From Bryobacterales bacterium F-183 (lineage in GTDB: Bacteria; Acidobacteriota; Terriglobia; Bryobacterales; Bryobacteraceae): 64,000 bases of DNA. The position numbers and the translations under genes were made by a program. The notes beneath the pieces are model-generated. The model ran no database searches and was not told the origin of the DNA. It was given only the letters and a program-made list of their open reading frames with translations. Every line of letters starts with the position of its first letter. Position 1 is the stretch's first letter. The DNA lies in NCBI GenBank assembly GCA_016865505.2, contig AP025252.1, positions 1,860,001-1,924,000 on the forward strand. Reading direction: 5' to 3'. Of this stretch, positions 1 through 64,000 are shown piece by piece.

Positions 1-1
1 C

Positions 2-505
2 GCTCGTGTGTTGAGTGGAGGTGCGGGTCCGGCGCTGGCTGCGGGGTTTTGGGATCAAGACACGTTGGAAGAAAGGATGACGAATCTGATGGAAGCGAAG
101 ACAATGCCCGGGGTCGGGAAAAGGCTGTTGGCCGGCGTGGCGATGCTGGCGGTTGGCTTTGGCATGGTGGCTGTGTCAGCGCGATATGCGACGGCCGCAC
201 AAGCGGATGGCAAGGTGTACAAGGTGGGCAAGGACGGCGTGTCGGCGCCGAAGGTGTTGCAGAAGGTGGAGCCGAAGTACAGCGAGTCCGCGAAGGACGC
301 GAAGGTGGAAGGCTCGGTGACGTTGAAGTTGGAGATTACGCCGGAGGGCCGGGCGGAGAAATTCCAGGTGGCAAAGAGCCTGGAGCCAACACTCGATCAG
401 GCGGCGATTGAAGCCGTCAAGCAGTGGAAATTCCAGCCGGCGCAGAAGGCAGGCAAGCCCGTGCGGGTGAGCGCGACGATCGAGGTACAGTTCCGGCTGC
501 TGTAG
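2..505 (+). CDS. M56/BlaR1-type protein with C-terminal TonB domain (5' partial)
   Basis: The reading frame is open from the window edge, so this is the C-terminal part of a longer gene. The stretch near residues 20-30 (LEERMTNLM) resembles the segment that precedes the last membrane helix in M56/BlaR1-like peptidases. A hydrophobic helix follows (LLAGVAMLAVGFGMVAVSA). The last ~85 residues form a TonB C-terminal domain: AP.VLQKVEPKYSESAK, then a conserved AIEAVKQWKFQPA motif. Family knowledge: acidobacterial M56 proteins often carry such a TonB-like domain after a membrane helix, and the domain lies in the periplasm. The gene ends one base before the convergent RNase T2 stop codon. The upstream metallopeptidase domain is not visible, so the M56 assignment is inferred. 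Confidence 0.75.
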   Translation, partial: ARVLSGGAGPALAAGFWDQDTLEERMTNLMEAKTMPGVGKRLLAGVAMLAVGFGMVAVSARYATAAQADGKVYKVGKDGVSAPKVLQKVEPKYSESAKDAKVEGSVTLKLEITPEGRAEKFQVAKSLEPTLDQAAIEAVKQWKFQPAQKAGKPVRVSATIEVQFRLL

Positions 506-1195
506 TTAGCGTACGGGGCGGAGGATGACTTCCGGGACGCGGCACTGGTTGCGCAAAACGTCCGCACTGCAGGCGCGGGACTTGAGGTCCTTGGTGAAGC
601 AGATGCGGACCTCCTGCAGGAAGCGGCCACTGCAAACGGCGGCCACGGAATCCTTGGCGAAGGTGGGATTCTCTTTGGCGAACCGGCTGCGAACTTCGTC
701 CGGGGTGGAGATCACCTGTACCTTGGGCTGCTGGTACTGGCGGGGCACTTTTACGGAAGTGAAGGCCTGGCGGGCACGGGCGTAGTAGGTCTTGGGGTCC
801 ATGCCGCTGCAGGTGCCGTGCTTGCGCCACTCGTAACGCACGAGGCCGGGCGCTGGCATGATGTCGAGCATGGCGTCTACGGTGTTGCGGTCGATGGGGT
901 CGGTACTGCAGTCTGCGGGGTAGCCTTTTTCGTACTGCGGCCAGAGGCCATGGAGGACGAAGTCGTAGAGGCGTTCTCCGGCGCACTGCATACGGTCATT
1001 CTTGCCTTTGGTGGAGCAGTGTTCGGGCGACCAGGACATGGCGAGTACGTAGTAGTCGAAAGCGCCTGGCGACTCGGGAGCCTTCGCCGCGGCTGCTGAT
1101 TTCTTAGCAGGGGCTTCTGCGCGAGGCTGAGGGGCCGGTTGAGCGGCACAGGCGGTAAGGATCGCCGTCAGAAAGATCGCGCAGGCGAGCTTCAT
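506..1195 (-). CDS. Ribonuclease T2 family lipoprotein
   Basis: 229-residue RNase T2 homologue. Both catalytic signatures are present: CAS I FVLHGLWP with His82, and CAS II YEWRKHGTC with Glu122, Lys125 and His126. Family enzymes cleave single-stranded RNA through a 2',3'-cyclic phosphate and are usually secreted. The N-terminus is a signal peptide ending in a lipobox (ILTAC), predicting lipidation at Cys16 and membrane anchoring, followed by an Ala/Pro/Lys-rich linker to about residue 42. The ATG at 1195 is chosen because it begins the signal peptide; a longer frame exists but its extra residues are arginine-rich and unlike a leader. It is last in a minus-strand run accA, small membrane protein, RNase T2, and its stop abuts that of the convergent TonB-domain gene. 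A likely role is RNA scavenging or defence; the partner is unknown. Confidence 0.88.
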   Translation of the reverse strand: MKLACAIFLTAILTACAAQPAPQPRAEAPAKKSAAAAKAPESPGAFDYYVLAMSWSPEHCSTKGKNDRMQCAGERLYDFVLHGLWPQYEKGYPADCSTDPIDRNTVDAMLDIMPAPGLVRYEWRKHGTCSGMDPKTYYARARQAFTSVKVPRQYQQPKVQVISTPDEVRSRFAKENPTFAKDSVAAVCSGRFLQEVRICFTKDLKSRACSADVLRNQCRVPEVILRPVR

Positions 1196-1200
1196 GTGAA

Positions 1201-1464
1201 TTACTTCCACTCCGTGGTGCCGGGGGGCGTACGTTCGCAGGCGAGCGTTTGGGTGACGCCGCCGGAGATGGGGGCGCAAGCCGTCGAGATGGCCTGGCGC
1301 AGGGCGTACTCTTTTGTCGATCCCGCGGCTGTGGCGCAGTTGAACTGGCCTTGGTACTGCATGCAGACCTTGACGCGATAGCGGGTCATCGACATGGTGG
1401 AATACAGGATCACGCCCGCGACCACCAGGAAGAAGGCAATGCCGATTAACGTGGTCTTTTTCAT
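1201..1464 (-). CDS. Small single-pass membrane protein, function unknown
   Basis: 87 residues. A short basic start (MKKTT) leads into one hydrophobic helix (residues 5-24), then a polar domain with four cysteines that could form disulfides outside the membrane. I do not recognise the family. Its ATG overlaps the TGA of accA by four bases (ATGA), so translation is probably coupled, and RNase T2 starts five bases after its stop. The overlap makes it a real gene rather than chance. The cysteine pattern and the shared operon with an exported RNase suggest an envelope role, but nothing in the sequence ties it to fatty-acid synthesis. Confidence 0.7.
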   Translation of the reverse strand: MKKTTLIGIAFFLVVAGVILYSTMSMTRYRVKVCMQYQGQFNCATAAGSTKEYALRQAISTACAPISGGVTQTLACERTPPGTTEWK

Positions 1465-2264
1465 ACTTCGCTGAAAAAGCTGCCGATTTTGCGGAATTTC
1501 TCGTAGCGCTGATCGATCAGTTGCTGGCGGGACATGCTGGACAACTGACCAAAAGCGTTGGCCACAGCCTCGCCGAGGAATTCGGCGGACTTGTCGTAAT
1601 CTTCCTGCGCGCCACCAGCGGGTTCGTCGACGATCTTGTCGATGAGGCCGAGGCGGAGCATGTCGGGCGCGGTCATCTTCAGAGCGGCTGCGGCGTCGGG
1701 CGCTTTGGCGGCATCGCGGTAGATGATGGCGGCGCAGCTTTCGGGCGTAATGACGCTGTAGACGGCGTTCTGCATCATGAAGACCTGGTTGCCCACGCCG
1801 AGCGCGAGCGCGCCTCCCGATCCACCTTCTCCAATCACAACGGCGACGAGCGGCGACCCCAGCCGGGCCATTTCGCGAAGATTCACGGCGATGGCTTCGG
1901 CCTGTCCGCGCTCTTCGGCATCGATGCCGGGGTAGGCGCCGGGGGTGTCGAGCAGGGTCAAGATGGGGCGGCCGAACTTGGAGGCAAGTTCCATGATGCG
2001 CATGGCCTTGCGGTAGCCTTCCGGTTTGGGCATGCCGAAGTTGCGATGGAGCTTTTGCTTGGTGTCGCGACCTTTCTGCTGCCCGATCACGGCAATGGGG
2101 TTGCCGCGGAAAAAGCCAAAACCACCGACGATGGCGGCGTCATCGCCAAAGGCGCGATCGCCGTGGATCTCTTCGAATTCGGTGACTAGCCGCTGGATAT
2201 AGTCGAGCGCGTGCGGCCGCTTCGGGTGCCGGGCCAACTGCACGCGTTCCCAGGCAGGGTTCAT
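1461..2264 (-). CDS. accA: Acetyl-CoA carboxylase carboxyltransferase subunit alpha
   Basis: 267-residue AccA. With AccD it transfers CO2 from carboxybiotin to acetyl-CoA, making malonyl-CoA for fatty-acid synthesis in the cytosol. Conserved blocks are clear: ARHPKRPHALDYI, QKGRDTKQK, NFGMPKPEGYRKAMR, DTPGAYPGIDAEERGQ, GEGGSGGALALGVG and the C-terminal RYEKFRKIG. Typical AccA proteins have about 315-320 residues. This one begins directly at the block E. coli reaches near residue 50, so it lacks the N-terminal helical region. The ATG at 2264 is the first possible start because an in-frame TGA lies five codons upstream, with AAGG as a plausible ribosome site. accD is not in the window. It leads a minus-strand operon with a small membrane protein and RNase T2. 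Confidence 0.93.
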   Translation of the reverse strand: MNPAWERVQLARHPKRPHALDYIQRLVTEFEEIHGDRAFGDDAAIVGGFGFFRGNPIAVIGQQKGRDTKQKLHRNFGMPKPEGYRKAMRIMELASKFGRPILTLLDTPGAYPGIDAEERGQAEAIAVNLREMARLGSPLVAVVIGEGGSGGALALGVGNQVFMMQNAVYSVITPESCAAIIYRDAAKAPDAAAALKMTAPDMLRLGLIDKIVDEPAGGAQEDYDKSAEFLGEAVANAFGQLSSMSRQQLIDQRYEKFRKIGSFFSEV

Positions 2265-2360
2265 GATAGGCGACCTTCATTTTAACGCGAAAACGCGAGG
2301 TTGTATGGTAGAAGTATTGACCCCCATATGGCCATTGCGGCTCGCTCGAAAGGCCGCTGA

Positions 2361-5300
2361 ATGTACCTGAGCAGGTTGGGCGGCGACATCAGCCCGGCGG
2401 TAAAGAGCGGAGGCGAGAAACTTTACTGGCAGAACCGCGTGCGAATCCAGCGCGGGAACACGCGGGAAGTTACGGCCGAAGTCGAGGATAAAGAACTGTA
2501 CAGCGTCCGGCTGTCGCGCGATGGACGGCTGGTGCTGGCGCTGTGCCATTGTCCGGCGGCGACCGATCTGGGCGTGTGCGTGCACATCTGGGCGGCCCTG
2601 CTGCAAGCGGAACGGTTCAGTTATCTGGGCGGTGCATTCCAGGACGGACTGCCAGAAAAGCTGGTGAGCGTGCACGGTACGCCGTTGGGCGCCGAGGGGT
2701 CCGCGGCGGATCGCGGGACATGGAGCGCGGCTTTCCATAGTCTCCGTCCTCCACCATACGTGCCCGCGCTGGCATCGCGGCGGGAGCGCGAGAACTGGCC
2801 TGCGGGGCGCGAACTTCGCTACATCATCCATACGGAACGGAACAGTACGGGCGGTGGATTGTCGCTGCAGGTGCATGCGTCGGACATCAAGAAAGGCGGG
2901 GCTGCGGGTAAGCCGAGGTCTGTGCTGCTCTTTCGCAACCAGATCGATTCGCTGCCCGACGCCAAGGATCGTGATGTGTTGACGGCGCTGGCGGGTGTGC
3001 CGAATGCGGATCAGTTTGTTGGGGAGATGCTGCCGTCGGAGTACTCACTGGTGGGTCCGGGTGGACGTCGGGTCGCGGCGCTGGCTTGCGCGACGGGGCG
3101 TTGCTTCCTTTATGACGGCCCGGATACGCCCTTGACATGGGCAGGGGATTCGCCGTTTGAGTTCCGGCTGGATGTCGGGAAAGACGAGAAGTTCTGGACG
3201 ATTGAGGGTGTGGTGGCGCGCGCCGATGGGGCGGAAGGTTCGCCACGAATCCCGCTGCAGGCGATTCGAAAAGCGGCGGGCGGGTTGTTTGTGACTGCGG
3301 AACTGCTGGGTCCCTTGGAGTTGGGGCAGGCGGGTAGCTGGATGGAAATGCTGCGGAAGAATCCGAAGCTGACAGCGCCACTGTCGCAAGGGTCCGAGTT
3401 GTTGCAGCAGGTGTTGAGCCGCGAGGATCACCCGCCTGTGGATTGGCATCCGGACCTGGCGTTTGCGGAGATCCGCGAGAGGCCACAGCCCTGGTTGGTG
3501 ATCCGCGAGAGTTCGCTGGTGGGACGCGGGAAGCCGCAGGGCATGGTGGCGATGCTGACTTTTCTGTATCCGCAAGACGTGCGGGCAAGGTACGGGCATT
3601 CGAACAAGGGCGTGTATCTAGCAGGTGAGCGGCGGTACGTGCACTGCGATCTGGAGTTCGAGCGGCAGGCATCGGAGAAGCTGCACGGGCTGCGGTTGCG
3701 GCCGACGGAGACGTACTTTCAGCGGGAGATGCTGCCCGCTTGGGAAGTGCCTCGCAAACGCTTGCCGGAGGTGGTGGCGCACTTAACGTCGCTGGGCTGG
3801 AAGGTGGAAGTGGAAGGCAAAGTCTTCCGCACGCCCGTGGGCTTTACGGCATCGGTACGGACGCAGATCGACTGGTTCGACCTAGTCGGCGGACTCGAGT
3901 TTGCGGGTGGCGAGATCGTGCACATGCCAGAACTGCTGAAGGCTCTGCGGCGGGGCGAGAACATCGTGGAACTGTCCGATGGGTCGTTCGGGATGGTGCC
4001 GGAAGAGGTGATGCGACGGTTCGCGTCGCTCGTGCAGTTGTCGCACACCGAGGACGGGCAGGTACGGTTCCGGAAGAATCAGGCCGGGCTGCTGGATGCG
4101 CTGTTGAGCGAGCGTCCCGATGTCTCGTTCGATTCGGCGTTCTTTCATGCGCGGCAGACCATTCGTAAGTTCGAGCGGATTGAGCCAGTGGACCAGCCGC
4201 CCGGGTTCCAAGGTACGTTGCGCGAGTATCAACGCGAGGGTCTGGGCTGGATGCAGTTTCTGCAGAAGATGGACATGGGCGGATGTCTGGCTGATGACAT
4301 GGGCGTGGGCAAGACGCCGCAGGTGCTGGCGCTGCTGGAGACGCGGCGGATGTTCCGTCCCGATGTGCCGCCGTCGCTGGTGGTGCTGCCGAGGTCATTG
4401 GTGTACAACTGGCAGCAGGAAGCGGCGAAGTTTACGCCGCAGTTGCGCGTGCTGGACCATACGGGCGCGGATCGCACAACGAGTTGGGATCACATCCAGG
4501 ATTACGATCTGGTGCTGAGTACGTACGGGACGTTGCGTCGCGATGCGGCGGAGTTCCGGAGTTTTGAGTTCGACTACATCATCCTGGACGAGGCGCAGGC
4601 GATCAAGAATTCGAATAGCGAATCTGCCAAGGCGGCGCGGTTGTTGAATGGGCGGCATCGCCTGGTGTTGACGGGTACGCCGATTGAGAATCACCTGGGC
4701 GAGCTTTGGAGTTTGGTGGAGTTTTTGAATCCGGGGATGTTGGGGGCGTCGGTGTTTCAGACGTCCGGCGCGTCGTTGCGGAATCCGGATGAGGAGACGC
4801 GGATCGCGCTGGGCAAGGCGATTCGGCCATTTATCCTGCGGCGTACGAAAGAGCAGGTGGCTCGCGAGTTGCCGATGAAGGTGGAGCAGACCATCTTTTG
4901 TCCGATGGAAGGCGACCAGGGCAAGCTGTACAAGGAGCTTCGCGATCATTACCGGCAGACGCTGCTGGGCAAGGTCGAAAAGCAAGGCATGGGTCGTACG
5001 AAGTTGCAGGTGCTCGAGGCTCTGTTGCGGCTGCGGCAGGCGGCTTGCCATCCCGGGTTGATCGATAAGACTCGCAGTGGCGAGTACTCATCGAAGGTGG
5101 AGACCTTGATCGACCAACTGCAGTCGATTACGGCGGAGGGGCATAAGGCGCTGGTGTTTTCGCAGTTCACGACGTTGCTAGGGATCGTGGGTGACCGGCT
5201 GACGGAGGTCGGGATCACGTACGAGTATCTGGACGGGCGCGTGAAGAACCGGCAGGCGCGTGTGGATCGCTTCCAGAATGACCCGCAGTGTCCGGTGTTT

Positions 5301-5597
5301 TTGATTAGCTTGAAGGCCGGCGGCGTGGGGCTGAATCTGACGGCGGCGGACTATGTGTTTCTGCTGGACCCGTGGTGGAATCCGGCAGTGGAGGCGCAGG
5401 CGGTGGATCGCGCACACCGCATCGGGCAGACGCGGCAGGTGTTCACGTACCGGCTGATTGCCAGCGGTACGGTGGAGGAAAAAGTGCTGGAGCTGCAGCA
5501 ACACAAACGCGATCTTGCCGATGCCATCATCAGCGCGGACGAGGGGATGGTACGGTCGCTGCAGCGCGAGGATCTTGAGGTACTGCTGGGTTCTTAG
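2361..5597 (+). CDS. SNF2/RapA-type DEAD/DEAH-box helicase with SWIM zinc finger
   Basis: 1078 residues. The N-terminus carries a SWIM zinc finger (C62-x-C64-x8-C73-x-H75), thought to bind DNA or protein. After a long middle region comes a two-lobed SNF2 ATPase: Walker A DDMGVGKTPQ near residue 645, DEAQ box near 744, LTGTPIENHLGELWSL (motif III), then the helicase C-lobe with SLKAGGVGLNLTAADYVF and DRAHRIGQTRQV (motif VI). The order matches bacterial SWIM-HepA proteins that remodel DNA- or RNA polymerase-bound complexes with ATP. Motif I reads GVGKT rather than the usual GLGKT, which should not impair function. Its stop interlocks with the stop of the convergent hydrolase gene (4-base overlap). 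The upstream neighbour accA is divergent with a 96-base gap. Confidence 0.93.
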   Translation: MYLSRLGGDISPAVKSGGEKLYWQNRVRIQRGNTREVTAEVEDKELYSVRLSRDGRLVLALCHCPAATDLGVCVHIWAALLQAERFSYLGGAFQDGLPEKLVSVHGTPLGAEGSAADRGTWSAAFHSLRPPPYVPALASRRERENWPAGRELRYIIHTERNSTGGGLSLQVHASDIKKGGAAGKPRSVLLFRNQIDSLPDAKDRDVLTALAGVPNADQFVGEMLPSEYSLVGPGGRRVAALACATGRCFLYDGPDTPLTWAGDSPFEFRLDVGKDEKFWTIEGVVARADGAEGSPRIPLQAIRKAAGGLFVTAELLGPLELGQAGSWMEMLRKNPKLTAPLSQGSELLQQVLSREDHPPVDWHPDLAFAEIRERPQPWLVIRESSLVGRGKPQGMVAMLTFLYPQDVRARYGHSNKGVYLAGERRYVHCDLEFERQASEKLHGLRLRPTETYFQREMLPAWEVPRKRLPEVVAHLTSLGWKVEVEGKVFRTPVGFTASVRTQIDWFDLVGGLEFAGGEIVHMPELLKALRRGENIVELSDGSFGMVPEEVMRRFASLVQLSHTEDGQVRFRKNQAGLLDALLSERPDVSFDSAFFHARQTIRKFERIEPVDQPPGFQGTLREYQREGLGWMQFLQKMDMGGCLADDMGVGKTPQVLALLETRRMFRPDVPPSLVVLPRSLVYNWQQEAAKFTPQLRVLDHTGADRTTSWDHIQDYDLVLSTYGTLRRDAAEFRSFEFDYIILDEAQAIKNSNSESAKAARLLNGRHRLVLTGTPIENHLGELWSLVEFLNPGMLGASVFQTSGASLRNPDEETRIALGKAIRPFILRRTKEQVARELPMKVEQTIFCPMEGDQGKLYKELRDHYRQTLLGKVEKQGMGRTKLQVLEALLRLRQAACHPGLIDKTRSGEYSSKVETLIDQLQSITAEGHKALVFSQFTTLLGIVGDRLTEVGITYEYLDGRVKNRQARVDRFQNDPQCPVFLISLKAGGVGLNLTAADYVFLLDPWWNPAVEAQAVDRAHRIGQTRQVFTYRLIASGTVEEKVLELQQHKRDLADAIISADEGMVRSLQREDLEVLLGS

Positions 5598-6748
5598 GCC
5601 AAGGCTTTTTTCAAGAACGGGATGCCTTGTTTGCCGTGGAAGCTGTGTTCGCCGGCAAAGACTTCCTGCGCGACGTTGGTGCCTGCGCCCATGGCGTCGT
5701 ACACCTTCTTGACTCGCTCATAGCTTTCGCGGCTGGCGGCTACAGGGAAGATGTTGTCCTTGTCTCCGGATTCGATGAACAGGGCTCGCGGCGCGATCAG
5801 GCCTGCGACATCGTACATCTCGCACCAGTTGAGAATGCCGGGTACGTAGTTGTCCATGCAGTGGGCGATGCTGAGGATACTGTCGCGGAAGGTGTTCATG
5901 TAGCCGCTGACCATCGCGGCTTTGATACGAGGTTCCAAGGCCGAGGCGAAGACGGTGATGGTGCCTCCGCCGGAGATGCCCATGCAGGCGATGTTCTTGG
6001 CGTCGAGTTCCTTGGGGCGGGTTTCGATCCAGTCGATGGCGCGGATGACGTCGTAGGAACGCCAGGCCACCATCGTTTCGCCGAAGAGCAAGGCGGCTCC
6101 GGCGGCGGGCTGGCAGGACGATGCGCCGAGGCCTTTCTTCTTGTTTGCGGGGTCACGACGGCAGCCAAAGCCCATGGGTTCGATGGCGAGGGCGGCCATG
6201 CCGGCTTCTACGGTTTGGATGGCGAAGTCATGCTGGTAGCCGTCTTTGTCGGTACGCTCGCGACCTTTGTTGTCGATGCCGACGATGTCGTCCACGCCTC
6301 GGCCGTGGCCGGGAATGCAGATGACGACGGGTACGGGTCCTTTGGCGTTCTTGGGGGTGAGAAGGTAAGCCAGTACCTGCACGCCGGGCTGTGAGGTGAA
6401 GATGAATTTTTCACGCGTATAGCCTGGAAATTCGCGTTTTTCGAGTAGCTGCGGGGCGAGCGGCGTGCGCTTTTCGGGGAAGCCTCCGATGAGTTCCAGG
6501 ACCTTGGGACGGAGCTTGGCCTGCCAGTCCTGCACCTGCTTTTTGTTGCCGGCGCCTTTGAAGGTGAGCTTGAGCGGAGCGGCTTCCCAACGCCTGCGAG
6601 CCCAGATGATGGGGTCGAAGGCGTCGTTATCGACCTTGGAGGTAAAGCCGTCGAGAGCGCCCTGGTACGTGTCGTTGCTGCCCTGTGCCATTGCTGTGCC
6701 GGCCGCCGCAGCGGCGAGTGCTGCCCTTCTAGTGAACTGTTTGGCCAT
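5594..6748 (-). CDS. Secreted alpha/beta hydrolase, dienelactone hydrolase/acetyl xylan esterase-like
   Basis: 384 residues with an N-terminal RRAALAAAAAGTAMAQ stretch typical of exported (possibly Tat) proteins. The core is an alpha/beta-hydrolase fold: oxyanion region PVVICIPGHGRG, nucleophile elbow GISGGG near residue 258, acid ESGDKDNIFP near residue 330 and histidine GEHSFHG near residue 369. This layout matches the Abhydrolase_7 group of large acidobacterial and planctomycete esterases, which probably deacylate plant-derived glycans. The substrate cannot be read from the sequence. Stop codons interlock with the SNF2 helicase gene. The gene starts 43 bases from the divergent glycosyltransferase at 6792. 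Confidence 0.8.
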   Translation of the reverse strand: MAKQFTRRAALAAAAAGTAMAQGSNDTYQGALDGFTSKVDNDAFDPIIWARRRWEAAPLKLTFKGAGNKKQVQDWQAKLRPKVLELIGGFPEKRTPLAPQLLEKREFPGYTREKFIFTSQPGVQVLAYLLTPKNAKGPVPVVICIPGHGRGVDDIVGIDNKGRERTDKDGYQHDFAIQTVEAGMAALAIEPMGFGCRRDPANKKKGLGASSCQPAAGAALLFGETMVAWRSYDVIRAIDWIETRPKELDAKNIACMGISGGGTITVFASALEPRIKAAMVSGYMNTFRDSILSIAHCMDNYVPGILNWCEMYDVAGLIAPRALFIESGDKDNIFPVAASRESYERVKKVYDAMGAGTNVAQEVFAGEHSFHGKQGIPFLKKALA

Positions 6749-6791
6749 TGAGGGCCAGTGTACCCTTTAGGGAGCAGTACCGCCAGCAAGC

Positions 6792-7961
6792 ATGAACGTC
6801 CTCTTTGTCCTCTATCACGACTTCACGTCGAACAGCGCCTCGCATGTGCAGAATCTGGCCAATGAGCTGGCCAAGCTTGGTGCGGATTGCGCGGTGTGCG
6901 TGCCGTCGAATGTGCCGTCCATCGATGTTCTGGGTGGGGAAAAGCGCTTTCAGGCCTTACTGTATGAGGATGTCCTGAAGGGCAAGCTGCGGTTTGCCGA
7001 TGGGCGGGGTCCAGACGTCACGCATGCGTGGACACCGCGTGAGGTGGTGCGGCGGTTTTTAGAAGCTGCGAAGCTGCCGGGCAAGCTGGTGGTGCATTTG
7101 GAGGACAACGAGCAACATCTGCTGGCGCGGGCGATGGAGCGCAAGTGGAAGGACTTGGTACGCGAGCCGATGACGACGCTCGATCAGGTTGTGCCGATGC
7201 ATTTGGCGCATCCGTTGCGATTTCCAGAGTTGATGCGGCGGGCCGATGCGGCCACGGTGATCGTGGATAAGTTGCGCGAGCTGGCATCGCCGGAGAAGCC
7301 GGTGGAAGAGGTTTGGTGTTCGGCGGATGAGAGCCTGTTTGCGCCGGTGCCGGTGAATTACGCGATGCGGCGCGAGTTGGGGATCGCCGATGATCGCAAG
7401 GTGATTGTGTATCCGGGCAATGTCCACGCGTCCAATGCGAGCGAGGTTCGGAGCCTGTATACGGCTGTGGCATTGCTGAATCGCGAAGGTGCGTCGGTGA
7501 CGTTGGTACGTGCGGGTCGCGACTTTGCGCCGTACCTGGAGCAGGACGGGGTTTGGGTGAAGCCCTTTGTGAAGGACCTGGGTATGGTGGAGCACAAGCG
7601 CATGCCGCAGGTGCTGGCGATGGCCGATTTATTTGTACAGCCGGGCAAGCCCGGGGAGTTCAACGACTACCGATTTCCCAGCAAAATGCCAGAGTTTTTG
7701 GCTTTAGGGCGTCCGGTGGTGCTGCCACGGTCGAACATCGCGCTGGAGATGAAGCATGGCGTGGATGCCTACGTTGTGCCGGAGGCGAATGCGACGCACA
7801 TCACGACGGCGGTGCTGGAGATACTGCGGGATGACGCACTGGCGGCGAGGCTGGCTGCCGGGTCGCGACGGTTTTTTGAGGACCGGCTCAGTTGGAAGCA
7901 GGGAGCGCGCAAGCTCGAAAAGCTGTACGCGTCCCTGCTCGATGCGAATGCGGCGGCCTAG
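6792..7961 (+). CDS. GT4-family glycosyltransferase
   Basis: 389 residues with a GT-B layout: an N-terminal Rossmann half starting MNVLFVLYHDFTSNSASHVQNLANEL and a C-terminal nucleotide-sugar half. The C-terminal half contains VIVYPGNVHASNASEV and the donor-binding region QPGKPGEFNDYRFPSKMPEFLALGRPVV, with the E...E motif in a divergent form. It would transfer a sugar from an activated donor in the cytosol, acceptor unknown. It stands alone on the plus strand between the hydrolase gene and the convergent TIG-repeat gene, whose stop codon it shares through a CTAG overlap. It is 4.4 kb from the main exopolysaccharide operon, so its membership in that pathway is a guess. Confidence 0.8.
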   Translation: MNVLFVLYHDFTSNSASHVQNLANELAKLGADCAVCVPSNVPSIDVLGGEKRFQALLYEDVLKGKLRFADGRGPDVTHAWTPREVVRRFLEAAKLPGKLVVHLEDNEQHLLARAMERKWKDLVREPMTTLDQVVPMHLAHPLRFPELMRRADAATVIVDKLRELASPEKPVEEVWCSADESLFAPVPVNYAMRRELGIADDRKVIVYPGNVHASNASEVRSLYTAVALLNREGASVTLVRAGRDFAPYLEQDGVWVKPFVKDLGMVEHKRMPQVLAMADLFVQPGKPGEFNDYRFPSKMPEFLALGRPVVLPRSNIALEMKHGVDAYVVPEANATHITTAVLEILRDDALAARLAAGSRRFFEDRLSWKQGARKLEKLYASLLDANAAA

Positions 7962-10765
7962 CGTCGCGCGGTAGCCGCCGCCGAAGTACCGCTGGTGTTG
8001 GTGAGGGTCACGGTGAGCGAATCGATCACCGCGAAGTCGCCATTGGCCAACGTGAACGGAATCCTTAACTGAAACTCGGACCCGAACGGGAGGCTGGCGG
8101 CGTCGCGATACCAGTCGTTGAAGCGGCTGGTGAGATCGACTGTGAAGCGTGTGTCCCCTTCGACGCGCGTACCGGATGTGGTGTTGACGGTCACGGTGGC
8201 TTGCGTGAGATTCCGCGTCGGCGAGTAGCCGAGGATGATCAGGTCAAAGCCGCCCGAGCTTTGCGCGATGCGGGCCGATGAAATCACCGGGGCCGAACGC
8301 GGGATCACGATGCGTACTTCTGGCACGGGGCTTGGCAGTACGTTTAAGGTGCTGCCAGCTACCGTCAGCGCGGTCATGCGGACCACGACTGTGCCGGCCA
8401 CTGTGCCCGGTCGTACCAGAGCGCCTGCGGGAAGCGCGCCATTGCCCGTCACATCAAAGCTGAAGGTCTGGCCGCCGGCTGCAAACACCGGTAGTGCAGC
8501 CGCCGGCAGCGCGATGGACAGGTTGTCGGCATTGGGCTCAAACGATAACGCGAGGGTGGCTCGCAAGGTTCTTGCCGGGGCCGTACTTTGATTGATGGAC
8601 AGGGTCAGGTCCTGCACCGAAGTTGGGGCAGACGGGTTGGACGACAGGGTGATCGTGCCAATCGTTACCGGCAGCACCTGGAACGGAAGCGGCGTGGAAG
8701 CGCCGGCGTTGGGGTTGCGGATGGCGATGTTCAGCGTACCGGGTGAAGCGAGCTGACCGGCGGTCAGTACCACGCGGAACTGCGTCGGGCTGAGGTACTG
8801 TGCGTCGGGATGTTCGACGCCGTTGACCAGTGCGACGGCGCTTTGTTCGAACCCGGATCCGGTGACGAGCACCTGTAACGATGCGGGGCGTGCAGCGACC
8901 TCGCTCGATGGTGCAAGGCTGGTGAGGATCGCGCTGGGATTGGCGACACGGACACTGGCCGGTAGCGGGCAACCGGTCGTGCCCGTGAGGCCGATGCCTG
9001 CGTTGGGGTTTGCCTCGTCGGCGTTCACCGGATAAACGAGTACGGTGCCGGCGGTGCCGAGCAGTTCACCAGGTAGGGTGAAGGTGAGCTGCGTGGGGCT
9101 CTGTACTTCGGCACTGAGCAAGGTCTGTCCCCAGCGGATCTGCGTGATGCCAGTGACGAAGTTCGCGCCGGTTGCCGTGAGGGTAACGGGCGTGGAACTG
9201 AGCGGCAGGGCATCGGAAGACAGGCTGGTGATGGATGGCGCGTTGCGTACCGTAAAGGCTTCCGGGGCCGAGAGCGGCGACGCCGTGTCGGACGAGCGCA
9301 AGCGGACTTGCACGGTGCGTCCGGTAGAGCCGAGCAACGCGGCGCTGATTGCTGTGGCGACTGTTCCGGCTTGCGAGGTGTTGATACTGCCGGTGGAGGT
9401 ACCGTCCCATTCCACGCCAGTGACGGTGCTCAGGTTGGAGCCTGCGACGCGGAGTTGGAAGCCCGGCGCGCAGGCGGTGGCGGTGCGCGGCGTGAGGCTG
9501 GTGATGGTGGGTACGGGTGGGCCTAGCGAAATCGTACGGAAGGAGTTCGGCGCGCAGGTGGACGTGTATTCGGCTCCCGTGGTGTTCGCCTCGTCGACGT
9601 TCACCAGCGAGATGCGCGCGGTGCCGCCGAGTGCGATCAGCTCATTGGGGATCTGGAAGACCAGGCGTCCGCCAACGGCGCTGGAGCGCGTGATGAGCCG
9701 CGTGGTGGAACCAACCGTGATGCGGAGTTGGGTGGTGGCATCGAGGTCCAGCACGTCGACGTTGAGCGGTGTGCTTGCTGTCGCTGCGCCAGTGGCCACC
9801 AGGGTTGTGGTGGTGAAGTTCGGCGCAAAGCTGGGGGTACGGCGGAAGGTGAAGTCCGGCAGTGAGGCATCGATGTTGGTGATGCCGGCGGCGCGGGTGG
9901 ACACGCTGACCGTAGCATGGGCGCGGTAACGCTCCAGCAATGTTGCGGGTACGTTGGCGGTGACCGATGTCGCACCGCTGTTGAGCGTACCTCCGGCGAG
10001 GATGTTGTTGTCGAACAGGATCAAAGTCCCGACGTTGCCTTGCGGACGCTGGAAGTTGGTGCCGTTGACGGTGATGGGGAACGACGGACTGCAGGCCGTT
10101 GCCGACTTGGGCGCGTAATCGAGCACCGTGATGGGCGCGAGATTGATACGGATCTGGCAGGCAGTTTCTGAAGAGAATGGGCCGTTCAAAAAGTCATTGA
10201 CCGTGATGATGGCCGTGAAGTTGTAGTTGCCGGGCGTGCTGAACTGGCCGGTGAGCGCCGCGGTCTGCGGGTTCACGGTGAGTACGGGCGCGGCGGGAGC
10301 GAGTGTGAAGAAGGGGTCGACGTAGCCGTCCGGCACGGAGTACTGCAGTTGCGCGGAGTACGGCTGGCCGACGATGGCGGTGGGAAGGTCGCCGCAGGTG
10401 ACGCGGAGGGCGCAGGATATGGTGAGGCGCTGGGCCGTACCAAAGCCGCTCTCGCCGCGTACGATGACGTTGAGCGTGGTGCGTAGCGTGGTGGCGATGG
10501 AGTTGAAGCGCAGCTGGTATTCGCCGTGGGTGGCTTCAAACACCGTGACCTGCAGTGGCGTTTGATTTTCCGTGAAGACAAAGTTGCTGGATGTGAGGCC
10601 GCTCACCGGTGACCCTTGCAGGTTGCGTACGCTGACGCGCACCGACACTTCCGGGCAGTTCTTTTGCGGCTCATTCATGCTGACCAGCAGCGTGTTGTTG
10701 GAGATGGGGAACTCTTGCGCGACTGCGCTGAGGACAAGTGCCGTTCCTAAGAGGAGTGATCTCAC
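7958..10765 (-). CDS. Large secreted protein with TIG/IPT-type Ig-like repeats
   Basis: 935 residues from a GTG start at 10765. That start has a strong ribosome site (GGAGG eight bases upstream), opens a clean signal peptide (RSLLLGTALVLSAVAQEF) and overlaps the upstream stop as GTGA. A longer frame from 10855 would put an arginine-rich tail before the leader and is rejected. The mature protein has an N-terminal segment like bacterial Ig/VWFA-related modules. A putative cadherin-like section (PTAIVGQPYSAQLQYS) follows, then at least four TIG-like repeats, recognisable by [PA]xITSLxP...G.NF near 10110, 9510, 9230 and 8930. Such proteins are surface or matrix adhesins. No enzymatic motif or anchoring signal is seen. 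It is last of three exported-protein genes. Confidence 0.75.
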   Translation of the reverse strand: MRSLLLGTALVLSAVAQEFPISNNTLLVSMNEPQKNCPEVSVRVSVRNLQGSPVSGLTSSNFVFTENQTPLQVTVFEATHGEYQLRFNSIATTLRTTLNVIVRGESGFGTAQRLTISCALRVTCGDLPTAIVGQPYSAQLQYSVPDGYVDPFFTLAPAAPVLTVNPQTAALTGQFSTPGNYNFTAIITVNDFLNGPFSSETACQIRINLAPITVLDYAPKSATACSPSFPITVNGTNFQRPQGNVGTLILFDNNILAGGTLNSGATSVTANVPATLLERYRAHATVSVSTRAAGITNIDASLPDFTFRRTPSFAPNFTTTTLVATGAATASTPLNVDVLDLDATTQLRITVGSTTRLITRSSAVGGRLVFQIPNELIALGGTARISLVNVDEANTTGAEYTSTCAPNSFRTISLGPPVPTITSLTPRTATACAPGFQLRVAGSNLSTVTGVEWDGTSTGSINTSQAGTVATAISAALLGSTGRTVQVRLRSSDTASPLSAPEAFTVRNAPSITSLSSDALPLSSTPVTLTATGANFVTGITQIRWGQTLLSAEVQSPTQLTFTLPGELLGTAGTVLVYPVNADEANPNAGIGLTGTTGCPLPASVRVANPSAILTSLAPSSEVAARPASLQVLVTGSGFEQSAVALVNGVEHPDAQYLSPTQFRVVLTAGQLASPGTLNIAIRNPNAGASTPLPFQVLPVTIGTITLSSNPSAPTSVQDLTLSINQSTAPARTLRATLALSFEPNADNLSIALPAAALPVFAAGGQTFSFDVTGNGALPAGALVRPGTVAGTVVVRMTALTVAGSTLNVLPSPVPEVRIVIPRSAPVISSARIAQSSGGFDLIILGYSPTRNLTQATVTVNTTSGTRVEGDTRFTVDLTSRFNDWYRDAASLPFGSEFQLRIPFTLANGDFAVIDSLTVTLTNTSGTSAAATARR

Positions 10766-11583
10766 TGGCGCACCTCCAAAGCGGCTTCTTCCACCGGGAT
10801 GCCGGGGACAAAACGGACGCTGCCGCCTTCGTCTCGATTCCATCGGAAGAGCCACCCGGGTTCGCCCGGTGCGGGATCGGCGATGAGGACGCTGCCATCG
10901 GCGAGCAGCCGAAGAGCGGTGGCGGCGACGGGAAGGTCAAAGTACGCGATGTCGCCGGAGGTACGGGAGATGCGCGCGAGGCGCTGTCCTGCGGCGGCGA
11001 GGATCGCGTCGCTCGACGGGGAAGCGGCGAGGAGTGTCGGGGCGAAGTCCAAGGTGTAGACCTCTTCCGCCTTGCCGGATTCAAAGCGCCGTACCGTCGA
11101 TTCGTGAAGTGCGAGTTGGGCTTCGCCATCAAAAGCGGCGACGTCGGCGGCGACGGCTCCGGCGTCCGAGATGGCGCGGAGGTCGCGTGAGGCGGATTCG
11201 ATGGTGGGCTGCTTGGCGGCGAGGTTGAAGATACGCATGCCGTCAAGCAGCAGGGCCTGGCCGTTGGGGCTCCACACGGCGCTGTCGAACGGGGCATCCG
11301 CGACTTTGCGCGCCGCGAGTTCGCCGGAGAGATCCATCAAGGTTGTGGCGTCGTCCGTCGCACAGAGAGCCCAGCGCATGGCCGTACCGGGAGCGGCGGA
11401 GATACGCGAGCAGGTGAGGCCGCCGAGGTCGAGCGGGGCGCTTAAGCGGGAGGATAGGCTGAGGCCCTCAATACGGCGGAGTTGGCCGTCGCGCGACACG
11501 TAGCCGAGTTGCGGACCCTGGATCTGTGCCGGTAGCGACAATGCCAGCAAGGTTCCGAGGGGAAGTAGCTTGGTGAAGTTCAT
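10762..11583 (-). CDS. Exported beta-propeller-like protein, function unknown
   Basis: 273 residues with a signal peptide (MNFTKLLPLGTLLALSLPAQ). The remainder alternates short hydrophobic strands with SPNG/SPSSD-like turns (AVWSPNGQALLLDG, LLAASPSSDAILAA, LRLLADGSVLIADP), which resembles WD40/TolB-type propeller blades, though no single family is recognised. Its TGA overlaps the GTG of the TIG-repeat gene (GTGA), so the two are translationally coupled, and it starts eight bases after the stop of the Ig-like gene upstream. The three probably act together at the cell surface. Confidence 0.65.
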   Translation of the reverse strand: MNFTKLLPLGTLLALSLPAQIQGPQLGYVSRDGQLRRIEGLSLSSRLSAPLDLGGLTCSRISAAPGTAMRWALCATDDATTLMDLSGELAARKVADAPFDSAVWSPNGQALLLDGMRIFNLAAKQPTIESASRDLRAISDAGAVAADVAAFDGEAQLALHESTVRRFESGKAEEVYTLDFAPTLLAASPSSDAILAAAGQRLARISRTSGDIAYFDLPVAATALRLLADGSVLIADPAPGEPGWLFRWNRDEGGSVRFVPGIPVEEAALEVRQ

Positions 11584-11591
11584 GTGTGTGG

Positions 11592-12155
11592 TTACCTCGG
11601 GGCCGTCACAGATACGCCGGAGCCGACGCCGATGCGGACGCCGGGCGGGGTGGAAGGTGAAGAAGAGGAAGAGCCGTTGCCGGCCACTGCGAGTCCGATG
11701 CCGACGGCCGCACCTGCTGCGACGGCGGCGAGGATGCCGACTGTCGCGCCAGACATACCCGCTGCGGCGGCGACGTTGGTCTGCGTGATCTTGCCGTTGA
11801 CGGGACTGCCGGCGACATTACCGGAGACGTCGATCTGATAGGTACCAGCAACAGAATTGGGCTGTACTGTTACAGAAGCTTGACCGGCCGTGTCCGTGGT
11901 GACCGTAGCGAGTTGGGACCCGTCCACAAAGGTACCGCTGGCACCGGTTTTGGGAAGGCTGAAGGTGAGCAACACGCCTGCGACGGGCTTGTTGTTGCGA
12001 TCGCGCACTTCCACAACCTGTTTGGTGGCGCGCCCCTTCTTTATATTGTTCTGTGCGTTATCGCCTCGTAACACGACTAATGCAAAGGGCGGTTGCTGTT
12101 GTGCGTGGAGCAGCAACGTGGCCGCGCACAGTACCGCAATTCCATTCTTCATCAT
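11592..12155 (-). CDS. Exported Ig-like (Big_1/invasin-type) protein with glycine/alanine-rich tail
   Basis: 187 residues. A signal peptide (MMKNGIAVLCAATLLLHAQ) precedes one bacterial Ig-like domain of the Big_1 type: KQVVEVRDRNNKPVAGVLLTF, GTFVDGSQLATVTTDTAGQA and GTYQIDVSGN. A hydrophobic Gly/Ala segment (GATVGILAAVAAGAAVGIGLAV) then could span or insert in a membrane, followed by a Ser/Pro linker. Two adjacent ATG codons are available. The GGAGG site sits one base from the first and four from the second, so the second (12152) may be used. It is first in the three-gene exported-protein operon, divergent from the exopolysaccharide operon across a 219-base gap. Confidence 0.72.
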   Translation of the reverse strand: MMKNGIAVLCAATLLLHAQQQPPFALVVLRGDNAQNNIKKGRATKQVVEVRDRNNKPVAGVLLTFSLPKTGASGTFVDGSQLATVTTDTAGQASVTVQPNSVAGTYQIDVSGNVAGSPVNGKITQTNVAAAAGMSGATVGILAAVAAGAAVGIGLAVAGNGSSSSSPSTPPGVRIGVGSGVSVTAPR

Positions 12156-12374
12156 TCCTCCAGGACACCTATCTTCCTAAGCGCAAAGCGTTGCAGATAC
12201 AGGTCATCGGCAAGGGAATCCGCAGGATTTCCACAGGCTGCGCCAACTCTCAATGGTACTAGGGTTTACCAAGGTCCTAGCCAGAGACCTAGCCAGTTCG
12301 GGTACCCACGTTGGGACCGGGCGTCTATTGGGACTTGCTAAGCGGGTCCCTAACATACACCCAGGACAGTTTGA
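12156..12374. promoter_or_regulatory. Divergent control region between exported-protein and exopolysaccharide operons
   Basis: 219 bases without a gene. It contains a 9-base direct repeat CCTAGCCAG at 12276-12284 and 12288-12296, a GGGTACCC palindrome at 12300-12307, and several GGTCC/GGGAC half-sites (12273, 12313, 12330, 12346). The last two form GGGAC-N11-GTCCC. A weak sigma-70-like match for the plus strand is TTGGGA (12328-12333), 17 bases, TAACAT (12351-12356). The inverted repeat lies inside that spacer, which is where a repressor could act. The promoter match is poor, so only the repeat structure is firm. Confidence 0.4.
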
Positions 12375-13238
12375 ATGGCAGGTCTCTCCCTCATCCTTTT
12401 TGCCTATATGGCACAAGCCGTGACGCCGGACGCGGTTCGTGTCGGGCCCGGCGATTTACTCACCATTCGCGCGCTGCATGTTCCGGAAATGCCGGAACGT
12501 CCGGTGCGCGTGGACGATGCCGGGTTCGTGCAACTGGCGATGATCGGTCGCGTAGAAGCGGCCGGACGTACGACGCAAGAGCTTTCGAAGGACATTGAAC
12601 GCCGGTTGGTGGACCTGGTTCGCGAACCGCAAGTGACGGTGGAAGTGATGGAAACGCGGAGCCGTCCGGTATCGGTGTTCGGGTCCGTACGGAAGCCGGG
12701 TGTCTACCAGATGGACCGCCCGAAGCTTCGCCTGGTGGAGTTGCTGCCCATCGCCGGCGGACTGGAACCGGACGCGGGGTCGCGAGTGATTGTCGCGCGT
12801 GCCAATGGTGGCGCGGTGGAAACGATCCCGATGTCGAAGCTGATGAACGGGCAGAATACGGACCAATACTGGGTGTTCCCCAACGATTCCGTCACGGTGC
12901 CTCGCGCCAAGTTGATTTACGTGTTGGGCGATGTGCGGCGTCCGGGCGGGTTCCCGCTGAAGGACGACGAAACGATTACCGCGCTGCAGGCGCTGGCATT
13001 GGCCGAAGGCGCGCAGATCACCGCGGCGACCAAGAACTCGCGCATCATCCGCAAGGGCGACGAGCCGAGTGAGCAGACCGTAAACCTGCGTTCCGTACTC
13101 GAAGGCAAAGCGCAGGATTTTGCGCTGGAGCCCAACGACATTCTGTTCGTGCCATCCAGCGCATCGAAGCGCACTTCCATCAAGATCGCCGAGGCCGCTA
13201 TGCAGATGGCCGTCGGCGCCGTGATTTGGCGGAGATAG
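12375..13238 (+). CDS. Polysaccharide export outer-membrane protein (Wza/GumB-like, SLBB domains)
   Basis: 287 residues. A signal peptide (AGLSLILFAYMAQA) precedes a Poly_export domain (VRVGPGDLLTIRAL...GRVEAAGRTTQELSKDIE). Two SLBB-type segments follow (RPVSVFGSVRKPGVYQM and KLIYVLGDVRRPGGFPLK). Family members form the periplasmic and outer-membrane channel that exports exopolysaccharide. There is no lipobox cysteine at the leader end, unlike E. coli Wza, and no C-terminal helix that would mark the membrane barrel, so it may work like GumB/EpsA forms that need extra partners. It is the first gene of a plus-strand operon running to 27787, and its stop lies just before the GumC-like start. Confidence 0.9.
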   Translation: MAGLSLILFAYMAQAVTPDAVRVGPGDLLTIRALHVPEMPERPVRVDDAGFVQLAMIGRVEAAGRTTQELSKDIERRLVDLVREPQVTVEVMETRSRPVSVFGSVRKPGVYQMDRPKLRLVELLPIAGGLEPDAGSRVIVARANGGAVETIPMSKLMNGQNTDQYWVFPNDSVTVPRAKLIYVLGDVRRPGGFPLKDDETITALQALALAEGAQITAATKNSRIIRKGDEPSEQTVNLRSVLEGKAQDFALEPNDILFVPSSASKRTSIKIAEAAMQMAVGAVIWRR

Positions 13239-13249
13239 CAAAGAAAGCC

Positions 13250-15463
13250 ATGAAACCGATGATCAACAGCCCGTACCAGAGGCTTGTGCAGTTTCAGCAG
13301 ATGACCGAAGCGGAGCCGTTGCCGCGCCTGAGTGGCGACCGCGGCGACGAGTTCACGTCCTTTGGGATGGTGATGCAGGCTGTCGTACGCCGTTGGAAAG
13401 GGATCGCGGCGGGGATCGTGCTCGGTCTGGCGGCAGGCGGCGCATTTGCCTTCTTGCAGACGCCTATCTATCGCGCCAACGCGATTTTGGAATTGCAAAT
13501 ACCGAACGAAGACTTCTTGAATCGCCGTGAAGTGGATCCGAACTCGGACGGTGGTCCCTTGCAGGCGGAGCCGTATTTGCAGACGCAGTTGAAGCTGATC
13601 GAGTCCGACGGCTTGTTGTGGAGCGCAGCGAACAAGTCCGGCCTGTTGTTGTTGCCGGAGTTTCGTGGGGCGTCTCGCGCCAAGGCGCTGGAAGCGATTC
13701 ACGGTGCACTGTCGGTGAAGTTGGCCGGGCAGACGCGCATTGTGGATGTCGCGTTCGAATCGACCAGCCCCTCTGCGGCAGCCGAGTTCACGAACCAGTT
13801 GACGCATTCTTATCGCGAGATGGTGCAGGGACGACGCATGGCGGCAGCCCGCCAGACCGCATCGTTCCTGGAATCGCAGATTGCGGACCGTAAGGCCAAG
13901 GCGGATGCGTCGCAAGAGAAGCTGACGGCTTATGTAAAGAAGCACGGCATGCCGTCGATCGACCGCGAGAGCGCCGCAGAAATGCGGTTGCGCGACTTGC
14001 AGGCGGCGTTGGCGCAGGCGGAAGCGGCGCGTGCGCACGACCAGTCTTTGTACGAAGAAGCGCGGAAGGCTACGGCCGAGGCCGCGTCCGACAGTAACGA
14101 TCATGAAGCGCTGCGCAACTATCGGGTTCGCCTGATGGAACTGCGCGCCAAGCGCGCGGAAGCGGCGCAGATCTACCAGCCGGGTCATTACAAGGTGAAG
14201 CAGTTGGACGCGGAAATCGCTGAGGTGGACGCGGGTTTGCAGCGCGAGCGTACGAACCTGCAGAACCGGTTGCTGGCGCGTTACCAGGCATCGAATCGCA
14301 AGGAAGCGCTGCTGCGCGAGGAAGTGTCGCGGCAGGCAGTGCGCGTGTCGGGTCAGGCGAGCTACGGCGTGACGTATCAATCGCTGAAGTCTGAGTTGGA
14401 GCGTACGCAGACGGCGTACGACGAAGCGTCGCGCAAGTTTCAGGAAGCGAATTCCAGCGCGAGCGTGATCACCGACAACGTGCAGATCCTGGATCCGGCA
14501 CAGAAGCCCGAACGCCCCGTTCGGCCCAAGCGTACGGTGGCTGTGGCGTTGGGATTGTTCGCAGGAATGATCTTTGGATGTTTGTTCGCTCTGGGTCGCG
14601 AATCGCGTGACCGTCGCCTGGAAGCACAGGCTCGCGCAACCGCCGAACTGGGTGTGCCGCAGTTGGGTGCGGCGCCGCCGGCCTGGATTGACGCGGGTAC
14701 GAAGGCGCCCAAGGACATCGAGGGGATTGAGGCCAGCCGCCGCTATGCGCTGTGGAACTGGACGAATCCGGGGTCGCGCCATGCCGAGGCATACCGCAGC
14801 ATCGCCACGTCGTTGATCTTTGCCTGCGAGCGCCGCCACGACGGGCATCTGCGCGTCGCGGTGACGAGCGCCAACTTTGGCGAAGGCCGTACGACTGCCG
14901 CAGTGAGTATCGCAACGGCGATGGCCGAAACGGGTTGCCGCATCCTGTTGATCGATGCAAATCGCCAGTCCCCCTCGCTGCACGAGATCTTCGGCACGCC
15001 TGCTGATAGTGGGTTCTTTTCCGCGATTGCGGCTGAAGACGGCTTGTCGACGCCGGTGTTTGCGACCGACGTCACGAATCTATATGTGATGCCTGCGGGT
15101 CCTGCAAAGGACAAGATGCTGGATGTCGGCAGCCTGCGCAAGGTGATGGCCGATCTTCGCGATACGTACGACGTGATCGTGATCGATGCGCCGCCGGTGC
15201 TCGGTCATTCCGACGCCCGTTGGCTGGCTCGCGCCACCGATGGCGCGGTGCTCATCCACAATCCGCAAGTGAGTTCGGCGCGGGATATGGAAGCGGCTGT
15301 GAGCCGGCTGTACTCGGATCGCATCCACATCCTCGGTTCGGTGCTGAATCAGTGGCACGAACAGCCGTCGCTCGCGAACCTCAGCGCCATTGCCGGGTAT
15401 CAGGCACGCGCTGCCGCCGCTGCTGCTGGCGGTAGCAACAACTCACGTCTTCTGCAGAGCTAG
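13250..15463 (+). CDS. Polysaccharide co-polymerase / BY-kinase-like chain-length protein (GumC/Wzc family)
   Basis: 737 residues. The start is set at ATG 13250, after the wza stop. Domains: Wzz-type membrane helix near residues 43-65 (VVRRWKGIAAGIVLGLAAGGAFA), a long periplasmic coiled-coil region (residues ~190-390), GNVR-like segment, second helix near residue 425, then a cytoplasmic CpsD/MinD-type ATPase domain. In that domain the P-loop reads SANFGEGRTT where the usual sequence is GEGKT/GEGKS. Walker A' is ILLIDANRQSP and Walker B is VIVIDAPPVL. The lysine is therefore arginine, and the C-terminus (GGSNNSRLLQS) lacks the tyrosine cluster of BY-kinases. It should set polymer chain length with the Wzy gene; kinase activity is doubtful. 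Confidence 0.88.
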   Translation: MKPMINSPYQRLVQFQQMTEAEPLPRLSGDRGDEFTSFGMVMQAVVRRWKGIAAGIVLGLAAGGAFAFLQTPIYRANAILELQIPNEDFLNRREVDPNSDGGPLQAEPYLQTQLKLIESDGLLWSAANKSGLLLLPEFRGASRAKALEAIHGALSVKLAGQTRIVDVAFESTSPSAAAEFTNQLTHSYREMVQGRRMAAARQTASFLESQIADRKAKADASQEKLTAYVKKHGMPSIDRESAAEMRLRDLQAALAQAEAARAHDQSLYEEARKATAEAASDSNDHEALRNYRVRLMELRAKRAEAAQIYQPGHYKVKQLDAEIAEVDAGLQRERTNLQNRLLARYQASNRKEALLREEVSRQAVRVSGQASYGVTYQSLKSELERTQTAYDEASRKFQEANSSASVITDNVQILDPAQKPERPVRPKRTVAVALGLFAGMIFGCLFALGRESRDRRLEAQARATAELGVPQLGAAPPAWIDAGTKAPKDIEGIEASRRYALWNWTNPGSRHAEAYRSIATSLIFACERRHDGHLRVAVTSANFGEGRTTAAVSIATAMAETGCRILLIDANRQSPSLHEIFGTPADSGFFSAIAAEDGLSTPVFATDVTNLYVMPAGPAKDKMLDVGSLRKVMADLRDTYDVIVIDAPPVLGHSDARWLARATDGAVLIHNPQVSSARDMEAAVSRLYSDRIHILGSVLNQWHEQPSLANLSAIAGYQARAAAAAAGGSNNSRLLQS

Positions 15464-15472
15464 ACATCCTTC

Positions 15473-16672
15473 ATGCGCGGACTTCTCTCACTTTCCGGAG
15501 CCAACCTGATCTACGCGATTGCGCAGTGGATCCCGGTCGCCATCTTTGCGCGGCTTGGTTCGGCTGAGGAACTGGCACTGTACACGCTGGCACTCAGCGT
15601 ACCCGCGCCGTTGCTGATGTTTGCGCAGATGAACCTGCGCAACGTCCTGGCATCGGATGTACGCAACAGCGTGCCGTTCACGGTGTACCGCAACATCCGA
15701 GTGATCGCGATGGTCGCTGGCATCGCTGCTGTGGGATTGTTCAGCCGCAACGCCGTGGTGACGCTAGGCGCATGTGTACTGGCGCTCGAGTGGATCGGCG
15801 ACATCTATCAGGGACAGTTCCAACGGCAGAATGAACCTCGCCGGGCGGCGTACAGCGTGTTGCTTCGCGGTTTACTGCCGGTGATCGCGCTGTGCGTCGT
15901 ACTCGCGGCTGGCTTTGGTGCGGCGGCGGCGCTGCTGTCGAATATCGCAACGCGGTTGCTGGTTTGGTTGACGGTTGAGCGTGGCGCAGTTACGGATACA
16001 GAAAATGACCAACGGTCAGGTAACGCGTGGATGGAAGTGCTACGTACTGCGTGGCCGCTCGGCGTGGTGATGATGATCGGGTCGGTGAGCTCGAACATGC
16101 CGCGCTACTTCGCGGAGTATCACATTGGACATGCGGGCCTCGCAGCGTTTGCTGTGGTTTGGGCACTGGCGGCCCTTGGCAACCTGCTGACGAACTCGGT
16201 GGGACAGGCGTTTATGAGCCCGCTGGCCAAGGTCGCGGCGGATTATGACGCTGCCGGATTCACGCGGCTATCGCTGTACATGACCGGTGCGGGACTGCTG
16301 CTGGGCGTGGTCGCAGTGTTGTGCGGCCAGTTCCTGGGCGCATGGGTATTGGGTTTGTTGTATGGCGCGAAGTACGTACAGTATCAGCCGCTGTTGGTGG
16401 CCATCCTCGGCGCGGCGGGCTTCGGGTATGCCGCATCGTTGCTGGGTACTGCGATTACGGCGGCGCGCTGCTTCCGCGAACAGGTTCCGGTGCAGATAGC
16501 GGCGGTGATCGCGGGGTTTGTCGCTGGCATGGCGGCGATCCCGGCGATGGGCTTGTCCGGATTGGCTGTCTCGATCGCAGCGGCGAACCTGACCCAGTTG
16601 ATCGGTGAAGGCATTGTTCTACGCGGTGCGATTCGCGCCATGGAGCCGAAGGTGGAACAGCGCCATGCATAA
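15473..16672 (+). CDS. Polysaccharide flippase, Wzx-like
   Basis: 399 residues made almost wholly of hydrophobic segments, about 12 predicted helices, starting MRGLLSLSGANLIYAIAQWIPVAIF, typical of the MATE/MOP-superfamily exporters that flip lipid-linked repeat units across the inner membrane. It follows the chain-length gene by nine bases and its TAA overlaps the next gene, so it is in the same transcript. Sequence-level family identification is limited because Wzx proteins diverge strongly; the topology and the operon position next to a Wzy-type gene carry the call. Confidence 0.85.
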   Translation: MRGLLSLSGANLIYAIAQWIPVAIFARLGSAEELALYTLALSVPAPLLMFAQMNLRNVLASDVRNSVPFTVYRNIRVIAMVAGIAAVGLFSRNAVVTLGACVLALEWIGDIYQGQFQRQNEPRRAAYSVLLRGLLPVIALCVVLAAGFGAAAALLSNIATRLLVWLTVERGAVTDTENDQRSGNAWMEVLRTAWPLGVVMMIGSVSSNMPRYFAEYHIGHAGLAAFAVVWALAALGNLLTNSVGQAFMSPLAKVAADYDAAGFTRLSLYMTGAGLLLGVVAVLCGQFLGAWVLGLLYGAKYVQYQPLLVAILGAAGFGYAASLLGTAITAARCFREQVPVQIAAVIAGFVAGMAAIPAMGLSGLAVSIAAANLTQLIGEGIVLRGAIRAMEPKVEQRHA

Positions 16673-17915
16673 CAGCGTGTTTGATCGCATGGCCTTTGCC
16701 GCGCTCTGCGTGTTTGTGGCCTCGATTCCGGTAGAAAAGCTGATTGAAGTTCCGGGCCTTGGTACGGTCTCGCGCATCGCGGGTCTGCTGTGTGCGGCGT
16801 TCGGGTTGCTCGCGATTGTGGTGGCGCGCAAGATCCGGCGTCCGGGCATCACTTTGATTGTGTCGGCCGTATGGGTGGCTTGGATCTGCGCGTCGAAGTA
16901 CTGGACGCTTTCTGTGGACGACACTGCGGATCGCGTCGGTACGCACACCCAACTGCTGATGATTGCGGTGCTGCTGTGGCAGTTCTGTACCACCGCCTCT
17001 CATGTTCGGATCATCGCCATGTCGTACGGCGTGGGCATCGCGTACAGCGCGGGCAACACGGTGTACCGCTGGCTGACCGGCGCGGGACAGGTTTACTATC
17101 AGCGCTTCGCCGTAGAAGGGTTCGACCCGAACGATCTGGCGCTGACCCTCGCGCTCGGCATTCCGTTCTTGTACTGGCTGAGCCTGACGGCGACCTCACG
17201 CAAAGCGGCGTGGATGTGGCGTGCGCTTATCGGCGTCGCGGCATTCAACATCTTTCTGACGGCATCGCGCGGCGGTGTACTGGCGATGTCGGTCGCGTTC
17301 CTGTTCGTACCTTGGACCTTTCGCGCGCTGGGCCGTACCGATCGCGTCCTGCTGATGATCGGCGCCGTGATTGCCGCTGTGGGCCTGGTGGCCGTCGTGC
17401 CTGCGACATCGTGGCAGCGCATCGCGACCTTAGGCAAAGAGGCGAAGGAAGGTACGCTCAATTCGCGCACGGTGATCTGGTCCGCAGGCTTTGAAGCCTT
17501 CACGGAGCATCCGGTTGCGGGCGTGGGTTCCGGTGCGTTTCCGGAAAGCATCCGCAGCACCATGGGCCGTCCCCGCGATTGGGCTCCCGTGGCGCACAAC
17601 ACGTTTTTATCGATTCTGGTGGAGACCGGGCTGACCGGCTTCGCGATCTTTTTGCTGCTGGGCGCGACCTTGATCTGGCACATCCGCCGCATGCCGTGGA
17701 TGGAAGCGCGGATGTGGATCATCCTGCTGGCCGTGTGGACCGTTGGCGTGTCCGCGTTGAGCTGGGAACATCGCAAGCCGACTTGGCTGCTGTTCACCTT
17801 GCTGCCGGCGCATGCCGCAGCCACCGCAGTGAACGCAAGCCGCACAGTACGCTACAGCAACCGCTACGAAATCGCCTCTGAGAACAACAACAACGAAGTG
17901 CTGGTGACCGCATGA
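16665..17915 (+). CDS. O-antigen ligase/polymerase-like membrane protein (Wzy_C)
   Basis: 416 residues with about ten membrane helices and a large outer loop (residues ~255-330) containing WQRIATLGKEAKEGTLNSRTV and the conserved HNTFLSILVETGLTGF motif of the Wzy_C/O-antigen ligase family. Such proteins join or polymerise lipid-linked glycan units on the periplasmic face. Placed after a flippase and chain-length gene, it is most likely the Wzy polymerase of this exopolysaccharide. The start is set at ATG 16665, overlapping the end of the flippase gene by eight bases; a longer frame from 16605 is not needed. Confidence 0.87.
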   Translation: MHNSVFDRMAFAALCVFVASIPVEKLIEVPGLGTVSRIAGLLCAAFGLLAIVVARKIRRPGITLIVSAVWVAWICASKYWTLSVDDTADRVGTHTQLLMIAVLLWQFCTTASHVRIIAMSYGVGIAYSAGNTVYRWLTGAGQVYYQRFAVEGFDPNDLALTLALGIPFLYWLSLTATSRKAAWMWRALIGVAAFNIFLTASRGGVLAMSVAFLFVPWTFRALGRTDRVLLMIGAVIAAVGLVAVVPATSWQRIATLGKEAKEGTLNSRTVIWSAGFEAFTEHPVAGVGSGAFPESIRSTMGRPRDWAPVAHNTFLSILVETGLTGFAIFLLLGATLIWHIRRMPWMEARMWIILLAVWTVGVSALSWEHRKPTWLLFTLLPAHAAATAVNASRTVRYSNRYEIASENNNNEVLVTA

Positions 17916-19045
17916 AGAAGACTCGCGTTCTGCATATTCTGCCCGATCTGATGCCGTACGGCCTCGAAAAGATGGTGGCCAGCCTCGTGCTGCTGGCGGA
18001 TCGCGACAGGTTCGAACCCGCTGTGGTCAGCCTGTATGGCCGCCAGGAAGGCAGCCTCGCCAAGCAGATTGAAGACGCCGGTGTGCAGGTCTTTCATCTG
18101 GATAAGCGCCGCGGGCTCGATCTTCGGATGTTTCCGCGTTTGCGCGAGGTTTGCGGTCAGTTCCAGCCCGACGTCCTGCACACGCACAACTACGTACTGC
18201 GGTACACGCTGCCGGTAGCGGCGTTGACGCGGCCCGGTGCGCAGGTACACACCATCCACAATGTCGCGGATCAGGAAGTGGATCGCCTGGGCATGTGGCT
18301 GCAGAACAAGGCGTTCCATTCGGGCGCTGTCGTACCTGTGGCCATCGCTGGCGAAGTGGCGGCCAGCATGGAGCGCGTGTACGGCATCCGCAATCCCGAA
18401 CTCATTCCGAATGGCATTCCGGTTCGTGCGTTTGCCGATGTGCCGGGGCAGCGTGAAGCGTGGCGCGCGAAGGAAGGTTACGCCCAGGATGAATTGCTCA
18501 TCGCTTGTGTGGCGCGTTTCTTCCCGCAGAAGAACCATCACACGCTGCTGATTGCGTTCTCGCAACTGCAGAACACCAACGCCAAGCTGCTGCTGGCTGG
18601 TGACGGGTACCTGGAGTCCGAAGTTCGCGCACAGGCGGAGCAGTTGGGTATTGAAGATCGGGTGAAGTTTATCGGACGTCGCGACGATGTCGCCGCGCTG
18701 CTGGCGTCCGTCGACATGGTGGCGCTTGCTTCGTTGTGGGAAGGCAATCCGCTTTCGGTGATGGAGGCGATGGCCGCCGGTCGCGCTTGCGCCATGACTT
18801 CCGTCGGCGCGATTCCCGAACTCATGGAGCATGGCCGTAGCGGATTGATTGCACCCCCGGGCAACGCCAAGGCGCTTGCCGAGGCGATGCAGACCTTGCT
18901 CGACAACCCCGAACTGCGGGGTCGCATGGGTGTCGCCGCGCGCCAACGTGCACTACAGAAGTTTGACCACCAGGTGATGGTGGATTCCTATCAGGACCTT
19001 TACCTTCGCGCACTGCAAGGCAGAAAGCAGGCGGTTGCCGCATGA
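17912..19045 (+). CDS. GT4-family glycosyltransferase
   Basis: 377 residues, GT-B fold. The N-half begins TRVLHILPDLMPYGLEKMV (donor/acceptor sensing), with VLHTHNYVLRYTLPVAA. The C-half has CVARFFPQKNHHTLLIAF, LLAGDGYLESEVRAQAEQLG and the E-x7-E type motif ASLWEGNPLSVMEAMAAGRA, which binds the nucleotide-sugar. Cytosolic enzyme adding one sugar to the lipid-linked unit. ATGA overlap at both ends with the Wzy gene and the next GT4 shows translational coupling. The donor cannot be inferred. Confidence 0.88.
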   Translation: MKKTRVLHILPDLMPYGLEKMVASLVLLADRDRFEPAVVSLYGRQEGSLAKQIEDAGVQVFHLDKRRGLDLRMFPRLREVCGQFQPDVLHTHNYVLRYTLPVAALTRPGAQVHTIHNVADQEVDRLGMWLQNKAFHSGAVVPVAIAGEVAASMERVYGIRNPELIPNGIPVRAFADVPGQREAWRAKEGYAQDELLIACVARFFPQKNHHTLLIAFSQLQNTNAKLLLAGDGYLESEVRAQAEQLGIEDRVKFIGRRDDVAALLASVDMVALASLWEGNPLSVMEAMAAGRACAMTSVGAIPELMEHGRSGLIAPPGNAKALAEAMQTLLDNPELRGRMGVAARQRALQKFDHQVMVDSYQDLYLRALQGRKQAVAA

Positions 19046-20178
19046 TCAATCGCGTTGCCTTGCTGTTGACGCAGTTGGCCACCGATGGCGGCGCAGAGGC
19101 GCAGGTCTCTTCGCTCGCGCGTGAGTTCCAGCGCATGCGCTGGGATGTGCATGTCATCTCGATTCGGCCTCCGCGTTCCACGCTGGAGGACGCGGGCATC
19201 CCGCTGCACTCGCTCGACATGCATTCCGCGCTTGATCTCCCGGCGGCCATCGTACGGCTGCGACGCCTGATTCGCGACATCCGGCCTGACGTTCTGCACA
19301 GCCATATGACGCACGCCAATCTGCTGGCCAGAATCACACGGCCGTTGCTGCAGGTGCCGGTGGTAATTAACACGCTGCATGGCCTGCGGATGTACAACAT
19401 GCAGGGCGAAGGGTACATGTTGCGCGAGGCTGCGCATCGCCTGACGGATCGACTGGCGGATCTGACGACGGTGGTTTGCAACGAAGCGAACTCCTACTAT
19501 GTGCAGGCCAAGGCCGTGTCGCCGGGCCGTATTCTTACGATGCCAAATGGCGTGGATGTGGATCGTTTCCGGCCTGATGCGGCGTTGCGGTTTGCCACGC
19601 GCCTCGCGCTGGATCTGGATCGCGAATTCACTTGGATCTGCGCCGCCCGCTTTCACAGCGTGAAGAATCATCCGGCGCTGCTACGCGCATTCCACGCGAC
19701 GCTGCAGAACCGCCCTGATTCTGTACTTCTGCTGGTGGGCGAAGGTCCCGGACAGGCGGAGTTGCACGCGTTGTCGAAGGAACTCGGCATCCAGAGCAAG
19801 GTAAGGTTCCTGGGTCGGCGCAACGATCTGCCCGCGCTGTTGAATGCGTCGGATGCCTTCGCGCTGGCGTCGCGCTTTGAGGCCTTGTCGATCGCGCTGC
19901 TCGAGGCCGCGGCGTGCGGGTTGCCGATTGCCTGCACCGATGTCGGCGGCAATCGCGACATCGTCATCGACGGATACAACGGATTTCTTGCCAAGGCCGA
20001 CGCGTCGGACTTGGATGCCGCGATGCGACGCATTGCCGGCCTGAGCTTTGCTGCACGTTCGGCGTTTTCCACCAACGCTCGTATGCATGTACAGCGGAAT
20101 TTTGAACTACACGGCGTCGCCCAATCCTGGTGCGACCTCTATCTGAAGCTGGCCACGGGGGCCGCAGCACACGCATGA
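19042..20178 (+). CDS. GT4-family glycosyltransferase
   Basis: 378 residues with a GT-B architecture. The start MINRVALLLTQLATDGGAEAQVSSL carries the glycine-rich acceptor loop and VLHSHMTHANLLARI. The C-half shows CAARFHSVKNHPALLRAF, LLVGEGPGQAELHALSKELG and ASRFEALSIALLEAAACGLP, the usual E...E donor-binding motif. It overlaps its neighbours by four bases at both ends. It presumably adds the next sugar after the preceding GT4. Its sequence is clearly different from that gene, so it is not a recent duplicate. Confidence 0.88.
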   Translation: MINRVALLLTQLATDGGAEAQVSSLAREFQRMRWDVHVISIRPPRSTLEDAGIPLHSLDMHSALDLPAAIVRLRRLIRDIRPDVLHSHMTHANLLARITRPLLQVPVVINTLHGLRMYNMQGEGYMLREAAHRLTDRLADLTTVVCNEANSYYVQAKAVSPGRILTMPNGVDVDRFRPDAALRFATRLALDLDREFTWICAARFHSVKNHPALLRAFHATLQNRPDSVLLLVGEGPGQAELHALSKELGIQSKVRFLGRRNDLPALLNASDAFALASRFEALSIALLEAAACGLPIACTDVGGNRDIVIDGYNGFLAKADASDLDAAMRRIAGLSFAARSAFSTNARMHVQRNFELHGVAQSWCDLYLKLATGAAAHA

Positions 20179-20933
20179 TCGTCTACAACAAACAGTTCTT
20201 GAAGATCGCTGAGTTCTACTATCAGCCGCCGGTGGCCGAACGGGGCCTCGACATCGCACGTTGCTATTACCAACAGGCACCGATCGAAGGCACGCAGCAG
20301 ACGGTGTTTCATACGCTCCAGATTGACCTGACGCAGGATGCGGAGCAGATCCTGGCGGCGATGAAGAAGGACAACCGCCAGCAGATCCGGTACGCCGAAC
20401 GCGACGGGATTGCGACGGAAGGTTCGAGTGCGCCAAGCGATGAGTGGATGCAGCAGTTCTTTGCGTTCTACGACGCCTTTGCCCAGGGCAAGGGTCTGCC
20501 GCCGGCCAATCGCGCTCGGCTGATCGCCATGCGCGAGGCCAACATGCTGGATCTTTCGCGTGCGATCGACCCGCAATCCGGCGAAACCATCGTGTGGCAT
20601 TGCACCTTGCTCACGCCGCAGGCCGCACGCCTCGTACATTCGGCGTCGCTCGCCAGGGACGCCGCACAATCCCGTACAACGGCCCGCGCCAACTGCTGGC
20701 TGCACTGGCAGGACATTGTACGCTTCCGCGAGGCTGGCCTTGCGACGTACGACTTTGGCGGCTGGTACGCAGGTGAAGAAGACGAAGCCAAGCTTCGCAT
20801 CAACAAGTTCAAAGAAAGCTTTGGCGGCAAGGTTGTGCAGTTGTACAACGTGGATCGCGGCTTGACGTTGCGCGGCGCCGTTGCGATTCGCGCCCGCCAC
20901 CTGCTGGAAAACTGGAAGGAGCGGAAGAACTAG
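20175..20933 (+). CDS. FemAB/GNAT-like acyltransferase
   Basis: 252 residues. It resembles the FemAB-related acetyltransferase-fold proteins found in exopolysaccharide loci: HTLQIDLTQDAEQILAAMKKDNRQQIRYAERDG matches the typical [K/N]NRxxIRxAE segment, and the C-half contains LATYDFGGWYAGEEDEAK..INKFKESFGG, close to the FemAB signature DFGG...GxxxFKxxFG. These enzymes attach amino-acyl or acyl groups. The start at ATG 20175 gives an ATGA overlap with the GT4 gene. A similar protein is part of exosortase-linked loci; see findings. Confidence 0.75.
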   Translation: MIVYNKQFLKIAEFYYQPPVAERGLDIARCYYQQAPIEGTQQTVFHTLQIDLTQDAEQILAAMKKDNRQQIRYAERDGIATEGSSAPSDEWMQQFFAFYDAFAQGKGLPPANRARLIAMREANMLDLSRAIDPQSGETIVWHCTLLTPQAARLVHSASLARDAAQSRTTARANCWLHWQDIVRFREAGLATYDFGGWYAGEEDEAKLRINKFKESFGGKVVQLYNVDRGLTLRGAVAIRARHLLENWKERKN

Positions 20934-20935
20934 CT

Positions 20936-21682
20936 ATGTCTTCCCGCTATCTCGTTCGCTTCGACGACCTGTGTCCCACCATGAACTGGGACGTGTGGAA
21001 TCGTGTCGAACGGGCGATGTTGTCGCGCGACGTGCGGCCTCTTCTGGCTGTGGTGCCCGACAATCAGGATCCACACTTGACCGTACAGCCGGCGCGCGCT
21101 GACTTCTGGGAGCAGGTCCGCATGTGGCAGCGCCGCGGCTGGACCATCGCGTTGCACGGCTATCAGCATCGCTATGTGAATCAGAACTCCGGCATCATTG
21201 GCCGCAATGCGTATAGCGAGTTTGCAGGCCTTTCCGAGCGTGAGCAGGAACAAAAGATTGAAGCTGGCCTGCGGATCTTCGCCCGGGAAGGTGTCCGGGC
21301 CGATGCGTGGGTGGCACCGGCGCACTCGTTTGATCACACAACTTTGACCGTGCTGGCTCGCCATGGCATCACCAACATCAGCGATGGGTACGCCTTGCGC
21401 CCTTATGCCGACGGCGAGGGTCGCGTATGGACGCCGCAGCAGATTGGGCGCTTTATCGATATGCCGGGCGGCGTTTGGACGGTTTGCATGCACTTCAACA
21501 GCTGGACCGATGCCGACATCGTGAGCTTTGAAACCAGCCTGCAGCGGTACCAAGGCCGCATCATCCGCTTTGCGGACGCAGTTCGCGAAGGTGAGACGCG
21601 CAAAGCATCGTGGGCCGATTCGGCGCTGGCGACGTCGCTGCGCACAGTACGTCGTGTACGGAGCGTGATCGCATGCGCGTAG
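20936..21682 (+). CDS. Polysaccharide deacetylase-like protein (DUF2334)
   Basis: 248 residues. The start MSSRYLVRFDDLCPTMNW contains the FDD pair expected to bind the metal and activate water. TIALHGYQHRY supplies the HGxxH metal ligands, and WVAPAHSFDHTTL the APxHS-type motif of the NodB-like fold. This matches DUF2334 deacetylases that remove acetyl groups from N-acetylated polysaccharides. No signal peptide is visible, so it would act in the cytosol on a lipid-linked intermediate, or by an unrecognised route. It starts two bases after the FemAB-like stop with a GGAAGGAG ribosome site, and overlaps the following GT4 by ten bases. Confidence 0.83.
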   Translation: MSSRYLVRFDDLCPTMNWDVWNRVERAMLSRDVRPLLAVVPDNQDPHLTVQPARADFWEQVRMWQRRGWTIALHGYQHRYVNQNSGIIGRNAYSEFAGLSEREQEQKIEAGLRIFAREGVRADAWVAPAHSFDHTTLTVLARHGITNISDGYALRPYADGEGRVWTPQQIGRFIDMPGGVWTVCMHFNSWTDADIVSFETSLQRYQGRIIRFADAVREGETRKASWADSALATSLRTVRRVRSVIACA

Positions 21683-22851
21683 CGTTCGTCATCACTCGCG
21701 CGGACGCTGTTGGCGGCGCCACGGTGCATGTGCGCGACCTCGCCTCTGCGGCGCAGGCGCGTGGCATGGAAGTGCGGGTGTTTGTGGGCGGAACCAAGCA
21801 GGGTCCCGTCACAGAGCAGTTATCCAAGCGCGGAATCGAGTGGCGTTTGGTGCCGGCGTTGGGCCGCGCGATTCATCCCGTACGCGATCTGCAGGCCATT
21901 GTGCAACTGTCGCGGATGCTGAAGGAATACGCCCCGAACCTCGTGTCTTGCCATACGGCGAAGGCCGGTTTGGTGGGCCGCTTGGCCGCGCGTCGTGCTG
22001 GTATCCCGGCGATTTTTACGCCGCACGGTTGGTCGATTGGCGACCGGCTGTCCCCGCTTGCGGGACGTGTATTTACGGTGGTGGAGCGCACGGTGGCGCC
22101 CGCCTCCGCGCGCATTGTGAATGTATGCGAAGCGGAACGCAGGCTGGCTGCGAAAGCGAAGGTGGGCAAGGCCGCCCAGATGGCTGTGATCCACAACGGT
22201 GTCGTCGACGTCGACCCCAGCCTTCGTGCCGAGGCCGGGCGGAGGTCGGATGTTGTCGAACTTGTGACCGTCGCACGGATGGAAAGCCCGAAGGATCATG
22301 CGACGTTGTTGCGTGCGCTGGCCAGGATCGCCGCGCTGCCCTGGCGCTTGACCTGGATTGGCGAAGGTCCGCTTCAGGCGGAAGTGATCCGGTTAGCGAA
22401 AGAACTGGGTGTTGAAGACCGCATTGTGTTTCGCGGTGCCGCAGAATCGTCGGCACCTGCGCTGGCAGCGTCCCAGGTGTTTGTGTTGTCGAGCCGATCC
22501 GAAGGGTTTCCGCGCAGCATTCTAGAAGCCTTGCGCGCGGGTCTGCCGGTGGTGGCGTCGAATGTTGGTGGAATCCGCGAGTCCGTGTCGCACCGGGGCA
22601 ACGGGTTCCTGTTTGAGAGCGGCAATGCCGCAGATTGCGCGCATCAGTTGCGCGAACTGATCGAAGACGCTGCGTTACGGGGCACGATGGGCGCCCTGAG
22701 CCGTAAGCGTTACGAGAACGAATTCACGTTTGAACGAATGATGGAGGCCACGCTGCGGATGTGGAATGGTGTGCTCGCGCAGGAGCAGACCCACGTATCC
22801 GAAACCCGCAGCGAGGAAGAGCCTCTGCTGGAAGGTACCTCAACAAGATGA
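21673..22851 (+). CDS. GT4-family glycosyltransferase
   Basis: 392 residues, GT-B fold. Start MRVAFVITRADAVGGATVHVRDLA with the conserved GG near residue 15; LVSCHTAKAGLVGRLAARRAG is the usual acceptor-side motif. C-half: TVARMESPKDHATLLRAL, WIGEGPLQAEVIRLAKELG and SRSEGFPRSILEALRAGLPVV with the E...E pair. The start is placed at ATG 21673, where the protein begins with the first GT4 strand; the overlap with the preceding deacetylase is ten bases. It ends in an ATGA overlap with the initiating transferase. Third GT4 of the operon. Confidence 0.88.
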   Translation: MRVAFVITRADAVGGATVHVRDLASAAQARGMEVRVFVGGTKQGPVTEQLSKRGIEWRLVPALGRAIHPVRDLQAIVQLSRMLKEYAPNLVSCHTAKAGLVGRLAARRAGIPAIFTPHGWSIGDRLSPLAGRVFTVVERTVAPASARIVNVCEAERRLAAKAKVGKAAQMAVIHNGVVDVDPSLRAEAGRRSDVVELVTVARMESPKDHATLLRALARIAALPWRLTWIGEGPLQAEVIRLAKELGVEDRIVFRGAAESSAPALAASQVFVLSSRSEGFPRSILEALRAGLPVVASNVGGIRESVSHRGNGFLFESGNAADCAHQLRELIEDAALRGTMGALSRKRYENEFTFERMMEATLRMWNGVLAQEQTHVSETRSEEEPLLEGTSTR

Positions 22852-24284
22852 CTGCCGTAGGACTCCCGTTGAAAGCCGCGCGTACTGCACGGCAACTCCG
22901 TCCGGCGTGGATGACCAACCTGATAGCGCTGGCCGACATCGTGGCCGTACTGGCCTCGTTTGCCGCCGCGATCAGCATCCGCTACCTGACCACCGAAGAT
23001 TTCCCACTGCACGAGTACACGCCGATGTGGCCGGTGATCGCGCTGTTTCTGATGGCATACGCATGGTTCGGTTTATACCCCGGCATCGCGACGTACTCGG
23101 CGCGTGAGCTGCGTCAGTTGGCAACCTGCAACAGCATGGTGATGGGTGCCCTTGCAGCGTTGGTGTTTCTGTTTCGCATGGAATCGCGCTTCTCGCGTTT
23201 GACGCTTGGTGTGGCCTGGGTGATCCTGCTGTTTCTGGCACCGCTGGCGCGCGCCGCAGTCCGCAATATGTTTGGCCGCTGCAGTTGGTGGGGTTATCCG
23301 GTGATCGTGTTTGGCAGCACCGCGGGCGCCGCGCAGACAGTGAACGAACTTCGCCGCCACCCGGAGACGGGATTGCGTCCTGTAGCGGTTCTCACCGAGA
23401 CCGGCGAAGAGGACGAAATTGAGGGGGTGGAAGTGATCGGTACGCATTCGCAGGGTCCTGTGTACGCGCTCAATCTGGGTGTGCATCGCGCGGTGATCGC
23501 GATGCCGGAGGCTCACTCCGGTGAGTTGTCGCGCCTGGTGGAACATTCCGCGCGCCTGTTCACGCATGTGTACGTACTCACTCGTCTGGCAGGTTTGTCG
23601 AGCCTTGGTGTGGAGATCCGCGACGTCGGCAACACCATGGCGCTGGAGTTTCAACGGTCCCTGCTCGTGCCCAGCCATCAGGCTGTCAAGCGCGTCATCG
23701 ACATTCTGGCAAGTTTCGTTTTGTTATTGCTGTTGGCTCCCTTTATGGCGGTGATCGCACTGTTGATCCGCCGGGAAGCCAAAGCTCCGATCTTCTACGC
23801 GCAGAACCGGCTGGGCCGCGACGGCCGAACATTCCGCATGTGGAAGTTCCGTTCGATGCTGCCGGATAGTGCCGCGCTTCTCGAAGAGTTGCTGCGGAAC
23901 GATCCGGCGGCGCGGGCGGAGTGGGAAGCCAATCACAAGCTTCGCAACGATCCGCGCATCACCGCGCTGGGCAGCATCCTGCGCAAGACCAGCCTGGATG
24001 AGCTGCCGCAGTTGTGGAACGTACTGAAGGGCGATATGAGCCTGGTTGGGCCGCGCCCGATCGTGAATGACGAGATCGTCAAGTACGGCGAAGGCTATGA
24101 CTTTTACAAGCGCGTGGTGCCCGGCCTCACCGGCTTGTGGCAAGTGTCAGGCCGCTCGGAAACAACATACGACGAGCGCGTCGGCCTGGACATCTACTAC
24201 GTACGCAACTGGTCGCCGTGGCTGGATGTGTATCTTCTGGCCCGTACCGTGACCGTTGTTCTGACTGGAAAGGGATCCTACTAA
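22848..24284 (+). CDS. Undecaprenyl-phosphate sugar transferase, WbaP-like (initiating transferase)
   Basis: 478 residues. The N-half has four or five membrane helices ([23 protein letters not shown] onward), a CoA-binding-like middle segment ([18 protein letters not shown]), and a final helix near residue 290 before the catalytic domain. The catalytic domain carries the family motifs [33 protein letters not shown] and [12 protein letters not shown]. It transfers a sugar-1-phosphate to undecaprenyl phosphate, beginning repeat-unit synthesis on the inner membrane. WbaP and WcaJ-type proteins share this length. The sugar (galactose or glucose) cannot be decided. Coupled to the preceding GT4 by an ATGA overlap. 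Confidence 0.92.
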
Positions 24285-24286
24285 GC

Positions 24287-25525
24287 ATGAATCGCCTGCT
24301 CACTCTCGCCGCCTTCTGCGGCCTGCAGCTTTGCGCGACGGTTTATTACGTGGATGACCGCAATGGTGCGGACTCCAACCCCGGACGTTCTTCTGCAACG
24401 CCGTGGCGGACACTCGCCCGCGTGCAGATCGCCAAGCTGCAGCCTGGTGATTACGTTTTACTCAAGCGAGGTGGCGTATGGCGTGAATCTCTGACGATTG
24501 ACTCGTCGGGGAGCGTCGATACGCCCCTATTTTTTGGCTCTTATGGAGATGGCGCAAAGCCGATTGTGGAAGGCGATGTCGCGCCGGGATCCGGTCTGGT
24601 ACGCGTGTCGCAAGCTGCGTATGTAACTGTTCGCGGCTGGCAGATCCGCGGCAACAGCGGCCATGGCGTGGAAGTCTACGTCGCCAACAATATTCGCCTG
24701 TTGGAACTGGAGATCGTGTCGAACAAACAGCATGGCGTATCGGTGTACAACTCGGACACCGTATCGATCGAAGATTCGCGCATCATGTCCAATGGCGCAG
24801 ATCCCGCCGGACGCTTTGCCGGTATCGCGATTGACGGTAACGGCGGAGAATGGGGCGGCTTTCTGATTCGCGGTAACACGATCGCGAATCACAACACGGG
24901 CGAAGGCTGGTTGAGTTGTAATGGCTTGTCATTCGGCCACACCGGCAACAACATCCCCATCATCCGCGACATCAAAGTGATTGCGAACGTGATCGACCGC
25001 AACGGCAACCCCAATCAGAATCAGGCGGGCCGCGGCATCACGGGGTCGTTCCACGGCGACATCGAGATCAGCCGCAATACGATCTCAAACTCAGCGTCCG
25101 CCGGCATCTATCTTGGCGATTACGGCTTGGCAATCGCAATCACGATCCGGCAGAATCTGTTTCTGAACAATCAGCTGCGGCAGTTTGGTGGTACGACATC
25201 GCTGCGATCGATTGCGGAGCACAACACTGTGATGGTGAACGATCCGCACGCCACGGCAATGGGTGTTGAGATCGGCGGCACGGGCCAGTGGAATATCGTC
25301 AACAATACGTTCGCGTATCTCACCAATACGGATGACGAGTTCCGCGGTTTCATCCGCATCAACGACAACGATCAGCAGCGGTTGCTGGTGTCGGATTACA
25401 ACGTGTTTTATTCGGCCGGACCGCGCCGCTGGAAGACTGCGGACGACCGAACTCTTGATTTCAGAGGCTGGCAGGCCGCTGGCTTCGACCGCAATTCTGC
25501 CGCACCAGTAGGGGAGCCCCGCTAA
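24287..25525 (+). CDS. Exported right-handed parallel beta-helix protein
   Basis: 412 residues, start at ATG 24287 with leader MNRLLTLAAFCGLQLC. After YYVDDRNGADSNPGRSSATPW, a motif often seen at the start of secreted beta-helix proteins, come regular turns rich in N-x-x and G (AYVTVRGWQIRGNSGHGVEV, NNIRLLELEIVSNKQHGVSV, GDIEISRNTISNSASAGIYLGDYG) typical of PbH1 repeats. Beta-helix proteins in such operons are often lyases, epimerases (AlgG-like) or hydrolases of the exported polymer. No catalytic residue set can be assigned, so an enzymatic role is inference. It lies between the initiating transferase and a deacetylase. Confidence 0.78.
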   Translation: MNRLLTLAAFCGLQLCATVYYVDDRNGADSNPGRSSATPWRTLARVQIAKLQPGDYVLLKRGGVWRESLTIDSSGSVDTPLFFGSYGDGAKPIVEGDVAPGSGLVRVSQAAYVTVRGWQIRGNSGHGVEVYVANNIRLLELEIVSNKQHGVSVYNSDTVSIEDSRIMSNGADPAGRFAGIAIDGNGGEWGGFLIRGNTIANHNTGEGWLSCNGLSFGHTGNNIPIIRDIKVIANVIDRNGNPNQNQAGRGITGSFHGDIEISRNTISNSASAGIYLGDYGLAIAITIRQNLFLNNQLRQFGGTTSLRSIAEHNTVMVNDPHATAMGVEIGGTGQWNIVNNTFAYLTNTDDEFRGFIRINDNDQQRLLVSDYNVFYSAGPRRWKTADDRTLDFRGWQAAGFDRNSAAPVGEPR

Positions 25526-25526
25526 C

Positions 25527-26450
25527 ATGAAGCGCGCTGTATTTACGCTAAGTCTCGATTTTGAATTGGCCTGGGGTACGCTCGATCGCGGTCGCGATGC
25601 TTTCTATCGTCCGCTTTGCCGGGCAGAAAGAGAGCAGGCCATTACGCGCCTGCTGGACCTTCTGGCGAAACATAACATTGCTGCCACTTGGGCCATTGTT
25701 GGCGCCCTGTTTGAAGATGGCGCAGACGATTTGTTGCACGCGCCGGACCTGATTGACGAGATCCAGCGTTGCCCGGTCGCGCAGGAGATCGGCTCGCATA
25801 CCTTTACGCATCCGGTGATGACGATGGTGACGCGCGAACAGGCGCACCGGCAGTTCTCGCTGGCGGTAGAGTCCGCAGCAAAGGCTGGTGTACAGCCCCG
25901 CACGATCATCTTTCCGCGCAACCAGATCGCGCATTTGGACCTTGCCCGCGACTATGGCTTCACCTGCTATCGCACGCCGGAACCGCGCTGGTACTGCGGC
26001 GCCGGCGAGCGCGACGCTGTGTCGCGACTCGGGCATCTGGCGGACGTGCTCGCGGCCACCACGCCCCGCACGGTTGAGCCAACGATCGATGAGTTCGGCA
26101 TGATGGCTATCCCCGGCTCAATGCTCTACACGCCATCCTTCGGGATGCGGCGGCACATCCCGGCATCGCTACGCGTCACCCGTGCGCGTCGCGGATTGAT
26201 GGAGGCTATCCGCAATCGTAAGGTGTTCCATCTGTGGTTCCACCCAACGGACATCGTGGTCAACATGAACGAAATGCTGGCAGGCCTGGACGAGATCTTT
26301 GCGCTGGTGGCGAAGTACCGTGAGGCCGGCGAACTGGAAGTGCAGCCGATGGTGAATTTGCGTTCCGCGCTGTTGAAGGAGATGGAAGCAAGCTCGGTGT
26401 CAACTTGCGTTGGCGCAGGCGCTCTGGCGTCGGCGGGAGTGCTGTCGTGA
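25527..26450 (+). CDS. NodB-type polysaccharide deacetylase
   Basis: 307 residues. The metal and catalytic motifs are seen: TLSLDFELAWGTLD (Asp in place of the usual DD pair; the second position is Phe), ATWAIVGALF, and EIGSHTFTHPVM with two histidines in SHxxxH. FPRNQIAHLDLARDYGFTCYRTPEPRW follows as the RxPxG-equivalent block. These enzymes remove N- or O-acetyl groups from chitooligosaccharide-like glycans. No signal peptide is visible. Its last base is also the first base of the next start (TGATG). It is the second deacetylase of the operon, along with the DUF2334 protein, so the polymer likely contains amino sugars. Confidence 0.85.
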   Translation: MKRAVFTLSLDFELAWGTLDRGRDAFYRPLCRAEREQAITRLLDLLAKHNIAATWAIVGALFEDGADDLLHAPDLIDEIQRCPVAQEIGSHTFTHPVMTMVTREQAHRQFSLAVESAAKAGVQPRTIIFPRNQIAHLDLARDYGFTCYRTPEPRWYCGAGERDAVSRLGHLADVLAATTPRTVEPTIDEFGMMAIPGSMLYTPSFGMRRHIPASLRVTRARRGLMEAIRNRKVFHLWFHPTDIVVNMNEMLAGLDEIFALVAKYREAGELEVQPMVNLRSALLKEMEASSVSTCVGAGALASAGVLS

Positions 26451-27787
26451 TGTTAGATGTTCGTTCGTGGGATTCGTTCGAGCGTGCACGCACACGCCTC
26501 GCGCCGGTGTTTGATGCGGCATCCGCGCAGAACCCGTTTCTGGCTTGGGATTGGATGTCGGCATACTGGGAATCGACGCGCCGCAGTGGCGAGCGTATCA
26601 GTTTGCTCGGTGTCTTTCGCGGGGATGAACTGATCGCTGCCACAGCGTTCCGTCTGCGTAAGAAGTACGGCGCGGCTACCTTGGTTGAGTTTCTGACCGA
26701 AGGCCGTTCGGATAGTCAGGGTATCGCCGGGGAGCAGTCCCTTGCGGTTGCCAATGCGATCCTGCAACACCTGCGTACGCGTGGTCTCAACGGCGCCGTG
26801 CGGCTGAATGAGATGGCGGAAGGCAGCCCGATGTATGAGGCGTGCCGCTTGGCGTATGGCGCCGAGGCGATGACGTGTGAGTACCCTTGCCCGTATCGCG
26901 ACCTGACGTCTGCCGCGCCGCCGGAGTCGAGTTCCAATAAGTCGTTTCAGAAGCGCATCCCGAACTATCAGCGGCGGCTCGAAGCGTTTGGCCGGGTGGA
27001 GTTGAAGGTCCTGGATTTTGATGCGAATCGCGCCGAGTGCTTGGAGTGGTTGCCGCGTTTGTTTGCACTGCACGATCTGCGTCACGCCGAGCGCCGGAAT
27101 GCGTGGAAGGACGAGCGAAATCGCGAGTTTTTAACGGATTATGCGCGTACTGCGGTGAAATCCAATCTGCTGGCGTTCGTCACGCTGTTGGACAGCGTGC
27201 CCGTCGCGTTCGACCTCGGCTTCCGTTGCGCGAACAAGTTCGTTCTGTACATCCCGGCGTTTCATCCGTCGTTTGAAAAGTTCCGTCTGGGGCACATCAA
27301 TCGCGCGATGACGTTCCAGCAGTGCTCGCGCTTGGGCATCGATCATTACGACTTCTCGCGCGGCGATAGCTTTGCGAAGCGTGTATGGTGTCACGGCGTG
27401 ATCGACAACTATTCCTGTACGTTTCCGCTCGGCTCGGGCATGCCATCGCGCTTGGCAACGTACGCCCTGCAGGCTCCCGTGCGCCTCAAGGCATGGTTGC
27501 GAGAACACAATCAAACGAAGCGCATCGCGACGATCGTGGAGTTCGCGAAGGGCCCGCAAACAAAGGCTGCCAAGGTCTCTGCCGATCCCGCACGGCTACG
27601 GCGCGAGGCGGGTCCGTTGCGGTACTCCGCACTGGCCGGACTGCCGGAAGAGCAGATGACGCAACTGGTGGAATTCGTGTTTGCGCAGCAGTGCAAGGAG
27701 TCGGCATGGCAAGTGTCGTGGCCTTCGCCAGATCTGCTGTGCGCGAAGTTGACGCCCGAAGGTCCGAGCATTGAAATCACCTGCTAG
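26450..27787 (+). CDS. CelD/BioF2-like GNAT-fold acyltransferase
   Basis: 445 residues. N-terminal FERARTRLAPVFDAASAQNPFLAWDW and the later GVFRGDELIAATAFRLRKKYGA... segment fit BioF2-like/CelD acetyltransferase-fold proteins. The C-half contains PVAFDLGFRCANKFVLYIPAF..KFRLGHINRAMTFQQ and HYDFSRGDSFAKRVW, corresponding to the acyl-acceptor part. Enzymes of this kind modify sugars or cell-wall units in polysaccharide loci. A ~100-residue C-terminal extension (after residue 340) has no family I recognise. It overlaps the deacetylase by one base and ends in a CTAG shared with the convergent GT4. Confidence 0.72.
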   Translation: MLDVRSWDSFERARTRLAPVFDAASAQNPFLAWDWMSAYWESTRRSGERISLLGVFRGDELIAATAFRLRKKYGAATLVEFLTEGRSDSQGIAGEQSLAVANAILQHLRTRGLNGAVRLNEMAEGSPMYEACRLAYGAEAMTCEYPCPYRDLTSAAPPESSSNKSFQKRIPNYQRRLEAFGRVELKVLDFDANRAECLEWLPRLFALHDLRHAERRNAWKDERNREFLTDYARTAVKSNLLAFVTLLDSVPVAFDLGFRCANKFVLYIPAFHPSFEKFRLGHINRAMTFQQCSRLGIDHYDFSRGDSFAKRVWCHGVIDNYSCTFPLGSGMPSRLATYALQAPVRLKAWLREHNQTKRIATIVEFAKGPQTKAAKVSADPARLRREAGPLRYSALAGLPEEQMTQLVEFVFAQQCKESAWQVSWPSPDLLCAKLTPEGPSIEITC

Positions 27788-28866
27788 GTGAGTTCGCGGA
27801 ACCACGCGATGCTTTGTCGGGCGCAGGTTTCCCAACGATAGAGGTCGGCACGCTGGCGCCCCGCATTGGCAAGGGTGTCGCGTAGCCGGCTGTCTTCGAT
27901 CACTCGCTGCAATGCGCTGGTTAGCTCCGCCTCGCTACGCGGGTCCACGGTGAGCGCGCCATCTCCTGCGACCTCCGGCAGACACGAAGCGTTCGACGTC
28001 ACCACCGGGACGCGAGCGGCCATCGCCTGCGCGACCGGAAACCCGAAGCCTTCGTACAGCGACGGGTACACGAACGCGGTCGCGCCGGCAAACAACCCCG
28101 GCATGTCCGCTTCAGGCACATAGCCGAGGTAACGCACGTTGCGTACTGCGTTCTGACGCAGGCGCTGCATAGTGAGCGTGGAGTTCCAACCTTCTGGACC
28201 AGCAATCAACAGCTCATGATCCGTGTCGAGGCGCGCAAAAGCGTCGAGCAGAAGATCTACGTTCTTGCGGGGTTCGATGGTTCCCGCGTACAGCAAGTAT
28301 GGCTTGGCACGTACGGTGGGTGCCGCATCGAAGTACGCTTGGGGGACACCCGAGTAAATGGTCCGGATCTTCGCAGGGTCCAGCTTGAGGATGCGGATCG
28401 CATCCTGCCGCGTATGTTCCGACACTGCAATGAGTCCCCGGGCACGGCGAATCACGCGGTCTGCAAAGGCTTCGTCCGCCGCGCGATTCGCAGCAGTATG
28501 CGTCTCAGGCAGGAGCCAGCAAGTCATGTCATGAATGGTGGCGGACACGGGTACGCTGGCTGGCGGATGCTTCACCTGATTCGAGACGTGAAATAGCGAG
28601 TACTTGCGAATAAACGGCGACAGCGCGCCGGGCATCACCTTATTGAAGAACTGTAGCGCGACGATGCGAGGTACGGTGGCGGCGAGTGAGAAGTTCGATC
28701 CGTCGTGATTGAGTGTACCGAGCGACGAGCCAAGAAACGGGTACGCGTCGAACATGCCTGGTGCTTGCTCTTCGAGCGCGCGCAGCCAATGGTAGGTGTA
28801 GTTTTTGACACCAGCACTGCGCAATAGCAGCGACGCCGCATCCACCAGGATCCTTGGTGAGGTCAT
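27784..28866 (-). CDS. GT4-family glycosyltransferase
   Basis: 360 residues, GT-B fold. Start RILVDAASLLLRSAGVKNYTYHWL; the C-half carries YLLYAGTIEPRKNVDLLLDAFARL, LLIAGPEGWNS and YPSLYEGFGFPVAQAMAARVPVVTSNASCLPEVAG, the standard donor-binding region of this family, very like mannosyl/rhamnosyl transferases. It is last on the minus strand in the wing sigma factor, GH95, AsnB, GT39, GT4. ATGA overlap with the GT39 gene. Its stop interlocks with the stop of the plus-strand operon. Confidence 0.88.
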   Translation of the reverse strand: MTSPRILVDAASLLLRSAGVKNYTYHWLRALEEQAPGMFDAYPFLGSSLGTLNHDGSNFSLAATVPRIVALQFFNKVMPGALSPFIRKYSLFHVSNQVKHPPASVPVSATIHDMTCWLLPETHTAANRAADEAFADRVIRRARGLIAVSEHTRQDAIRILKLDPAKIRTIYSGVPQAYFDAAPTVRAKPYLLYAGTIEPRKNVDLLLDAFARLDTDHELLIAGPEGWNSTLTMQRLRQNAVRNVRYLGYVPEADMPGLFAGATAFVYPSLYEGFGFPVAQAMAARVPVVTSNASCLPEVAGDGALTVDPRSEAELTSALQRVIEDSRLRDTLANAGRQRADLYRWETCARQSIAWFRELT

Positions 28867-30611
28867 AGCGGCTGGTTGGTGAACACGTATTTGCCGCCGC
28901 TTTCCTTCAGCGTGTGCAAGTTGGTGGTGATCTTCCGCAATCGCTCGAGTTGCGGCTTTTCGATGCAGAGGTAGTAACGTTCCGGGCTGCCCCAGGCGCG
29001 CGTGAATCCTGCGTCATCCAAAAAGACTTGCGGCGCGCCCGGCGCGTAGGAGCCGTACTCCAGATTGTTCACACGGCCATTCCAAAGCAGGGCGGTGCGG
29101 TTGGTGTAAAAGAAGACGGACGAGAACGTGTAGTACTGGTTGTCGACGATCAAACGTCCGGGTGGCGCATGGTTCAATGCCTCCGCTAGTGGCCGCGAGG
29201 CGAGGTACGGATCAAATGTCACCAGTGCCAATCGCGCGGCATGCAGGAACAGCACCATCATCGCGGCTAGGCCCAATGCCGAGCGTCGCCACGCCGCGTA
29301 CAGGCCAACGGCGAACGCTAGCCCCGCAATCATCAACGGTGGACGCAGGTAGGCGAACGAGTCAATGGTAAGGTCCTGCATGTGGCCGAGCGACAGTGTG
29401 TACGCATCGGGGTTCGATGTCAGCGCGCTTGAGATGTCGCCGGGGGCGGGCAGGTTCCACACATGCGACAGGATGCCGAGGATCGTGAGCAAGGCAGCGG
29501 CGGTGGTGGCAGCCAGCGCCCAGCGCGGTACATTGCCTTGCGTCCGTACCATCGCGCTTGCCAGCAGCATCGCCAAGGCGGGGTAGCAAGGCATCGAATA
29601 GTATTCCTGCGTGGTCGAGAACGTGAAGAACACCAGGATGAAGCCGACCCAGCAGAGGCACAACAAGCGCACGCGACCGGCGCGGGAATCCGCACGGAAG
29701 CTCAGCTTGGCGATGCCGCCGAACCAGGCCGACCACGGAAAGAGCCACAGCAGATGCAAGAGCCAGAACATCGCGCGAGGCACGGTGTTGTAATCGCGCG
29801 GGTGCCGCATGTTGAGGAATCGCAGCACGTGCTCGTTCATGAAGTAGAACCAGAAGAAGCCGCGATACTCGCCGGGTACGCTGCGGAAGGTGAGGTCGAA
29901 GTACGGCGGATTGGCAAGGGTGGCAGCCACATGCCATGGGGCCGCAATCGCTAACGCCAACAACGTTCCCGTAAAGGGGCGAATTCGCTGCCAGGCAGTG
30001 CGCGCGAACAACTGGCCGGAGAACGCAAGGTACAAGCCTGCGGCCGCAACAGGGAAGACTACGGCGATCAGGCCCTTCAGCAACAATCCCGTACCTGCGG
30101 CGACGTACGCGATGTAGATCCAGCGTGTCGGGTGCTGTTCGTCGTCGTCCAAAGCGCGTATGAATCCCCACATGGCCAGCGCGATGGTGAACGTCAAGGT
30201 GACGTCCGGGATCTGGATGCGAGTGAACAGGAACAAGCCAATGCACGTGCCGATGATGAGACCTGCTCGCAGCGCGGTTTGTACGCAGCCGAAGGCCCAC
30301 AGCGCGAACTCAAAGACCAGCCAGGCGAGTGCGATGGAACTGAGCGCGACAGGGATGCGCGCAGCCCAATCCTGTACGCCAAAGATCGCGTACGAGCCCG
30401 CCATGAGCCAATAGATGAGCGGCGACTTTTCAAGGTACGCGACGCCATCGAGGCGCGCGGTTACCCAGTCTCCGCTTTCCAGCATGTTGCGCGCGATCTG
30501 CGCCTGCACGGCGTCCACGTCGTCCATCAAGGACGGTGGACTCACGATGCAGCCCAAGTAGATCGCGGCGGCAACAGCGATGACAATGGCGCGCGCTTTA
30601 GCGGCCTGCAT
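28863..30611 (-). CDS. GT39/ArnT-like membrane glycosyltransferase
   Basis: 582 residues with about 11-13 membrane helices. The first outer loop has DDVDAVQAQIARNMLESGDWV, including the acidic residues (D-D, D) needed by PMT/ArnT-type enzymes, followed by VAYLEKSPLIYWLMA. These transferases use polyprenyl-phosphate sugars on the periplasmic side to glycosylate lipids or proteins. The C-terminal ~100 residues form a soluble domain (PPGRLIVDNQYYTFSS...). It overlaps AsnB by 14 bases and the next GT4 by four. It could decorate the exported polymer or a lipid carrier; the acceptor is unknown. Confidence 0.85.
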   Translation of the reverse strand: MQAAKARAIVIAVAAAIYLGCIVSPPSLMDDVDAVQAQIARNMLESGDWVTARLDGVAYLEKSPLIYWLMAGSYAIFGVQDWAARIPVALSSIALAWLVFEFALWAFGCVQTALRAGLIIGTCIGLFLFTRIQIPDVTLTFTIALAMWGFIRALDDDEQHPTRWIYIAYVAAGTGLLLKGLIAVVFPVAAAGLYLAFSGQLFARTAWQRIRPFTGTLLALAIAAPWHVAATLANPPYFDLTFRSVPGEYRGFFWFYFMNEHVLRFLNMRHPRDYNTVPRAMFWLLHLLWLFPWSAWFGGIAKLSFRADSRAGRVRLLCLCWVGFILVFFTFSTTQEYYSMPCYPALAMLLASAMVRTQGNVPRWALAATTAAALLTILGILSHVWNLPAPGDISSALTSNPDAYTLSLGHMQDLTIDSFAYLRPPLMIAGLAFAVGLYAAWRRSALGLAAMMVLFLHAARLALVTFDPYLASRPLAEALNHAPPGRLIVDNQYYTFSSVFFYTNRTALLWNGRVNNLEYGSYAPGAPQVFLDDAGFTRAWGSPERYYLCIEKPQLERLRKITTNLHTLKESGGKYVFTNQPL

Positions 30612-32466
30612 GCACGCCCCAGCGCTTCATCCAAGAACAAAGCATCAACAATCCCCAAAGATGGTAGCCGTAGTTGGCGCGGCGATCCATGTGCGCGGTG
30701 ATCACGCGCTCGACCTCCGGCCAGTGCAGCAGACCCGTCGCTTCCACCGATTCGCGATTCACGGTGTCGAGCAGCAGAGGCTTGAGCGATGTGCGCAACC
30801 AGTGGTGTGTCGGGATGTCGAAGCCTTGCTTGGGCCGGGTCAGAATCGTCTGCGGCAACTTGTCGCGCATCAGGTCTTTCAAGATGAACTTCAGCTTCGC
30901 CCCGCGTACCTTGAAGCGTTGCGGCAGCCGCGCAGCGAACTCCACGATGCGGTGATCCAGGAACGGCGGCCGTACTTCTAAGGAATGCGCCATGCTCATG
31001 CGATCGCACTTGTACAGGATGTCGTCCGGCAGGTAATGCAGCTGATCAATCCACATCGCGCGGTTGGCAAACGGCCGTGTGTACGGCGTGCGCGAATCGA
31101 CATAGTCGCCCGTGGGTACGGTTGCCACGCGCTTCATCAAGCGCTCTTTCTCAGCCTGAGCGAACGTGCCGTTCCAATAGAGATGCGCCGCGACGGGATC
31201 CTGCAGCGACCCTGCCAAGAAGCGTTTGGCTTTGTACTCAAAACCGATCTTTTCGTCCGACACCGGCAGCATCTGCGCGACAGCTAGGCCCGCACGGCGC
31301 AACAACGACGGAAACAACCGTGCAACCGCCGCATAGTTGTCCGCCTTGTACGTCTCATAGCCGCCGAACAACTCATCCGCGCCTTCGCCACTCAGCGACA
31401 CCGTGACATGACGTCGCGTCATCTTCGACAGAAACCACACTGGCAGCGCACCGGCATCGGCGCTCGGCTCATCTGAATAATGCGTAAGCTGTTCGATAGC
31501 GTCCGCAAGGTCCTGCTCAGGGTTCAGGTCGAACTCGTGATGATCGGTGTTGTACCGTTCGGCGATCTCTCGAAAATAGGGGCTTTCGTCGAACTTGCGG
31601 CCCTTGAACGACACCGAAAACGTCTGTAACTTGCGGCCAGCGGCTTCGGATGCGTAATGGAGCACGGTGGATGAGTCGATGCCGCCCGAAGCCCAGATGC
31701 CCAGCGGTACATCGGATACGAGATGCTCCCGCACAGACGCGCGCAGCAACGCATCGAGTTCCTCGCGTGCCGCTTCATAACGCATGTGGTCGTCGGGCTC
31801 AAACTGCAGGGTCCAATAACGCTTGCGATGCGTGATGCGGCCGTCCACCCATTCCAGCCACTCGCCGGGATTCAACTTGCGAATGCCTTCGGCCAATGTG
31901 AACGGCGCCGGTACCCAGTTCAACGACAGATAGTGGCTGAGGCCTTCGGAATCGAGCCGCCGCTCGACGGCGGGCAGTGCGAACAGTGTCTTCAACTCAG
32001 AGCCGAAGTACAGGTCCTCGCCGCTCTCGTACAGGTACAGCGGCTTGATGCCCATGCGGTCGCGACACAGTACCAGACGCTGGCGGGATTCGTCCCAAAT
32101 GGCGAAGGCGAACATGCCACGCAGCTTTTGGAAGCTCGCGGTGTCCCACTCCAAAAAGGCCCGTAAAACGGCCTCTGTATCGCATTTGGAATCGAACTGA
32201 TGACCTTTGGCGATCAGCTCTTCGCGGATCTCGGCGTGGTTGTACACCTCGCCGTTGAAGACAATGACGCAGCCGCCCGCATGCATGGGCTGCTTGCCTC
32301 CGGCAAGGTCAATGATACGCAGGCGTACCGCGCCAAGCGAGACCGTATCGGACTCATAGACGCCTTGTTGATCGGGACCGCGATGGACTATCGACTGCGT
32401 CGCGCGTTGGATCAAATCCGGATCAGGACGGGAACGCCTGTGGGTGAAACCAGCGATTCCGCACAC
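30598..32466 (-). CDS. asnB: Asparagine synthase-like glutamine amidotransferase
   Basis: 622 residues, GTG start. The second residue is the Ntn-type nucleophile cysteine (MCGIAGF). The glutaminase half has IVHRGPDQQG, RLRIIDLAGGKQPM and VIVFNGEVYNH. The synthetase half has VPLGIWASGGIDSSTVLHYA (PP-loop SGGIDSS) and SLSGEGADELFGGYE. The complete enzyme set is present, so it can transfer ammonia from glutamine after ATP activation. The asnB symbol follows homology only: genes of this shape inside exopolysaccharide loci often amidate a uronic acid or other glycan carboxylate. Neighbours are GH95 upstream (21-base gap) and GT39 downstream (overlap). Confidence 0.88.
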   Translation of the reverse strand: MCGIAGFTHRRSRPDPDLIQRATQSIVHRGPDQQGVYESDTVSLGAVRLRIIDLAGGKQPMHAGGCVIVFNGEVYNHAEIREELIAKGHQFDSKCDTEAVLRAFLEWDTASFQKLRGMFAFAIWDESRQRLVLCRDRMGIKPLYLYESGEDLYFGSELKTLFALPAVERRLDSEGLSHYLSLNWVPAPFTLAEGIRKLNPGEWLEWVDGRITHRKRYWTLQFEPDDHMRYEAAREELDALLRASVREHLVSDVPLGIWASGGIDSSTVLHYASEAAGRKLQTFSVSFKGRKFDESPYFREIAERYNTDHHEFDLNPEQDLADAIEQLTHYSDEPSADAGALPVWFLSKMTRRHVTVSLSGEGADELFGGYETYKADNYAAVARLFPSLLRRAGLAVAQMLPVSDEKIGFEYKAKRFLAGSLQDPVAAHLYWNGTFAQAEKERLMKRVATVPTGDYVDSRTPYTRPFANRAMWIDQLHYLPDDILYKCDRMSMAHSLEVRPPFLDHRIVEFAARLPQRFKVRGAKLKFILKDLMRDKLPQTILTRPKQGFDIPTHHWLRTSLKPLLLDTVNRESVEATGLLHWPEVERVITAHMDRRANYGYHLWGLLMLCSWMKRWGVHAGR

Positions 32467-32487
32467 AGTGGGTTAACTCATTCCATG

Positions 32488-34947
32488 CTAGCGGAACCGA
32501 ACGATGCGCCGTTCGCCAGCCTGCAACTTCAAGCTGTACCCACCAGCCACATCCGGTGCCGGTTGCAGGCCTCGCGGGACGTCGCCTTCCGGCACACGCA
32601 GCAGTACGTTGGTGCTTTCCGCGGGTACAAGCGCCACTTGCAACAAGCGACCTTTGTCCCACGCGATGTCGACCTCGATACCGCCTCTCGCCCGCAGCCC
32701 ACGCACGCTGCCTTCGCGCCATTCGGGCGGCAACGCCGGCAGCAGGTACAGCTCACGTGGGACATGCGATTGCAGCAGCATTTCTGCCATCGCTGCGGCC
32801 GCACCGAAGTTGCCGTCAATCTGGAACACCGAAGAGTTGCGGCCCGCTGGATGCGTATCGAACAGGTTGGGACCCGTGCTGTGCTGCATCAACATCACCA
32901 GCGATTCATGGGCCTTTGGCGCGTCGTGCAGGCGAGCCCAGAGTCCGATGGCCCAGGCGCGGCTCCACCCTGTGTACGCGCCGCCAGCGGCCAGACGACG
33001 CTCCAAAGAAACGCGCGCGGCCTTCGCCAGCGCCGGCGTACCTTGCGGTGTGATGTCGCTGCCCGGGTACAGACCGTACAGATGGGACATGTGGCGATGA
33101 TCGGGCTCGGCCTCGCCAAAGTCCTTGGACCATTCGAGCAACTGCCCATGCTGCCCCACCTGGTACGGCATAAGCTTGGGCAGGGCCTCGCGCAGCTTTG
33201 CGGCGAACGGCTCTTCCTGCTTCAGGTCCAGCATCGCGACGGCGCTGATGCAGTTGCGGAACAACTCTGCCGTTAACGCCATGTCCATCGTGCAGCCGGC
33301 GGACACCTCCGCGCGGCGGCCCTTTGGATCGATGAAGCGATTCTCCGTAGACACCGACGGGCACGTCGTGAGGCGGCCCTGCTTGTCCAAAATCAGCCAG
33401 TCCAACAGGAACTCCGCGGCGCCCTTCATCGCGGGCCACGCCTCGGTACGCGCGAACTCCTCATCGTGCGTGAACAGAAAATGCTCCCACAGATGGGCGC
33501 ACAACCATGGCGCGCTCATGCCCCAGTTCGCCCAGCGAGGTTCGCCTTTGCCTTCGCCGACAGGTCCGGTCTGCGCCCAAATGTCGATGTTGTGATGCGC
33601 CACCCAACCCTTGGCACCATAGTTGACCTGCGCCGTCTTGCGGCCATTCACGGCAGCATGCGCGATGAGGTCGAAGAGCGGCTGGTGGCATTCTGACAGG
33701 TTGCACGTCTCAGCTGGCCAGTAATTCATCTGCACATTGATGTTGGCCGTCCAGTTCGCGCTCCATGGCGGACGTACGGATTCGTTCCAAACCCCCTGCA
33801 AATTTGCCGGTTGCGACCCCGGCCGCGAGCTCGCCATCAGCAAGTAGCGGCCGTACTGAAAGTACAGCGCGAGCAGATCTGGGTCCTGATCCTGTGCGAA
33901 GCTTCTGATGCGTTCGTCCGTCGGACGCGCGGACTTCTCGGACCTCGGCAACTGGATCCCGCAGCGGCCGAACAGCTTCAAATGATCGGACACATGGCGT
34001 GCCCGCAACGCGTCGAACCCACGCTTAGCGGCATCGCGCAGACCTTTGTTGCACGCTCCTGCGATCTCGCCCCGGCTCTTGGATGGTGTGCGATCAAACC
34101 CCGCAAAGCCGGTCTGCGCGTAGATCAGCAAGGTGACGTCGCGTATGCCGTGGAACGATAGTGTGTCCTGCTCCTTGCGCCCCGCTACGCCACCGAGCGC
34201 ACGTACGCGCGTCTCAAAGTACATGCCCTCGCCGGTGGCTTTGCTGTAACGGACGGGGTCCGCGCTTTGCAGGTAGTTGGGGTCCACATGCGACGGCGCC
34301 TTGCCGGATACTGCGAACGTGGCGACGTCCGGCACCGATACGGCATGCTGCAAGGGGCATTCGGCGCGCACCGCGAACGATAATCCCGCAGGGTCTGTAG
34401 TGGACAAATGCACGACGATCACCTGATCCGCAGAGGATGCGAAGTACTCGCGTACATGGTTGTGCCCGCCATGCCGGAACTGCACCTTGACGATGCCCGT
34501 CTCGAGGTCCAACTCGCGTTCGTACCCGCTCACTTGCGCGTCGTTGATGCCCGCAAAGTCCAGCCACACGCTACCCAACGTCAGGTAGGACTGATTGTAC
34601 GGACCCTGCATCTGCCGCGCCTCGGCATCGGCGGCTGGATAGTCCTCGTCTTCCAGCACGAGCTTGCGTACCCGCGCCAGATGCGCCTTGGCGTTGGGAT
34701 TGTTCCACTCTCTCGGCGACCCCGACCAGAGTGTATCTTCGTTCAACTGCAGCCGGTCTTTGGACACACCGCCGAACACCATCGCGCCCATGTGCCCGTT
34801 GCCGATGGGCAAGGCTTGGGTCCACGCGGCGGCAGGTTCGCGATACCAGAGTCGAACACGGCGGGAGGTCGAAAACTGCAGCGGGATGGGTTCCTGCGCG
34901 GCTACTGCTGTGGCTGCCGCGGCAGCAAGCAGATTCCGGCGCGTCAT
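32488..34947 (-). CDS. Secreted glycoside hydrolase family 95 (alpha-L-fucosidase/galactosidase)
   Basis: 819 residues from ATG 34947; the alternative GTG four codons upstream has its GAGG site touching it and is less likely. An N-terminal [16 protein letters not shown] points to Tat or Sec export. GH95 motifs are strong: [17 protein letters not shown] (catalytic Asn region), [12 protein letters not shown] (general acid Glu region), [17 protein letters not shown] and [20 protein letters not shown] (Asp that works with the Asn pair). Family enzymes invert alpha-1,2-L-fucose or related alpha-L-galactose linkages. It sits four bases after the ECF41 sigma factor gene. It may trim host/plant glycans or the organism's own polymer. 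Confidence 0.92.
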
Positions 34948-34963
34948 ACGGCGGTCCACCTCA

Positions 34964-35836
34964 CTACTGTCTCAAATCAGGCAGCTTGTCGGGGTTGCGT
35001 ACGATGTAAACGGTTCGGATGTGGCCTTCAGTATCGAGGTCCAGCGCGAGCAAGGTCCGCACCTCGCCATTGTTCGAGAACACCACTGCGGGCAGGCCCC
35101 CGGAGAGCACCGGAGTTACCTCATTGGCATCGCTCTTCTTGGTGATTCCCGCCATGAAGCGCGAAATCCGGTCCGCGCCGTAGATCGGGTTGATCGCGGC
35201 GGATGCCTTGCCGCCACCGTCGGAGTAGAGGATCGCGTCGCCGCGCATGAGGTCGAGCAAAGCGGCGGTATCGCCCGTTTCGCAGGCTGCCAGAAACGTC
35301 TGCAGGACGGTTTTGTGACGTTCCGGGTCCACCTCAAATCGCGACCGCTTGTCCCCCAACTGCTTGCGCGCGCGGGTCACCAACTGACGGCAGTTGGCCT
35401 CCGATGTTTCGAGGACCTGTGCGATATCCGCGTAGTCGGCGTCGAACACCTCGCGCATCAGAAAGGCGATGCGTTCGGGTGGGGATAGCGATTCGAGGAC
35501 GTGGAGGAACGCGATGGACAGCGAGTCCGCCAACTCGGCATGACCCTCAGGACTTTGCCGGGCGCCTTCCACGCGCGTTACCAGCGGTTCCGGCAGCCAT
35601 GTGCCGACGTATGTTTCGCGCTGGTGCCGGGCGGACTTCAGCGCATCGAGCGACAGCCGCGCGACGATCGAGTACAGGTAGGACTTGGCCGAGCGGACCT
35701 CCGCCGGGTCCACAGCCTGCCAGCGCAGGAACGCATCCTGCACGATGTCCTCTGCGTCCGCGCGGGTGCCCAGCATGCGGTAGGCGAGAGCAAATAACTG
35801 CGGGCGAAGGTCTTCAAACTCGGCGGCACTCTGCAT
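34964..35836 (-). CDS. sigJ: ECF41-type RNA polymerase sigma factor (SigJ-like) with SnoaL-like C-domain
   Basis: 290 residues. Region 2 ([33 protein letters not shown]), the ECF41 linker motif WLPEPLV, region 4 with [26 protein letters not shown], and a C-terminal SnoaL-like domain ([24 protein letters not shown]). ECF41 factors use this C-domain to control their own activity rather than an anti-sigma factor. The start is placed at ATG 35836 because a matching promoter lies at 35848-35874; starting at 35875 would put that promoter inside the gene. It leads the minus-strand glycan wing. The usual ECF41 partner (COE-type gene) is not seen next to it. Confidence 0.88.
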
Positions 35837-35847
35837 CGCAAGAGGAT

Positions 35848-35874
35848 GACGACCGTGGTGCAGGATTTGTGACA
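35848..35874 (-). promoter_or_regulatory. ECF41-type promoter in front of the sigma factor gene
   Basis: Read on the minus strand: TGTCACA (35874-35868), exactly 16 bases, then CGTC (35851-35848). This is the published ECF41 target consensus TGTCACA-N16-CGTC as I remember it. The expected start of transcription would be about 35841, five or so bases before the ATG at 35836, so the message would be almost leaderless. It suggests the sigma factor drives its own operon. Confidence 0.75.
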
Positions 35875-35895
35875 ATCCGGGCGCAGAAAATTGGT

Positions 35896-37983
35896 TTAGG
35901 CGCGAATCTGAGTAAGATACTCGACGGCGTCCGGTACGGTCAGGGGTGGTGCAAATAGGTACCCTTGCGCGAACATCGTGCCGGCTTCCATGGCCAGTTG
36001 CGCGTGCACCTGGTCTTCCACACCTTCGGCAAGCGATTCGATGCCCAAACCCTTGGCCACCGTACAGAGCGTCCGAACGATGTCGGCCGCTTCTTCATTA
36101 GTGGTCATGCTTTGCACCAGTTGCCGGCTGATCTTGACCGAATCAAAGAGCCCGCGCGACAGATACCGCAACGCTTGTGGCTCAATCGTGGCGTTATCCA
36201 ACCGGAGCCGTACGCCCAGGCTCTTCACCTGATGCAAGGCCAACGCCGCTGTCTCGCCGTCGCCGGAAAAGGCACGCTGGTTGATCTCCAGCACCAAGGC
36301 CGACGCGTCGATCCCCGCCGTATTGAGAATGTCTTCTACGCGCGACGCCAAGCCCGGCTGCCGGACCTCGCGAGGCGAGACATTGATGCCCACGTACAGC
36401 GGCGGGTCACTCGGGAAACGATGCTGCAACTGCCGGATGGACACCGCGGCATGGCGCAAACTGAACACACCCAGCGGAATCACCAGACCGGTGTTTTCGG
36501 CATGGGTCAAGAACTGGTCCGGCGCGAGTACGCCACGCTCCGGATGCCGCCAGCGCAGCAGCCCTTCAAAGCCCGCCACCGAGCCGTTTTCCAGGCGGAT
36601 CACCGGCTGATAGTAGATTTCAAACTCGTCCAGGTCCAGGCCGCGCTGTACCTCGAGCGACAGTTCCAACCGGCGGATCGATTCCTGCTGCATGGGCAGG
36701 TCGAACAACGCGATGCGCGATCCACCTTTGCTCTTGGCCTCACGAACCGCAAGGTCCACGTCGCGCAGCATCTCGGTGGCCTTCCGGTAACCGTCGTGCC
36801 ACAGCGCGACGCCGATCGTGGCGCAGGCGAACACCTCCGTACCTTCGAGCAGAAACGAATGTCCGAACTCGGCCTGCATCTTGGCAGCCGCTTCCTGCGC
36901 TTCCCGCAGATCGTCCACACCGCCGAGCAGCACCGCAAACTCGTCCGAGCCGAGGTACGCCACCAGGTGGCTTTCGCCGCCTTCGCTCGAACGCACAGCA
37001 CGCTGCAGGCGGGACGCCGCTTCAATCAACAACTGATCGCCGGACTCGTGCCCGAACACCGAGTTGATGGCCGCGTACTGATCCAGGTTCAGCAGTACGA
37101 CTGCAAAGCCCCAGCGCCGGTGACCTTCGCGATACTCGATGGCCTTTTGGAGCGCGTCCATCAAAAATGTGCGATTGGGGAGGCCGGTGAGCGGGTCGTA
37201 AATACGCTTTGCCGTCGTATCCTTCATCACGCCGGCGATGCGTAACGCGGTTCCGTTGGCGCCTTCGCGCTGGATCTGCCCGCGTACCTCGACGTGACGG
37301 TAACTGCCGTTCTTGTGACGGATGCGATGCTGGCTCAGGATTTCATTGGGCCCGCCGTCGGAGCTGACCTCGCTCAGCAACAGTTGCAGGCGCGATTGGT
37401 CCTCTTCATGGACGCGGCCAAACCAGTCCTCCGGCGTACACTCGAGTTCCGTGTCGTCAAAGCCGATCAACTGCTTCCAGCGTGATGAGAAGTGAATCGC
37501 CCCCGAGCGGAGGTCCCAATCCCAGATGCCGTCGCCGGTGGCTTCGGCCGCGAGTTCAAATCGTTGCGCCCGTAGCCGTGCCTCGTCACTTTCCTTCTTA
37601 CGCTTCAGGTGAAAAGCCAGCCGGGCCAAGGCCATCTGCGGGTCCCCGGTAGGAGCCACACAATCGCTGGCGCCGGTGCGCATCGCCTCTATCGCGTCGG
37701 GGCCGGTGGCGGTGATCAGAATCGGGAGCAGGCTATCCGGATACGTGGCGCGCAGCAACCGCAGGACATCGAGCGCGGGACGTCCCCCATCAACGGTGGG
37801 CGTCTCAAACAGCACCAGGTCCACACGCTGCAGGGGAATGATCTGCGCCGTATCCGCCGACCCGCTGGAGTGCAGAACCTCGTAGCCGAGTTCCCCCAGC
37901 GCCAGCGACAACGCGCTGCGAGCGGCCGGATCGCCATTCACCACGAGGATCTTCTGTCTGTCCGGATGCACAGGCACCCTCAT
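35896..37983 (-). CDS. REC-PAS-GGDEF-EAL protein with degenerate motifs
   Basis: 695 residues. Order: receiver (residues ~11-125), PAS with PAC-like tail (~140-255), GGDEF (~265-425), EAL (~440-690). The receiver has DLVLFETP where an acceptor aspartate is expected, and APTGD in place of the usual K-P, so phosphorylation is unlikely. The GGDEF site reads GSDEF. The EAL domain starts EGLLRW, keeps GINVS, AEGVE and QGY, but the loop-6 DDFGTGYSS is DNATIEPQA and LKID reads VKIS. Cyclic-di-GMP cleavage is thus doubtful; synthesis may remain. It could serve as a binding sensor for the polysaccharide locus. Divergent from the gene at 38036 (52-base gap). Confidence 0.88.
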   Translation of the reverse strand: MRVPVHPDRQKILVVNGDPAARSALSLALGELGYEVLHSSGSADTAQIIPLQRVDLVLFETPTVDGGRPALDVLRLLRATYPDSLLPILITATGPDAIEAMRTGASDCVAPTGDPQMALARLAFHLKRKKESDEARLRAQRFELAAEATGDGIWDWDLRSGAIHFSSRWKQLIGFDDTELECTPEDWFGRVHEEDQSRLQLLLSEVSSDGGPNEILSQHRIRHKNGSYRHVEVRGQIQREGANGTALRIAGVMKDTTAKRIYDPLTGLPNRTFLMDALQKAIEYREGHRRWGFAVVLLNLDQYAAINSVFGHESGDQLLIEAASRLQRAVRSSEGGESHLVAYLGSDEFAVLLGGVDDLREAQEAAAKMQAEFGHSFLLEGTEVFACATIGVALWHDGYRKATEMLRDVDLAVREAKSKGGSRIALFDLPMQQESIRRLELSLEVQRGLDLDEFEIYYQPVIRLENGSVAGFEGLLRWRHPERGVLAPDQFLTHAENTGLVIPLGVFSLRHAAVSIRQLQHRFPSDPPLYVGINVSPREVRQPGLASRVEDILNTAGIDASALVLEINQRAFSGDGETAALALHQVKSLGVRLRLDNATIEPQALRYLSRGLFDSVKISRQLVQSMTTNEEAADIVRTLCTVAKGLGIESLAEGVEDQVHAQLAMEAGTMFAQGYLFAPPLTVPDAVEYLTQIRA

Positions 37984-38035
37984 TTATCGACCGCGGGGGA
38001 GGGGAACTTTAAGGATCTTGTGTTAGCATCCGCAC

Positions 38036-38383
38036 ATGTCGGCGTGGAACTTTGAGGGTAGACAGTTCCTCCCTTTGCGCAACAGTGAGGGTGGGCAGGT
38101 CAATGGCGATACGCGATTTCTGTACCACCAGTCGGGCGACCTTCTCACCGCGACCTACAGCGGCGGGGGCATCCGGGCCGGGTCGATGTTAGGTACGGTC
38201 GCCGCCGACGGGCAGCTTCACTTCTGTTACCACCACCTCACGGATGGGGGCGAGTTACGGAGCGGAGTCTGCCGGTCGCGCCCGGAACTCCTGCCGGACG
38301 GTCGCATCCGGCTGTACGAGTCCTGGCAATGGACCCTGGGAGGCGACCTCGCCACCGGAGAATCCATCGTCGAAGAAAAATGA
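38036..38383 (+). CDS. Small conserved hypothetical protein
   Basis: 115 residues, no signal peptide or membrane helix. Sequence is rich in beta-strand and turn residues: NFEGRQFLPLRNSEGGQVNGDTRF, LTATYSGGGIRAGSMLGTV, LHFCYHHLTDGGELRSGVCRSRPELLPDGRIRLYESW. I recall similar proteins under the doubtful label N-acetylglutamate synthase, but nothing here looks like an acetyltransferase. Divergent from the GGDEF gene and followed by a strong hairpin. The function is unknown. Confidence 0.6.
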   Translation: MSAWNFEGRQFLPLRNSEGGQVNGDTRFLYHQSGDLLTATYSGGGIRAGSMLGTVAADGQLHFCYHHLTDGGELRSGVCRSRPELLPDGRIRLYESWQWTLGGDLATGESIVEEK

Positions 38384-38385
38384 GA

Positions 38386-38425
38386 TATCCCTTTCGTGTC
38401 AGATCGGTCTGACACAAAAGGGATA
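38386..38425. repeat. Long palindromic hairpin between convergent genes (REP-like)
   Basis: Left arm TATCCCTTTCGTGTCAGA (38386-38403), loop TCGG, right arm at 38408-38425 complementary over 17 of 18 bases. The core GTGTCAGA/TCTGACAC resembles palindromes I associate with REP-like elements of acidobacteria. It lies between the ends of the genes at 38383 and 38467. There is no run of T after either arm, so a simple intrinsic terminator is not shown. Confidence 0.7.
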
Positions 38426-38466
38426 CACAAAACAGCAGAATGGGGTAGGTGCTTTCTTGAGGCTGC

Positions 38467-41400
38467 TTACTCGACCGCGCCCTTGATCCACTCCAGAATC
38501 GTCATGTATTCAGGCGAGTTCTTCGTCCACCGGACCCCGCCGCCGTGCGCCAGGACCTTGGAATCCACCACGCCTTCCTGCTCCGCGCTCGACGTCGGCT
38601 TCCGCAGAATGAGACTCTCTTCCGGATTGTCCACATTCACGACCTTCCGCGCCGTACTCCAGCTGCCGTCAAAGATCGCGTGCGACGCATGACAGTGCAC
38701 GCAGGCATACCCGTCGCGTCCGCGCTTCTCCAGAATCGGCTGCACGTACCCGCGGAAGTACGTCTCGTCCAGCTTCCGCGTATTCTTCGTGACCGTCGTA
38801 GCGCCGGCAGGCATCGGCGGCGGTGGAGGCGGCTTCGGCAGGCTCGCTTCCACCTGTTTGGACAGCGGCCCGAGTTCTCCCGCGACCTCGATCACGCCGG
38901 GGAATCGCGTCGGCCGTACCATCAGTCCCGCGGTCTGCGCCAGTTTCTTCATCGTGGCATCGGGTGACGACAGCAGCGGCAGCAGCGCCTTCGAAAACCG
39001 CTCGGCGCTCTGCCCAAAGAACGCAATCTGCTCGACGTCGTTGCCAATGCGGTTGTACTGCGGTGGGAACGTATCTTCCACCTTGTTCAGCGGCTCGTAC
39101 ACATCGGCATGGCGCAACTCAAAATCGCCCAACGCCGCCAGCAAGGTCTTGCGCTGGTAATCGTTGTTGCCTTCCAGTACCTTCGCGAACTTATCCGCCA
39201 GGCGCGACTCCACCGCCAGGCGACCCTTGATCACGCGTACCTTGTCCTCATCGCGACCCAGAAGCGGAATCCAGTTGTTATAGAAGTACCGGATGTTCTC
39301 ATCCGCGATGTTGTAAATACCTTCGGTCAGGTTGCGGTTCACCCAAGCATGCTGCGGCTTCTCGATCTGTGCCAGGAACGTATCCTCGATCCTGCTGCGC
39401 GACGCCGGGTCCGCATTCCAGAACCACATCTGCCACAAGCCCTTCAGCGCTTGTGTGCGAATCGCCGGTTCCGCTGCCTTGGATGCTTCGATCAGCGCGG
39501 TATCCAAACCCGGGCGCGACGCCAATCCCGCAAAGTGCTGTGCGAACACGCGCGTTGCACCCCAGCGTGTACGTTCGTCACCCTTGGTCAGCGCCTGTTC
39601 CAAAGGCGTGGTGGCCAGCCCTGGATGCCGCGAGTACGCCTGCCGAACCGCCCATGCCGCCGTACGCCGCACCAGCTTGCTCGAATCGCCCAGGCGGACG
39701 ATCAGCAACTGCAGCGACGCAGGATCGGCAATTCGTCCCATCGCCTCCACCGCAGCCTGCCGGACGTACGGATCGTTTGACCCCGCAGCCGCCGTCAGGT
39801 CCGCGCCGCCTACCCAGTACTGATCCAACTGCTGCAGCATCTCGGCCGGGTTTGACGACAACGCCGCCACCGGGGTCGCGCTCCAACGTCCGCCCTTGCC
39901 AGGGCCCGGATAGTACGCACTCAGCGCCAGCACCGACATCTGAGTCTCGCGGAACGGCGTACGGAAGTTCTCATACGCCTGGATCGGGTCCATCCAGCCG
40001 CCGAACTCCTGTTGCCGCTTCAGCAAATACTGTAATCCCTTGGCGACCTTTGGATGCTCACGCGGAATCCCCGCTGCGTGCAAGGCCCAGAGCGCGTGCC
40101 CGGTTTGGAACTCCGTCTCCAGTTCCTTCTCGCCGAACTTTGCCGCCCACTGGCCGCTCGGCCGCTGCAGCGACAGGATGCGCTCGGCATTCGCCGCGAT
40201 CTTTTCCTTGTACTTTGCGCGATCCATGTCCGCCAAGGCCAGGGTCTGGTAGCAAAGGTCAATGGTGTTCTTCACCTCGCCCTTGGCCACAAACTCCGGC
40301 AACCTTGGATCTTTGGACGCGACCCACGAATACCAGGCCACTTCATGCGCGCTCACCAGCGGCGTATTGCCGTTGGTCTCATCGCTCGGCAACTTGTCGC
40401 GACCCGCATAGTACAGCTTCAAGTACTCGTTGACGCCATTGTGGAAGGACGCACGCTGCTCTCCGGCGATCTCCGTTTCATAGATCCCCAGCAACGTCGA
40501 CATGCGGCTCAACACATTGGCCGCCGCCGAAATCATGCGGGACCACACCGCGCCTTCCTTCTCAAACCCATAAAACGGCCGCGGATTGTTATAAAACCGC
40601 TCCGTCATAAACTGCAGTTGCTGCCGCTGTACCACCGGGTATCCGTTGCGCGTCGCGTACATCTGCGCGCGCTGGGTAAAGTGCGTGGCATGGCAGGCGA
40701 CACACAGCGACGTTTCCTGATGCAGGCTCGACACGCGATCGTAAATACCGCCGCGCCGCGGCGTATTCGCGTGCCAGGAATCGCCGGCGCCCATCGCAAA
40801 ATCCACCGCCGCGCGAACCGCATCTTCCGGCTTGGCGTACGGCGGCACATCGTACACGCGAGTCCGCAGTTTGTATTCCGGATGATTGGCGCGGACGCAC
40901 ACATAGTACGTGCCCGCTTCCTTGAGGACACGAGTGGTGAACTTATTGCCGGGCAGCGCCTGCACCTCATGCGGCAGCGCCACCGGATCTTCACCCTCAA
41001 AGTACGGTGCGATCTTGCCGTCGGCGCCCACGCGATGCACGGACACATCCACCGGCAGATGGTCCCGCTCCATCAGTTCGATCTGGAAGTACACCAGCTT
41101 CGGCTTCGTGTCGCGGAACTCGAACTTGTACCAATCCTGCTCGCCCATCGGATCTTTGGGTTTCGGCGTTTCGGGAATCGGGATGTACGGATTCTCGTCA
41201 GCGGAGGCAAACACCACCGAACCCAGCGGTACGACATTGGCCTGCCGCCACGTATTGTTCGGTTCGCGCTTCAATAGCGCGGACCCCGGCCAGCGCGTCG
41301 CCTTCAACTCATAGCTGCCCGTCGACCCCTGCACCACAAACCGCATCGATCCGCCGGCCGGTGCGGACACGAGCGTCGTATAGTCGCCATCGCCCGTGTG

Positions 41401-41628
41401 CAGACGTTTCGCCGCCAGAACCTCGCCCGCTTTGCCCTCGACAGTGAACAGCGCCGGTCCCGCCGGCTTCACCGCAAAGTGGACGCTGATCGTCTCACCG
41501 GCTTTCACCGGTTTCACGAACTCTTTGCGACCCTTCAGTGCGCCGCTTTCGGCAATCAGTTCCGGCAGATTGCCGGCTACGGCAACGGATACACAGCAAC
41601 TGGCAATAACGACAGGGAACAGTTTCAT
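38467..41628 (-). CDS. Large secreted cytochrome c-type / HEAT-repeat protein
   Basis: 1053 residues, start set at ATG 41628 to open the signal peptide (KLFPVVIASCCVSVAVAG). Two heme-binding CxxCH motifs occur: CVACHATHF near residue 306 and CVHCHASHAIF near residue 976. Between them lie a terpene-cyclase-like alpha-toroid segment (NTIDLCYQTLALADMDRA...QRPSGQWAAKF...FQTGHALWALHAAGIP) and HEAT-like repeats (PYVRQAAVEAMGRIADPASLQ, KLVRRTAAWAVRQAYS). An N-terminal prepeptidase-like beta domain precedes them. Such giant multidomain cytochromes are common in Acidobacteria and Planctomycetes. The electron partner and substrate are unknown. A Pro-rich linker PPPPPPMP precedes the last heme. Confidence 0.8.
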   Translation of the reverse strand: MKLFPVVIASCCVSVAVAGNLPELIAESGALKGRKEFVKPVKAGETISVHFAVKPAGPALFTVEGKAGEVLAAKRLHTGDGDYTTLVSAPAGGSMRFVVQGSTGSYELKATRWPGSALLKREPNNTWRQANVVPLGSVVFASADENPYIPIPETPKPKDPMGEQDWYKFEFRDTKPKLVYFQIELMERDHLPVDVSVHRVGADGKIAPYFEGEDPVALPHEVQALPGNKFTTRVLKEAGTYYVCVRANHPEYKLRTRVYDVPPYAKPEDAVRAAVDFAMGAGDSWHANTPRRGGIYDRVSSLHQETSLCVACHATHFTQRAQMYATRNGYPVVQRQQLQFMTERFYNNPRPFYGFEKEGAVWSRMISAAANVLSRMSTLLGIYETEIAGEQRASFHNGVNEYLKLYYAGRDKLPSDETNGNTPLVSAHEVAWYSWVASKDPRLPEFVAKGEVKNTIDLCYQTLALADMDRAKYKEKIAANAERILSLQRPSGQWAAKFGEKELETEFQTGHALWALHAAGIPREHPKVAKGLQYLLKRQQEFGGWMDPIQAYENFRTPFRETQMSVLALSAYYPGPGKGGRWSATPVAALSSNPAEMLQQLDQYWVGGADLTAAAGSNDPYVRQAAVEAMGRIADPASLQLLIVRLGDSSKLVRRTAAWAVRQAYSRHPGLATTPLEQALTKGDERTRWGATRVFAQHFAGLASRPGLDTALIEASKAAEPAIRTQALKGLWQMWFWNADPASRSRIEDTFLAQIEKPQHAWVNRNLTEGIYNIADENIRYFYNNWIPLLGRDEDKVRVIKGRLAVESRLADKFAKVLEGNNDYQRKTLLAALGDFELRHADVYEPLNKVEDTFPPQYNRIGNDVEQIAFFGQSAERFSKALLPLLSSPDATMKKLAQTAGLMVRPTRFPGVIEVAGELGPLSKQVEASLPKPPPPPPMPAGATTVTKNTRKLDETYFRGYVQPILEKRGRDGYACVHCHASHAIFDGSWSTARKVVNVDNPEESLILRKPTSSAEQEGVVDSKVLAHGGGVRWTKNSPEYMTILEWIKGAVE

Positions 41629-41658
41629 GGTTCTACGACACAAATCCCAACCGGACCG

Positions 41659-43359
41659 CTAGGCCCGATCATCCAAAATCGACTTCAGCCGTTGATATCC
41701 TGCCCGGCTGACAGGCAGTTGCGTACCATCGAGCAGCACCGCGATCTTCGAATCCTTGGTGTACGGCTCAATCTTGGCCACACGTTCCAGATTCACGATG
41801 TGCGAGCGATGGATGCGTAAAAACCGCTTCGGGTCGAGGGACGCCTCCAGACTCGAAATGGTTTGCTGTTTCAAATACCCTTTTTTATTGCTGTACAGGC
41901 ACACATAATCGTCCTGCGCCTCGACGTAATCGAGCTTATCGATCGGGATAATGTGTACCTTCGGGCCATCCTTCACCACGATCCGCTCGCTATGCGGCTG
42001 TTCCGGCGACCTCGCCTCGCGCCTCAACTCAGCGGCTGCTTCTGCAGGACGACGGTTGTTCTCGCCCATTCTCTGCTTGGCGCGAGTCAAGGCGGTTTGG
42101 AAGCGATCCATCGAAAAAGGCTTCAGCAAATAATCGACGGCGTGCGCGTCAAACGCCTTCATCGCGTACTGGTCAAATGCCGTCGCAAAGATCACAGCCG
42201 GCTCATGTTCGATGAGTTCCAGCACTTCAAAGCCATCGAGCTTCGGCATCTGGACGTCCAGAAACACCAAGTCCGGTTCCAGCTCATTGATGACCTTTAC
42301 GGCCTCAAATCCGTTGCTACATTCGGCCAAAACTTCGATCTCCGGCGCGCTTTCGCCGAGGTATTCGCGAGTCACCAGCCGCGCCAGTTCCTCATCGTCC
42401 ACCAGTACACAGGTGATGCGGCCGTTCGCTGCAGCCGCCTTCTTCTTCGGAGCCGCAGCGGCCGGATCCGCCGCGCTTGGTGACGACGGCTTCGACAACG
42501 CTCGCAGATCCAGCAATACTTCGCGAGCCGACTGATACCGTTCATCGGCATCCTTTTCCAGGCACTTGCGAACAATGCGGTCCAACTCCGCCGGGACCTC
42601 ATAGTTGAATCGCGCCATTGCCTCGGGCTGCGCCGTCAGGATCCGGGCCAGCGTCTCCTGGCTATTGGCTCCGTCAAACGGCACCCGGCCAGTAGCCATC
42701 TCGTACAGCACCGCACCCAGGCTGAACAGATCGCTCCGCGCATCCACTTCGCGACCCAGCGCCTGTTCGGGACTCATATACTGCATCGTCCCCATCACCA
42801 CGCCAACATCGGACATCGCGCGAGTCTCGGCGCTATCCCTCGCCTGACCCGGCTTCGGCGGCGGAGCACACACCCGCGCCAGTCCAAAATCCAGGACCTT
42901 CACATGCCCGCGCCGGTTCACAATAATGTTGCCGGGCTTGATGTCGCAATGCACCACACCGCTCTGATGCGCGGCGTCCAAAGCATCGGCCACCTGCGAA
43001 CCGATGGACACAATCTCCTTGAGCGGCAGCGACCCATGTTCCAGGCGGATGTTCAACGGTTCGCCCTCGACATGTTCCATGACGATGTAGGCTTGCCCGT
43101 CATGCCGCCCGATGTCGTAGACGTGGGTGACGTTGGGATGATTGAGCCCGGACGTGATCTTGGCCTCTTGCGTAAACAGTTGCAGCCGGGCCGGATCATT
43201 GCAGACTTCGGTGGGAAGAAACTTGACGGCCACCTGCCGGTCGAGCCGTTCGTCCGTGGCAAGATACACCTCGCCCATGCCTCCGGCGCCCAGCTTGCGC
43301 AGGATCCGGTAGTGCCCAATGGTTTTTCCGCTCGAAAGACTGGCCGCCGAGTTATCCAA
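41659..43359 (-). CDS. Ser/Thr protein kinase fused to a LytTR-type response regulator
   Basis: 566 residues, apparently from a TTG start at 43359 (an in-frame stop lies four codons upstream). The kinase (residues ~16-285) has GAGGMGEVYLA, AVKFLP (catalytic Lys), HCDIKPGN (Asp present, Arg before it is Cys), DFGLAR and GTMQYMSPEQ. After an Ala/Lys/Pro linker comes an intact receiver with VDDEELARL, FLDVQMPKLDGF (acceptor Asp), FATAFDQYAMKAF and LLKPF. The final ~100 residues are a LytTR DNA-binding domain (KVHIIPIDKLDYVEAQDDYVCLY, FLRIHRSHIVNLERVAKIEP). One polypeptide thus joins a Hanks kinase, a phospho-acceptor domain and a DNA-binding domain. Divergent from tRNA-Sec; the target genes are unknown. 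Confidence 0.92.
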   Translation of the reverse strand: MDNSAASLSSGKTIGHYRILRKLGAGGMGEVYLATDERLDRQVAVKFLPTEVCNDPARLQLFTQEAKITSGLNHPNVTHVYDIGRHDGQAYIVMEHVEGEPLNIRLEHGSLPLKEIVSIGSQVADALDAAHQSGVVHCDIKPGNIIVNRRGHVKVLDFGLARVCAPPPKPGQARDSAETRAMSDVGVVMGTMQYMSPEQALGREVDARSDLFSLGAVLYEMATGRVPFDGANSQETLARILTAQPEAMARFNYEVPAELDRIVRKCLEKDADERYQSAREVLLDLRALSKPSSPSAADPAAAAPKKKAAAANGRITCVLVDDEELARLVTREYLGESAPEIEVLAECSNGFEAVKVINELEPDLVFLDVQMPKLDGFEVLELIEHEPAVIFATAFDQYAMKAFDAHAVDYLLKPFSMDRFQTALTRAKQRMGENNRRPAEAAAELRREARSPEQPHSERIVVKDGPKVHIIPIDKLDYVEAQDDYVCLYSNKKGYLKQQTISSLEASLDPKRFLRIHRSHIVNLERVAKIEPYTKDSKIAVLLDGTQLPVSRAGYQRLKSILDDRA

Positions 43360-43423
43360 ACTGTCAGTCTATCAACCTGCCGGGGCAAGACCAACGCACC
43401 GGGTGACTGCTAAACTGCCATGC

Positions 43424-43517
43424 GGAAGCCAAATTTGGCCGGTGTCAGGCCTGGTCTTCAAAACCAGTGAACGGTACTCGTATCGTTGGTGGGTTCGACT
43501 CCCACTGGCTTCCGCCA
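43424..43517 (+). tRNA. selC: tRNA-Sec (selenocysteine, anticodon TCA)
   Basis: 94 bases. An eight-base-pair acceptor stem pairs 43424-43431 (GGAAGCCA) with 43506-43513 (TGGCTTCC); the discriminator G and an encoded CCA follow. The anticodon stem CTGGT/ACCAG encloses loop CTTCAAA, placing TCA at 43458-43460. A long variable arm pairs AACGGTAC with GTATCGTT. The T stem is GTGGG/CCCAC with loop TTCGACT. The eight-base acceptor stem, long variable arm and UGA-reading anticodon are diagnostic. It would be charged with serine and converted to Sec by SelA. selA, selB and selD are not in the window, nor is an obvious Sec-containing gene. The mrr gene starts 15 bases after the CCA. Confidence 0.95.
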
Positions 43518-43531
43518 AGCGCACTCGTTGC

Positions 43532-44446
43532 ATGTCTATTCCTGACTATCAATCTCTGATGCTGCCGGTGTTACGTGCGGTTGCCGACCGCGAAGAGTAC
43601 ACCGTAGCTGCGATCCGCGCCAATACGGCCGCCGCGTTAGGGCTATCCGCTGACGAATTGGCCGAACGGCTTGCTAGTGGAACCCAGGCGGTGTTTGCGA
43701 ATCGGATTGGGTGGGCGGTCCAATACCTCAAGGCAGCTGGAGTCATTCGAGCCGTGCGGCGCGGGGTGTATCAGGTGACGGATCGAGGCCTAGACCTTCT
43801 CGCGACGCGACCGCCGGAGTTGTCGGTTAAGGCACTGCGCCGGTACCCCGAGTTCTTGGAATTTTTGGCTCGTGCTGCCGGTAATCCGTCAGCCGGCACC
43901 GTTGCTGCTCCTGTCAATGAAAACAAGGCCACACCCGAAGAGCTCCTGGAGTCGAGTTTCAAGGAACTGAGGCTCGCCCTCACACGAGATCTGCTGGATC
44001 AGGTTAGCAACGGCTCGCCAGCCGCCTTCGAACAGATCGTCGTCGATCTTCTGGTCGCGATGGGTTACGGCGGTTCTGTAGAGGATGCGGGCAAAGTCGT
44101 GGGCCGCTCCGGCGACGGCGGTATTGATGGAGTCATCAAGCAGGACAAGCTCGGTCTGGATGTCATTTATATCCAAGCAAAGCGCTGGAAGGATAATGTC
44201 GGCAGCCCGGAAGTGATGAAGTTCTCGGGCAGCCTGACCAAACGCCACGCTAGCCGGGGAGTGTTCATCACAACATCATCCTTCACCAAGGACGCGATGG
44301 ACTTTGTCGAATCCATGCCGCAGAAGATCGTCCTGATCGACGGCCTCCAACTCGCCTCACTGATGATCGAACACAACGTTGGTGTCGCGCCGGCGAAGTC
44401 GTACACCATCAAGCGCATCGACCAGGATTACTTCGACAACCTTTAG
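43532..44446 (+). CDS. mrr: Mrr-type restriction endonuclease
   Basis: 304 residues, the same length as E. coli Mrr. The N-terminal half is a winged-helix Mrr_N-type domain (YQSLMLPVLRAVADREEYTVAAI...AVQYLKAAGVIRAVRRGVYQVTDRG). The C-half is a PD-(D/E)xK nuclease: FEQIVVDLLVAMGYGG, GRSGDGGIDGVI (catalytic Asp) and VIYIQAKRW (QxK motif), then RGVFITTSSFTKDA. Mrr enzymes cut methylated DNA. The start is ATG 43532, after the tRNA-Sec CCA; no clear ribosome site precedes it, and a longer frame would run back through the tRNA. It has no modification or partner gene nearby. Confidence 0.9.
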   Translation: MSIPDYQSLMLPVLRAVADREEYTVAAIRANTAAALGLSADELAERLASGTQAVFANRIGWAVQYLKAAGVIRAVRRGVYQVTDRGLDLLATRPPELSVKALRRYPEFLEFLARAAGNPSAGTVAAPVNENKATPEELLESSFKELRLALTRDLLDQVSNGSPAAFEQIVVDLLVAMGYGGSVEDAGKVVGRSGDGGIDGVIKQDKLGLDVIYIQAKRWKDNVGSPEVMKFSGSLTKRHASRGVFITTSSFTKDAMDFVESMPQKIVLIDGLQLASLMIEHNVGVAPAKSYTIKRIDQDYFDNL

Positions 44447-44484
44447 CAGCAAGCCGGCCGACCTGCGATACCCTCATCCTGATC

Positions 44485-45339
44485 ATGCTCGTCGACGTCC
44501 ACAGCCACTACTGGGAATACCCTCAACACTTCTCCGACGACTTCCGCCTCCAAGCCATCCGCGCCCGCGGCGATGCCGGCGAAGTCGACCTCACCGTACG
44601 CTGGCAGGACTACGCGACCTCTGGCGGCGCCTCCTGCGACCGTACCATCGTCTTCGGCGGCAAAGCCCGCCACAGCGGACTCTGGGTGCCCGACCAGGAA
44701 ATCGCCCGCTACGTTGCCGCCCAACCCGATAAGCTCATCGGCTTCCTCAGCATCGACCCTACGCAACCCAATTGGCAGGATGAACTCGTCGAAGGCCATC
44801 AGGACCTCAAGCTCAGGGGCATCAAACTCATGCCCATGTACGCGAACTTCGCCCCCAACAGTCGCGACCTGGACCCTCTCTGGGAGTACGCCACCAAGCA
44901 CAGTCTGCCGGTCCTGCTGCACACGGGCACCACCTTTGTCACCCAGGCGCCGCTAGCCTATACGCTGCCCCGCCTGCTCGACGACGTCGCCACACGCTAC
45001 CCCGAAGTCCGCATGATCCTCGCCCATTTGGGACACCCGTATGAAGGCGAATGCGTCGTCACCATACGCAAGCACCCCAATTTGTACGCCGACGTTTCCG
45101 CCCTGCATTACCGGCCCTTTCAGCTCTATCATTCGCTGATGCTCGTGCAGGAATACGGCGTGTGGCACAAGTTGCTCTTCGGCACGGACTATCCCTTCAC
45201 CACCGTCGACGCGACCCTCAACGGGATGCGTGCCCTCAACGACATGCTCGAAGGCACCAAGCTGCCGCGCCTCAAGATGGACAAGATGGAACAGATGTTC
45301 GAGCGTGACGCCTTACAGATTTTGCAGATCCAGGTCTAA
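44485..45339 (+). CDS. Amidohydrolase 2-family metal-dependent hydrolase
   Basis: 284 residues. MLVDVHSHYWEYP carries the HxH metal ligands; LRGIKLMPMYANFAPNS, LPVLLHTGTTF, MILAHLGHPYEGE and LLFGTDYPFT (acid metal ligand region) match the amidohydrolase-2 TIM-barrel group, which includes decarboxylases and lactonases acting on aromatic or sugar-derived acids. The substrate is unknown. Its stop interlocks with the stop of the convergent IclR gene. It is near the RraA-like and enolase-superfamily genes, so a common catabolic route is likely. Confidence 0.83.
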   Translation: MLVDVHSHYWEYPQHFSDDFRLQAIRARGDAGEVDLTVRWQDYATSGGASCDRTIVFGGKARHSGLWVPDQEIARYVAAQPDKLIGFLSIDPTQPNWQDELVEGHQDLKLRGIKLMPMYANFAPNSRDLDPLWEYATKHSLPVLLHTGTTFVTQAPLAYTLPRLLDDVATRYPEVRMILAHLGHPYEGECVVTIRKHPNLYADVSALHYRPFQLYHSLMLVQEYGVWHKLLFGTDYPFTTVDATLNGMRALNDMLEGTKLPRLKMDKMEQMFERDALQILQIQV

Positions 45340-46091
45340 GCCGCGGCGAAGAACCCGGCCGCCGTTTGCCGCAACCGCTGCGCCAGCGCGTCAATCGAAT
45401 CGAGCGGAATTTGCGACGTCGTCCCGGTCACCGACAAGCCAGCCGTGAACTGGCCGTTCGGCTGAAACACCGGCACCGCCACGCAGCGTACGCCGATCTC
45501 TTCTTCTTCATCGTCCACGGCGTACCCGCAAGCCCGCGCACGCGACAACTCGCGCCGCAACGCCTTAGGCGATGTGATGGTATTGCGCGTGTACCGGATG
45601 TAGGTCGGCTTGCTCAGCACATGCTCGGCGATCTCTGCCGGACCCCATGTCAGAATCACCTTGCCCACGCCCGTGCAATGCAGATCCATGCGCCGCCCGA
45701 TGTAGGTGTCGAACTTGATCAACCCCGGCGCTTCCACCTTTTGGATGTACACGCCCTGGTTGCCGTCGGGCACCGCCAGATGCGCGGGCAAGTGGATCTG
45801 GTCCACAAGCCGCCGCATCCCCGGCAGCGCGATCTCGCCCACCGGCAGATTCTTGTTCATGCCGCGACCCAGGCCGTACGCTTTGAGTCCCAAATGGTAG
45901 AGCAGGGAATCGGGCTTGCGCTCGACATACCCAAGCCGCTCCAGGGTGACGACAATCACGTGTGCGGAACTCTTGGGAATGCTCAGCTTGCGGCTGAGCT
46001 CCGAAATGTTCATGCCCCGCTTGGAATTGTCCAGGGCGTCAAGAATGGCGAGGGCTCGCTCAACAGAGGTCGCGTTCGGAATGCTGGACAT
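45336..46091 (-). CDS. IclR-family transcriptional regulator
   Basis: 251 residues from ATG 46091 (MSSIPNATSVERALAILDALD), the usual IclR start; a longer frame to 46205 adds unconserved residues and is rejected. Winged helix-turn-helix: MNISELSRKLSIPKSSAHVIVVTLERLGYVER. The C-terminal effector domain includes LHCTGVGKVIL, RELSRARACGYAVDDEEEEIGVRCVAVPVF and GQFTAGLSVTGTTSQI. IclR proteins usually control a neighbouring catabolic operon and sense its substrate. Here the divergent RraA-like/enolase-superfamily operon and the convergent amidohydrolase are the candidates. The operator is expected in the 143-base gap to 46235; I see no clear palindrome. Confidence 0.92.
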   Translation of the reverse strand: MSSIPNATSVERALAILDALDNSKRGMNISELSRKLSIPKSSAHVIVVTLERLGYVERKPDSLLYHLGLKAYGLGRGMNKNLPVGEIALPGMRRLVDQIHLPAHLAVPDGNQGVYIQKVEAPGLIKFDTYIGRRMDLHCTGVGKVILTWGPAEIAEHVLSKPTYIRYTRNTITSPKALRRELSRARACGYAVDDEEEEIGVRCVAVPVFQPNGQFTAGLSVTGTTSQIPLDSIDALAQRLRQTAAGFFAAA

Positions 46092-46234
46092 GCCTGTGTA
46101 ACCCAGAGTGTTGCATAACGCCGCCAAATCCAAAGCATTCCGCACCGCGTCCATTCCCCTGAACGAAAACGCAAGCTGCTGCGCGATCTCTATTGAAAAC
46201 GCCACAAGCGCGGACGTACCCTGTATGCTTACCC

Positions 46235-46915
46235 ATGTCCACTACACCGCCGCCGCAGCAGCACGACATCGCAGTGTGTGAGTTCGCCGAACAGAATCTG
46301 TACACCGCCGTCGTATCGGACGCGCTCGATCAACTGGGCGCCCGCAACCAGGCGATGCGCGAATACATCCGCCCGGTGTATCCGCAAGCCCGCATGGCCG
46401 GCTGGGCCCGCACCATCACCTGTTCGGATCTTTATCACATCCCCGAAGATCCCTACGGCATCGAGATCGAAGCAGTGGACAGCCTGCTGCCCGGCGAAGT
46501 TGCGGTGGTGGGCACGCAGAACTCGATTCGTAACGCGCCTTGGGGCGAACTTCTCTCCACCGCCTCCAAAGCGCGTGGCGCACGCGGCGCGGTGATCGAT
46601 GGCCTGGTGCGCGACGTCGAAAAAATCCGCGACCTCGGCTTCCCCGTCTTCGCCACCGGCATCAAGCCCGTGGACTCCATGGGCCGCGGCCTTGTCACCG
46701 CGTATCAGGTGCCCGTCGAATGCGGAGGCGTCCTGGTCCACCCGGGCGACTTCGTCTTCTCAGATTTTGACGGGACGGTTGTCATCCCGAAAGCAATGGT
46801 TCCCGAGGTCATAGCCTTGGCGCACGATAAGGTCACGCGCGAAAACAACTCGCGGGATGAACTCATGAAGGGCGCCTACCTGCGCGACGTCTTCAAGAAG
46901 TACGGCGTACTGTGA
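46235..46915 (+). CDS. RraA-like (HMG/CHA aldolase-type) protein
   Basis: 226 residues. The fold markers are GLVRDVEKIRDLGFPVFATGI (Arg and Asp of the active site) and VHPGDFVFSDFDGTVVIP, with SDALDQLGARN at the start. Proteins of this family with intact residues are divalent-metal aldolases of 4-hydroxy-4-methyl-2-oxoglutarate type or sugar-acid degrading enzymes, not RNase E regulators. The start is set at ATG 46235, before the conserved core; no strong ribosome site is visible. The last bases overlap the GTG of the next gene (GTGA). Confidence 0.8.
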   Translation: MSTTPPPQQHDIAVCEFAEQNLYTAVVSDALDQLGARNQAMREYIRPVYPQARMAGWARTITCSDLYHIPEDPYGIEIEAVDSLLPGEVAVVGTQNSIRNAPWGELLSTASKARGARGAVIDGLVRDVEKIRDLGFPVFATGIKPVDSMGRGLVTAYQVPVECGGVLVHPGDFVFSDFDGTVVIPKAMVPEVIALAHDKVTRENNSRDELMKGAYLRDVFKKYGVL

Positions 46916-48030
46916 AGATCACATCCATTGAAACCCTGCCGGTTCTGGTGCCCATCCAGCCGGAGTTCGTCATCAAGGGTGCGCTGGGCATTCATTCGGA
47001 ATCGCCATTCGTGCTGCTGCGCGTCCACACCGACGAAGGCATCACGGGACTCGGCGAAGTCTCTTGCACGCCGGTCTGGAGCGGTGAAGACAACGTCACC
47101 TCCATCCACGTCATCCGCAACTTTCTGGAGCCTGCACTCAAGGGCGAAGATCCCCGCGACATCGAACGTCTCACCGCCAAGATGCGCCGCGCCGTCTTCG
47201 GCCACCCGTTTACTAAGTCGGGACTCGAAATCGCCTTTTGGGACATCCTCGGCAAAGCCAGCGGACAGCCCGTCTACCGTCTGCTCGGAGGCGCCGTACG
47301 CGACCGTATCCCAATCAAAATGTCCGTCTCAGGCGCCAGTCCAGAACGCGCGTCGCAGATCGCCGAATGGGCGCTGGCCAAGGGACTGAGCGCGCTCAAG
47401 GTCAAGGTCGGCATCGAACCGCAAGCCGACATCGAACGTGTCGCCGCCGTACGCAAAGTCGTCGGACCCAAGTTCCGCGTCGGTATCGACGCCAATGGAG
47501 GCTGGTCGGTACGAGTGGCGATCCAATGCATCCGCCGCATCGTGGAAGAATCCAACGTCTTCTTCGCCGAGCAGCCCGTATCCGCCGTGAACCTCGATTG
47601 GCTCACCGAAGTACGCCGCAACGTCAGCGTACCTGTAATGGCGGACGAAAGCTGCAACACCCCGCAGGACGCCATCGCCATCGTACGTGCAGGCGCCGCG
47701 GACATCCTCTCGGCCTACGTCGGCAAAGGCGGAGGCATTGGTCCAGCACGCAAGGTCACAGCGATTGCAGAAGCGGCAGGCCTCACGTGTACAGTAGGCA
47801 GCAACCTGGAATTGGGTGTAGCGAGCGCGGCCATGGCCCACCTAGCCGCATCGAGTCCCGGAGTGGGAGCAGAGGACTTCCCGTGCGACATCCTGGGTCC
47901 GCTAGGCTACGCGCACGACATGCTGGCGAATCCTATCGAGTATCGCGACGGAGCGGTGTACGTACCCCAAGGACCCGGCCTCGGCGTGGAACTCGACGAC
48001 AAGCTGATTGCCAAGTATCGGGTTACCTAG
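46912..48030 (+). CDS. Enolase-superfamily enzyme (mandelate racemase/muconate lactonizing type)
   Basis: 372 residues, GTG start coupled to the RraA-like gene. Catalytic residues appear in the MLE-type order: K163 and K165 (ALKVKVG), metal ligands D193 (GIDANGG), E220 (FFAEQP), D245 (VMADES), and K272 (YVGKGGG). The N-terminal capping domain (residues ~1-120) completes the fold. Such enzymes dehydrate, racemise or cycloisomerise acid sugars or muconates. With an RraA-like aldolase and an IclR regulator next door, a carboxylate-degrading pathway is likely; the substrate is not known. Its end overlaps the Fic gene by eight bases. Confidence 0.88.
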   Translation: MKITSIETLPVLVPIQPEFVIKGALGIHSESPFVLLRVHTDEGITGLGEVSCTPVWSGEDNVTSIHVIRNFLEPALKGEDPRDIERLTAKMRRAVFGHPFTKSGLEIAFWDILGKASGQPVYRLLGGAVRDRIPIKMSVSGASPERASQIAEWALAKGLSALKVKVGIEPQADIERVAAVRKVVGPKFRVGIDANGGWSVRVAIQCIRRIVEESNVFFAEQPVSAVNLDWLTEVRRNVSVPVMADESCNTPQDAIAIVRAGAADILSAYVGKGGGIGPARKVTAIAEAAGLTCTVGSNLELGVASAAMAHLAASSPGVGAEDFPCDILGPLGYAHDMLANPIEYRDGAVYVPQGPGLGVELDDKLIAKYRVT

Positions 48031-49435
48031 CGAAGTTTTCCCAGCGCCAAAGCTTGAGGCCTTCGAGAAGGCATCGGTCGAGCCAAGCAACAAACCGAGA
48101 TGCAGCATCTTCTTCCGACTCCCCGAACGTTAGGAGGAACTCATCACCAACGACTCGCTGAGCGTTCCTGGATTGGTACCACAAATACGCAACCTTGAGT
48201 CCGCGTCGCGGGCTCGGAGTTAGGAACGCAAATGAAAGTGAGGCCTGCTGGCCGGTCAGCATCGCGACGCTGGTGGCTAAAGTCGGCTCCAAAGCTATGT
48301 CCAGTAGCTGACCGGCAGGCTCCAGATGAGTTTTCTCCAGCGACGTACTTCCGAAGCTGAAGCTCCAGCCAGCGCCATCTGGACGCACCACGGACTCTAA
48401 CTCAGATACAAGTCGCTGCAATCGCGAAGTTGCCAGGGTCTTTAGACGTGGCATTGTCTTCTCGCTAGCAGTCCATGAGCCTGGAGTGGTCAGACCCGCC
48501 TTGAGCAGATCGCGCTGGACCAAGCCTAGTAACTGATCAATGCTTTGCGGCTCGGGCGTGGTTTGGGGTTGAAAAACCAGGCGTTGACCCAATGCGATCA
48601 CAAGTCGACGTTGCCAGTGTCGAAAACACGCTAACAGTTCCTTGAAGTCGCCATTGTCAGCTTGAGACAACGCCGAGATGTACCGAGGTCGTTCGGTCAA
48701 CACCGGAACCAGTGGCATCAGCCCGCCCTTGATCAACACAATCGTCGCCAACGCCCGAGCGACCCTTCCATTTCCGTCCGGATACGGATGAATATGGGTA
48801 AAAGCCTGATGCAACCATGCCGCAGCAAGCTCCACCGGCACACCGACCTCCATGTGCTCGGCGTGTAACGCCAGCAGACGCTCCATTTCAGACTCCACAT
48901 GCTCCGGAGGACAAAATTCTAGGGTCGAACCGTCGGGTAGTGTCGGACTGTTGGCCCGAACTTTGTAACGTCCAGTGACCAGCGACGTCTTGAAACGCTC
49001 GCCGGTGAGAGCTGAGTAAACCTCGTGTGTATCTTGATTGCGCAGCAGGGCCTGGTGAATCTGGTGGATGTAGTTCTTGGTAAGCGGCTGCCCACCCTTC
49101 ACAAAAGCGAACAAGCCCTCCAGTACCCCGAGATGGTCGTTCAGGATCGCCGTCACCTGCTCTGGGCTCATCTCGCTAGCCGTTCTCGGGATCAGCGTTT
49201 CGCGTATCCCTTCGTCCAGCAACTGTACGGTGAGTCCGCGATCAAATTTGTACAGTCCCTCAATCTGCCCAGTCTCAATAGCCCATTCACGAGCCACTCG
49301 CGCCTGAAAATCATTCCAAGTCTCGACCGGTAGATACTGGCGGTAGTCGTCGATGACACGCGCGAGTGCAGGCATCTCGGTATCTGCCAACGCGAGGTCA
49401 GCGTCAGAAAGTCCTCGAATGAACTCGTACGGCAT
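48023..49435 (-). CDS. Fic-domain protein with N-terminal inhibitory motif
   Basis: 470 residues. Fic core: FTHIHPYPDGNGRVARAL, with the family HPxx(D/G)GNGR motif. Near the N-terminus, T55-G-Q-I-E59-G60 fits the (S/T)xxxE(G/N) inhibitory helix of class II Fic proteins, so it is likely self-inhibited. Fic proteins transfer AMP or a related group to protein hydroxyls. The C-terminal ~120 residues carry no domain I recognise; residues ~310-385 hold LLGLVQRDLLKAGL and a winged-helix-like stretch. Its base composition is lower in GC than its neighbours and GTAC is not enriched, suggesting acquisition. It follows the FdtB gene by ten bases. Confidence 0.9.
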   Translation of the reverse strand: MPYEFIRGLSDADLALADTEMPALARVIDDYRQYLPVETWNDFQARVAREWAIETGQIEGLYKFDRGLTVQLLDEGIRETLIPRTASEMSPEQVTAILNDHLGVLEGLFAFVKGGQPLTKNYIHQIHQALLRNQDTHEVYSALTGERFKTSLVTGRYKVRANSPTLPDGSTLEFCPPEHVESEMERLLALHAEHMEVGVPVELAAAWLHQAFTHIHPYPDGNGRVARALATIVLIKGGLMPLVPVLTERPRYISALSQADNGDFKELLACFRHWQRRLVIALGQRLVFQPQTTPEPQSIDQLLGLVQRDLLKAGLTTPGSWTASEKTMPRLKTLATSRLQRLVSELESVVRPDGAGWSFSFGSTSLEKTHLEPAGQLLDIALEPTLATSVAMLTGQQASLSFAFLTPSPRRGLKVAYLWYQSRNAQRVVGDEFLLTFGESEEDAASRFVAWLDRCLLEGLKLWRWENFAR

Positions 49436-49445
49436 ACTCGTCAGT

Positions 49446-50528
49446 TTATCCGCGCCACGAGTTCGCGACCTCGATCACCTTCTGCACCTCTTCATCCGTC
49501 AAATACGGATGAATCGGCAAACTCATTTGCTGACGGCAAAACTGCTTAGCACGCTCACAGCCCTTGCGATCAAACGTCGCCCCCAACGCAGGTTGCTCGA
49601 TCAGTGCTTGCGGATAATGCTCCGCGACCCCAATCCCAGCCGCGCGGAAGTACGCCAGTGCTTCCGTCTTTGGACCCTCGACCAAAACCGGAAACAGATG
49701 CCACACGGAATCCGCAGGCGCTTCCGGAACAGTGATCCGGGGATTGGACAGACCTGCACGATACGCCGCTGCGATCGCCTGCCGCCGCTTCGTCCAACCC
49801 GCCAGTCGCGGCAGGAACGTCTTCAGCAAAACCGCGGCCTGCAACTCATCCAGCCTACTGTTGTACCCCGCGACATCGTGCACATACTTGCGCGATTGCC
49901 CATAATCCCGCAACTGCCGGACCTTCGCCGCCAGCTCATCACTACGGCAAAGCACCGCCCCGCCATCGCCCAGCGCACCCAGGTTCTTGGTGGGATAAAA
50001 GCTCGTTGCCGCCAGTTGCCCCACACGACCACATGCCGTACCGATTGACTGGGCGCAGTCCTCTACGATCTGTACCCCGAACTCATCGCGAAGCGCCTCA
50101 AGCTTGGTGATGTCGAGGCAGTGCCCATACAGATGCACAGGTACAAAGTAGTGGATCTCGGGCCGCTTCGACAGGATCTCGCGACAGTCGTCCAGGTCCA
50201 CCAGCCCGTTCGCAGCGCAATCGGCAAACACCGGCGTGGCGCCCAACTTGATGATCGCCAGCGCGGTCGCAAACGCCGATATTGGACTCGTCAGCACGAA
50301 ATCGCCCGGACCGCAGCCAAGCGCCCGCAGTGACATCTCAATCGCGTCCAACCCATTCGCGACACCCACCGCATGCGGCAAGCCCCAGTACTGCGCTAGC
50401 GCCGCTTCAAATCCCGCCACCTGCTTGCCCAGCACGTACCAGCCGCTTTCGCCGACCTCTGTTACCGCAGCCAGTACATCAGCTCCGGCATCGGCCCACT
50501 GCCGCTGAAAGTCGTTCGCCAGGATCAT
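49446..50528 (-). CDS. DegT/DnrJ-type sugar aminotransferase (FdtB-like)
   Basis: 360 residues. The pyridoxal phosphate lysine is K181 ([15 protein letters not shown]). Other family blocks: [39 protein letters not shown] and [13 protein letters not shown]. It moves an amino group from glutamate to a keto-sugar nucleotide. Directly beside a fused FdtC/FdtA-like gene it most likely acts as FdtB, forming a 3-amino-3,6-dideoxyhexose. ATGA overlap with that gene shows coupling. Confidence 0.88.
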
Positions 50529-51460
50529 CGGCTGGCCGCAAGCTCCCGCCGGAACTCATCGTAATCGCGAATGTAATCGGCCGCGTCATAGCCCGCCGAC
50601 GCGAACACCACCAACACCGCGTCAGGCGAATGTTTATGCTGAATGCTCCACACCATCGGCGGTACATGCAGTCCCAACGATGGCGAGTTCAGTACAAACT
50701 GGCGGCGGTTCTGCCCATCGTCGCAAGTCACATGGCAGGACCCATGAACGCACAGTAAGAACTGATGCAACTCGCGATGCGCATGTTCGCCGCGCACCTC
50801 TTCATTCGGCACGCCGTACACCAAAAAGAAGCGCTTCACATCAAATGGCAGATGCTTGCCGCTCTCGCCAAACGTGAGTATGCCGCGCATGTCTTCCACA
50901 CCCGGCAGGCCGTACAACTCGACGCCATGAACCTCCGTCGCAATGCGCTCGGCTTCGCGAACCCGATCGGCTACACGCAGTGACGCAAGCTCCGGCTCAC
51001 TCACGTACCCGGTGATCTGTGCTGGATTTCCAGCAGCAATCGCACCTGGCGGTACATCCCGATTCACCACTGCGCCGGCCGCGACAATGGCACTCTCGCC
51101 AATGCGCACACCCGGTAGCAACGTCGCGTTTGCACCAATCGATGCACCACGATGCACCGTCGTACGCTTCAGCGGCTGACCCGGCCTGCGCCTCGGCAAT
51201 GGATCATCCGCAAACGTGACATTCGGACCGATGTAGGCGTCATCTTCCAGCCGGATGCCGTCCCACAACTGTACCCCGCACTGCACTGTGACGCGATCTC
51301 CAATCACCACATCGGACTCGATAAAGACGTGATCGCAAATCTTGCAATCGCGCCCGATACGCGCGCCTTCCAGGATGTGCGCAAAGGCCCAAATACGCGT
51401 CCCTTCACCAATCGACTTGGTTTCGACAAGCGCCTTCTCGTGTTGAAAGAACCCGCTCAA
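50525..51460 (-). CDS. Bifunctional acetyltransferase/WxcM-type sugar ketoisomerase fusion (FdtC-FdtA-like)
   Basis: 311 residues. The first ~165 form a left-handed beta-helix acyltransferase ([42 protein letters not shown]) as in 3-N-acetyltransferases. The second part (~180-305) is a WxcM/FdtA cupin: [38 protein letters not shown]. The FdtA family turns dTDP-4-keto-6-deoxyglucose into its 3-keto isomer. With the adjacent FdtB-like aminotransferase this makes a complete isomerise, aminate and acetylate set for a dTDP-3-acetamido-3,6-dideoxyhexose. Start is TTG at 51460 with GAGG seven bases upstream, matching where family members begin. Confidence 0.88.
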
Positions 51461-51461
51461 T

Positions 51462-54400
51462 TTACGCCTCGCTCCACAGGATATCGTTTACCTGCGCAAA
51501 CGGCGTATCCACCGGCATCAATCGCCCATATCCATACTGCTTCACTCGCTCCGCAATCGCGCCCAGATCGTACGCCACGGGCCAAATACCAGCCGCAAAC
51601 GCAATCGAAAGCGTGTAGGAAAACGTCTCAGGCCACTGCCCGGGAAAGAACGCTAGATGCGGCTTTAGATCCTGCAGAATCCCCCGGATCTCCGCTTCCT
51701 GATAAGGACCTAGGACGCGTACACCAAGCTCCTTCAGTTGACGCGCATCCGCGCACGCACCAGCCACTACAAACTCCACTGGCAACCCGCGCTTTTGCGC
51801 ATCGAGCGCACAGCCGTACAGCACGTCAAAGCCTTTTGCCCTCGTGAGCCCGCCAATAAACACCACACGTGCTACTTCACCGCTCTGCTTGCGCCAACGC
51901 CTCGGCATGGGCGCACACTCATCATGCAGCCGTACCTTCGGATTCGCCATCGACGCATAGCGCGACATGCGCTGTGCTGCATCCTCCGACGGGAACCACA
52001 CTGTCTGCGCCCGCTCCAAATGCTGCTTGCTCGCCGCACGCAACTCTGCGACATGCACCATACGCTTCGTCACATTGGGCCAATCCTCATGCGGACCCAA
52101 CGTCGCATAACAAGCTTCGCAAACATGCACCGCAGGCTCGCCGCAGTACCTTCCCGTACGGTCAATAAGCTTGATTTGCGGGCAAATCCACGCATAATCA
52201 TGCACCGTGATGTCGTACGGCAACCCCAGATCGAATAGCGCGGTCGGGGCATCGACAGTCTGATGAACGTGCATCTGCGTGACGCCAAGTTCGCGCAGTG
52301 CCACTCGCAGCGTTGCCGTATCCTCTGGCAAGCGGTACCGCTGATTGTCAAAGCCCTCAATCTCGACATGCTCGCTATCGCTGTACCGCAGCACGATCAC
52401 ATGCTGGCCCTGCTCGCGCGCCGCTACAGCCAACTCTTGTACATGGCGTTCCGTGCCCCCAGGCAGCGCATTGCTGGCCAGACAGTACACATCCGCGCGA
52501 GGCTTCAAGCGGACCAAGTCCAGCTTGCGCCGCAACGGCAGTACAGGATCTTCGGCTAAAAACTGCTCCACCGTCGGCCCATACGCTGGATGCAAGCGCT
52601 TCAGCTTTTCATACGCCGCCGCTGCACGACCCGCAGACGCAGCACCGAAAGACACACCGCCCACATGCTGCACGAACACATCGGCGGCCAGCACATGCTT
52701 CCACCCGCGCGCCGCCGCCCGCATACAGAAGTCGTTCTCTTCGCCGTACCCTTGGCCGAAAACCGCGACATCGAACAGCCCCGTTTCCGCCAAACACGCC
52801 GCCCGAATGTACATGCAGAAGCCAACCGTTGTAGGCAGTTCCTGCGCCACGCCCGACAGCGTCTCTCGGCAATGCGCATCCATCGCCGTAACGCTCCAGC
52901 CTTCTGGAAGCTCATTGTTACGGCAGAACCGCGGATAGCTGCAAATCGTGGCGTTATTCGAAAACGGGGTCACCGTACCCACACGCTCTTGCGCATAGGC
53001 GGCCCGCCGGATGCGGTTCAGCCAATCGGAACCCGGCGCGACGATGTCGGAATTCAGCAGCAACACATCGCGACCCGGATGCAGAGCCATACCGCGATTT
53101 GCGGAAGCCACAAAGCCGAGATTGCGGTCATTTTCCAGCACCGTGATGCGCCCGTCGAACTCGGCCAACATGGCGCGCATTTCCGCATCGGCAGGATTGT
53201 CGAACACCACAACCAACTCGTACGGCCAACGAGTGGACGACGCCAGTACACTCGCAATCGCTGTACGGGTCTCCGCAACGCCGCTGTACACCGGCATCAC
53301 GATGTCCACCAGGTCATCCGTCTGTGCCGGGCGCAACGCCATCCAGTCCACCAATGCGTCGTTGATCTGCGCAGCGTTCGCGGTAAGAGGCAGTACCGTG
53401 CCGAACCCTGTCCGACGCACAAAGTCGCCAGTAGCGCCGATGTCGAACGTCACAATCGGCAAGCTTGACGCGACAACCGAAGTATCCGGAGCGGGGTTCG
53501 CATACAGCAACACCGCAGCGTCATCCTTACCGCCGAATACCAGCGGCAACCCACGTTTGAACGCATCGTACCGGCACTCATCCAAGATCGCCGCATCGCC
53601 CGCCACTGCGACGGTCCCAGATTTCCGCACAAGCGCCGGCACCGCACTCACCGCGGCTACTTCGCCTTGCACGTTGAAGTATTGCTGCATCCGCACTGCG
53701 GTGTCGGACGAGGGGTACGCCACTGCAGACGCTCTCGCGAACACCTGCGCACTCTGTTCGCGTAACGCCGCGACACTCGCCGCCTGCAGATTGCCCCAAT
53801 CCTCCCGCGCACCCAATCGCGCCAGGCAACGCTCGCAGGCCGCTAACGCCGGCTCTCCGCAGTAGCGCCCCGTCTCGTCCACCAGATTCGTACGAGGACA
53901 AATCCACGAATAATCCTCGACTCGAATTTCATACTCGATCCCCAGTGCAAACAACTCTGGCGGTACATTCACCGCGGTCGTAAAGCGCAGCCGCTTCACT
54001 CCGCGCAAGGCCTCCAACAGCGCCTCGCGATCCCCGGGCAAGTGGTACCCATGCGACCCAATCCACACCGTACCCGCAGCGTCACAGCGCAGTGTCACCA
54101 CTTCAGTCGCAGGCCGTACCGCCGCCGCATACACGCGCGTGCTTTGCGTAATGTCCTTGTCAACGCCAGGGTTCGATACCCATACTTCCGCCGTCGCCAG
54201 ATTCCGCCAGCCCAACTCGCGCGACATCCCCTCGTTGATGGCATCGCGGCGATAGTACGTACAAACCGGAGAAGGTTCGGCAATCGCTTCCACGCTGCCC
54301 CGCACGCTCGGAGGCACAGCAGGCACTTGGCTCACAAGTGGCGATGCCGAGGCCGTCAACGCCTGTGCGTACGCCGTGTGCCGCAATCGATCCAGCCAAT

Positions 54401-55331
54401 CCGGCGTAACGGTGGTACCTGCCGCGAGCACCACACAGTCGCGATCCCCGTGCAGCCCAAACCCCGTATGCCGGTCCGGTACTCGCTGTACTTCATAAGC
54501 CTGCCGCGCGCGGCTGTTTTGAACGCTTTTCAACGTTTGTTCAAACGCCTCGTTATCGCCGCTCCCATCCACAATCAGGAGATCGACAGGGACATTGTGA
54601 TTGATCACGCCGGGCTGCAGTGTCGCGCTTGTCCCGCCCACAACTCGCAGCCGCACCTCATCTGCTGGAATCGAACTCAAGATCGGGATGAGCTTCTCCG
54701 CCAGGTCCCGTTGCGGCTTGCCCGCCACGCGCGACCCCGTCAAGAGTTCGCGTGCTTCTCCCAAAACCTCGCCCGCGTGACCTTGGCGCTCTACCTCTGC
54801 GACAACCAGCGGCGTGGCACATCCACGTACGCGAAGCGCAACGCGTGGCGGCAGTGTCAGCGACTGCGGCAATGCCATCACAAAGGTGCCATTTGCCTGC
54901 ACTCGAGTGGACACAAGCCGGCGCGACCCGCTCCAAAGCTCGGCTGTTAAGCTTGCGGTGGCATGAGGACGCGCCCGATCCGTGAGCGTTCCGCGAACCT
55001 CACGTCCACCCGATGTCCAAGCTTGCAGCGACCCTGCATAGCTCGACTGATACCGTAGCGGACTCCCCGATAGGTGCTCACCCTCAGCCGTCACCGCAAT
55101 CGTATGCGGCGCCCCGTCGAAGGTCTCGTCCGGCAACTCGATCGAGAAGGCATGACGGCCGTCGCCGATGCCCGCATCCGGCAAATCCGGCCGAAAATCC
55201 GATGCCTCGCGGCGACGCAACAACACGCCGTCCAGCGTCACTTCCACCGTCAGCCTCTTTTGGGGATCGCCGGGTTCCCACACCCAGCCAATCAACTCCT
55301 GGCCACTTGGCCAGTCGAGGCAACCTTGCAC
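51462..55331 (-). CDS. Large multi-domain glycosyltransferase (GT4/GT2) with duplicated cysteine motif
   Basis: 1289 residues from GTG 55331, chosen because it follows the upstream stop (TAGTG) and has GAGG eight bases before it. N-terminal ~200 residues resemble beta-sandwich modules with no family I recognise. Next comes a degenerate GT4-like part. A complete GT2 domain follows (residues ~605-870: [46 protein letters not shown] with DxD-like [12 protein letters not shown]). Last is a GT4 part with [19 protein letters not shown] cysteine-rich block (WICP...GRYCGEPA...C..C) occurs twice, near 53820-53912 and 52110-52200. Such proteins make surface glycans. Confidence 0.82.
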
Positions 55332-56245
55332 TACCAGACCTCTTTCTTCTTCAAAATCGCCTGCAGGAACATCGGCTTGATGATCTTCAAGTGCTGCAGT
55401 GCACGCTCCAGATAAATGATGAAGCGGAACCGCCACATGCCCTTGCCCGCACCAAAATTGCGGCCCAGACCTTCGAGCATCGGGTAACACAACCCGCCGT
55501 ACCGCAGGATGTGCAGCGGCTCAAAGTAATCGAGCATCTCCTTCTCGATCACTTCGGAATTGCAGGCCTCTGAGATATCCAGCATCCCCGGCGCATAGTG
55601 CATCCACTTGCCCTTCAACCGGTCCTCATGCGTCGTACGCTCGCGCTTGCTGAACAGCAGGAACAACAACAGCCATGAGATCCAATAGTTCATGAACGGC
55701 GTCTGCAGATATCGCGGACCGACATACTCTTCCACATAAAACAGCCCGCCGGTCTTCAAGCCCTGATTGCACTGAAAGAACAGATTGCTGACGTTATAGA
55801 CGTGGTGGATGCCGTGATGCCCAACGATGAAGTGATACTTGTTCTTCTCCATCACCAGGTTGTTGCAGTCGACCTTGTGCGGCACAAAGCGGAAGTCCAG
55901 CGCCTCGCCCGCCGCGTCCAGATTCTTGGGCGACAGATCGTAACCATGCACTTCATGAAAGCGAATTGCGCGATACCGGTCGCGAAAGAACTCGCGCTCA
56001 TGCCGCATGTCGCCGCACAGCACGGCCGCGCCAATCAGCGCGTGTTCTTCACCGTGTTGGAAGTTTTTGGCGAGTTCGGAATCCACCAAACCCTGCAGCG
56101 AAGGCTCATGCGGGTACGGCCGTGTCGACTGGTAAATCGCCGGAATATTCTTCCAGGAAACGGCCCAAGCCAGATCGAAATCAAAGCCGTCCCACGCCTG
56201 CCGCGCAAGCTCTGCCGCGTCTGTCGTGTTTTGCACTAAGTCCAC
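55331..56245 (-). CDS. Class I SAM methyltransferase-like protein
   Basis: 304 residues, GTG start. HEVHGYDLSPKNLDAAGEA and FRFVPHKVDCNNLVMEKNKYHFIVGHHGIHHVYNVSNLFFQC match the Rossmann strands of class I methyltransferases; the first glycine-rich motif (AAVLCGDMRHEREFF) is atypical. A hydrophobic helix near 190-205 (YWISWLLLFLLF) is unusual for the family. It is first in the second glycan locus. Only 15 bases separate it from the divergent serine hydrolase gene. A sugar O-methylation role is inferred from context. Confidence 0.68.
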   Translation of the reverse strand: MDLVQNTTDAAELARQAWDGFDFDLAWAVSWKNIPAIYQSTRPYPHEPSLQGLVDSELAKNFQHGEEHALIGAAVLCGDMRHEREFFRDRYRAIRFHEVHGYDLSPKNLDAAGEALDFRFVPHKVDCNNLVMEKNKYHFIVGHHGIHHVYNVSNLFFQCNQGLKTGGLFYVEEYVGPRYLQTPFMNYWISWLLLFLLFSKRERTTHEDRLKGKWMHYAPGMLDISEACNSEVIEKEMLDYFEPLHILRYGGLCYPMLEGLGRNFGAGKGMWRFRFIIYLERALQHLKIIKPMFLQAILKKKEVW

Positions 56246-56260
56246 GATACTCTGTTACTC

Positions 56261-57142
56261 GTGCTGCTTACCACTGTCCTTGCCATCACCGCCTTCTCCG
56301 TGCAGGATCTCGACACGGCCGTACGCGCCCGCGCCGCAAAGACCCCCGGTACGCTCTCCGTGTATGCCAAGAATCTCGACACCGGAGCCACCTACTCGCT
56401 CCGTGGTGATGCCAAGGTGCGTACAGCATCCACCATCAAGCTGCCCATCATGGTGGAATGCTACAAAGCGGTCGCCGATGGCCGCGTCAAGTGGGATACC
56501 GTCCTGCCGTTGAAAGAGGAAGACATCGTCTCCGGCTCCGGCGTACTCTTCGAGTTCACGCCCAACGCCCCCATCTTCCTGCGCGACGCCATGCACCTGA
56601 TGATCGTCGTCAGCGACAACACGGCGACAAACCTGATCCTCGACAAGCTCACCGCCAACGCTGTCAACAAGACGATGGAGTCGCTCGGCATCATGGACAC
56701 CAAGAGCATGCGCAAGGTCCGTGGGGACGGCACCAAGCTCAAAGCGCCCACAGGCTGGAGCGATGCAGGACTCAAAGAAGAGAACAAGCAGTACGGCCTA
56801 GGTATGTCCACCCCGCGTGACATGGTCAAGCTGCTAGAGCTCCTGGAGCAAGGCAAAGTCGTGAGTCCGCAGGCATCGAAAGAGATGATCGAGGTTCTGA
56901 AGCGCCAACAACTCCGCGACGGCATCGCCCGCCGCACCGGCGACATGCCGGTAGCCAGCAAGACCGGAGCCCTGGATCGCCTCCGTAGCGACGTCGGCAT
57001 CCTCTACACGCCCAAGGGTCGCGTGGCGATTGCAATCACCATCGACGGCATGGACAAGACCGACTACTCGCCCGACAATGCAGGCCTGTACCTGATTGCC
57101 GACGTCGCGCAACTCGTCGTAGACGCCCTAACGAAGCAATAA
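56261..57142 (+). CDS. Class A beta-lactamase-like serine hydrolase
   Basis: 293 residues, GTG start with a short leader (LLTTVLAITAFS). Active-site motifs: S57-T-I-K60 (TASTIKLPI), S118-D-N120 (VVSDNTATN) and K234-T-G236 (VASKTGALD). The omega-loop ExxLN with the deacylating glutamate is absent; the region reads LKEENKQYGLGMSTPRDM. This places it with penicillin-binding-protein-like serine hydrolases rather than true beta-lactamases. Periplasmic action is expected. It is divergent from the methyltransferase-like gene and precedes a YiaA/B-domain gene. Confidence 0.82.
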   Translation: MLLTTVLAITAFSVQDLDTAVRARAAKTPGTLSVYAKNLDTGATYSLRGDAKVRTASTIKLPIMVECYKAVADGRVKWDTVLPLKEEDIVSGSGVLFEFTPNAPIFLRDAMHLMIVVSDNTATNLILDKLTANAVNKTMESLGIMDTKSMRKVRGDGTKLKAPTGWSDAGLKEENKQYGLGMSTPRDMVKLLELLEQGKVVSPQASKEMIEVLKRQQLRDGIARRTGDMPVASKTGALDRLRSDVGILYTPKGRVAIAITIDGMDKTDYSPDNAGLYLIADVAQLVVDALTKQ

Positions 57143-57179
57143 CCGCAAGCGCTATCTTAAATCGGAGGACGTCACACCC

Positions 57180-57590
57180 TTGCACCCAGCGCCGCCCATT
57201 CCGCAACCACCCACACCAGCATTTATCGGAGCCAGTTGGCTCGCCTTGCTCGTCGGCGCACTCGGCTACAACGTCGGACTCTGGAACGCAGCCATGCCGC
57301 TCAACGAGAAAGGCTTCTACTTCGTCATCCTGATGTACGGCCTCTTCGCCTCGGTCTCCGTACAGAAATCCGTGCGTGACCGTACGGAGGGTATCCCCGT
57401 CAACGGCCTCTACTTTGGCTTGTGCTGGCTCTCGGTGCTGATCTGCCTCGTCCTTCTAGCGGTGGCGCTCTGGAACGCCGAACTCGACCGCAGCGAAAAA
57501 GGCTTTTACGGCATGGCGTACCTGATGAGCCTCTTCGGAGCCATCGCCGTACAAAAGAACGTACGCGACACCGCGGCCATTCGCGGCTAG
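57180..57590 (+). CDS. YiaA/YiaB two-helix-domain membrane protein
   Basis: 136 residues with four membrane helices in two repeats: FIGASWLALLVGALGYNVGLW...EKGFYFVILMYGLFASVSVQKSVRD and LYFGLCWLSVLICLVLLAVALWNAE...EKGFYGMAYLMSLFGAIAVQKNVRD. The duplicated EKGF...VQK.VRD pattern is typical of the YiaA/B domain. Start TTG 57180 with a GGAGG site about eleven bases upstream. The role is unknown; members are inner-membrane proteins. It ends before a terminator shared with the TonB receptor gene. Confidence 0.85.
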   Translation: MHPAPPIPQPPTPAFIGASWLALLVGALGYNVGLWNAAMPLNEKGFYFVILMYGLFASVSVQKSVRDRTEGIPVNGLYFGLCWLSVLICLVLLAVALWNAELDRSEKGFYGMAYLMSLFGAIAVQKNVRDTAAIRG

Positions 57591-57592
57591 TC

Positions 57593-57636
57593 CAAAAAAC
57601 AAAAAGCGCCGCCCAGCTATGGAAGCCGGACGGCGC
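57593..57636 (-). terminator. Intrinsic terminator of the first TonB-dependent receptor gene
   Basis: Stem GCGCCGTCCGGC/GCTGGGCGGCGC (57636-57625 with 57617-57606), seven-base loop, then T-rich TTTTTGTTTTTT on the minus strand. On the plus strand the stem is followed only by CCTTTC, so it acts chiefly on the minus strand. Confidence 0.88.
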
Positions 57637-57651
57637 CTTTCAGAACAACAA

Positions 57652-60600
57652 CTAAAACTGCACACGCATCATCAACTGCATGATGCGAGGATCGCGCACT
57701 GCGGTCACCGCGCCAAAGCCCGTCGGATTGATCCAGCGATTGTTCGCGGAATCAAACGTCGGCAGGTTGTTTGGCGTCGTTGCGCTCAAGTTCGCAAAGT
57801 TGGCCGTACGGCCAATGTCGCTGAACTGCGTGTGGTTGAACACGTTGAACGCATCGGCACGGAACTGCATGTTGACACGCTCAGCCACCCGGAACGACTT
57901 CTGGAGAGACAGATTCCAGTTGTTGATTCCCGGCAGAATGAAGTAGCGGTTCGGAGCTTCCATGCCGATCTGCGCTAGCGGGTTCGCCGCGCTGCCGGCT
58001 GTCGGAGGCAGGAACGCCGCCGGATTCAGCATCTGGTACTCGCTCTTGTTAAACCCGGTTGCCGGATTGCCAACCAGGCGGATGCGAGCGCCTTCCGTGA
58101 ACGAACCGGTAAGGGTCTCGTTCGCCACGCCGGGGATGCTGAAGCTGATGTTCTCCGGCAATCCCGACATGTACTGGTAAATACCCGACACCTGCCAGCC
58201 GCCCAACACCTGCTTCCCGATGCCCGACTGGAACGGGGTGGGAACTTCATACACCCAGTTGATCGCCAGGTTGTTCGTGCGGTGGAAGCTTGCCAGCCCA
58301 TACTGCGCCTTGCGTACGTTGGTGTCGATACGCATAAAGTCGCCGTCTGCACTGGCCGTGGTCAGAGCCTTGCTCCAGGTGTAGGAAAGCCCGAAGAAGA
58401 GGTTCTGCGCCATGCGGCGGTTCAGCGAAACCTGCAGCGAGTTGTAGTTCGCCGTGGCGTCCGCCTTGAAGTACGTGATATCGCCGAAGCCGGGGAACGG
58501 CCGTAGGAAGTCACGATTCGTGATGCCGGCGTTCTGTGGCAGGAACGTCGTCCCGTAAGGAATGGCGTTCAGGTTGATCTGCGCCTGTAAGTGACGCGAC
58601 AGCGAACCCACATAGCTCGTGTCCAGTACAAAACCAAACGGCATTTTGTTCTGGATACCGAACATGTAGTTGTACACGGTCGGCACCTCACCGCCTGTGT
58701 CGAACGACCGCAAGCTGGGCACCGCCGCTAAGGCAACGCCGGAGTTCAACTGGCTCACGATACCGTAGTTCACCTGCGCAGGCACCGCATTCGGAGGATT
58801 GTTGGTCATCGCGAAGGTACGGTTGCCCTGGTAACGGTCGTAGTACACACCGCCACCCGTGCGGATGACGAAGTTCTGCTGCCCGGTGACATCGTATGCC
58901 AGACCGAAGCGAGGTCCGTAGTGGATGCCCCGGTCTTCCATCAGGTACTTGCTCACGCCATTCACGCCGCCAACCACCACGCCGTTCAGCAGGTCGCCGC
59001 TATTGGGAACCACACGGCCCACCGCAAACGCCGGCAGCGTATTGCCGGTGCCAGGATCGACCGCGATGTTCACGCCATTGGCGTCGCGGCCCGGACGATA
59101 CAGGCGCACTGCTTTCGACGGGTTGTACAGCTCCGGACGGAAGCCCGACGCCAGTCCCGTCGATTCATACTGCGGCTGAATCCAGGCGAACCGAAGTCCA
59201 TAATCGAGCGTCAGGCGGCGGGTCACCTTCCAGGTGTCCTGCACATACCATTCCGCGTTGATGTAGCGGTACTTGCCCATGTAGTAGCGGTTGTTCTGCT
59301 GGAACGTGTTGAATACGCCCGCGGCCATGTTGGCAAAGCCGTAGCCGGTGTCGAACGGATTCTGGTACACGCCAGGCGACGTCTGCGACGTATCGCTGAA
59401 GTCATAGTTGCCGTTCGGATTTCCGTCCGGGCTCTGATCCTTCATGCTCTTCTGTACGTAGATGCCGACCTTGAACAGGTGGCTGCCCGAGACCTTGCTG
59501 AAGTTGTTGATAAAGTCCCAGGTCTCATTGAAGTTCACAAACGGCGCGCGACCCGTGCCGTAGGAATTGCTGTTGGCGATGCGCGAACCACCGTAGCCGA
59601 ACGCCACGATGTAGTCGTCCTGCACCGCATCCGGGTACAGCACTGGCAGCGTCGCACCGGTGGTAGCTCTGGTGAGAGGACCGGGGCCTGCTTCCGGCTG
59701 AATCAGAATGTCGTTACGTCCGCGTCCAAACGTGAACTCGTTGGTCGAGGTCGGCGACACCAGCCACGTGAACCCAACGCCTAGGCTCTTGCCGGGGCGT
59801 GCGTCCGTGATCGGAATTGACGGCAGGTTCGAACCCAGCACGAAGGAACCGTAGGGCGTCGTCGTGGAGTTCTTGTTGTTGATGAAGTGGCCCCACAGCC
59901 GCAGCTTGTCCGACAGGTTGTAGTCCAACCGGATCAGATCTTCGCGCCGCGGACGGCTGGTGGAAATCTGCGATTCCAGGTTGAAATCGCGGGTTACCGT
60001 CTTGTCCGTCGTGGGCGCCGGCAGCAGGTTCATCAGCGCGACGCCCGGTGCGTACAGCCGGTTCGCCGGAATGATGTTGTTCGGGAAACACCCGGTGGTG
60101 TTGCCCACATGGCAAGGCGCATTCAACGTGTGATCCTTGATAAAGATCTTCGCGCCGGTGCGATCGATGGACTCAGAGAAGTTCCCCCGCCGTTCGAGCG
60201 ACGTCGGCACAGTGACGCGACGCACGCCTTCCGGCTGCAACTGATCCTGATACTCCTGGCTCCAGAAGAAGAACAGCTTGTTGCGATCTTTGTTGAATCG
60301 CGTACCCGGAATCCAGATCGGACCGCCGATGGTGTAGCCGGGATTGTTGAACCGGTACAACCTGCGTGATCTGCCGTCGCGATTGCTCAGCCAGTCGTTG
60401 GCATTCAAGCTATCGTGGCGGCGATAGTAGTAACCGCTGCCGTGGAACTGATTCGTTCCGCTCTTTGTCACCACGCTGATCTGTGCGCCCGATGAGCGCC
60501 CAAACTCTGCCTGGTAGATACCAGTCAGAATGCGGTACTCCTGCACCGAATCCAGGCTGATCGTTGCTAACTGATCACCGTTGTTGCCGGTATCCACATT

Positions 60601-61284
60601 GCTGATGCCGTTCAAGGTCAGTTGGTTCTGATTGGCGCGCGCGCCATTTGCTGAAATTGCGCCGAGTCCGCCCGTACCCGCCGTCTGGAAGTTACCCGTG
60701 CTGACAACTCCCGGGGTCAGCGCGGCCAATGCCAGATAGCTGCGGCCATTCACCGCGACGTTCTCCAACTGCTTCGTAACGAGCACATCCGAACGTTCCG
60801 CACTTTCCGTCTTGAGTTGGACGGCTGCTGCGGTAACTTCGATCACCTGATCCACCTGTCCGACTTCGAGCTTGATGTCGCCCAACGTGAGACGGTCATT
60901 CGCTTGCACGACCACGTTCTCACGGCGGTAGGTTTTAAAGCCCTTGGCCTTTACTTCCAGGACATAAGTGCCCGGTTGCAAAGTGGTGAATGCAAATCGC
61001 CCGCTTTCATCGGAATCCGTGTTGAACGTGTTCTTTCGGCCTTGATCCGTGATGGTAACGGGTGTATTGGGTACGGCGGCATTCTGCGCGTCGAGCAGAT
61101 TGCCGGTTAGCGAGCCTGTGGTGGTTTGCGCCATCAGAGCAGATGGTGCGTGGAATAAAGAAACGGCAAGGGCACAAGCTGCGGCCATAAGCCACACTGG
61201 TCTCTTGCCTGCGGCCCGAAACGCGGCGGCGTTTTTCGGGCTCGCGGACTGTTGTGTCCGCTCTACTTGCACGTCTAGGTGCAT
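57652..61284 (-). CDS. TonB-dependent receptor with carboxypeptidase-regulatory-like domain (Oar-type)
   Basis: 1210 residues. After a long basic leader and a signal helix (PVWLMAAACALAVSLFHAPSALMAQ) comes a CarboxypepD_reg-like domain (GSLTGNLLDAQNAAVPNTPVTITD, GRFAFTTLQPGTYVLEVKAKGFKTYR). A plug follows (VLVTKQLENVAVNGRSYLALAALTPGV, GARANQNQLTLNGISNVD), then a large outer-membrane barrel ending in an aromatic strand (IMQLMMRVQF). Such proteins take up or export large ligands with TonB energy. The start has AGGGGGAA and a promoter at 61322-61351. Followed by a strong terminator. Confidence 0.92.
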   Translation of the reverse strand: MHLDVQVERTQQSASPKNAAAFRAAGKRPVWLMAAACALAVSLFHAPSALMAQTTTGSLTGNLLDAQNAAVPNTPVTITDQGRKNTFNTDSDESGRFAFTTLQPGTYVLEVKAKGFKTYRRENVVVQANDRLTLGDIKLEVGQVDQVIEVTAAAVQLKTESAERSDVLVTKQLENVAVNGRSYLALAALTPGVVSTGNFQTAGTGGLGAISANGARANQNQLTLNGISNVDTGNNGDQLATISLDSVQEYRILTGIYQAEFGRSSGAQISVVTKSGTNQFHGSGYYYRRHDSLNANDWLSNRDGRSRRLYRFNNPGYTIGGPIWIPGTRFNKDRNKLFFFWSQEYQDQLQPEGVRRVTVPTSLERRGNFSESIDRTGAKIFIKDHTLNAPCHVGNTTGCFPNNIIPANRLYAPGVALMNLLPAPTTDKTVTRDFNLESQISTSRPRREDLIRLDYNLSDKLRLWGHFINNKNSTTTPYGSFVLGSNLPSIPITDARPGKSLGVGFTWLVSPTSTNEFTFGRGRNDILIQPEAGPGPLTRATTGATLPVLYPDAVQDDYIVAFGYGGSRIANSNSYGTGRAPFVNFNETWDFINNFSKVSGSHLFKVGIYVQKSMKDQSPDGNPNGNYDFSDTSQTSPGVYQNPFDTGYGFANMAAGVFNTFQQNNRYYMGKYRYINAEWYVQDTWKVTRRLTLDYGLRFAWIQPQYESTGLASGFRPELYNPSKAVRLYRPGRDANGVNIAVDPGTGNTLPAFAVGRVVPNSGDLLNGVVVGGVNGVSKYLMEDRGIHYGPRFGLAYDVTGQQNFVIRTGGGVYYDRYQGNRTFAMTNNPPNAVPAQVNYGIVSQLNSGVALAAVPSLRSFDTGGEVPTVYNYMFGIQNKMPFGFVLDTSYVGSLSRHLQAQINLNAIPYGTTFLPQNAGITNRDFLRPFPGFGDITYFKADATANYNSLQVSLNRRMAQNLFFGLSYTWSKALTTASADGDFMRIDTNVRKAQYGLASFHRTNNLAINWVYEVPTPFQSGIGKQVLGGWQVSGIYQYMSGLPENISFSIPGVANETLTGSFTEGARIRLVGNPATGFNKSEYQMLNPAAFLPPTAGSAANPLAQIGMEAPNRYFILPGINNWNLSLQKSFRVAERVNMQFRADAFNVFNHTQFSDIGRTANFANLSATTPNNLPTFDSANNRWINPTGFGAVTAVRDPRIMQLMMRVQF

Positions 61285-61549
61285 GTTTTAGTTCCCCCTA
61301 CAGCGAGGTACAGACCCGCGAATTATATAAGAATGCGCACCTCTTCGGCAAATTCTCTGAATCGATGTGAATGACTCGATCGGCCATTCCGCCTTGACCA
61401 CCGCGCTGGGAACTTTTGTACCCCCTACACCGTCTTTCCGGCCCGATCTGTAACGCCTAACTCCAGGCCCCTGATAAAAGCGTTGAAAATCAATAACCTA
61501 CAGGTTGGCAAGTGCCGTGCATACTCTCCTGGCGGAGGCTGCAAACAGC
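61285..61549. promoter_or_regulatory. 265-base intergenic region with minus-strand promoter
   Basis: It separates the divergent TonB receptor gene from the small membrane-protein genes. On the minus strand TTGCCG (61351-61346), 18 bases, TATAAT (61327-61322) form a good sigma-70-like promoter for the receptor. For the plus strand I see no convincing promoter. Nothing else gene-like is seen. Confidence 0.72.
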
Positions 61550-61627
61550 ATGAAATACATTGGCGCTTGGCTATTGGGTGTACCCACCGGACTCATCGTC
61601 CTCTGGTTTATTTGGAATCAGCTGTAA
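61550..61627 (+). CDS. 25-residue single-pass membrane peptide
   Basis: MKYIGAWLLGVPTGLIVLWF is the first 20 residues, followed by five more and TAA: one hydrophobic helix with a short basic/aromatic start. GGAGG lies eleven bases upstream. It precedes two other tiny membrane-protein genes in the same direction. Peptides of this kind are often conserved in proteobacteria and acidobacteria, but I cannot name the family. It may be a stress or envelope peptide. Protein-level proof is needed. Confidence 0.55.
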   Translation: MKYIGAWLLGVPTGLIVLWFIWNQL

Positions 61628-61642
61628 GACACAAACGGAGAA

Positions 61643-61867
61643 ATGAGCATGAAAATTCTGGCGATCGCGCTGCTGGCCTTTGGCCTGATTGGTCTGGTGA
61701 CCGGCGGCTTTTCCTTCACAACCAAAGAAAAAGTAGTGGACCTTGGCCCTATTGATATTTCCAAGGACAAAACCCACACGGCATACATTCCCGTCATTGG
61801 TAGCGTAGCGGCGCTTGCCGCCGGCGCATTCATCCTAGTGGCCGGATCAAGGAGGACAAGCTCATGA
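61643..61867 (+). CDS. Small two-helix membrane protein (DUF3185-like)
   Basis: 74 residues: helix one KILAIALLAFGLIGLVTGGF, a TTKEKVVDLGPIDISKDKTHTAYIP stretch, then helix two VIGSVAALAAGAFILVAGS. This resembles the DUF3185-type proteins (GxxxYTTREKVxDLGPIE...KT...PP...). It starts 15 bases after the 25-residue gene and overlaps the next gene by ATGA. The role is unknown. Confidence 0.72.
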   Translation: MSMKILAIALLAFGLIGLVTGGFSFTTKEKVVDLGPIDISKDKTHTAYIPVIGSVAALAAGAFILVAGSRRTSS

Positions 61868-62013
61868 ACTTAGTTTTGGTTCTTTTCATTCTTCTGCTGC
61901 TCTTTGGCGGCGGCGGCTATTACTACGGCGGCCCCGTGTACGGCACCAGCATCGGCGGCCTGCTACTCGCCGTCATCCTCGTCTATCTTTTGATGGGACG
62001 CAGGAGCGTATAA
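61864..62013 (+). CDS. Tiny membrane protein (DUF3309-like)
   Basis: 49 residues: MNLVLVLFILLLLFGGGGYYY, a Gly/Tyr turn (GGPVYGTSIGG), then a second helix LLLAVILVYLLMG ending RRSV. The layout fits DUF3309-like proteins. ATGA overlap with the preceding gene supports a real gene even at this length. It ends before a terminator shared with the second TonB receptor. Confidence 0.65.
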   Translation: MNLVLVLFILLLLFGGGGYYYGGPVYGTSIGGLLLAVILVYLLMGRRSV

Positions 62014-62047
62014 AAACAAAACGGGCGGCCCTTTTCAGGACCGCCCG
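62012..62047 (-). terminator. Intrinsic terminator of the second TonB-dependent receptor gene
   Basis: On the minus strand CGGGCGGTCCT, loop GAAA, AGGGCCGCCCG (62047-62022), then TTTTGTTTTTA. One position pairs as G-U on this strand but would be an A-C mismatch on the other, so the minus direction is favoured. It overlaps the last bases of the plus-strand tiny gene. Confidence 0.88.
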
Positions 62048-62077
62048 CTTCACTTCGAGAACAGCAACCGTCGTGGG

Positions 62078-64000
62078 TTAGAACGTCATGCGGATGCCGA
62101 GGCGGATGGCGCGCTGCACCAATCCGTCGCGACCCGTATTTGCGACGCCCGTGATTTCGAACACACCGCCCGTGAATGCGCCGTTGCTCGTACGCAAGCT
62201 CGAGATGTTGTTCGACGGATTGCCCAGCTGCGGCGTATTCGTCAGGTTCAGCGCCTCAGCGCGGAACTCGGCGTTAAACCGTTCGCTGATGCGGAACCCG
62301 CGGTGTACGCCAAGGTCCATGTTGAAGATGCCAGGGCCGGTCAGGTTCATCAACCCGCCCGTACCAAAGCGCGCTTCTGCCTGACCTGCAGCGTTCGTCA
62401 CAGACTTGAACGTCGTCCAGTCGTAGTACGCCTGGCCACGGCCATAGTTGCCGAGCCGGCGAGGCGTGCCAAGCACGTCCGCCTGCTGCGAGCTACCCGG
62501 CATGTTCAGCGACGTACCGTCAGCGGCCACCGTGAACGGCGAACCGCTGTAGGCTGACAACAGGCTGCTGATGCGCCATCCGCCGAGCAATGCAGCAGCG
62601 ACGCCCTTGGTGGCGGTCACCCCGCCTGCGCCAAACGGCAATTCGTACGACATCGTCATCTGGAAGTTATGGCGGCGGTCAAACGGCGACAGAGACCGGT
62701 TCAGGCCAAAGTACTGGCTGGCGCTGATGGCCGGACCACCGTCGTTGTTCGTGTTGCAGCAGATACCGATCGACTTCGACCAGGTGTACGCGATACCGCT
62801 CTGGAAGCCACGTGCAAACCGCGCATCCAACTTCGCCTGCAGCGAATCGTAGTTCGTACGTCCCAGGGGTTCCACGCGCGACGTCGTCACCGTACGTCCA
62901 AAATTCTGGAAGAAGCGGCGGCCGGCGTTGCCCGTGCCAATCGTCTGGCCAGCGTTCAGATCCAGGAAGTTCGTCTGGCGCACCGTGCGGTTTGCCACGT
63001 AACCGGCCTGAGCCGTCAGCGTCTTGCTGATCTGGCGCTGCACCGTGAAGTTCCAGCTCATGATGTAGGCGCGCTTGAACTCGTCACCGGTCGAAGCAAG
63101 AGCATACGTCGACGGGATGTCGATAATGCCATTGCCGAGGTTCGGAACCACCGGCGTCGGAATGCCCTGCGACAGCGTGGTAACCGGAGTCCAGGTGTTC
63201 GGAGCGTTGCCATTCAGGATGAGCAGCATCGGGTAATTCGTACGCAGCGCACGGATCAGGTTGAGCGGATCGTAGTTGATGCCAAAGCCCGTACGGATAA
63301 CAGTCTTGTCATTCGGACGGTAGGCAATACCAAGGCTCGGCGCAAACAGCGTATTCGAGTTCTTGGTGCCGCAATCCTCCGGCACAACGCCAACGCCGCA
63401 AACCATCATCTTGTTGGTGTTGAAGTCGTAGCGTTCCATACCGCGCTCGCCCGCTTCCGTTACGCGGCGAGGCATCGGGATGTTCGTGTACCGTACGCCG
63501 TAGTTCACTGTCAGCTTCTGGTTCACCTGCCAGGTGTCCTGGATGTACGCGCTGTACATCTTGGTACGCGTGCCGTACTGGGCGTCCACCTGATAGGTCG
63601 TGCCGTAGTTGCTGGCCAGGCCCAACAGGAACGACGCCCAGGTATGGAACGGCGTACCCGTCGCGCCGCCGTTTAGCAGCGTGGGGCCCTGTGCAAAGTT
63701 GAAGCCACCCTGCGCGCCATGGTTCTGGCCGGCAAATTCTGCCTGCTGGTGGTTCAGATCCTGGTGGTACACGTCGATACCATAACGGACTTGGTGCGTA
63801 CCCTTGGTCCAGTTGATGTTCGCCACATACTGGGTCTGCGGATCGCGGCGCGTGTACGGCATGAACGTATCCGGCACACCCAGCGTCGTAAATCCGCCAA
63901 ACGTGAACCGCGGCCAGCCGCCTTCAAACCGCCGCGCGCCATTCGTACCGGGGATGCCCAACACCTCACGGCCGATGTTCTGATCGAGGAACGGCTGCTC
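62078..64000 (-). CDS. TonB-dependent receptor barrel, Oar-type (5' partial)
   Basis: The frame runs off the window at the 5' side; 640 residues are seen. They are the barrel of an Oar-like receptor: FTFGGFTTLGVPDTFMPYTRRDPQTQY, TYQVDAQYGTRTKMYSAYIQDTWQVNQKLTVNYGVRYTN, YDFNTNKMMVCGVGVVPEDCG, ending in a typical terminal strand (RDGLVQRAIRLGIRMTF). Its plug and CarboxypepD_reg part are outside. A terminator follows at 62047-62012. The first receptor is 61-62 kb away on the same strand, with the same architecture but different sequence. Confidence 0.9.
   Translation of the reverse strand, partial: EQPFLDQNIGREVLGIPGTNGARRFEGGWPRFTFGGFTTLGVPDTFMPYTRRDPQTQYVANINWTKGTHQVRYGIDVYHQDLNHQQAEFAGQNHGAQGGFNFAQGPTLLNGGATGTPFHTWASFLLGLASNYGTTYQVDAQYGTRTKMYSAYIQDTWQVNQKLTVNYGVRYTNIPMPRRVTEAGERGMERYDFNTNKMMVCGVGVVPEDCGTKNSNTLFAPSLGIAYRPNDKTVIRTGFGINYDPLNLIRALRTNYPMLLILNGNAPNTWTPVTTLSQGIPTPVVPNLGNGIIDIPSTYALASTGDEFKRAYIMSWNFTVQRQISKTLTAQAGYVANRTVRQTNFLDLNAGQTIGTGNAGRRFFQNFGRTVTTSRVEPLGRTNYDSLQAKLDARFARGFQSGIAYTWSKSIGICCNTNNDGGPAISASQYFGLNRSLSPFDRRHNFQMTMSYELPFGAGGVTATKGVAAALLGGWRISSLLSAYSGSPFTVAADGTSLNMPGSSQQADVLGTPRRLGNYGRGQAYYDWTTFKSVTNAAGQAEARFGTGGLMNLTGPGIFNMDLGVHRGFRISERFNAEFRAEALNLTNTPQLGNPSNNISSLRTSNGAFTGGVFEITGVANTGRDGLVQRAIRLGIRMTF

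Follow-up and report, generated by a model that had tools for sequence, protein, structure and literature searches.

The locus analyzed here raises the question of which genes are controlled by a sigma factor whose gene carries its own consensus promoter and stands directly ahead of a row of glycan genes. A preliminary description proposed an autoregulated factor dedicated to a glycan modification operon and lacking its usual COE partner. The window comprises 64,000 nt of Bryobacterales bacterium F-183 (contig AP025252.1, positions 1,860,001 to 1,924,000), and positions in it are given below as counted from its first nucleotide.

ECF41 Sigma Factor

The gene at 34964-35836 (minus strand, ATG start) encodes a protein of 290 aa, which was assigned to the SigJ/SigX4 family by profile matches and phmmer. 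Its scores of 342 bits for TIGR02957 (SigX4; cut-off 323) and 335 bits for PRK09636 (SigJ; cut-off 271) uphold its identification as an ECF41 sigma factor, and, judged by its sequence, the product is an ordinary, genuine member of the group. The TIGR02957 match covers model positions 2-280 of 281, so that the large C-terminal extension of the SigJ/SigX4 type is present. Sigma region 2 and region 4 domains were detected (PF04542, E 8.6e-16; PF08281, E 1.3e-14), and no SnoaL-type domain was reported by Pfam at E 0.001. The protein contains the DGGG and NPDK motifs, which recur in 82 and 83 relatives, respectively, out of 97. Among proteins of solved structure, M. tuberculosis SigJ (5xe7, E 8e-52) is the nearest; the phmmer match spans residues 4-235, and this likeness concerns the protein only. 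The ECF41 gene is present as a single copy: no other gene of the 6.28 Mb genome passes the cut-off of TIGR02957, and the runner-up reached 68 bits. In a tree of 35 ECF41 proteins, including the one studied (P0001), those of the 17 loci of relatives, and 18 taken from the 80 named loci, with the fragment L152 excluded, it grouped with the proteins of genomes G050 and G081 with support of 99/98.

Gene Neighborhood

The genes flanking the sigma factor gene encode a PAS-GGDEF-EAL protein and a GH95 family glycoside hydrolase; neither a COE gene nor an anti-sigma factor gene adjoins it. The GGDEF-EAL gene (35896-37983, minus strand) ends 59 bp before the sigma ATG, and a terminator-like hairpin of 19 pairs with a T-rich tail (38385-38426, minus strand) located upstream of it is likely the upstream boundary of the unit. 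Downstream, all on the minus strand and in the order described previously, are the genes for GH95 (32488-34959, GTG start; PF22124, E 1e-170), an AsnB-type glutamine amidotransferase (30598-32466), a GT39/PMT-type membrane glycosyltransferase (28863-30611), and a GT4 glycosyltransferase (27784-28866), the last three assigned by profile matches, as was the GGDEF-EAL protein. The AsnB-type protein passed the cut-off of asn_synth_AEB and fell short of the one set for the XrtA amidotransferase model. As described, the GH95 start (GTG, 34959) is four bases past the sigma TAG; this GTG is kept in the sister genome (G001), and the alternative ATG at 34947 is not. The statement that the subsequent genes follow with overlaps holds for AsnB-GT39 (14 bp) and GT39-GT4 (4 bp), but GH95 and AsnB are separated by a 21-bp gap. 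Co-transcription of the sigma factor gene with GH95 is likely from the four-base gap and the lack of a terminator between them.

The glycan row and an exopolysaccharide cluster on the plus strand (12375-27787) are convergent; the cluster encodes Poly_export, chain-length/kinase, Wzy_C, sugar transferase, GT4, and deacetylase domains. Several genes of this cluster resemble XrtA/PEP-CTERM-associated families, all below the NCBIfam cut-offs. Elsewhere in the window, the product of the minus-strand gene at 41659-43359 is a fusion of a Ser/Thr protein kinase domain with a response regulator receiver and a LytTR DNA-binding domain, and may thus unite kinase and transcription factor in a single polypeptide. 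An Mrr-type restriction endonuclease is encoded at 43319-44446 (plus strand), its start region overlapping the kinase open frame on the opposite strand. The gene at 57652-61284 (minus strand) encodes a large outer membrane protein of the TonB type, which contains CarboxypepD_reg and OMP_b-brl_4 domains.

Predicted Promoter Sites and a Proposed CMD Partner

A perfect copy of the predicted ECF41-type promoter, TGTCACA-AATCCTGCACCACGGT-CGTC, was found directly ahead of the sigma factor gene (35874-35848, minus strand), as had been noted from the sequence. Its end is separated by 11 nt from the sigma ATG (35836), whereas the program-made ORF list had placed the start at a TTG (35875) that falls within the motif. 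The prediction that the factor activates its own gene through this consensus promoter is well supported, and the 11-nt gap suggests that the transcript should be nearly leaderless.

The genome contains only one other exact TGTCACA-N16-CGTC site, at C1:1632844-1632870, situated 10 nt before the ATG of an AhpD/CMD-type gene (C1:1632881-1633333; PF02627, carboxymuconolactone decarboxylase). The promoter and gene together occupy C1:1632844-1633333 (L156:6845-7334), and the CMD gene is 263 kb from the sigma factor gene. The search for further sites in the genome, which the preliminary description had suggested, thus yielded one. The COE partner described as missing is absent in cis only; for the genome as a whole the description is wrong, given the CMD gene behind the second exact site. 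According to the accessible text of the survey by Wecke et al. 2012 (PMC3426412), 126 of 373 ECF41 factors have no adjacent COE gene, so the lack of one in cis does not exclude membership in the group.

Counted over the whole genome, exact sites do not exceed the chance level. Two were found with an N16-17 spacer, compared with six for a reversed-pattern control, and 2.85 are expected from base composition with N16 alone. The case for a regulon therefore rests on the position of the sites: both lie 10-11 nt ahead of start codons, and chance would place about 7e-6 exact sites within 30 bp of the sigma factor gene and about 3e-5 before any of the five CMD genes of the genome. Relaxed scans were discarded as a route to more targets, showing no excess over the controls: 60 sites against 53 with one mismatch allowed, and 9 against 16 with N15-17 and YGTY. 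Beyond the two exact sites, five of these nine (four further N16 sites and one other; 4751779 and 4926687 were left out) were inspected by ORF listing and had no clear target gene; the site at 2168844 from the one-mismatch set of 60 was also inspected.

The association of ECF41 with CMD was also analyzed in 101 genomes, that of F-183 included. CMD homologues adjoin ECF41 genes in 3 of 13 relatives with ECF41 (G002, G051, and G009), and in G009 the motif points at the CMD gene beside ECF41. The same split as in F-183 was found in G034, with ECF41 on contig C9 (L145) and CMD on contig C11 (L193); exact TGTCACA-N16-CGTC copies are located 20 nt before the ECF41 start and, for CMD, 24 nt before an ATG. 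A CMD homologue (E 1e-25) was present in 7 of 14 genomes with ECF41 (E 1e-30) versus 11 of 87 without it (Fisher p 0.003, kinship uncorrected). Against strict pairing, ECF41 went undetected at E 1e-30 in 11 of the 17 other genomes that carry a CMD homologue. In one of these 11 (G091, contig C199, L201), exact ECF41-type motifs precede the CMD homologue in both directions.

Comparison with the Sister Genome

The sole same-genus genome compared, G001, is a draft of 860 contigs with 91% completeness. Neither ECF41 (E 1e-30) nor a CMD of this type (E 1e-25) was detected in it, so that the sigma factor and CMD are both present in the F-183 genome and both absent from G001. On contig C9, GGDEF-EAL is followed by GH95 after about 40-55 bp with no sigma factor gene between them, and the contig continues past GH95 into the start of AsnB. 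Contig C823 carries GH95-AsnB-GT39, and contig C18 carries GT39-GT4 with a convergent FemAB gene. The glycan proteins of G001 share 85-92% identity with their window counterparts. Whether the sigma factor was lost or gained, these genes occur there without it. The overlaps of the contigs are only 94.1% (C9/C823) and 92.2% (C823/C18) identical, which indicates that the draft probably mixes related lineages and that the empty sigma place was seen in one lineage only.

Two traces were found at the empty places. A 30-nt block identical between the window and G001 covers the last four sigma codons, the stop, and the GH95 start. At the CMD locus of G001, 38 bp separate an EamA gene from the conserved stretch that comes next, and CGTCGCA-N16-CGTC, with two changes in the -35 element, occurs in register with the promoter; the joint chance of this match is about 5e-5 at one register and about 1e-3 over 30, and the identity of its spacer is no higher than chance. 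It seems that a damaged copy of the CMD promoter was left there. Together, the block and the damaged promoter favor loss of the sigma factor gene and CMD in the sister, perhaps with fair probability, rather than gain in the window species; both are readable as gain.

ECF41 Loci and Glycan Genes in Other Genomes

In total, 97 ECF41 loci from other genomes were taken for comparison, 17 from relatives and 80 named, some of them on short contigs. Within the stretch available for each, homologues of GH95, AsnB, GT39, or GT4 were found near none of them (0 of 97) at E 1e-8. A GT39 match was present in 87 of 101 genomes, including F-183 and G001. Among nine GT39 regions of other genera, some cut by contig ends, AsnB adjoins GT39 in eight and GH95 in none. 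From these counts and contig C9 of the sister, the sigma factor and the glycan genes are not conserved together, and a dedicated glycan regulon was rejected; as a reading of the sequence, a glycan operon dedicated to ECF41 is not supported.

The motif TGTCAC, 16-18 nt, YGTY was detected within 400 bp upstream of the sigma factor gene at 18 of the 97 loci. At 11 of these 18, all Burkholderiales as labelled, 8-11 nt separate the motif from the start codon, and the F-183 gene, with a gap of 11 nt, falls into this type. ECF41 transcripts with 8-11 nt from the -10 element to the start codon should be leaderless or nearly so; the word "leaderless" is absent from the accessible text of PMC3426412. 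In the two nearest ECF41 relatives (L139 and L140), the motif precedes a flavin oxidoreductase gene upstream of the sigma factor gene, and no relative of this oxidoreductase was found in the F-183 genome at E 1e-20. An amine-oxidase-type flavoprotein in cis there, versus CMD in trans here, looks like partner exchange.

Proposed Regulon

The reading that we favor, with a probability of about 75%, is a small regulon split over two loci, in which ECF41 activates itself and CMD in trans and the glycan genes are neighbors. The sigma factor would be controlled by its own fused C-terminal domain, as expected from the family, and in its active state would direct RNA polymerase to its own promoter (35848-35874, minus strand) and to that of the CMD gene, 263 kb off. 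The four-nucleotide gap and the lack of a terminator-like site between the sigma factor gene and GH95 make read-through into the glycan row possible; such transcription would probably be a by-product or a minor input. If correct, this reading means that an orphan ECF41 can be resolved by a genome-wide search for its exact promoter, which finds the separated partner. It may also present a natural case of a sigma factor and its partner going missing together although unlinked.

Alternatively, ECF41-GH95-AsnB-GT39-GT4 might form an operon transcribed mainly from the sigma factor's own promoter, so that exopolysaccharide or another surface glycan would be changed together with CMD. The single strand throughout, the short gaps and overlaps, the uninterrupted sigma-GH95 junction, and the convergence on the exopolysaccharide cluster are consistent with it, as is the lack of a sigma-70-like promoter in 27000-39000; however, that scan was crude, and with zero sites against a mean of 2.9 in shuffles it tells little about this genome. 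A promoter of the GGDEF-EAL gene could read through into the row, the sister has the GGDEF-EAL-GH95-AsnB start without the sigma factor, and glycan genes accompany none of the 97 other loci; on this balance, the operon reading is unlikely.

A related proposal is that an ECF41 promoter captured a resident glycan row, one signal then acting on CMD in trans and on GH95-AsnB-GT39-GT4; in the sister, the sigma factor and CMD would have disappeared jointly, leaving its glycan genes to the GGDEF-EAL promoter. This proposal appears doubtful; if true, it would link a stress sensor to surface polysaccharide editing.

That the motif is a chance match, with the sigma factor gene transcribed only from the upstream GGDEF-EAL gene, agrees with the unremarkable number of exact sites and with the one exact N16-CGTC site of the sister (C485), which is found where an unrelated open frame ends and is directed back toward that frame, but is highly improbable given that both F-183 sites immediately precede the ATGs of two gene types that ECF41 factors are known to control and that the short spacing recurs at other ECF41 genes with their own motif.

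Comparison with Known ECF41 Systems

None of the literature matches listed concerned ECF41; most subscription papers were outside the search, so that this absence proves little. The view that the arrangement had not been reported is wrong for its class: in the accessible part of PMC3426412 (Table 4), orphan ECF41 factors with their own promoter are already described, 38 of 126 having TGTCACA-N16-CGTC before their own gene. The F-183 factor shares with these orphans the lack of an adjacent COE gene and the motif before its own gene; in addition, the second exact site of its genome points to a CMD partner in trans, a trait on which the accessible text about those orphans is silent. The same promoter search is applicable to all 126 of the 373 factors of that 2012 survey without an adjacent partner. 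B. subtilis, by the same paper, has no ECF41 factor. CMD is a partner family of ECF41 in the accessible texts of PMC3426412 and PMC6180224. In S. meliloti, the single identified target of the ECF41 factor RpoE9 is, by the accessible text of PMC6180224, the CMD gene SMb20029, which has the same type of promoter. That gene lies upstream of the RpoE9 gene and is likely cotranscribed with it, whereas the two genes are far apart in F-183. The ECF41 and CMD arrangement described here is no new kind of system.
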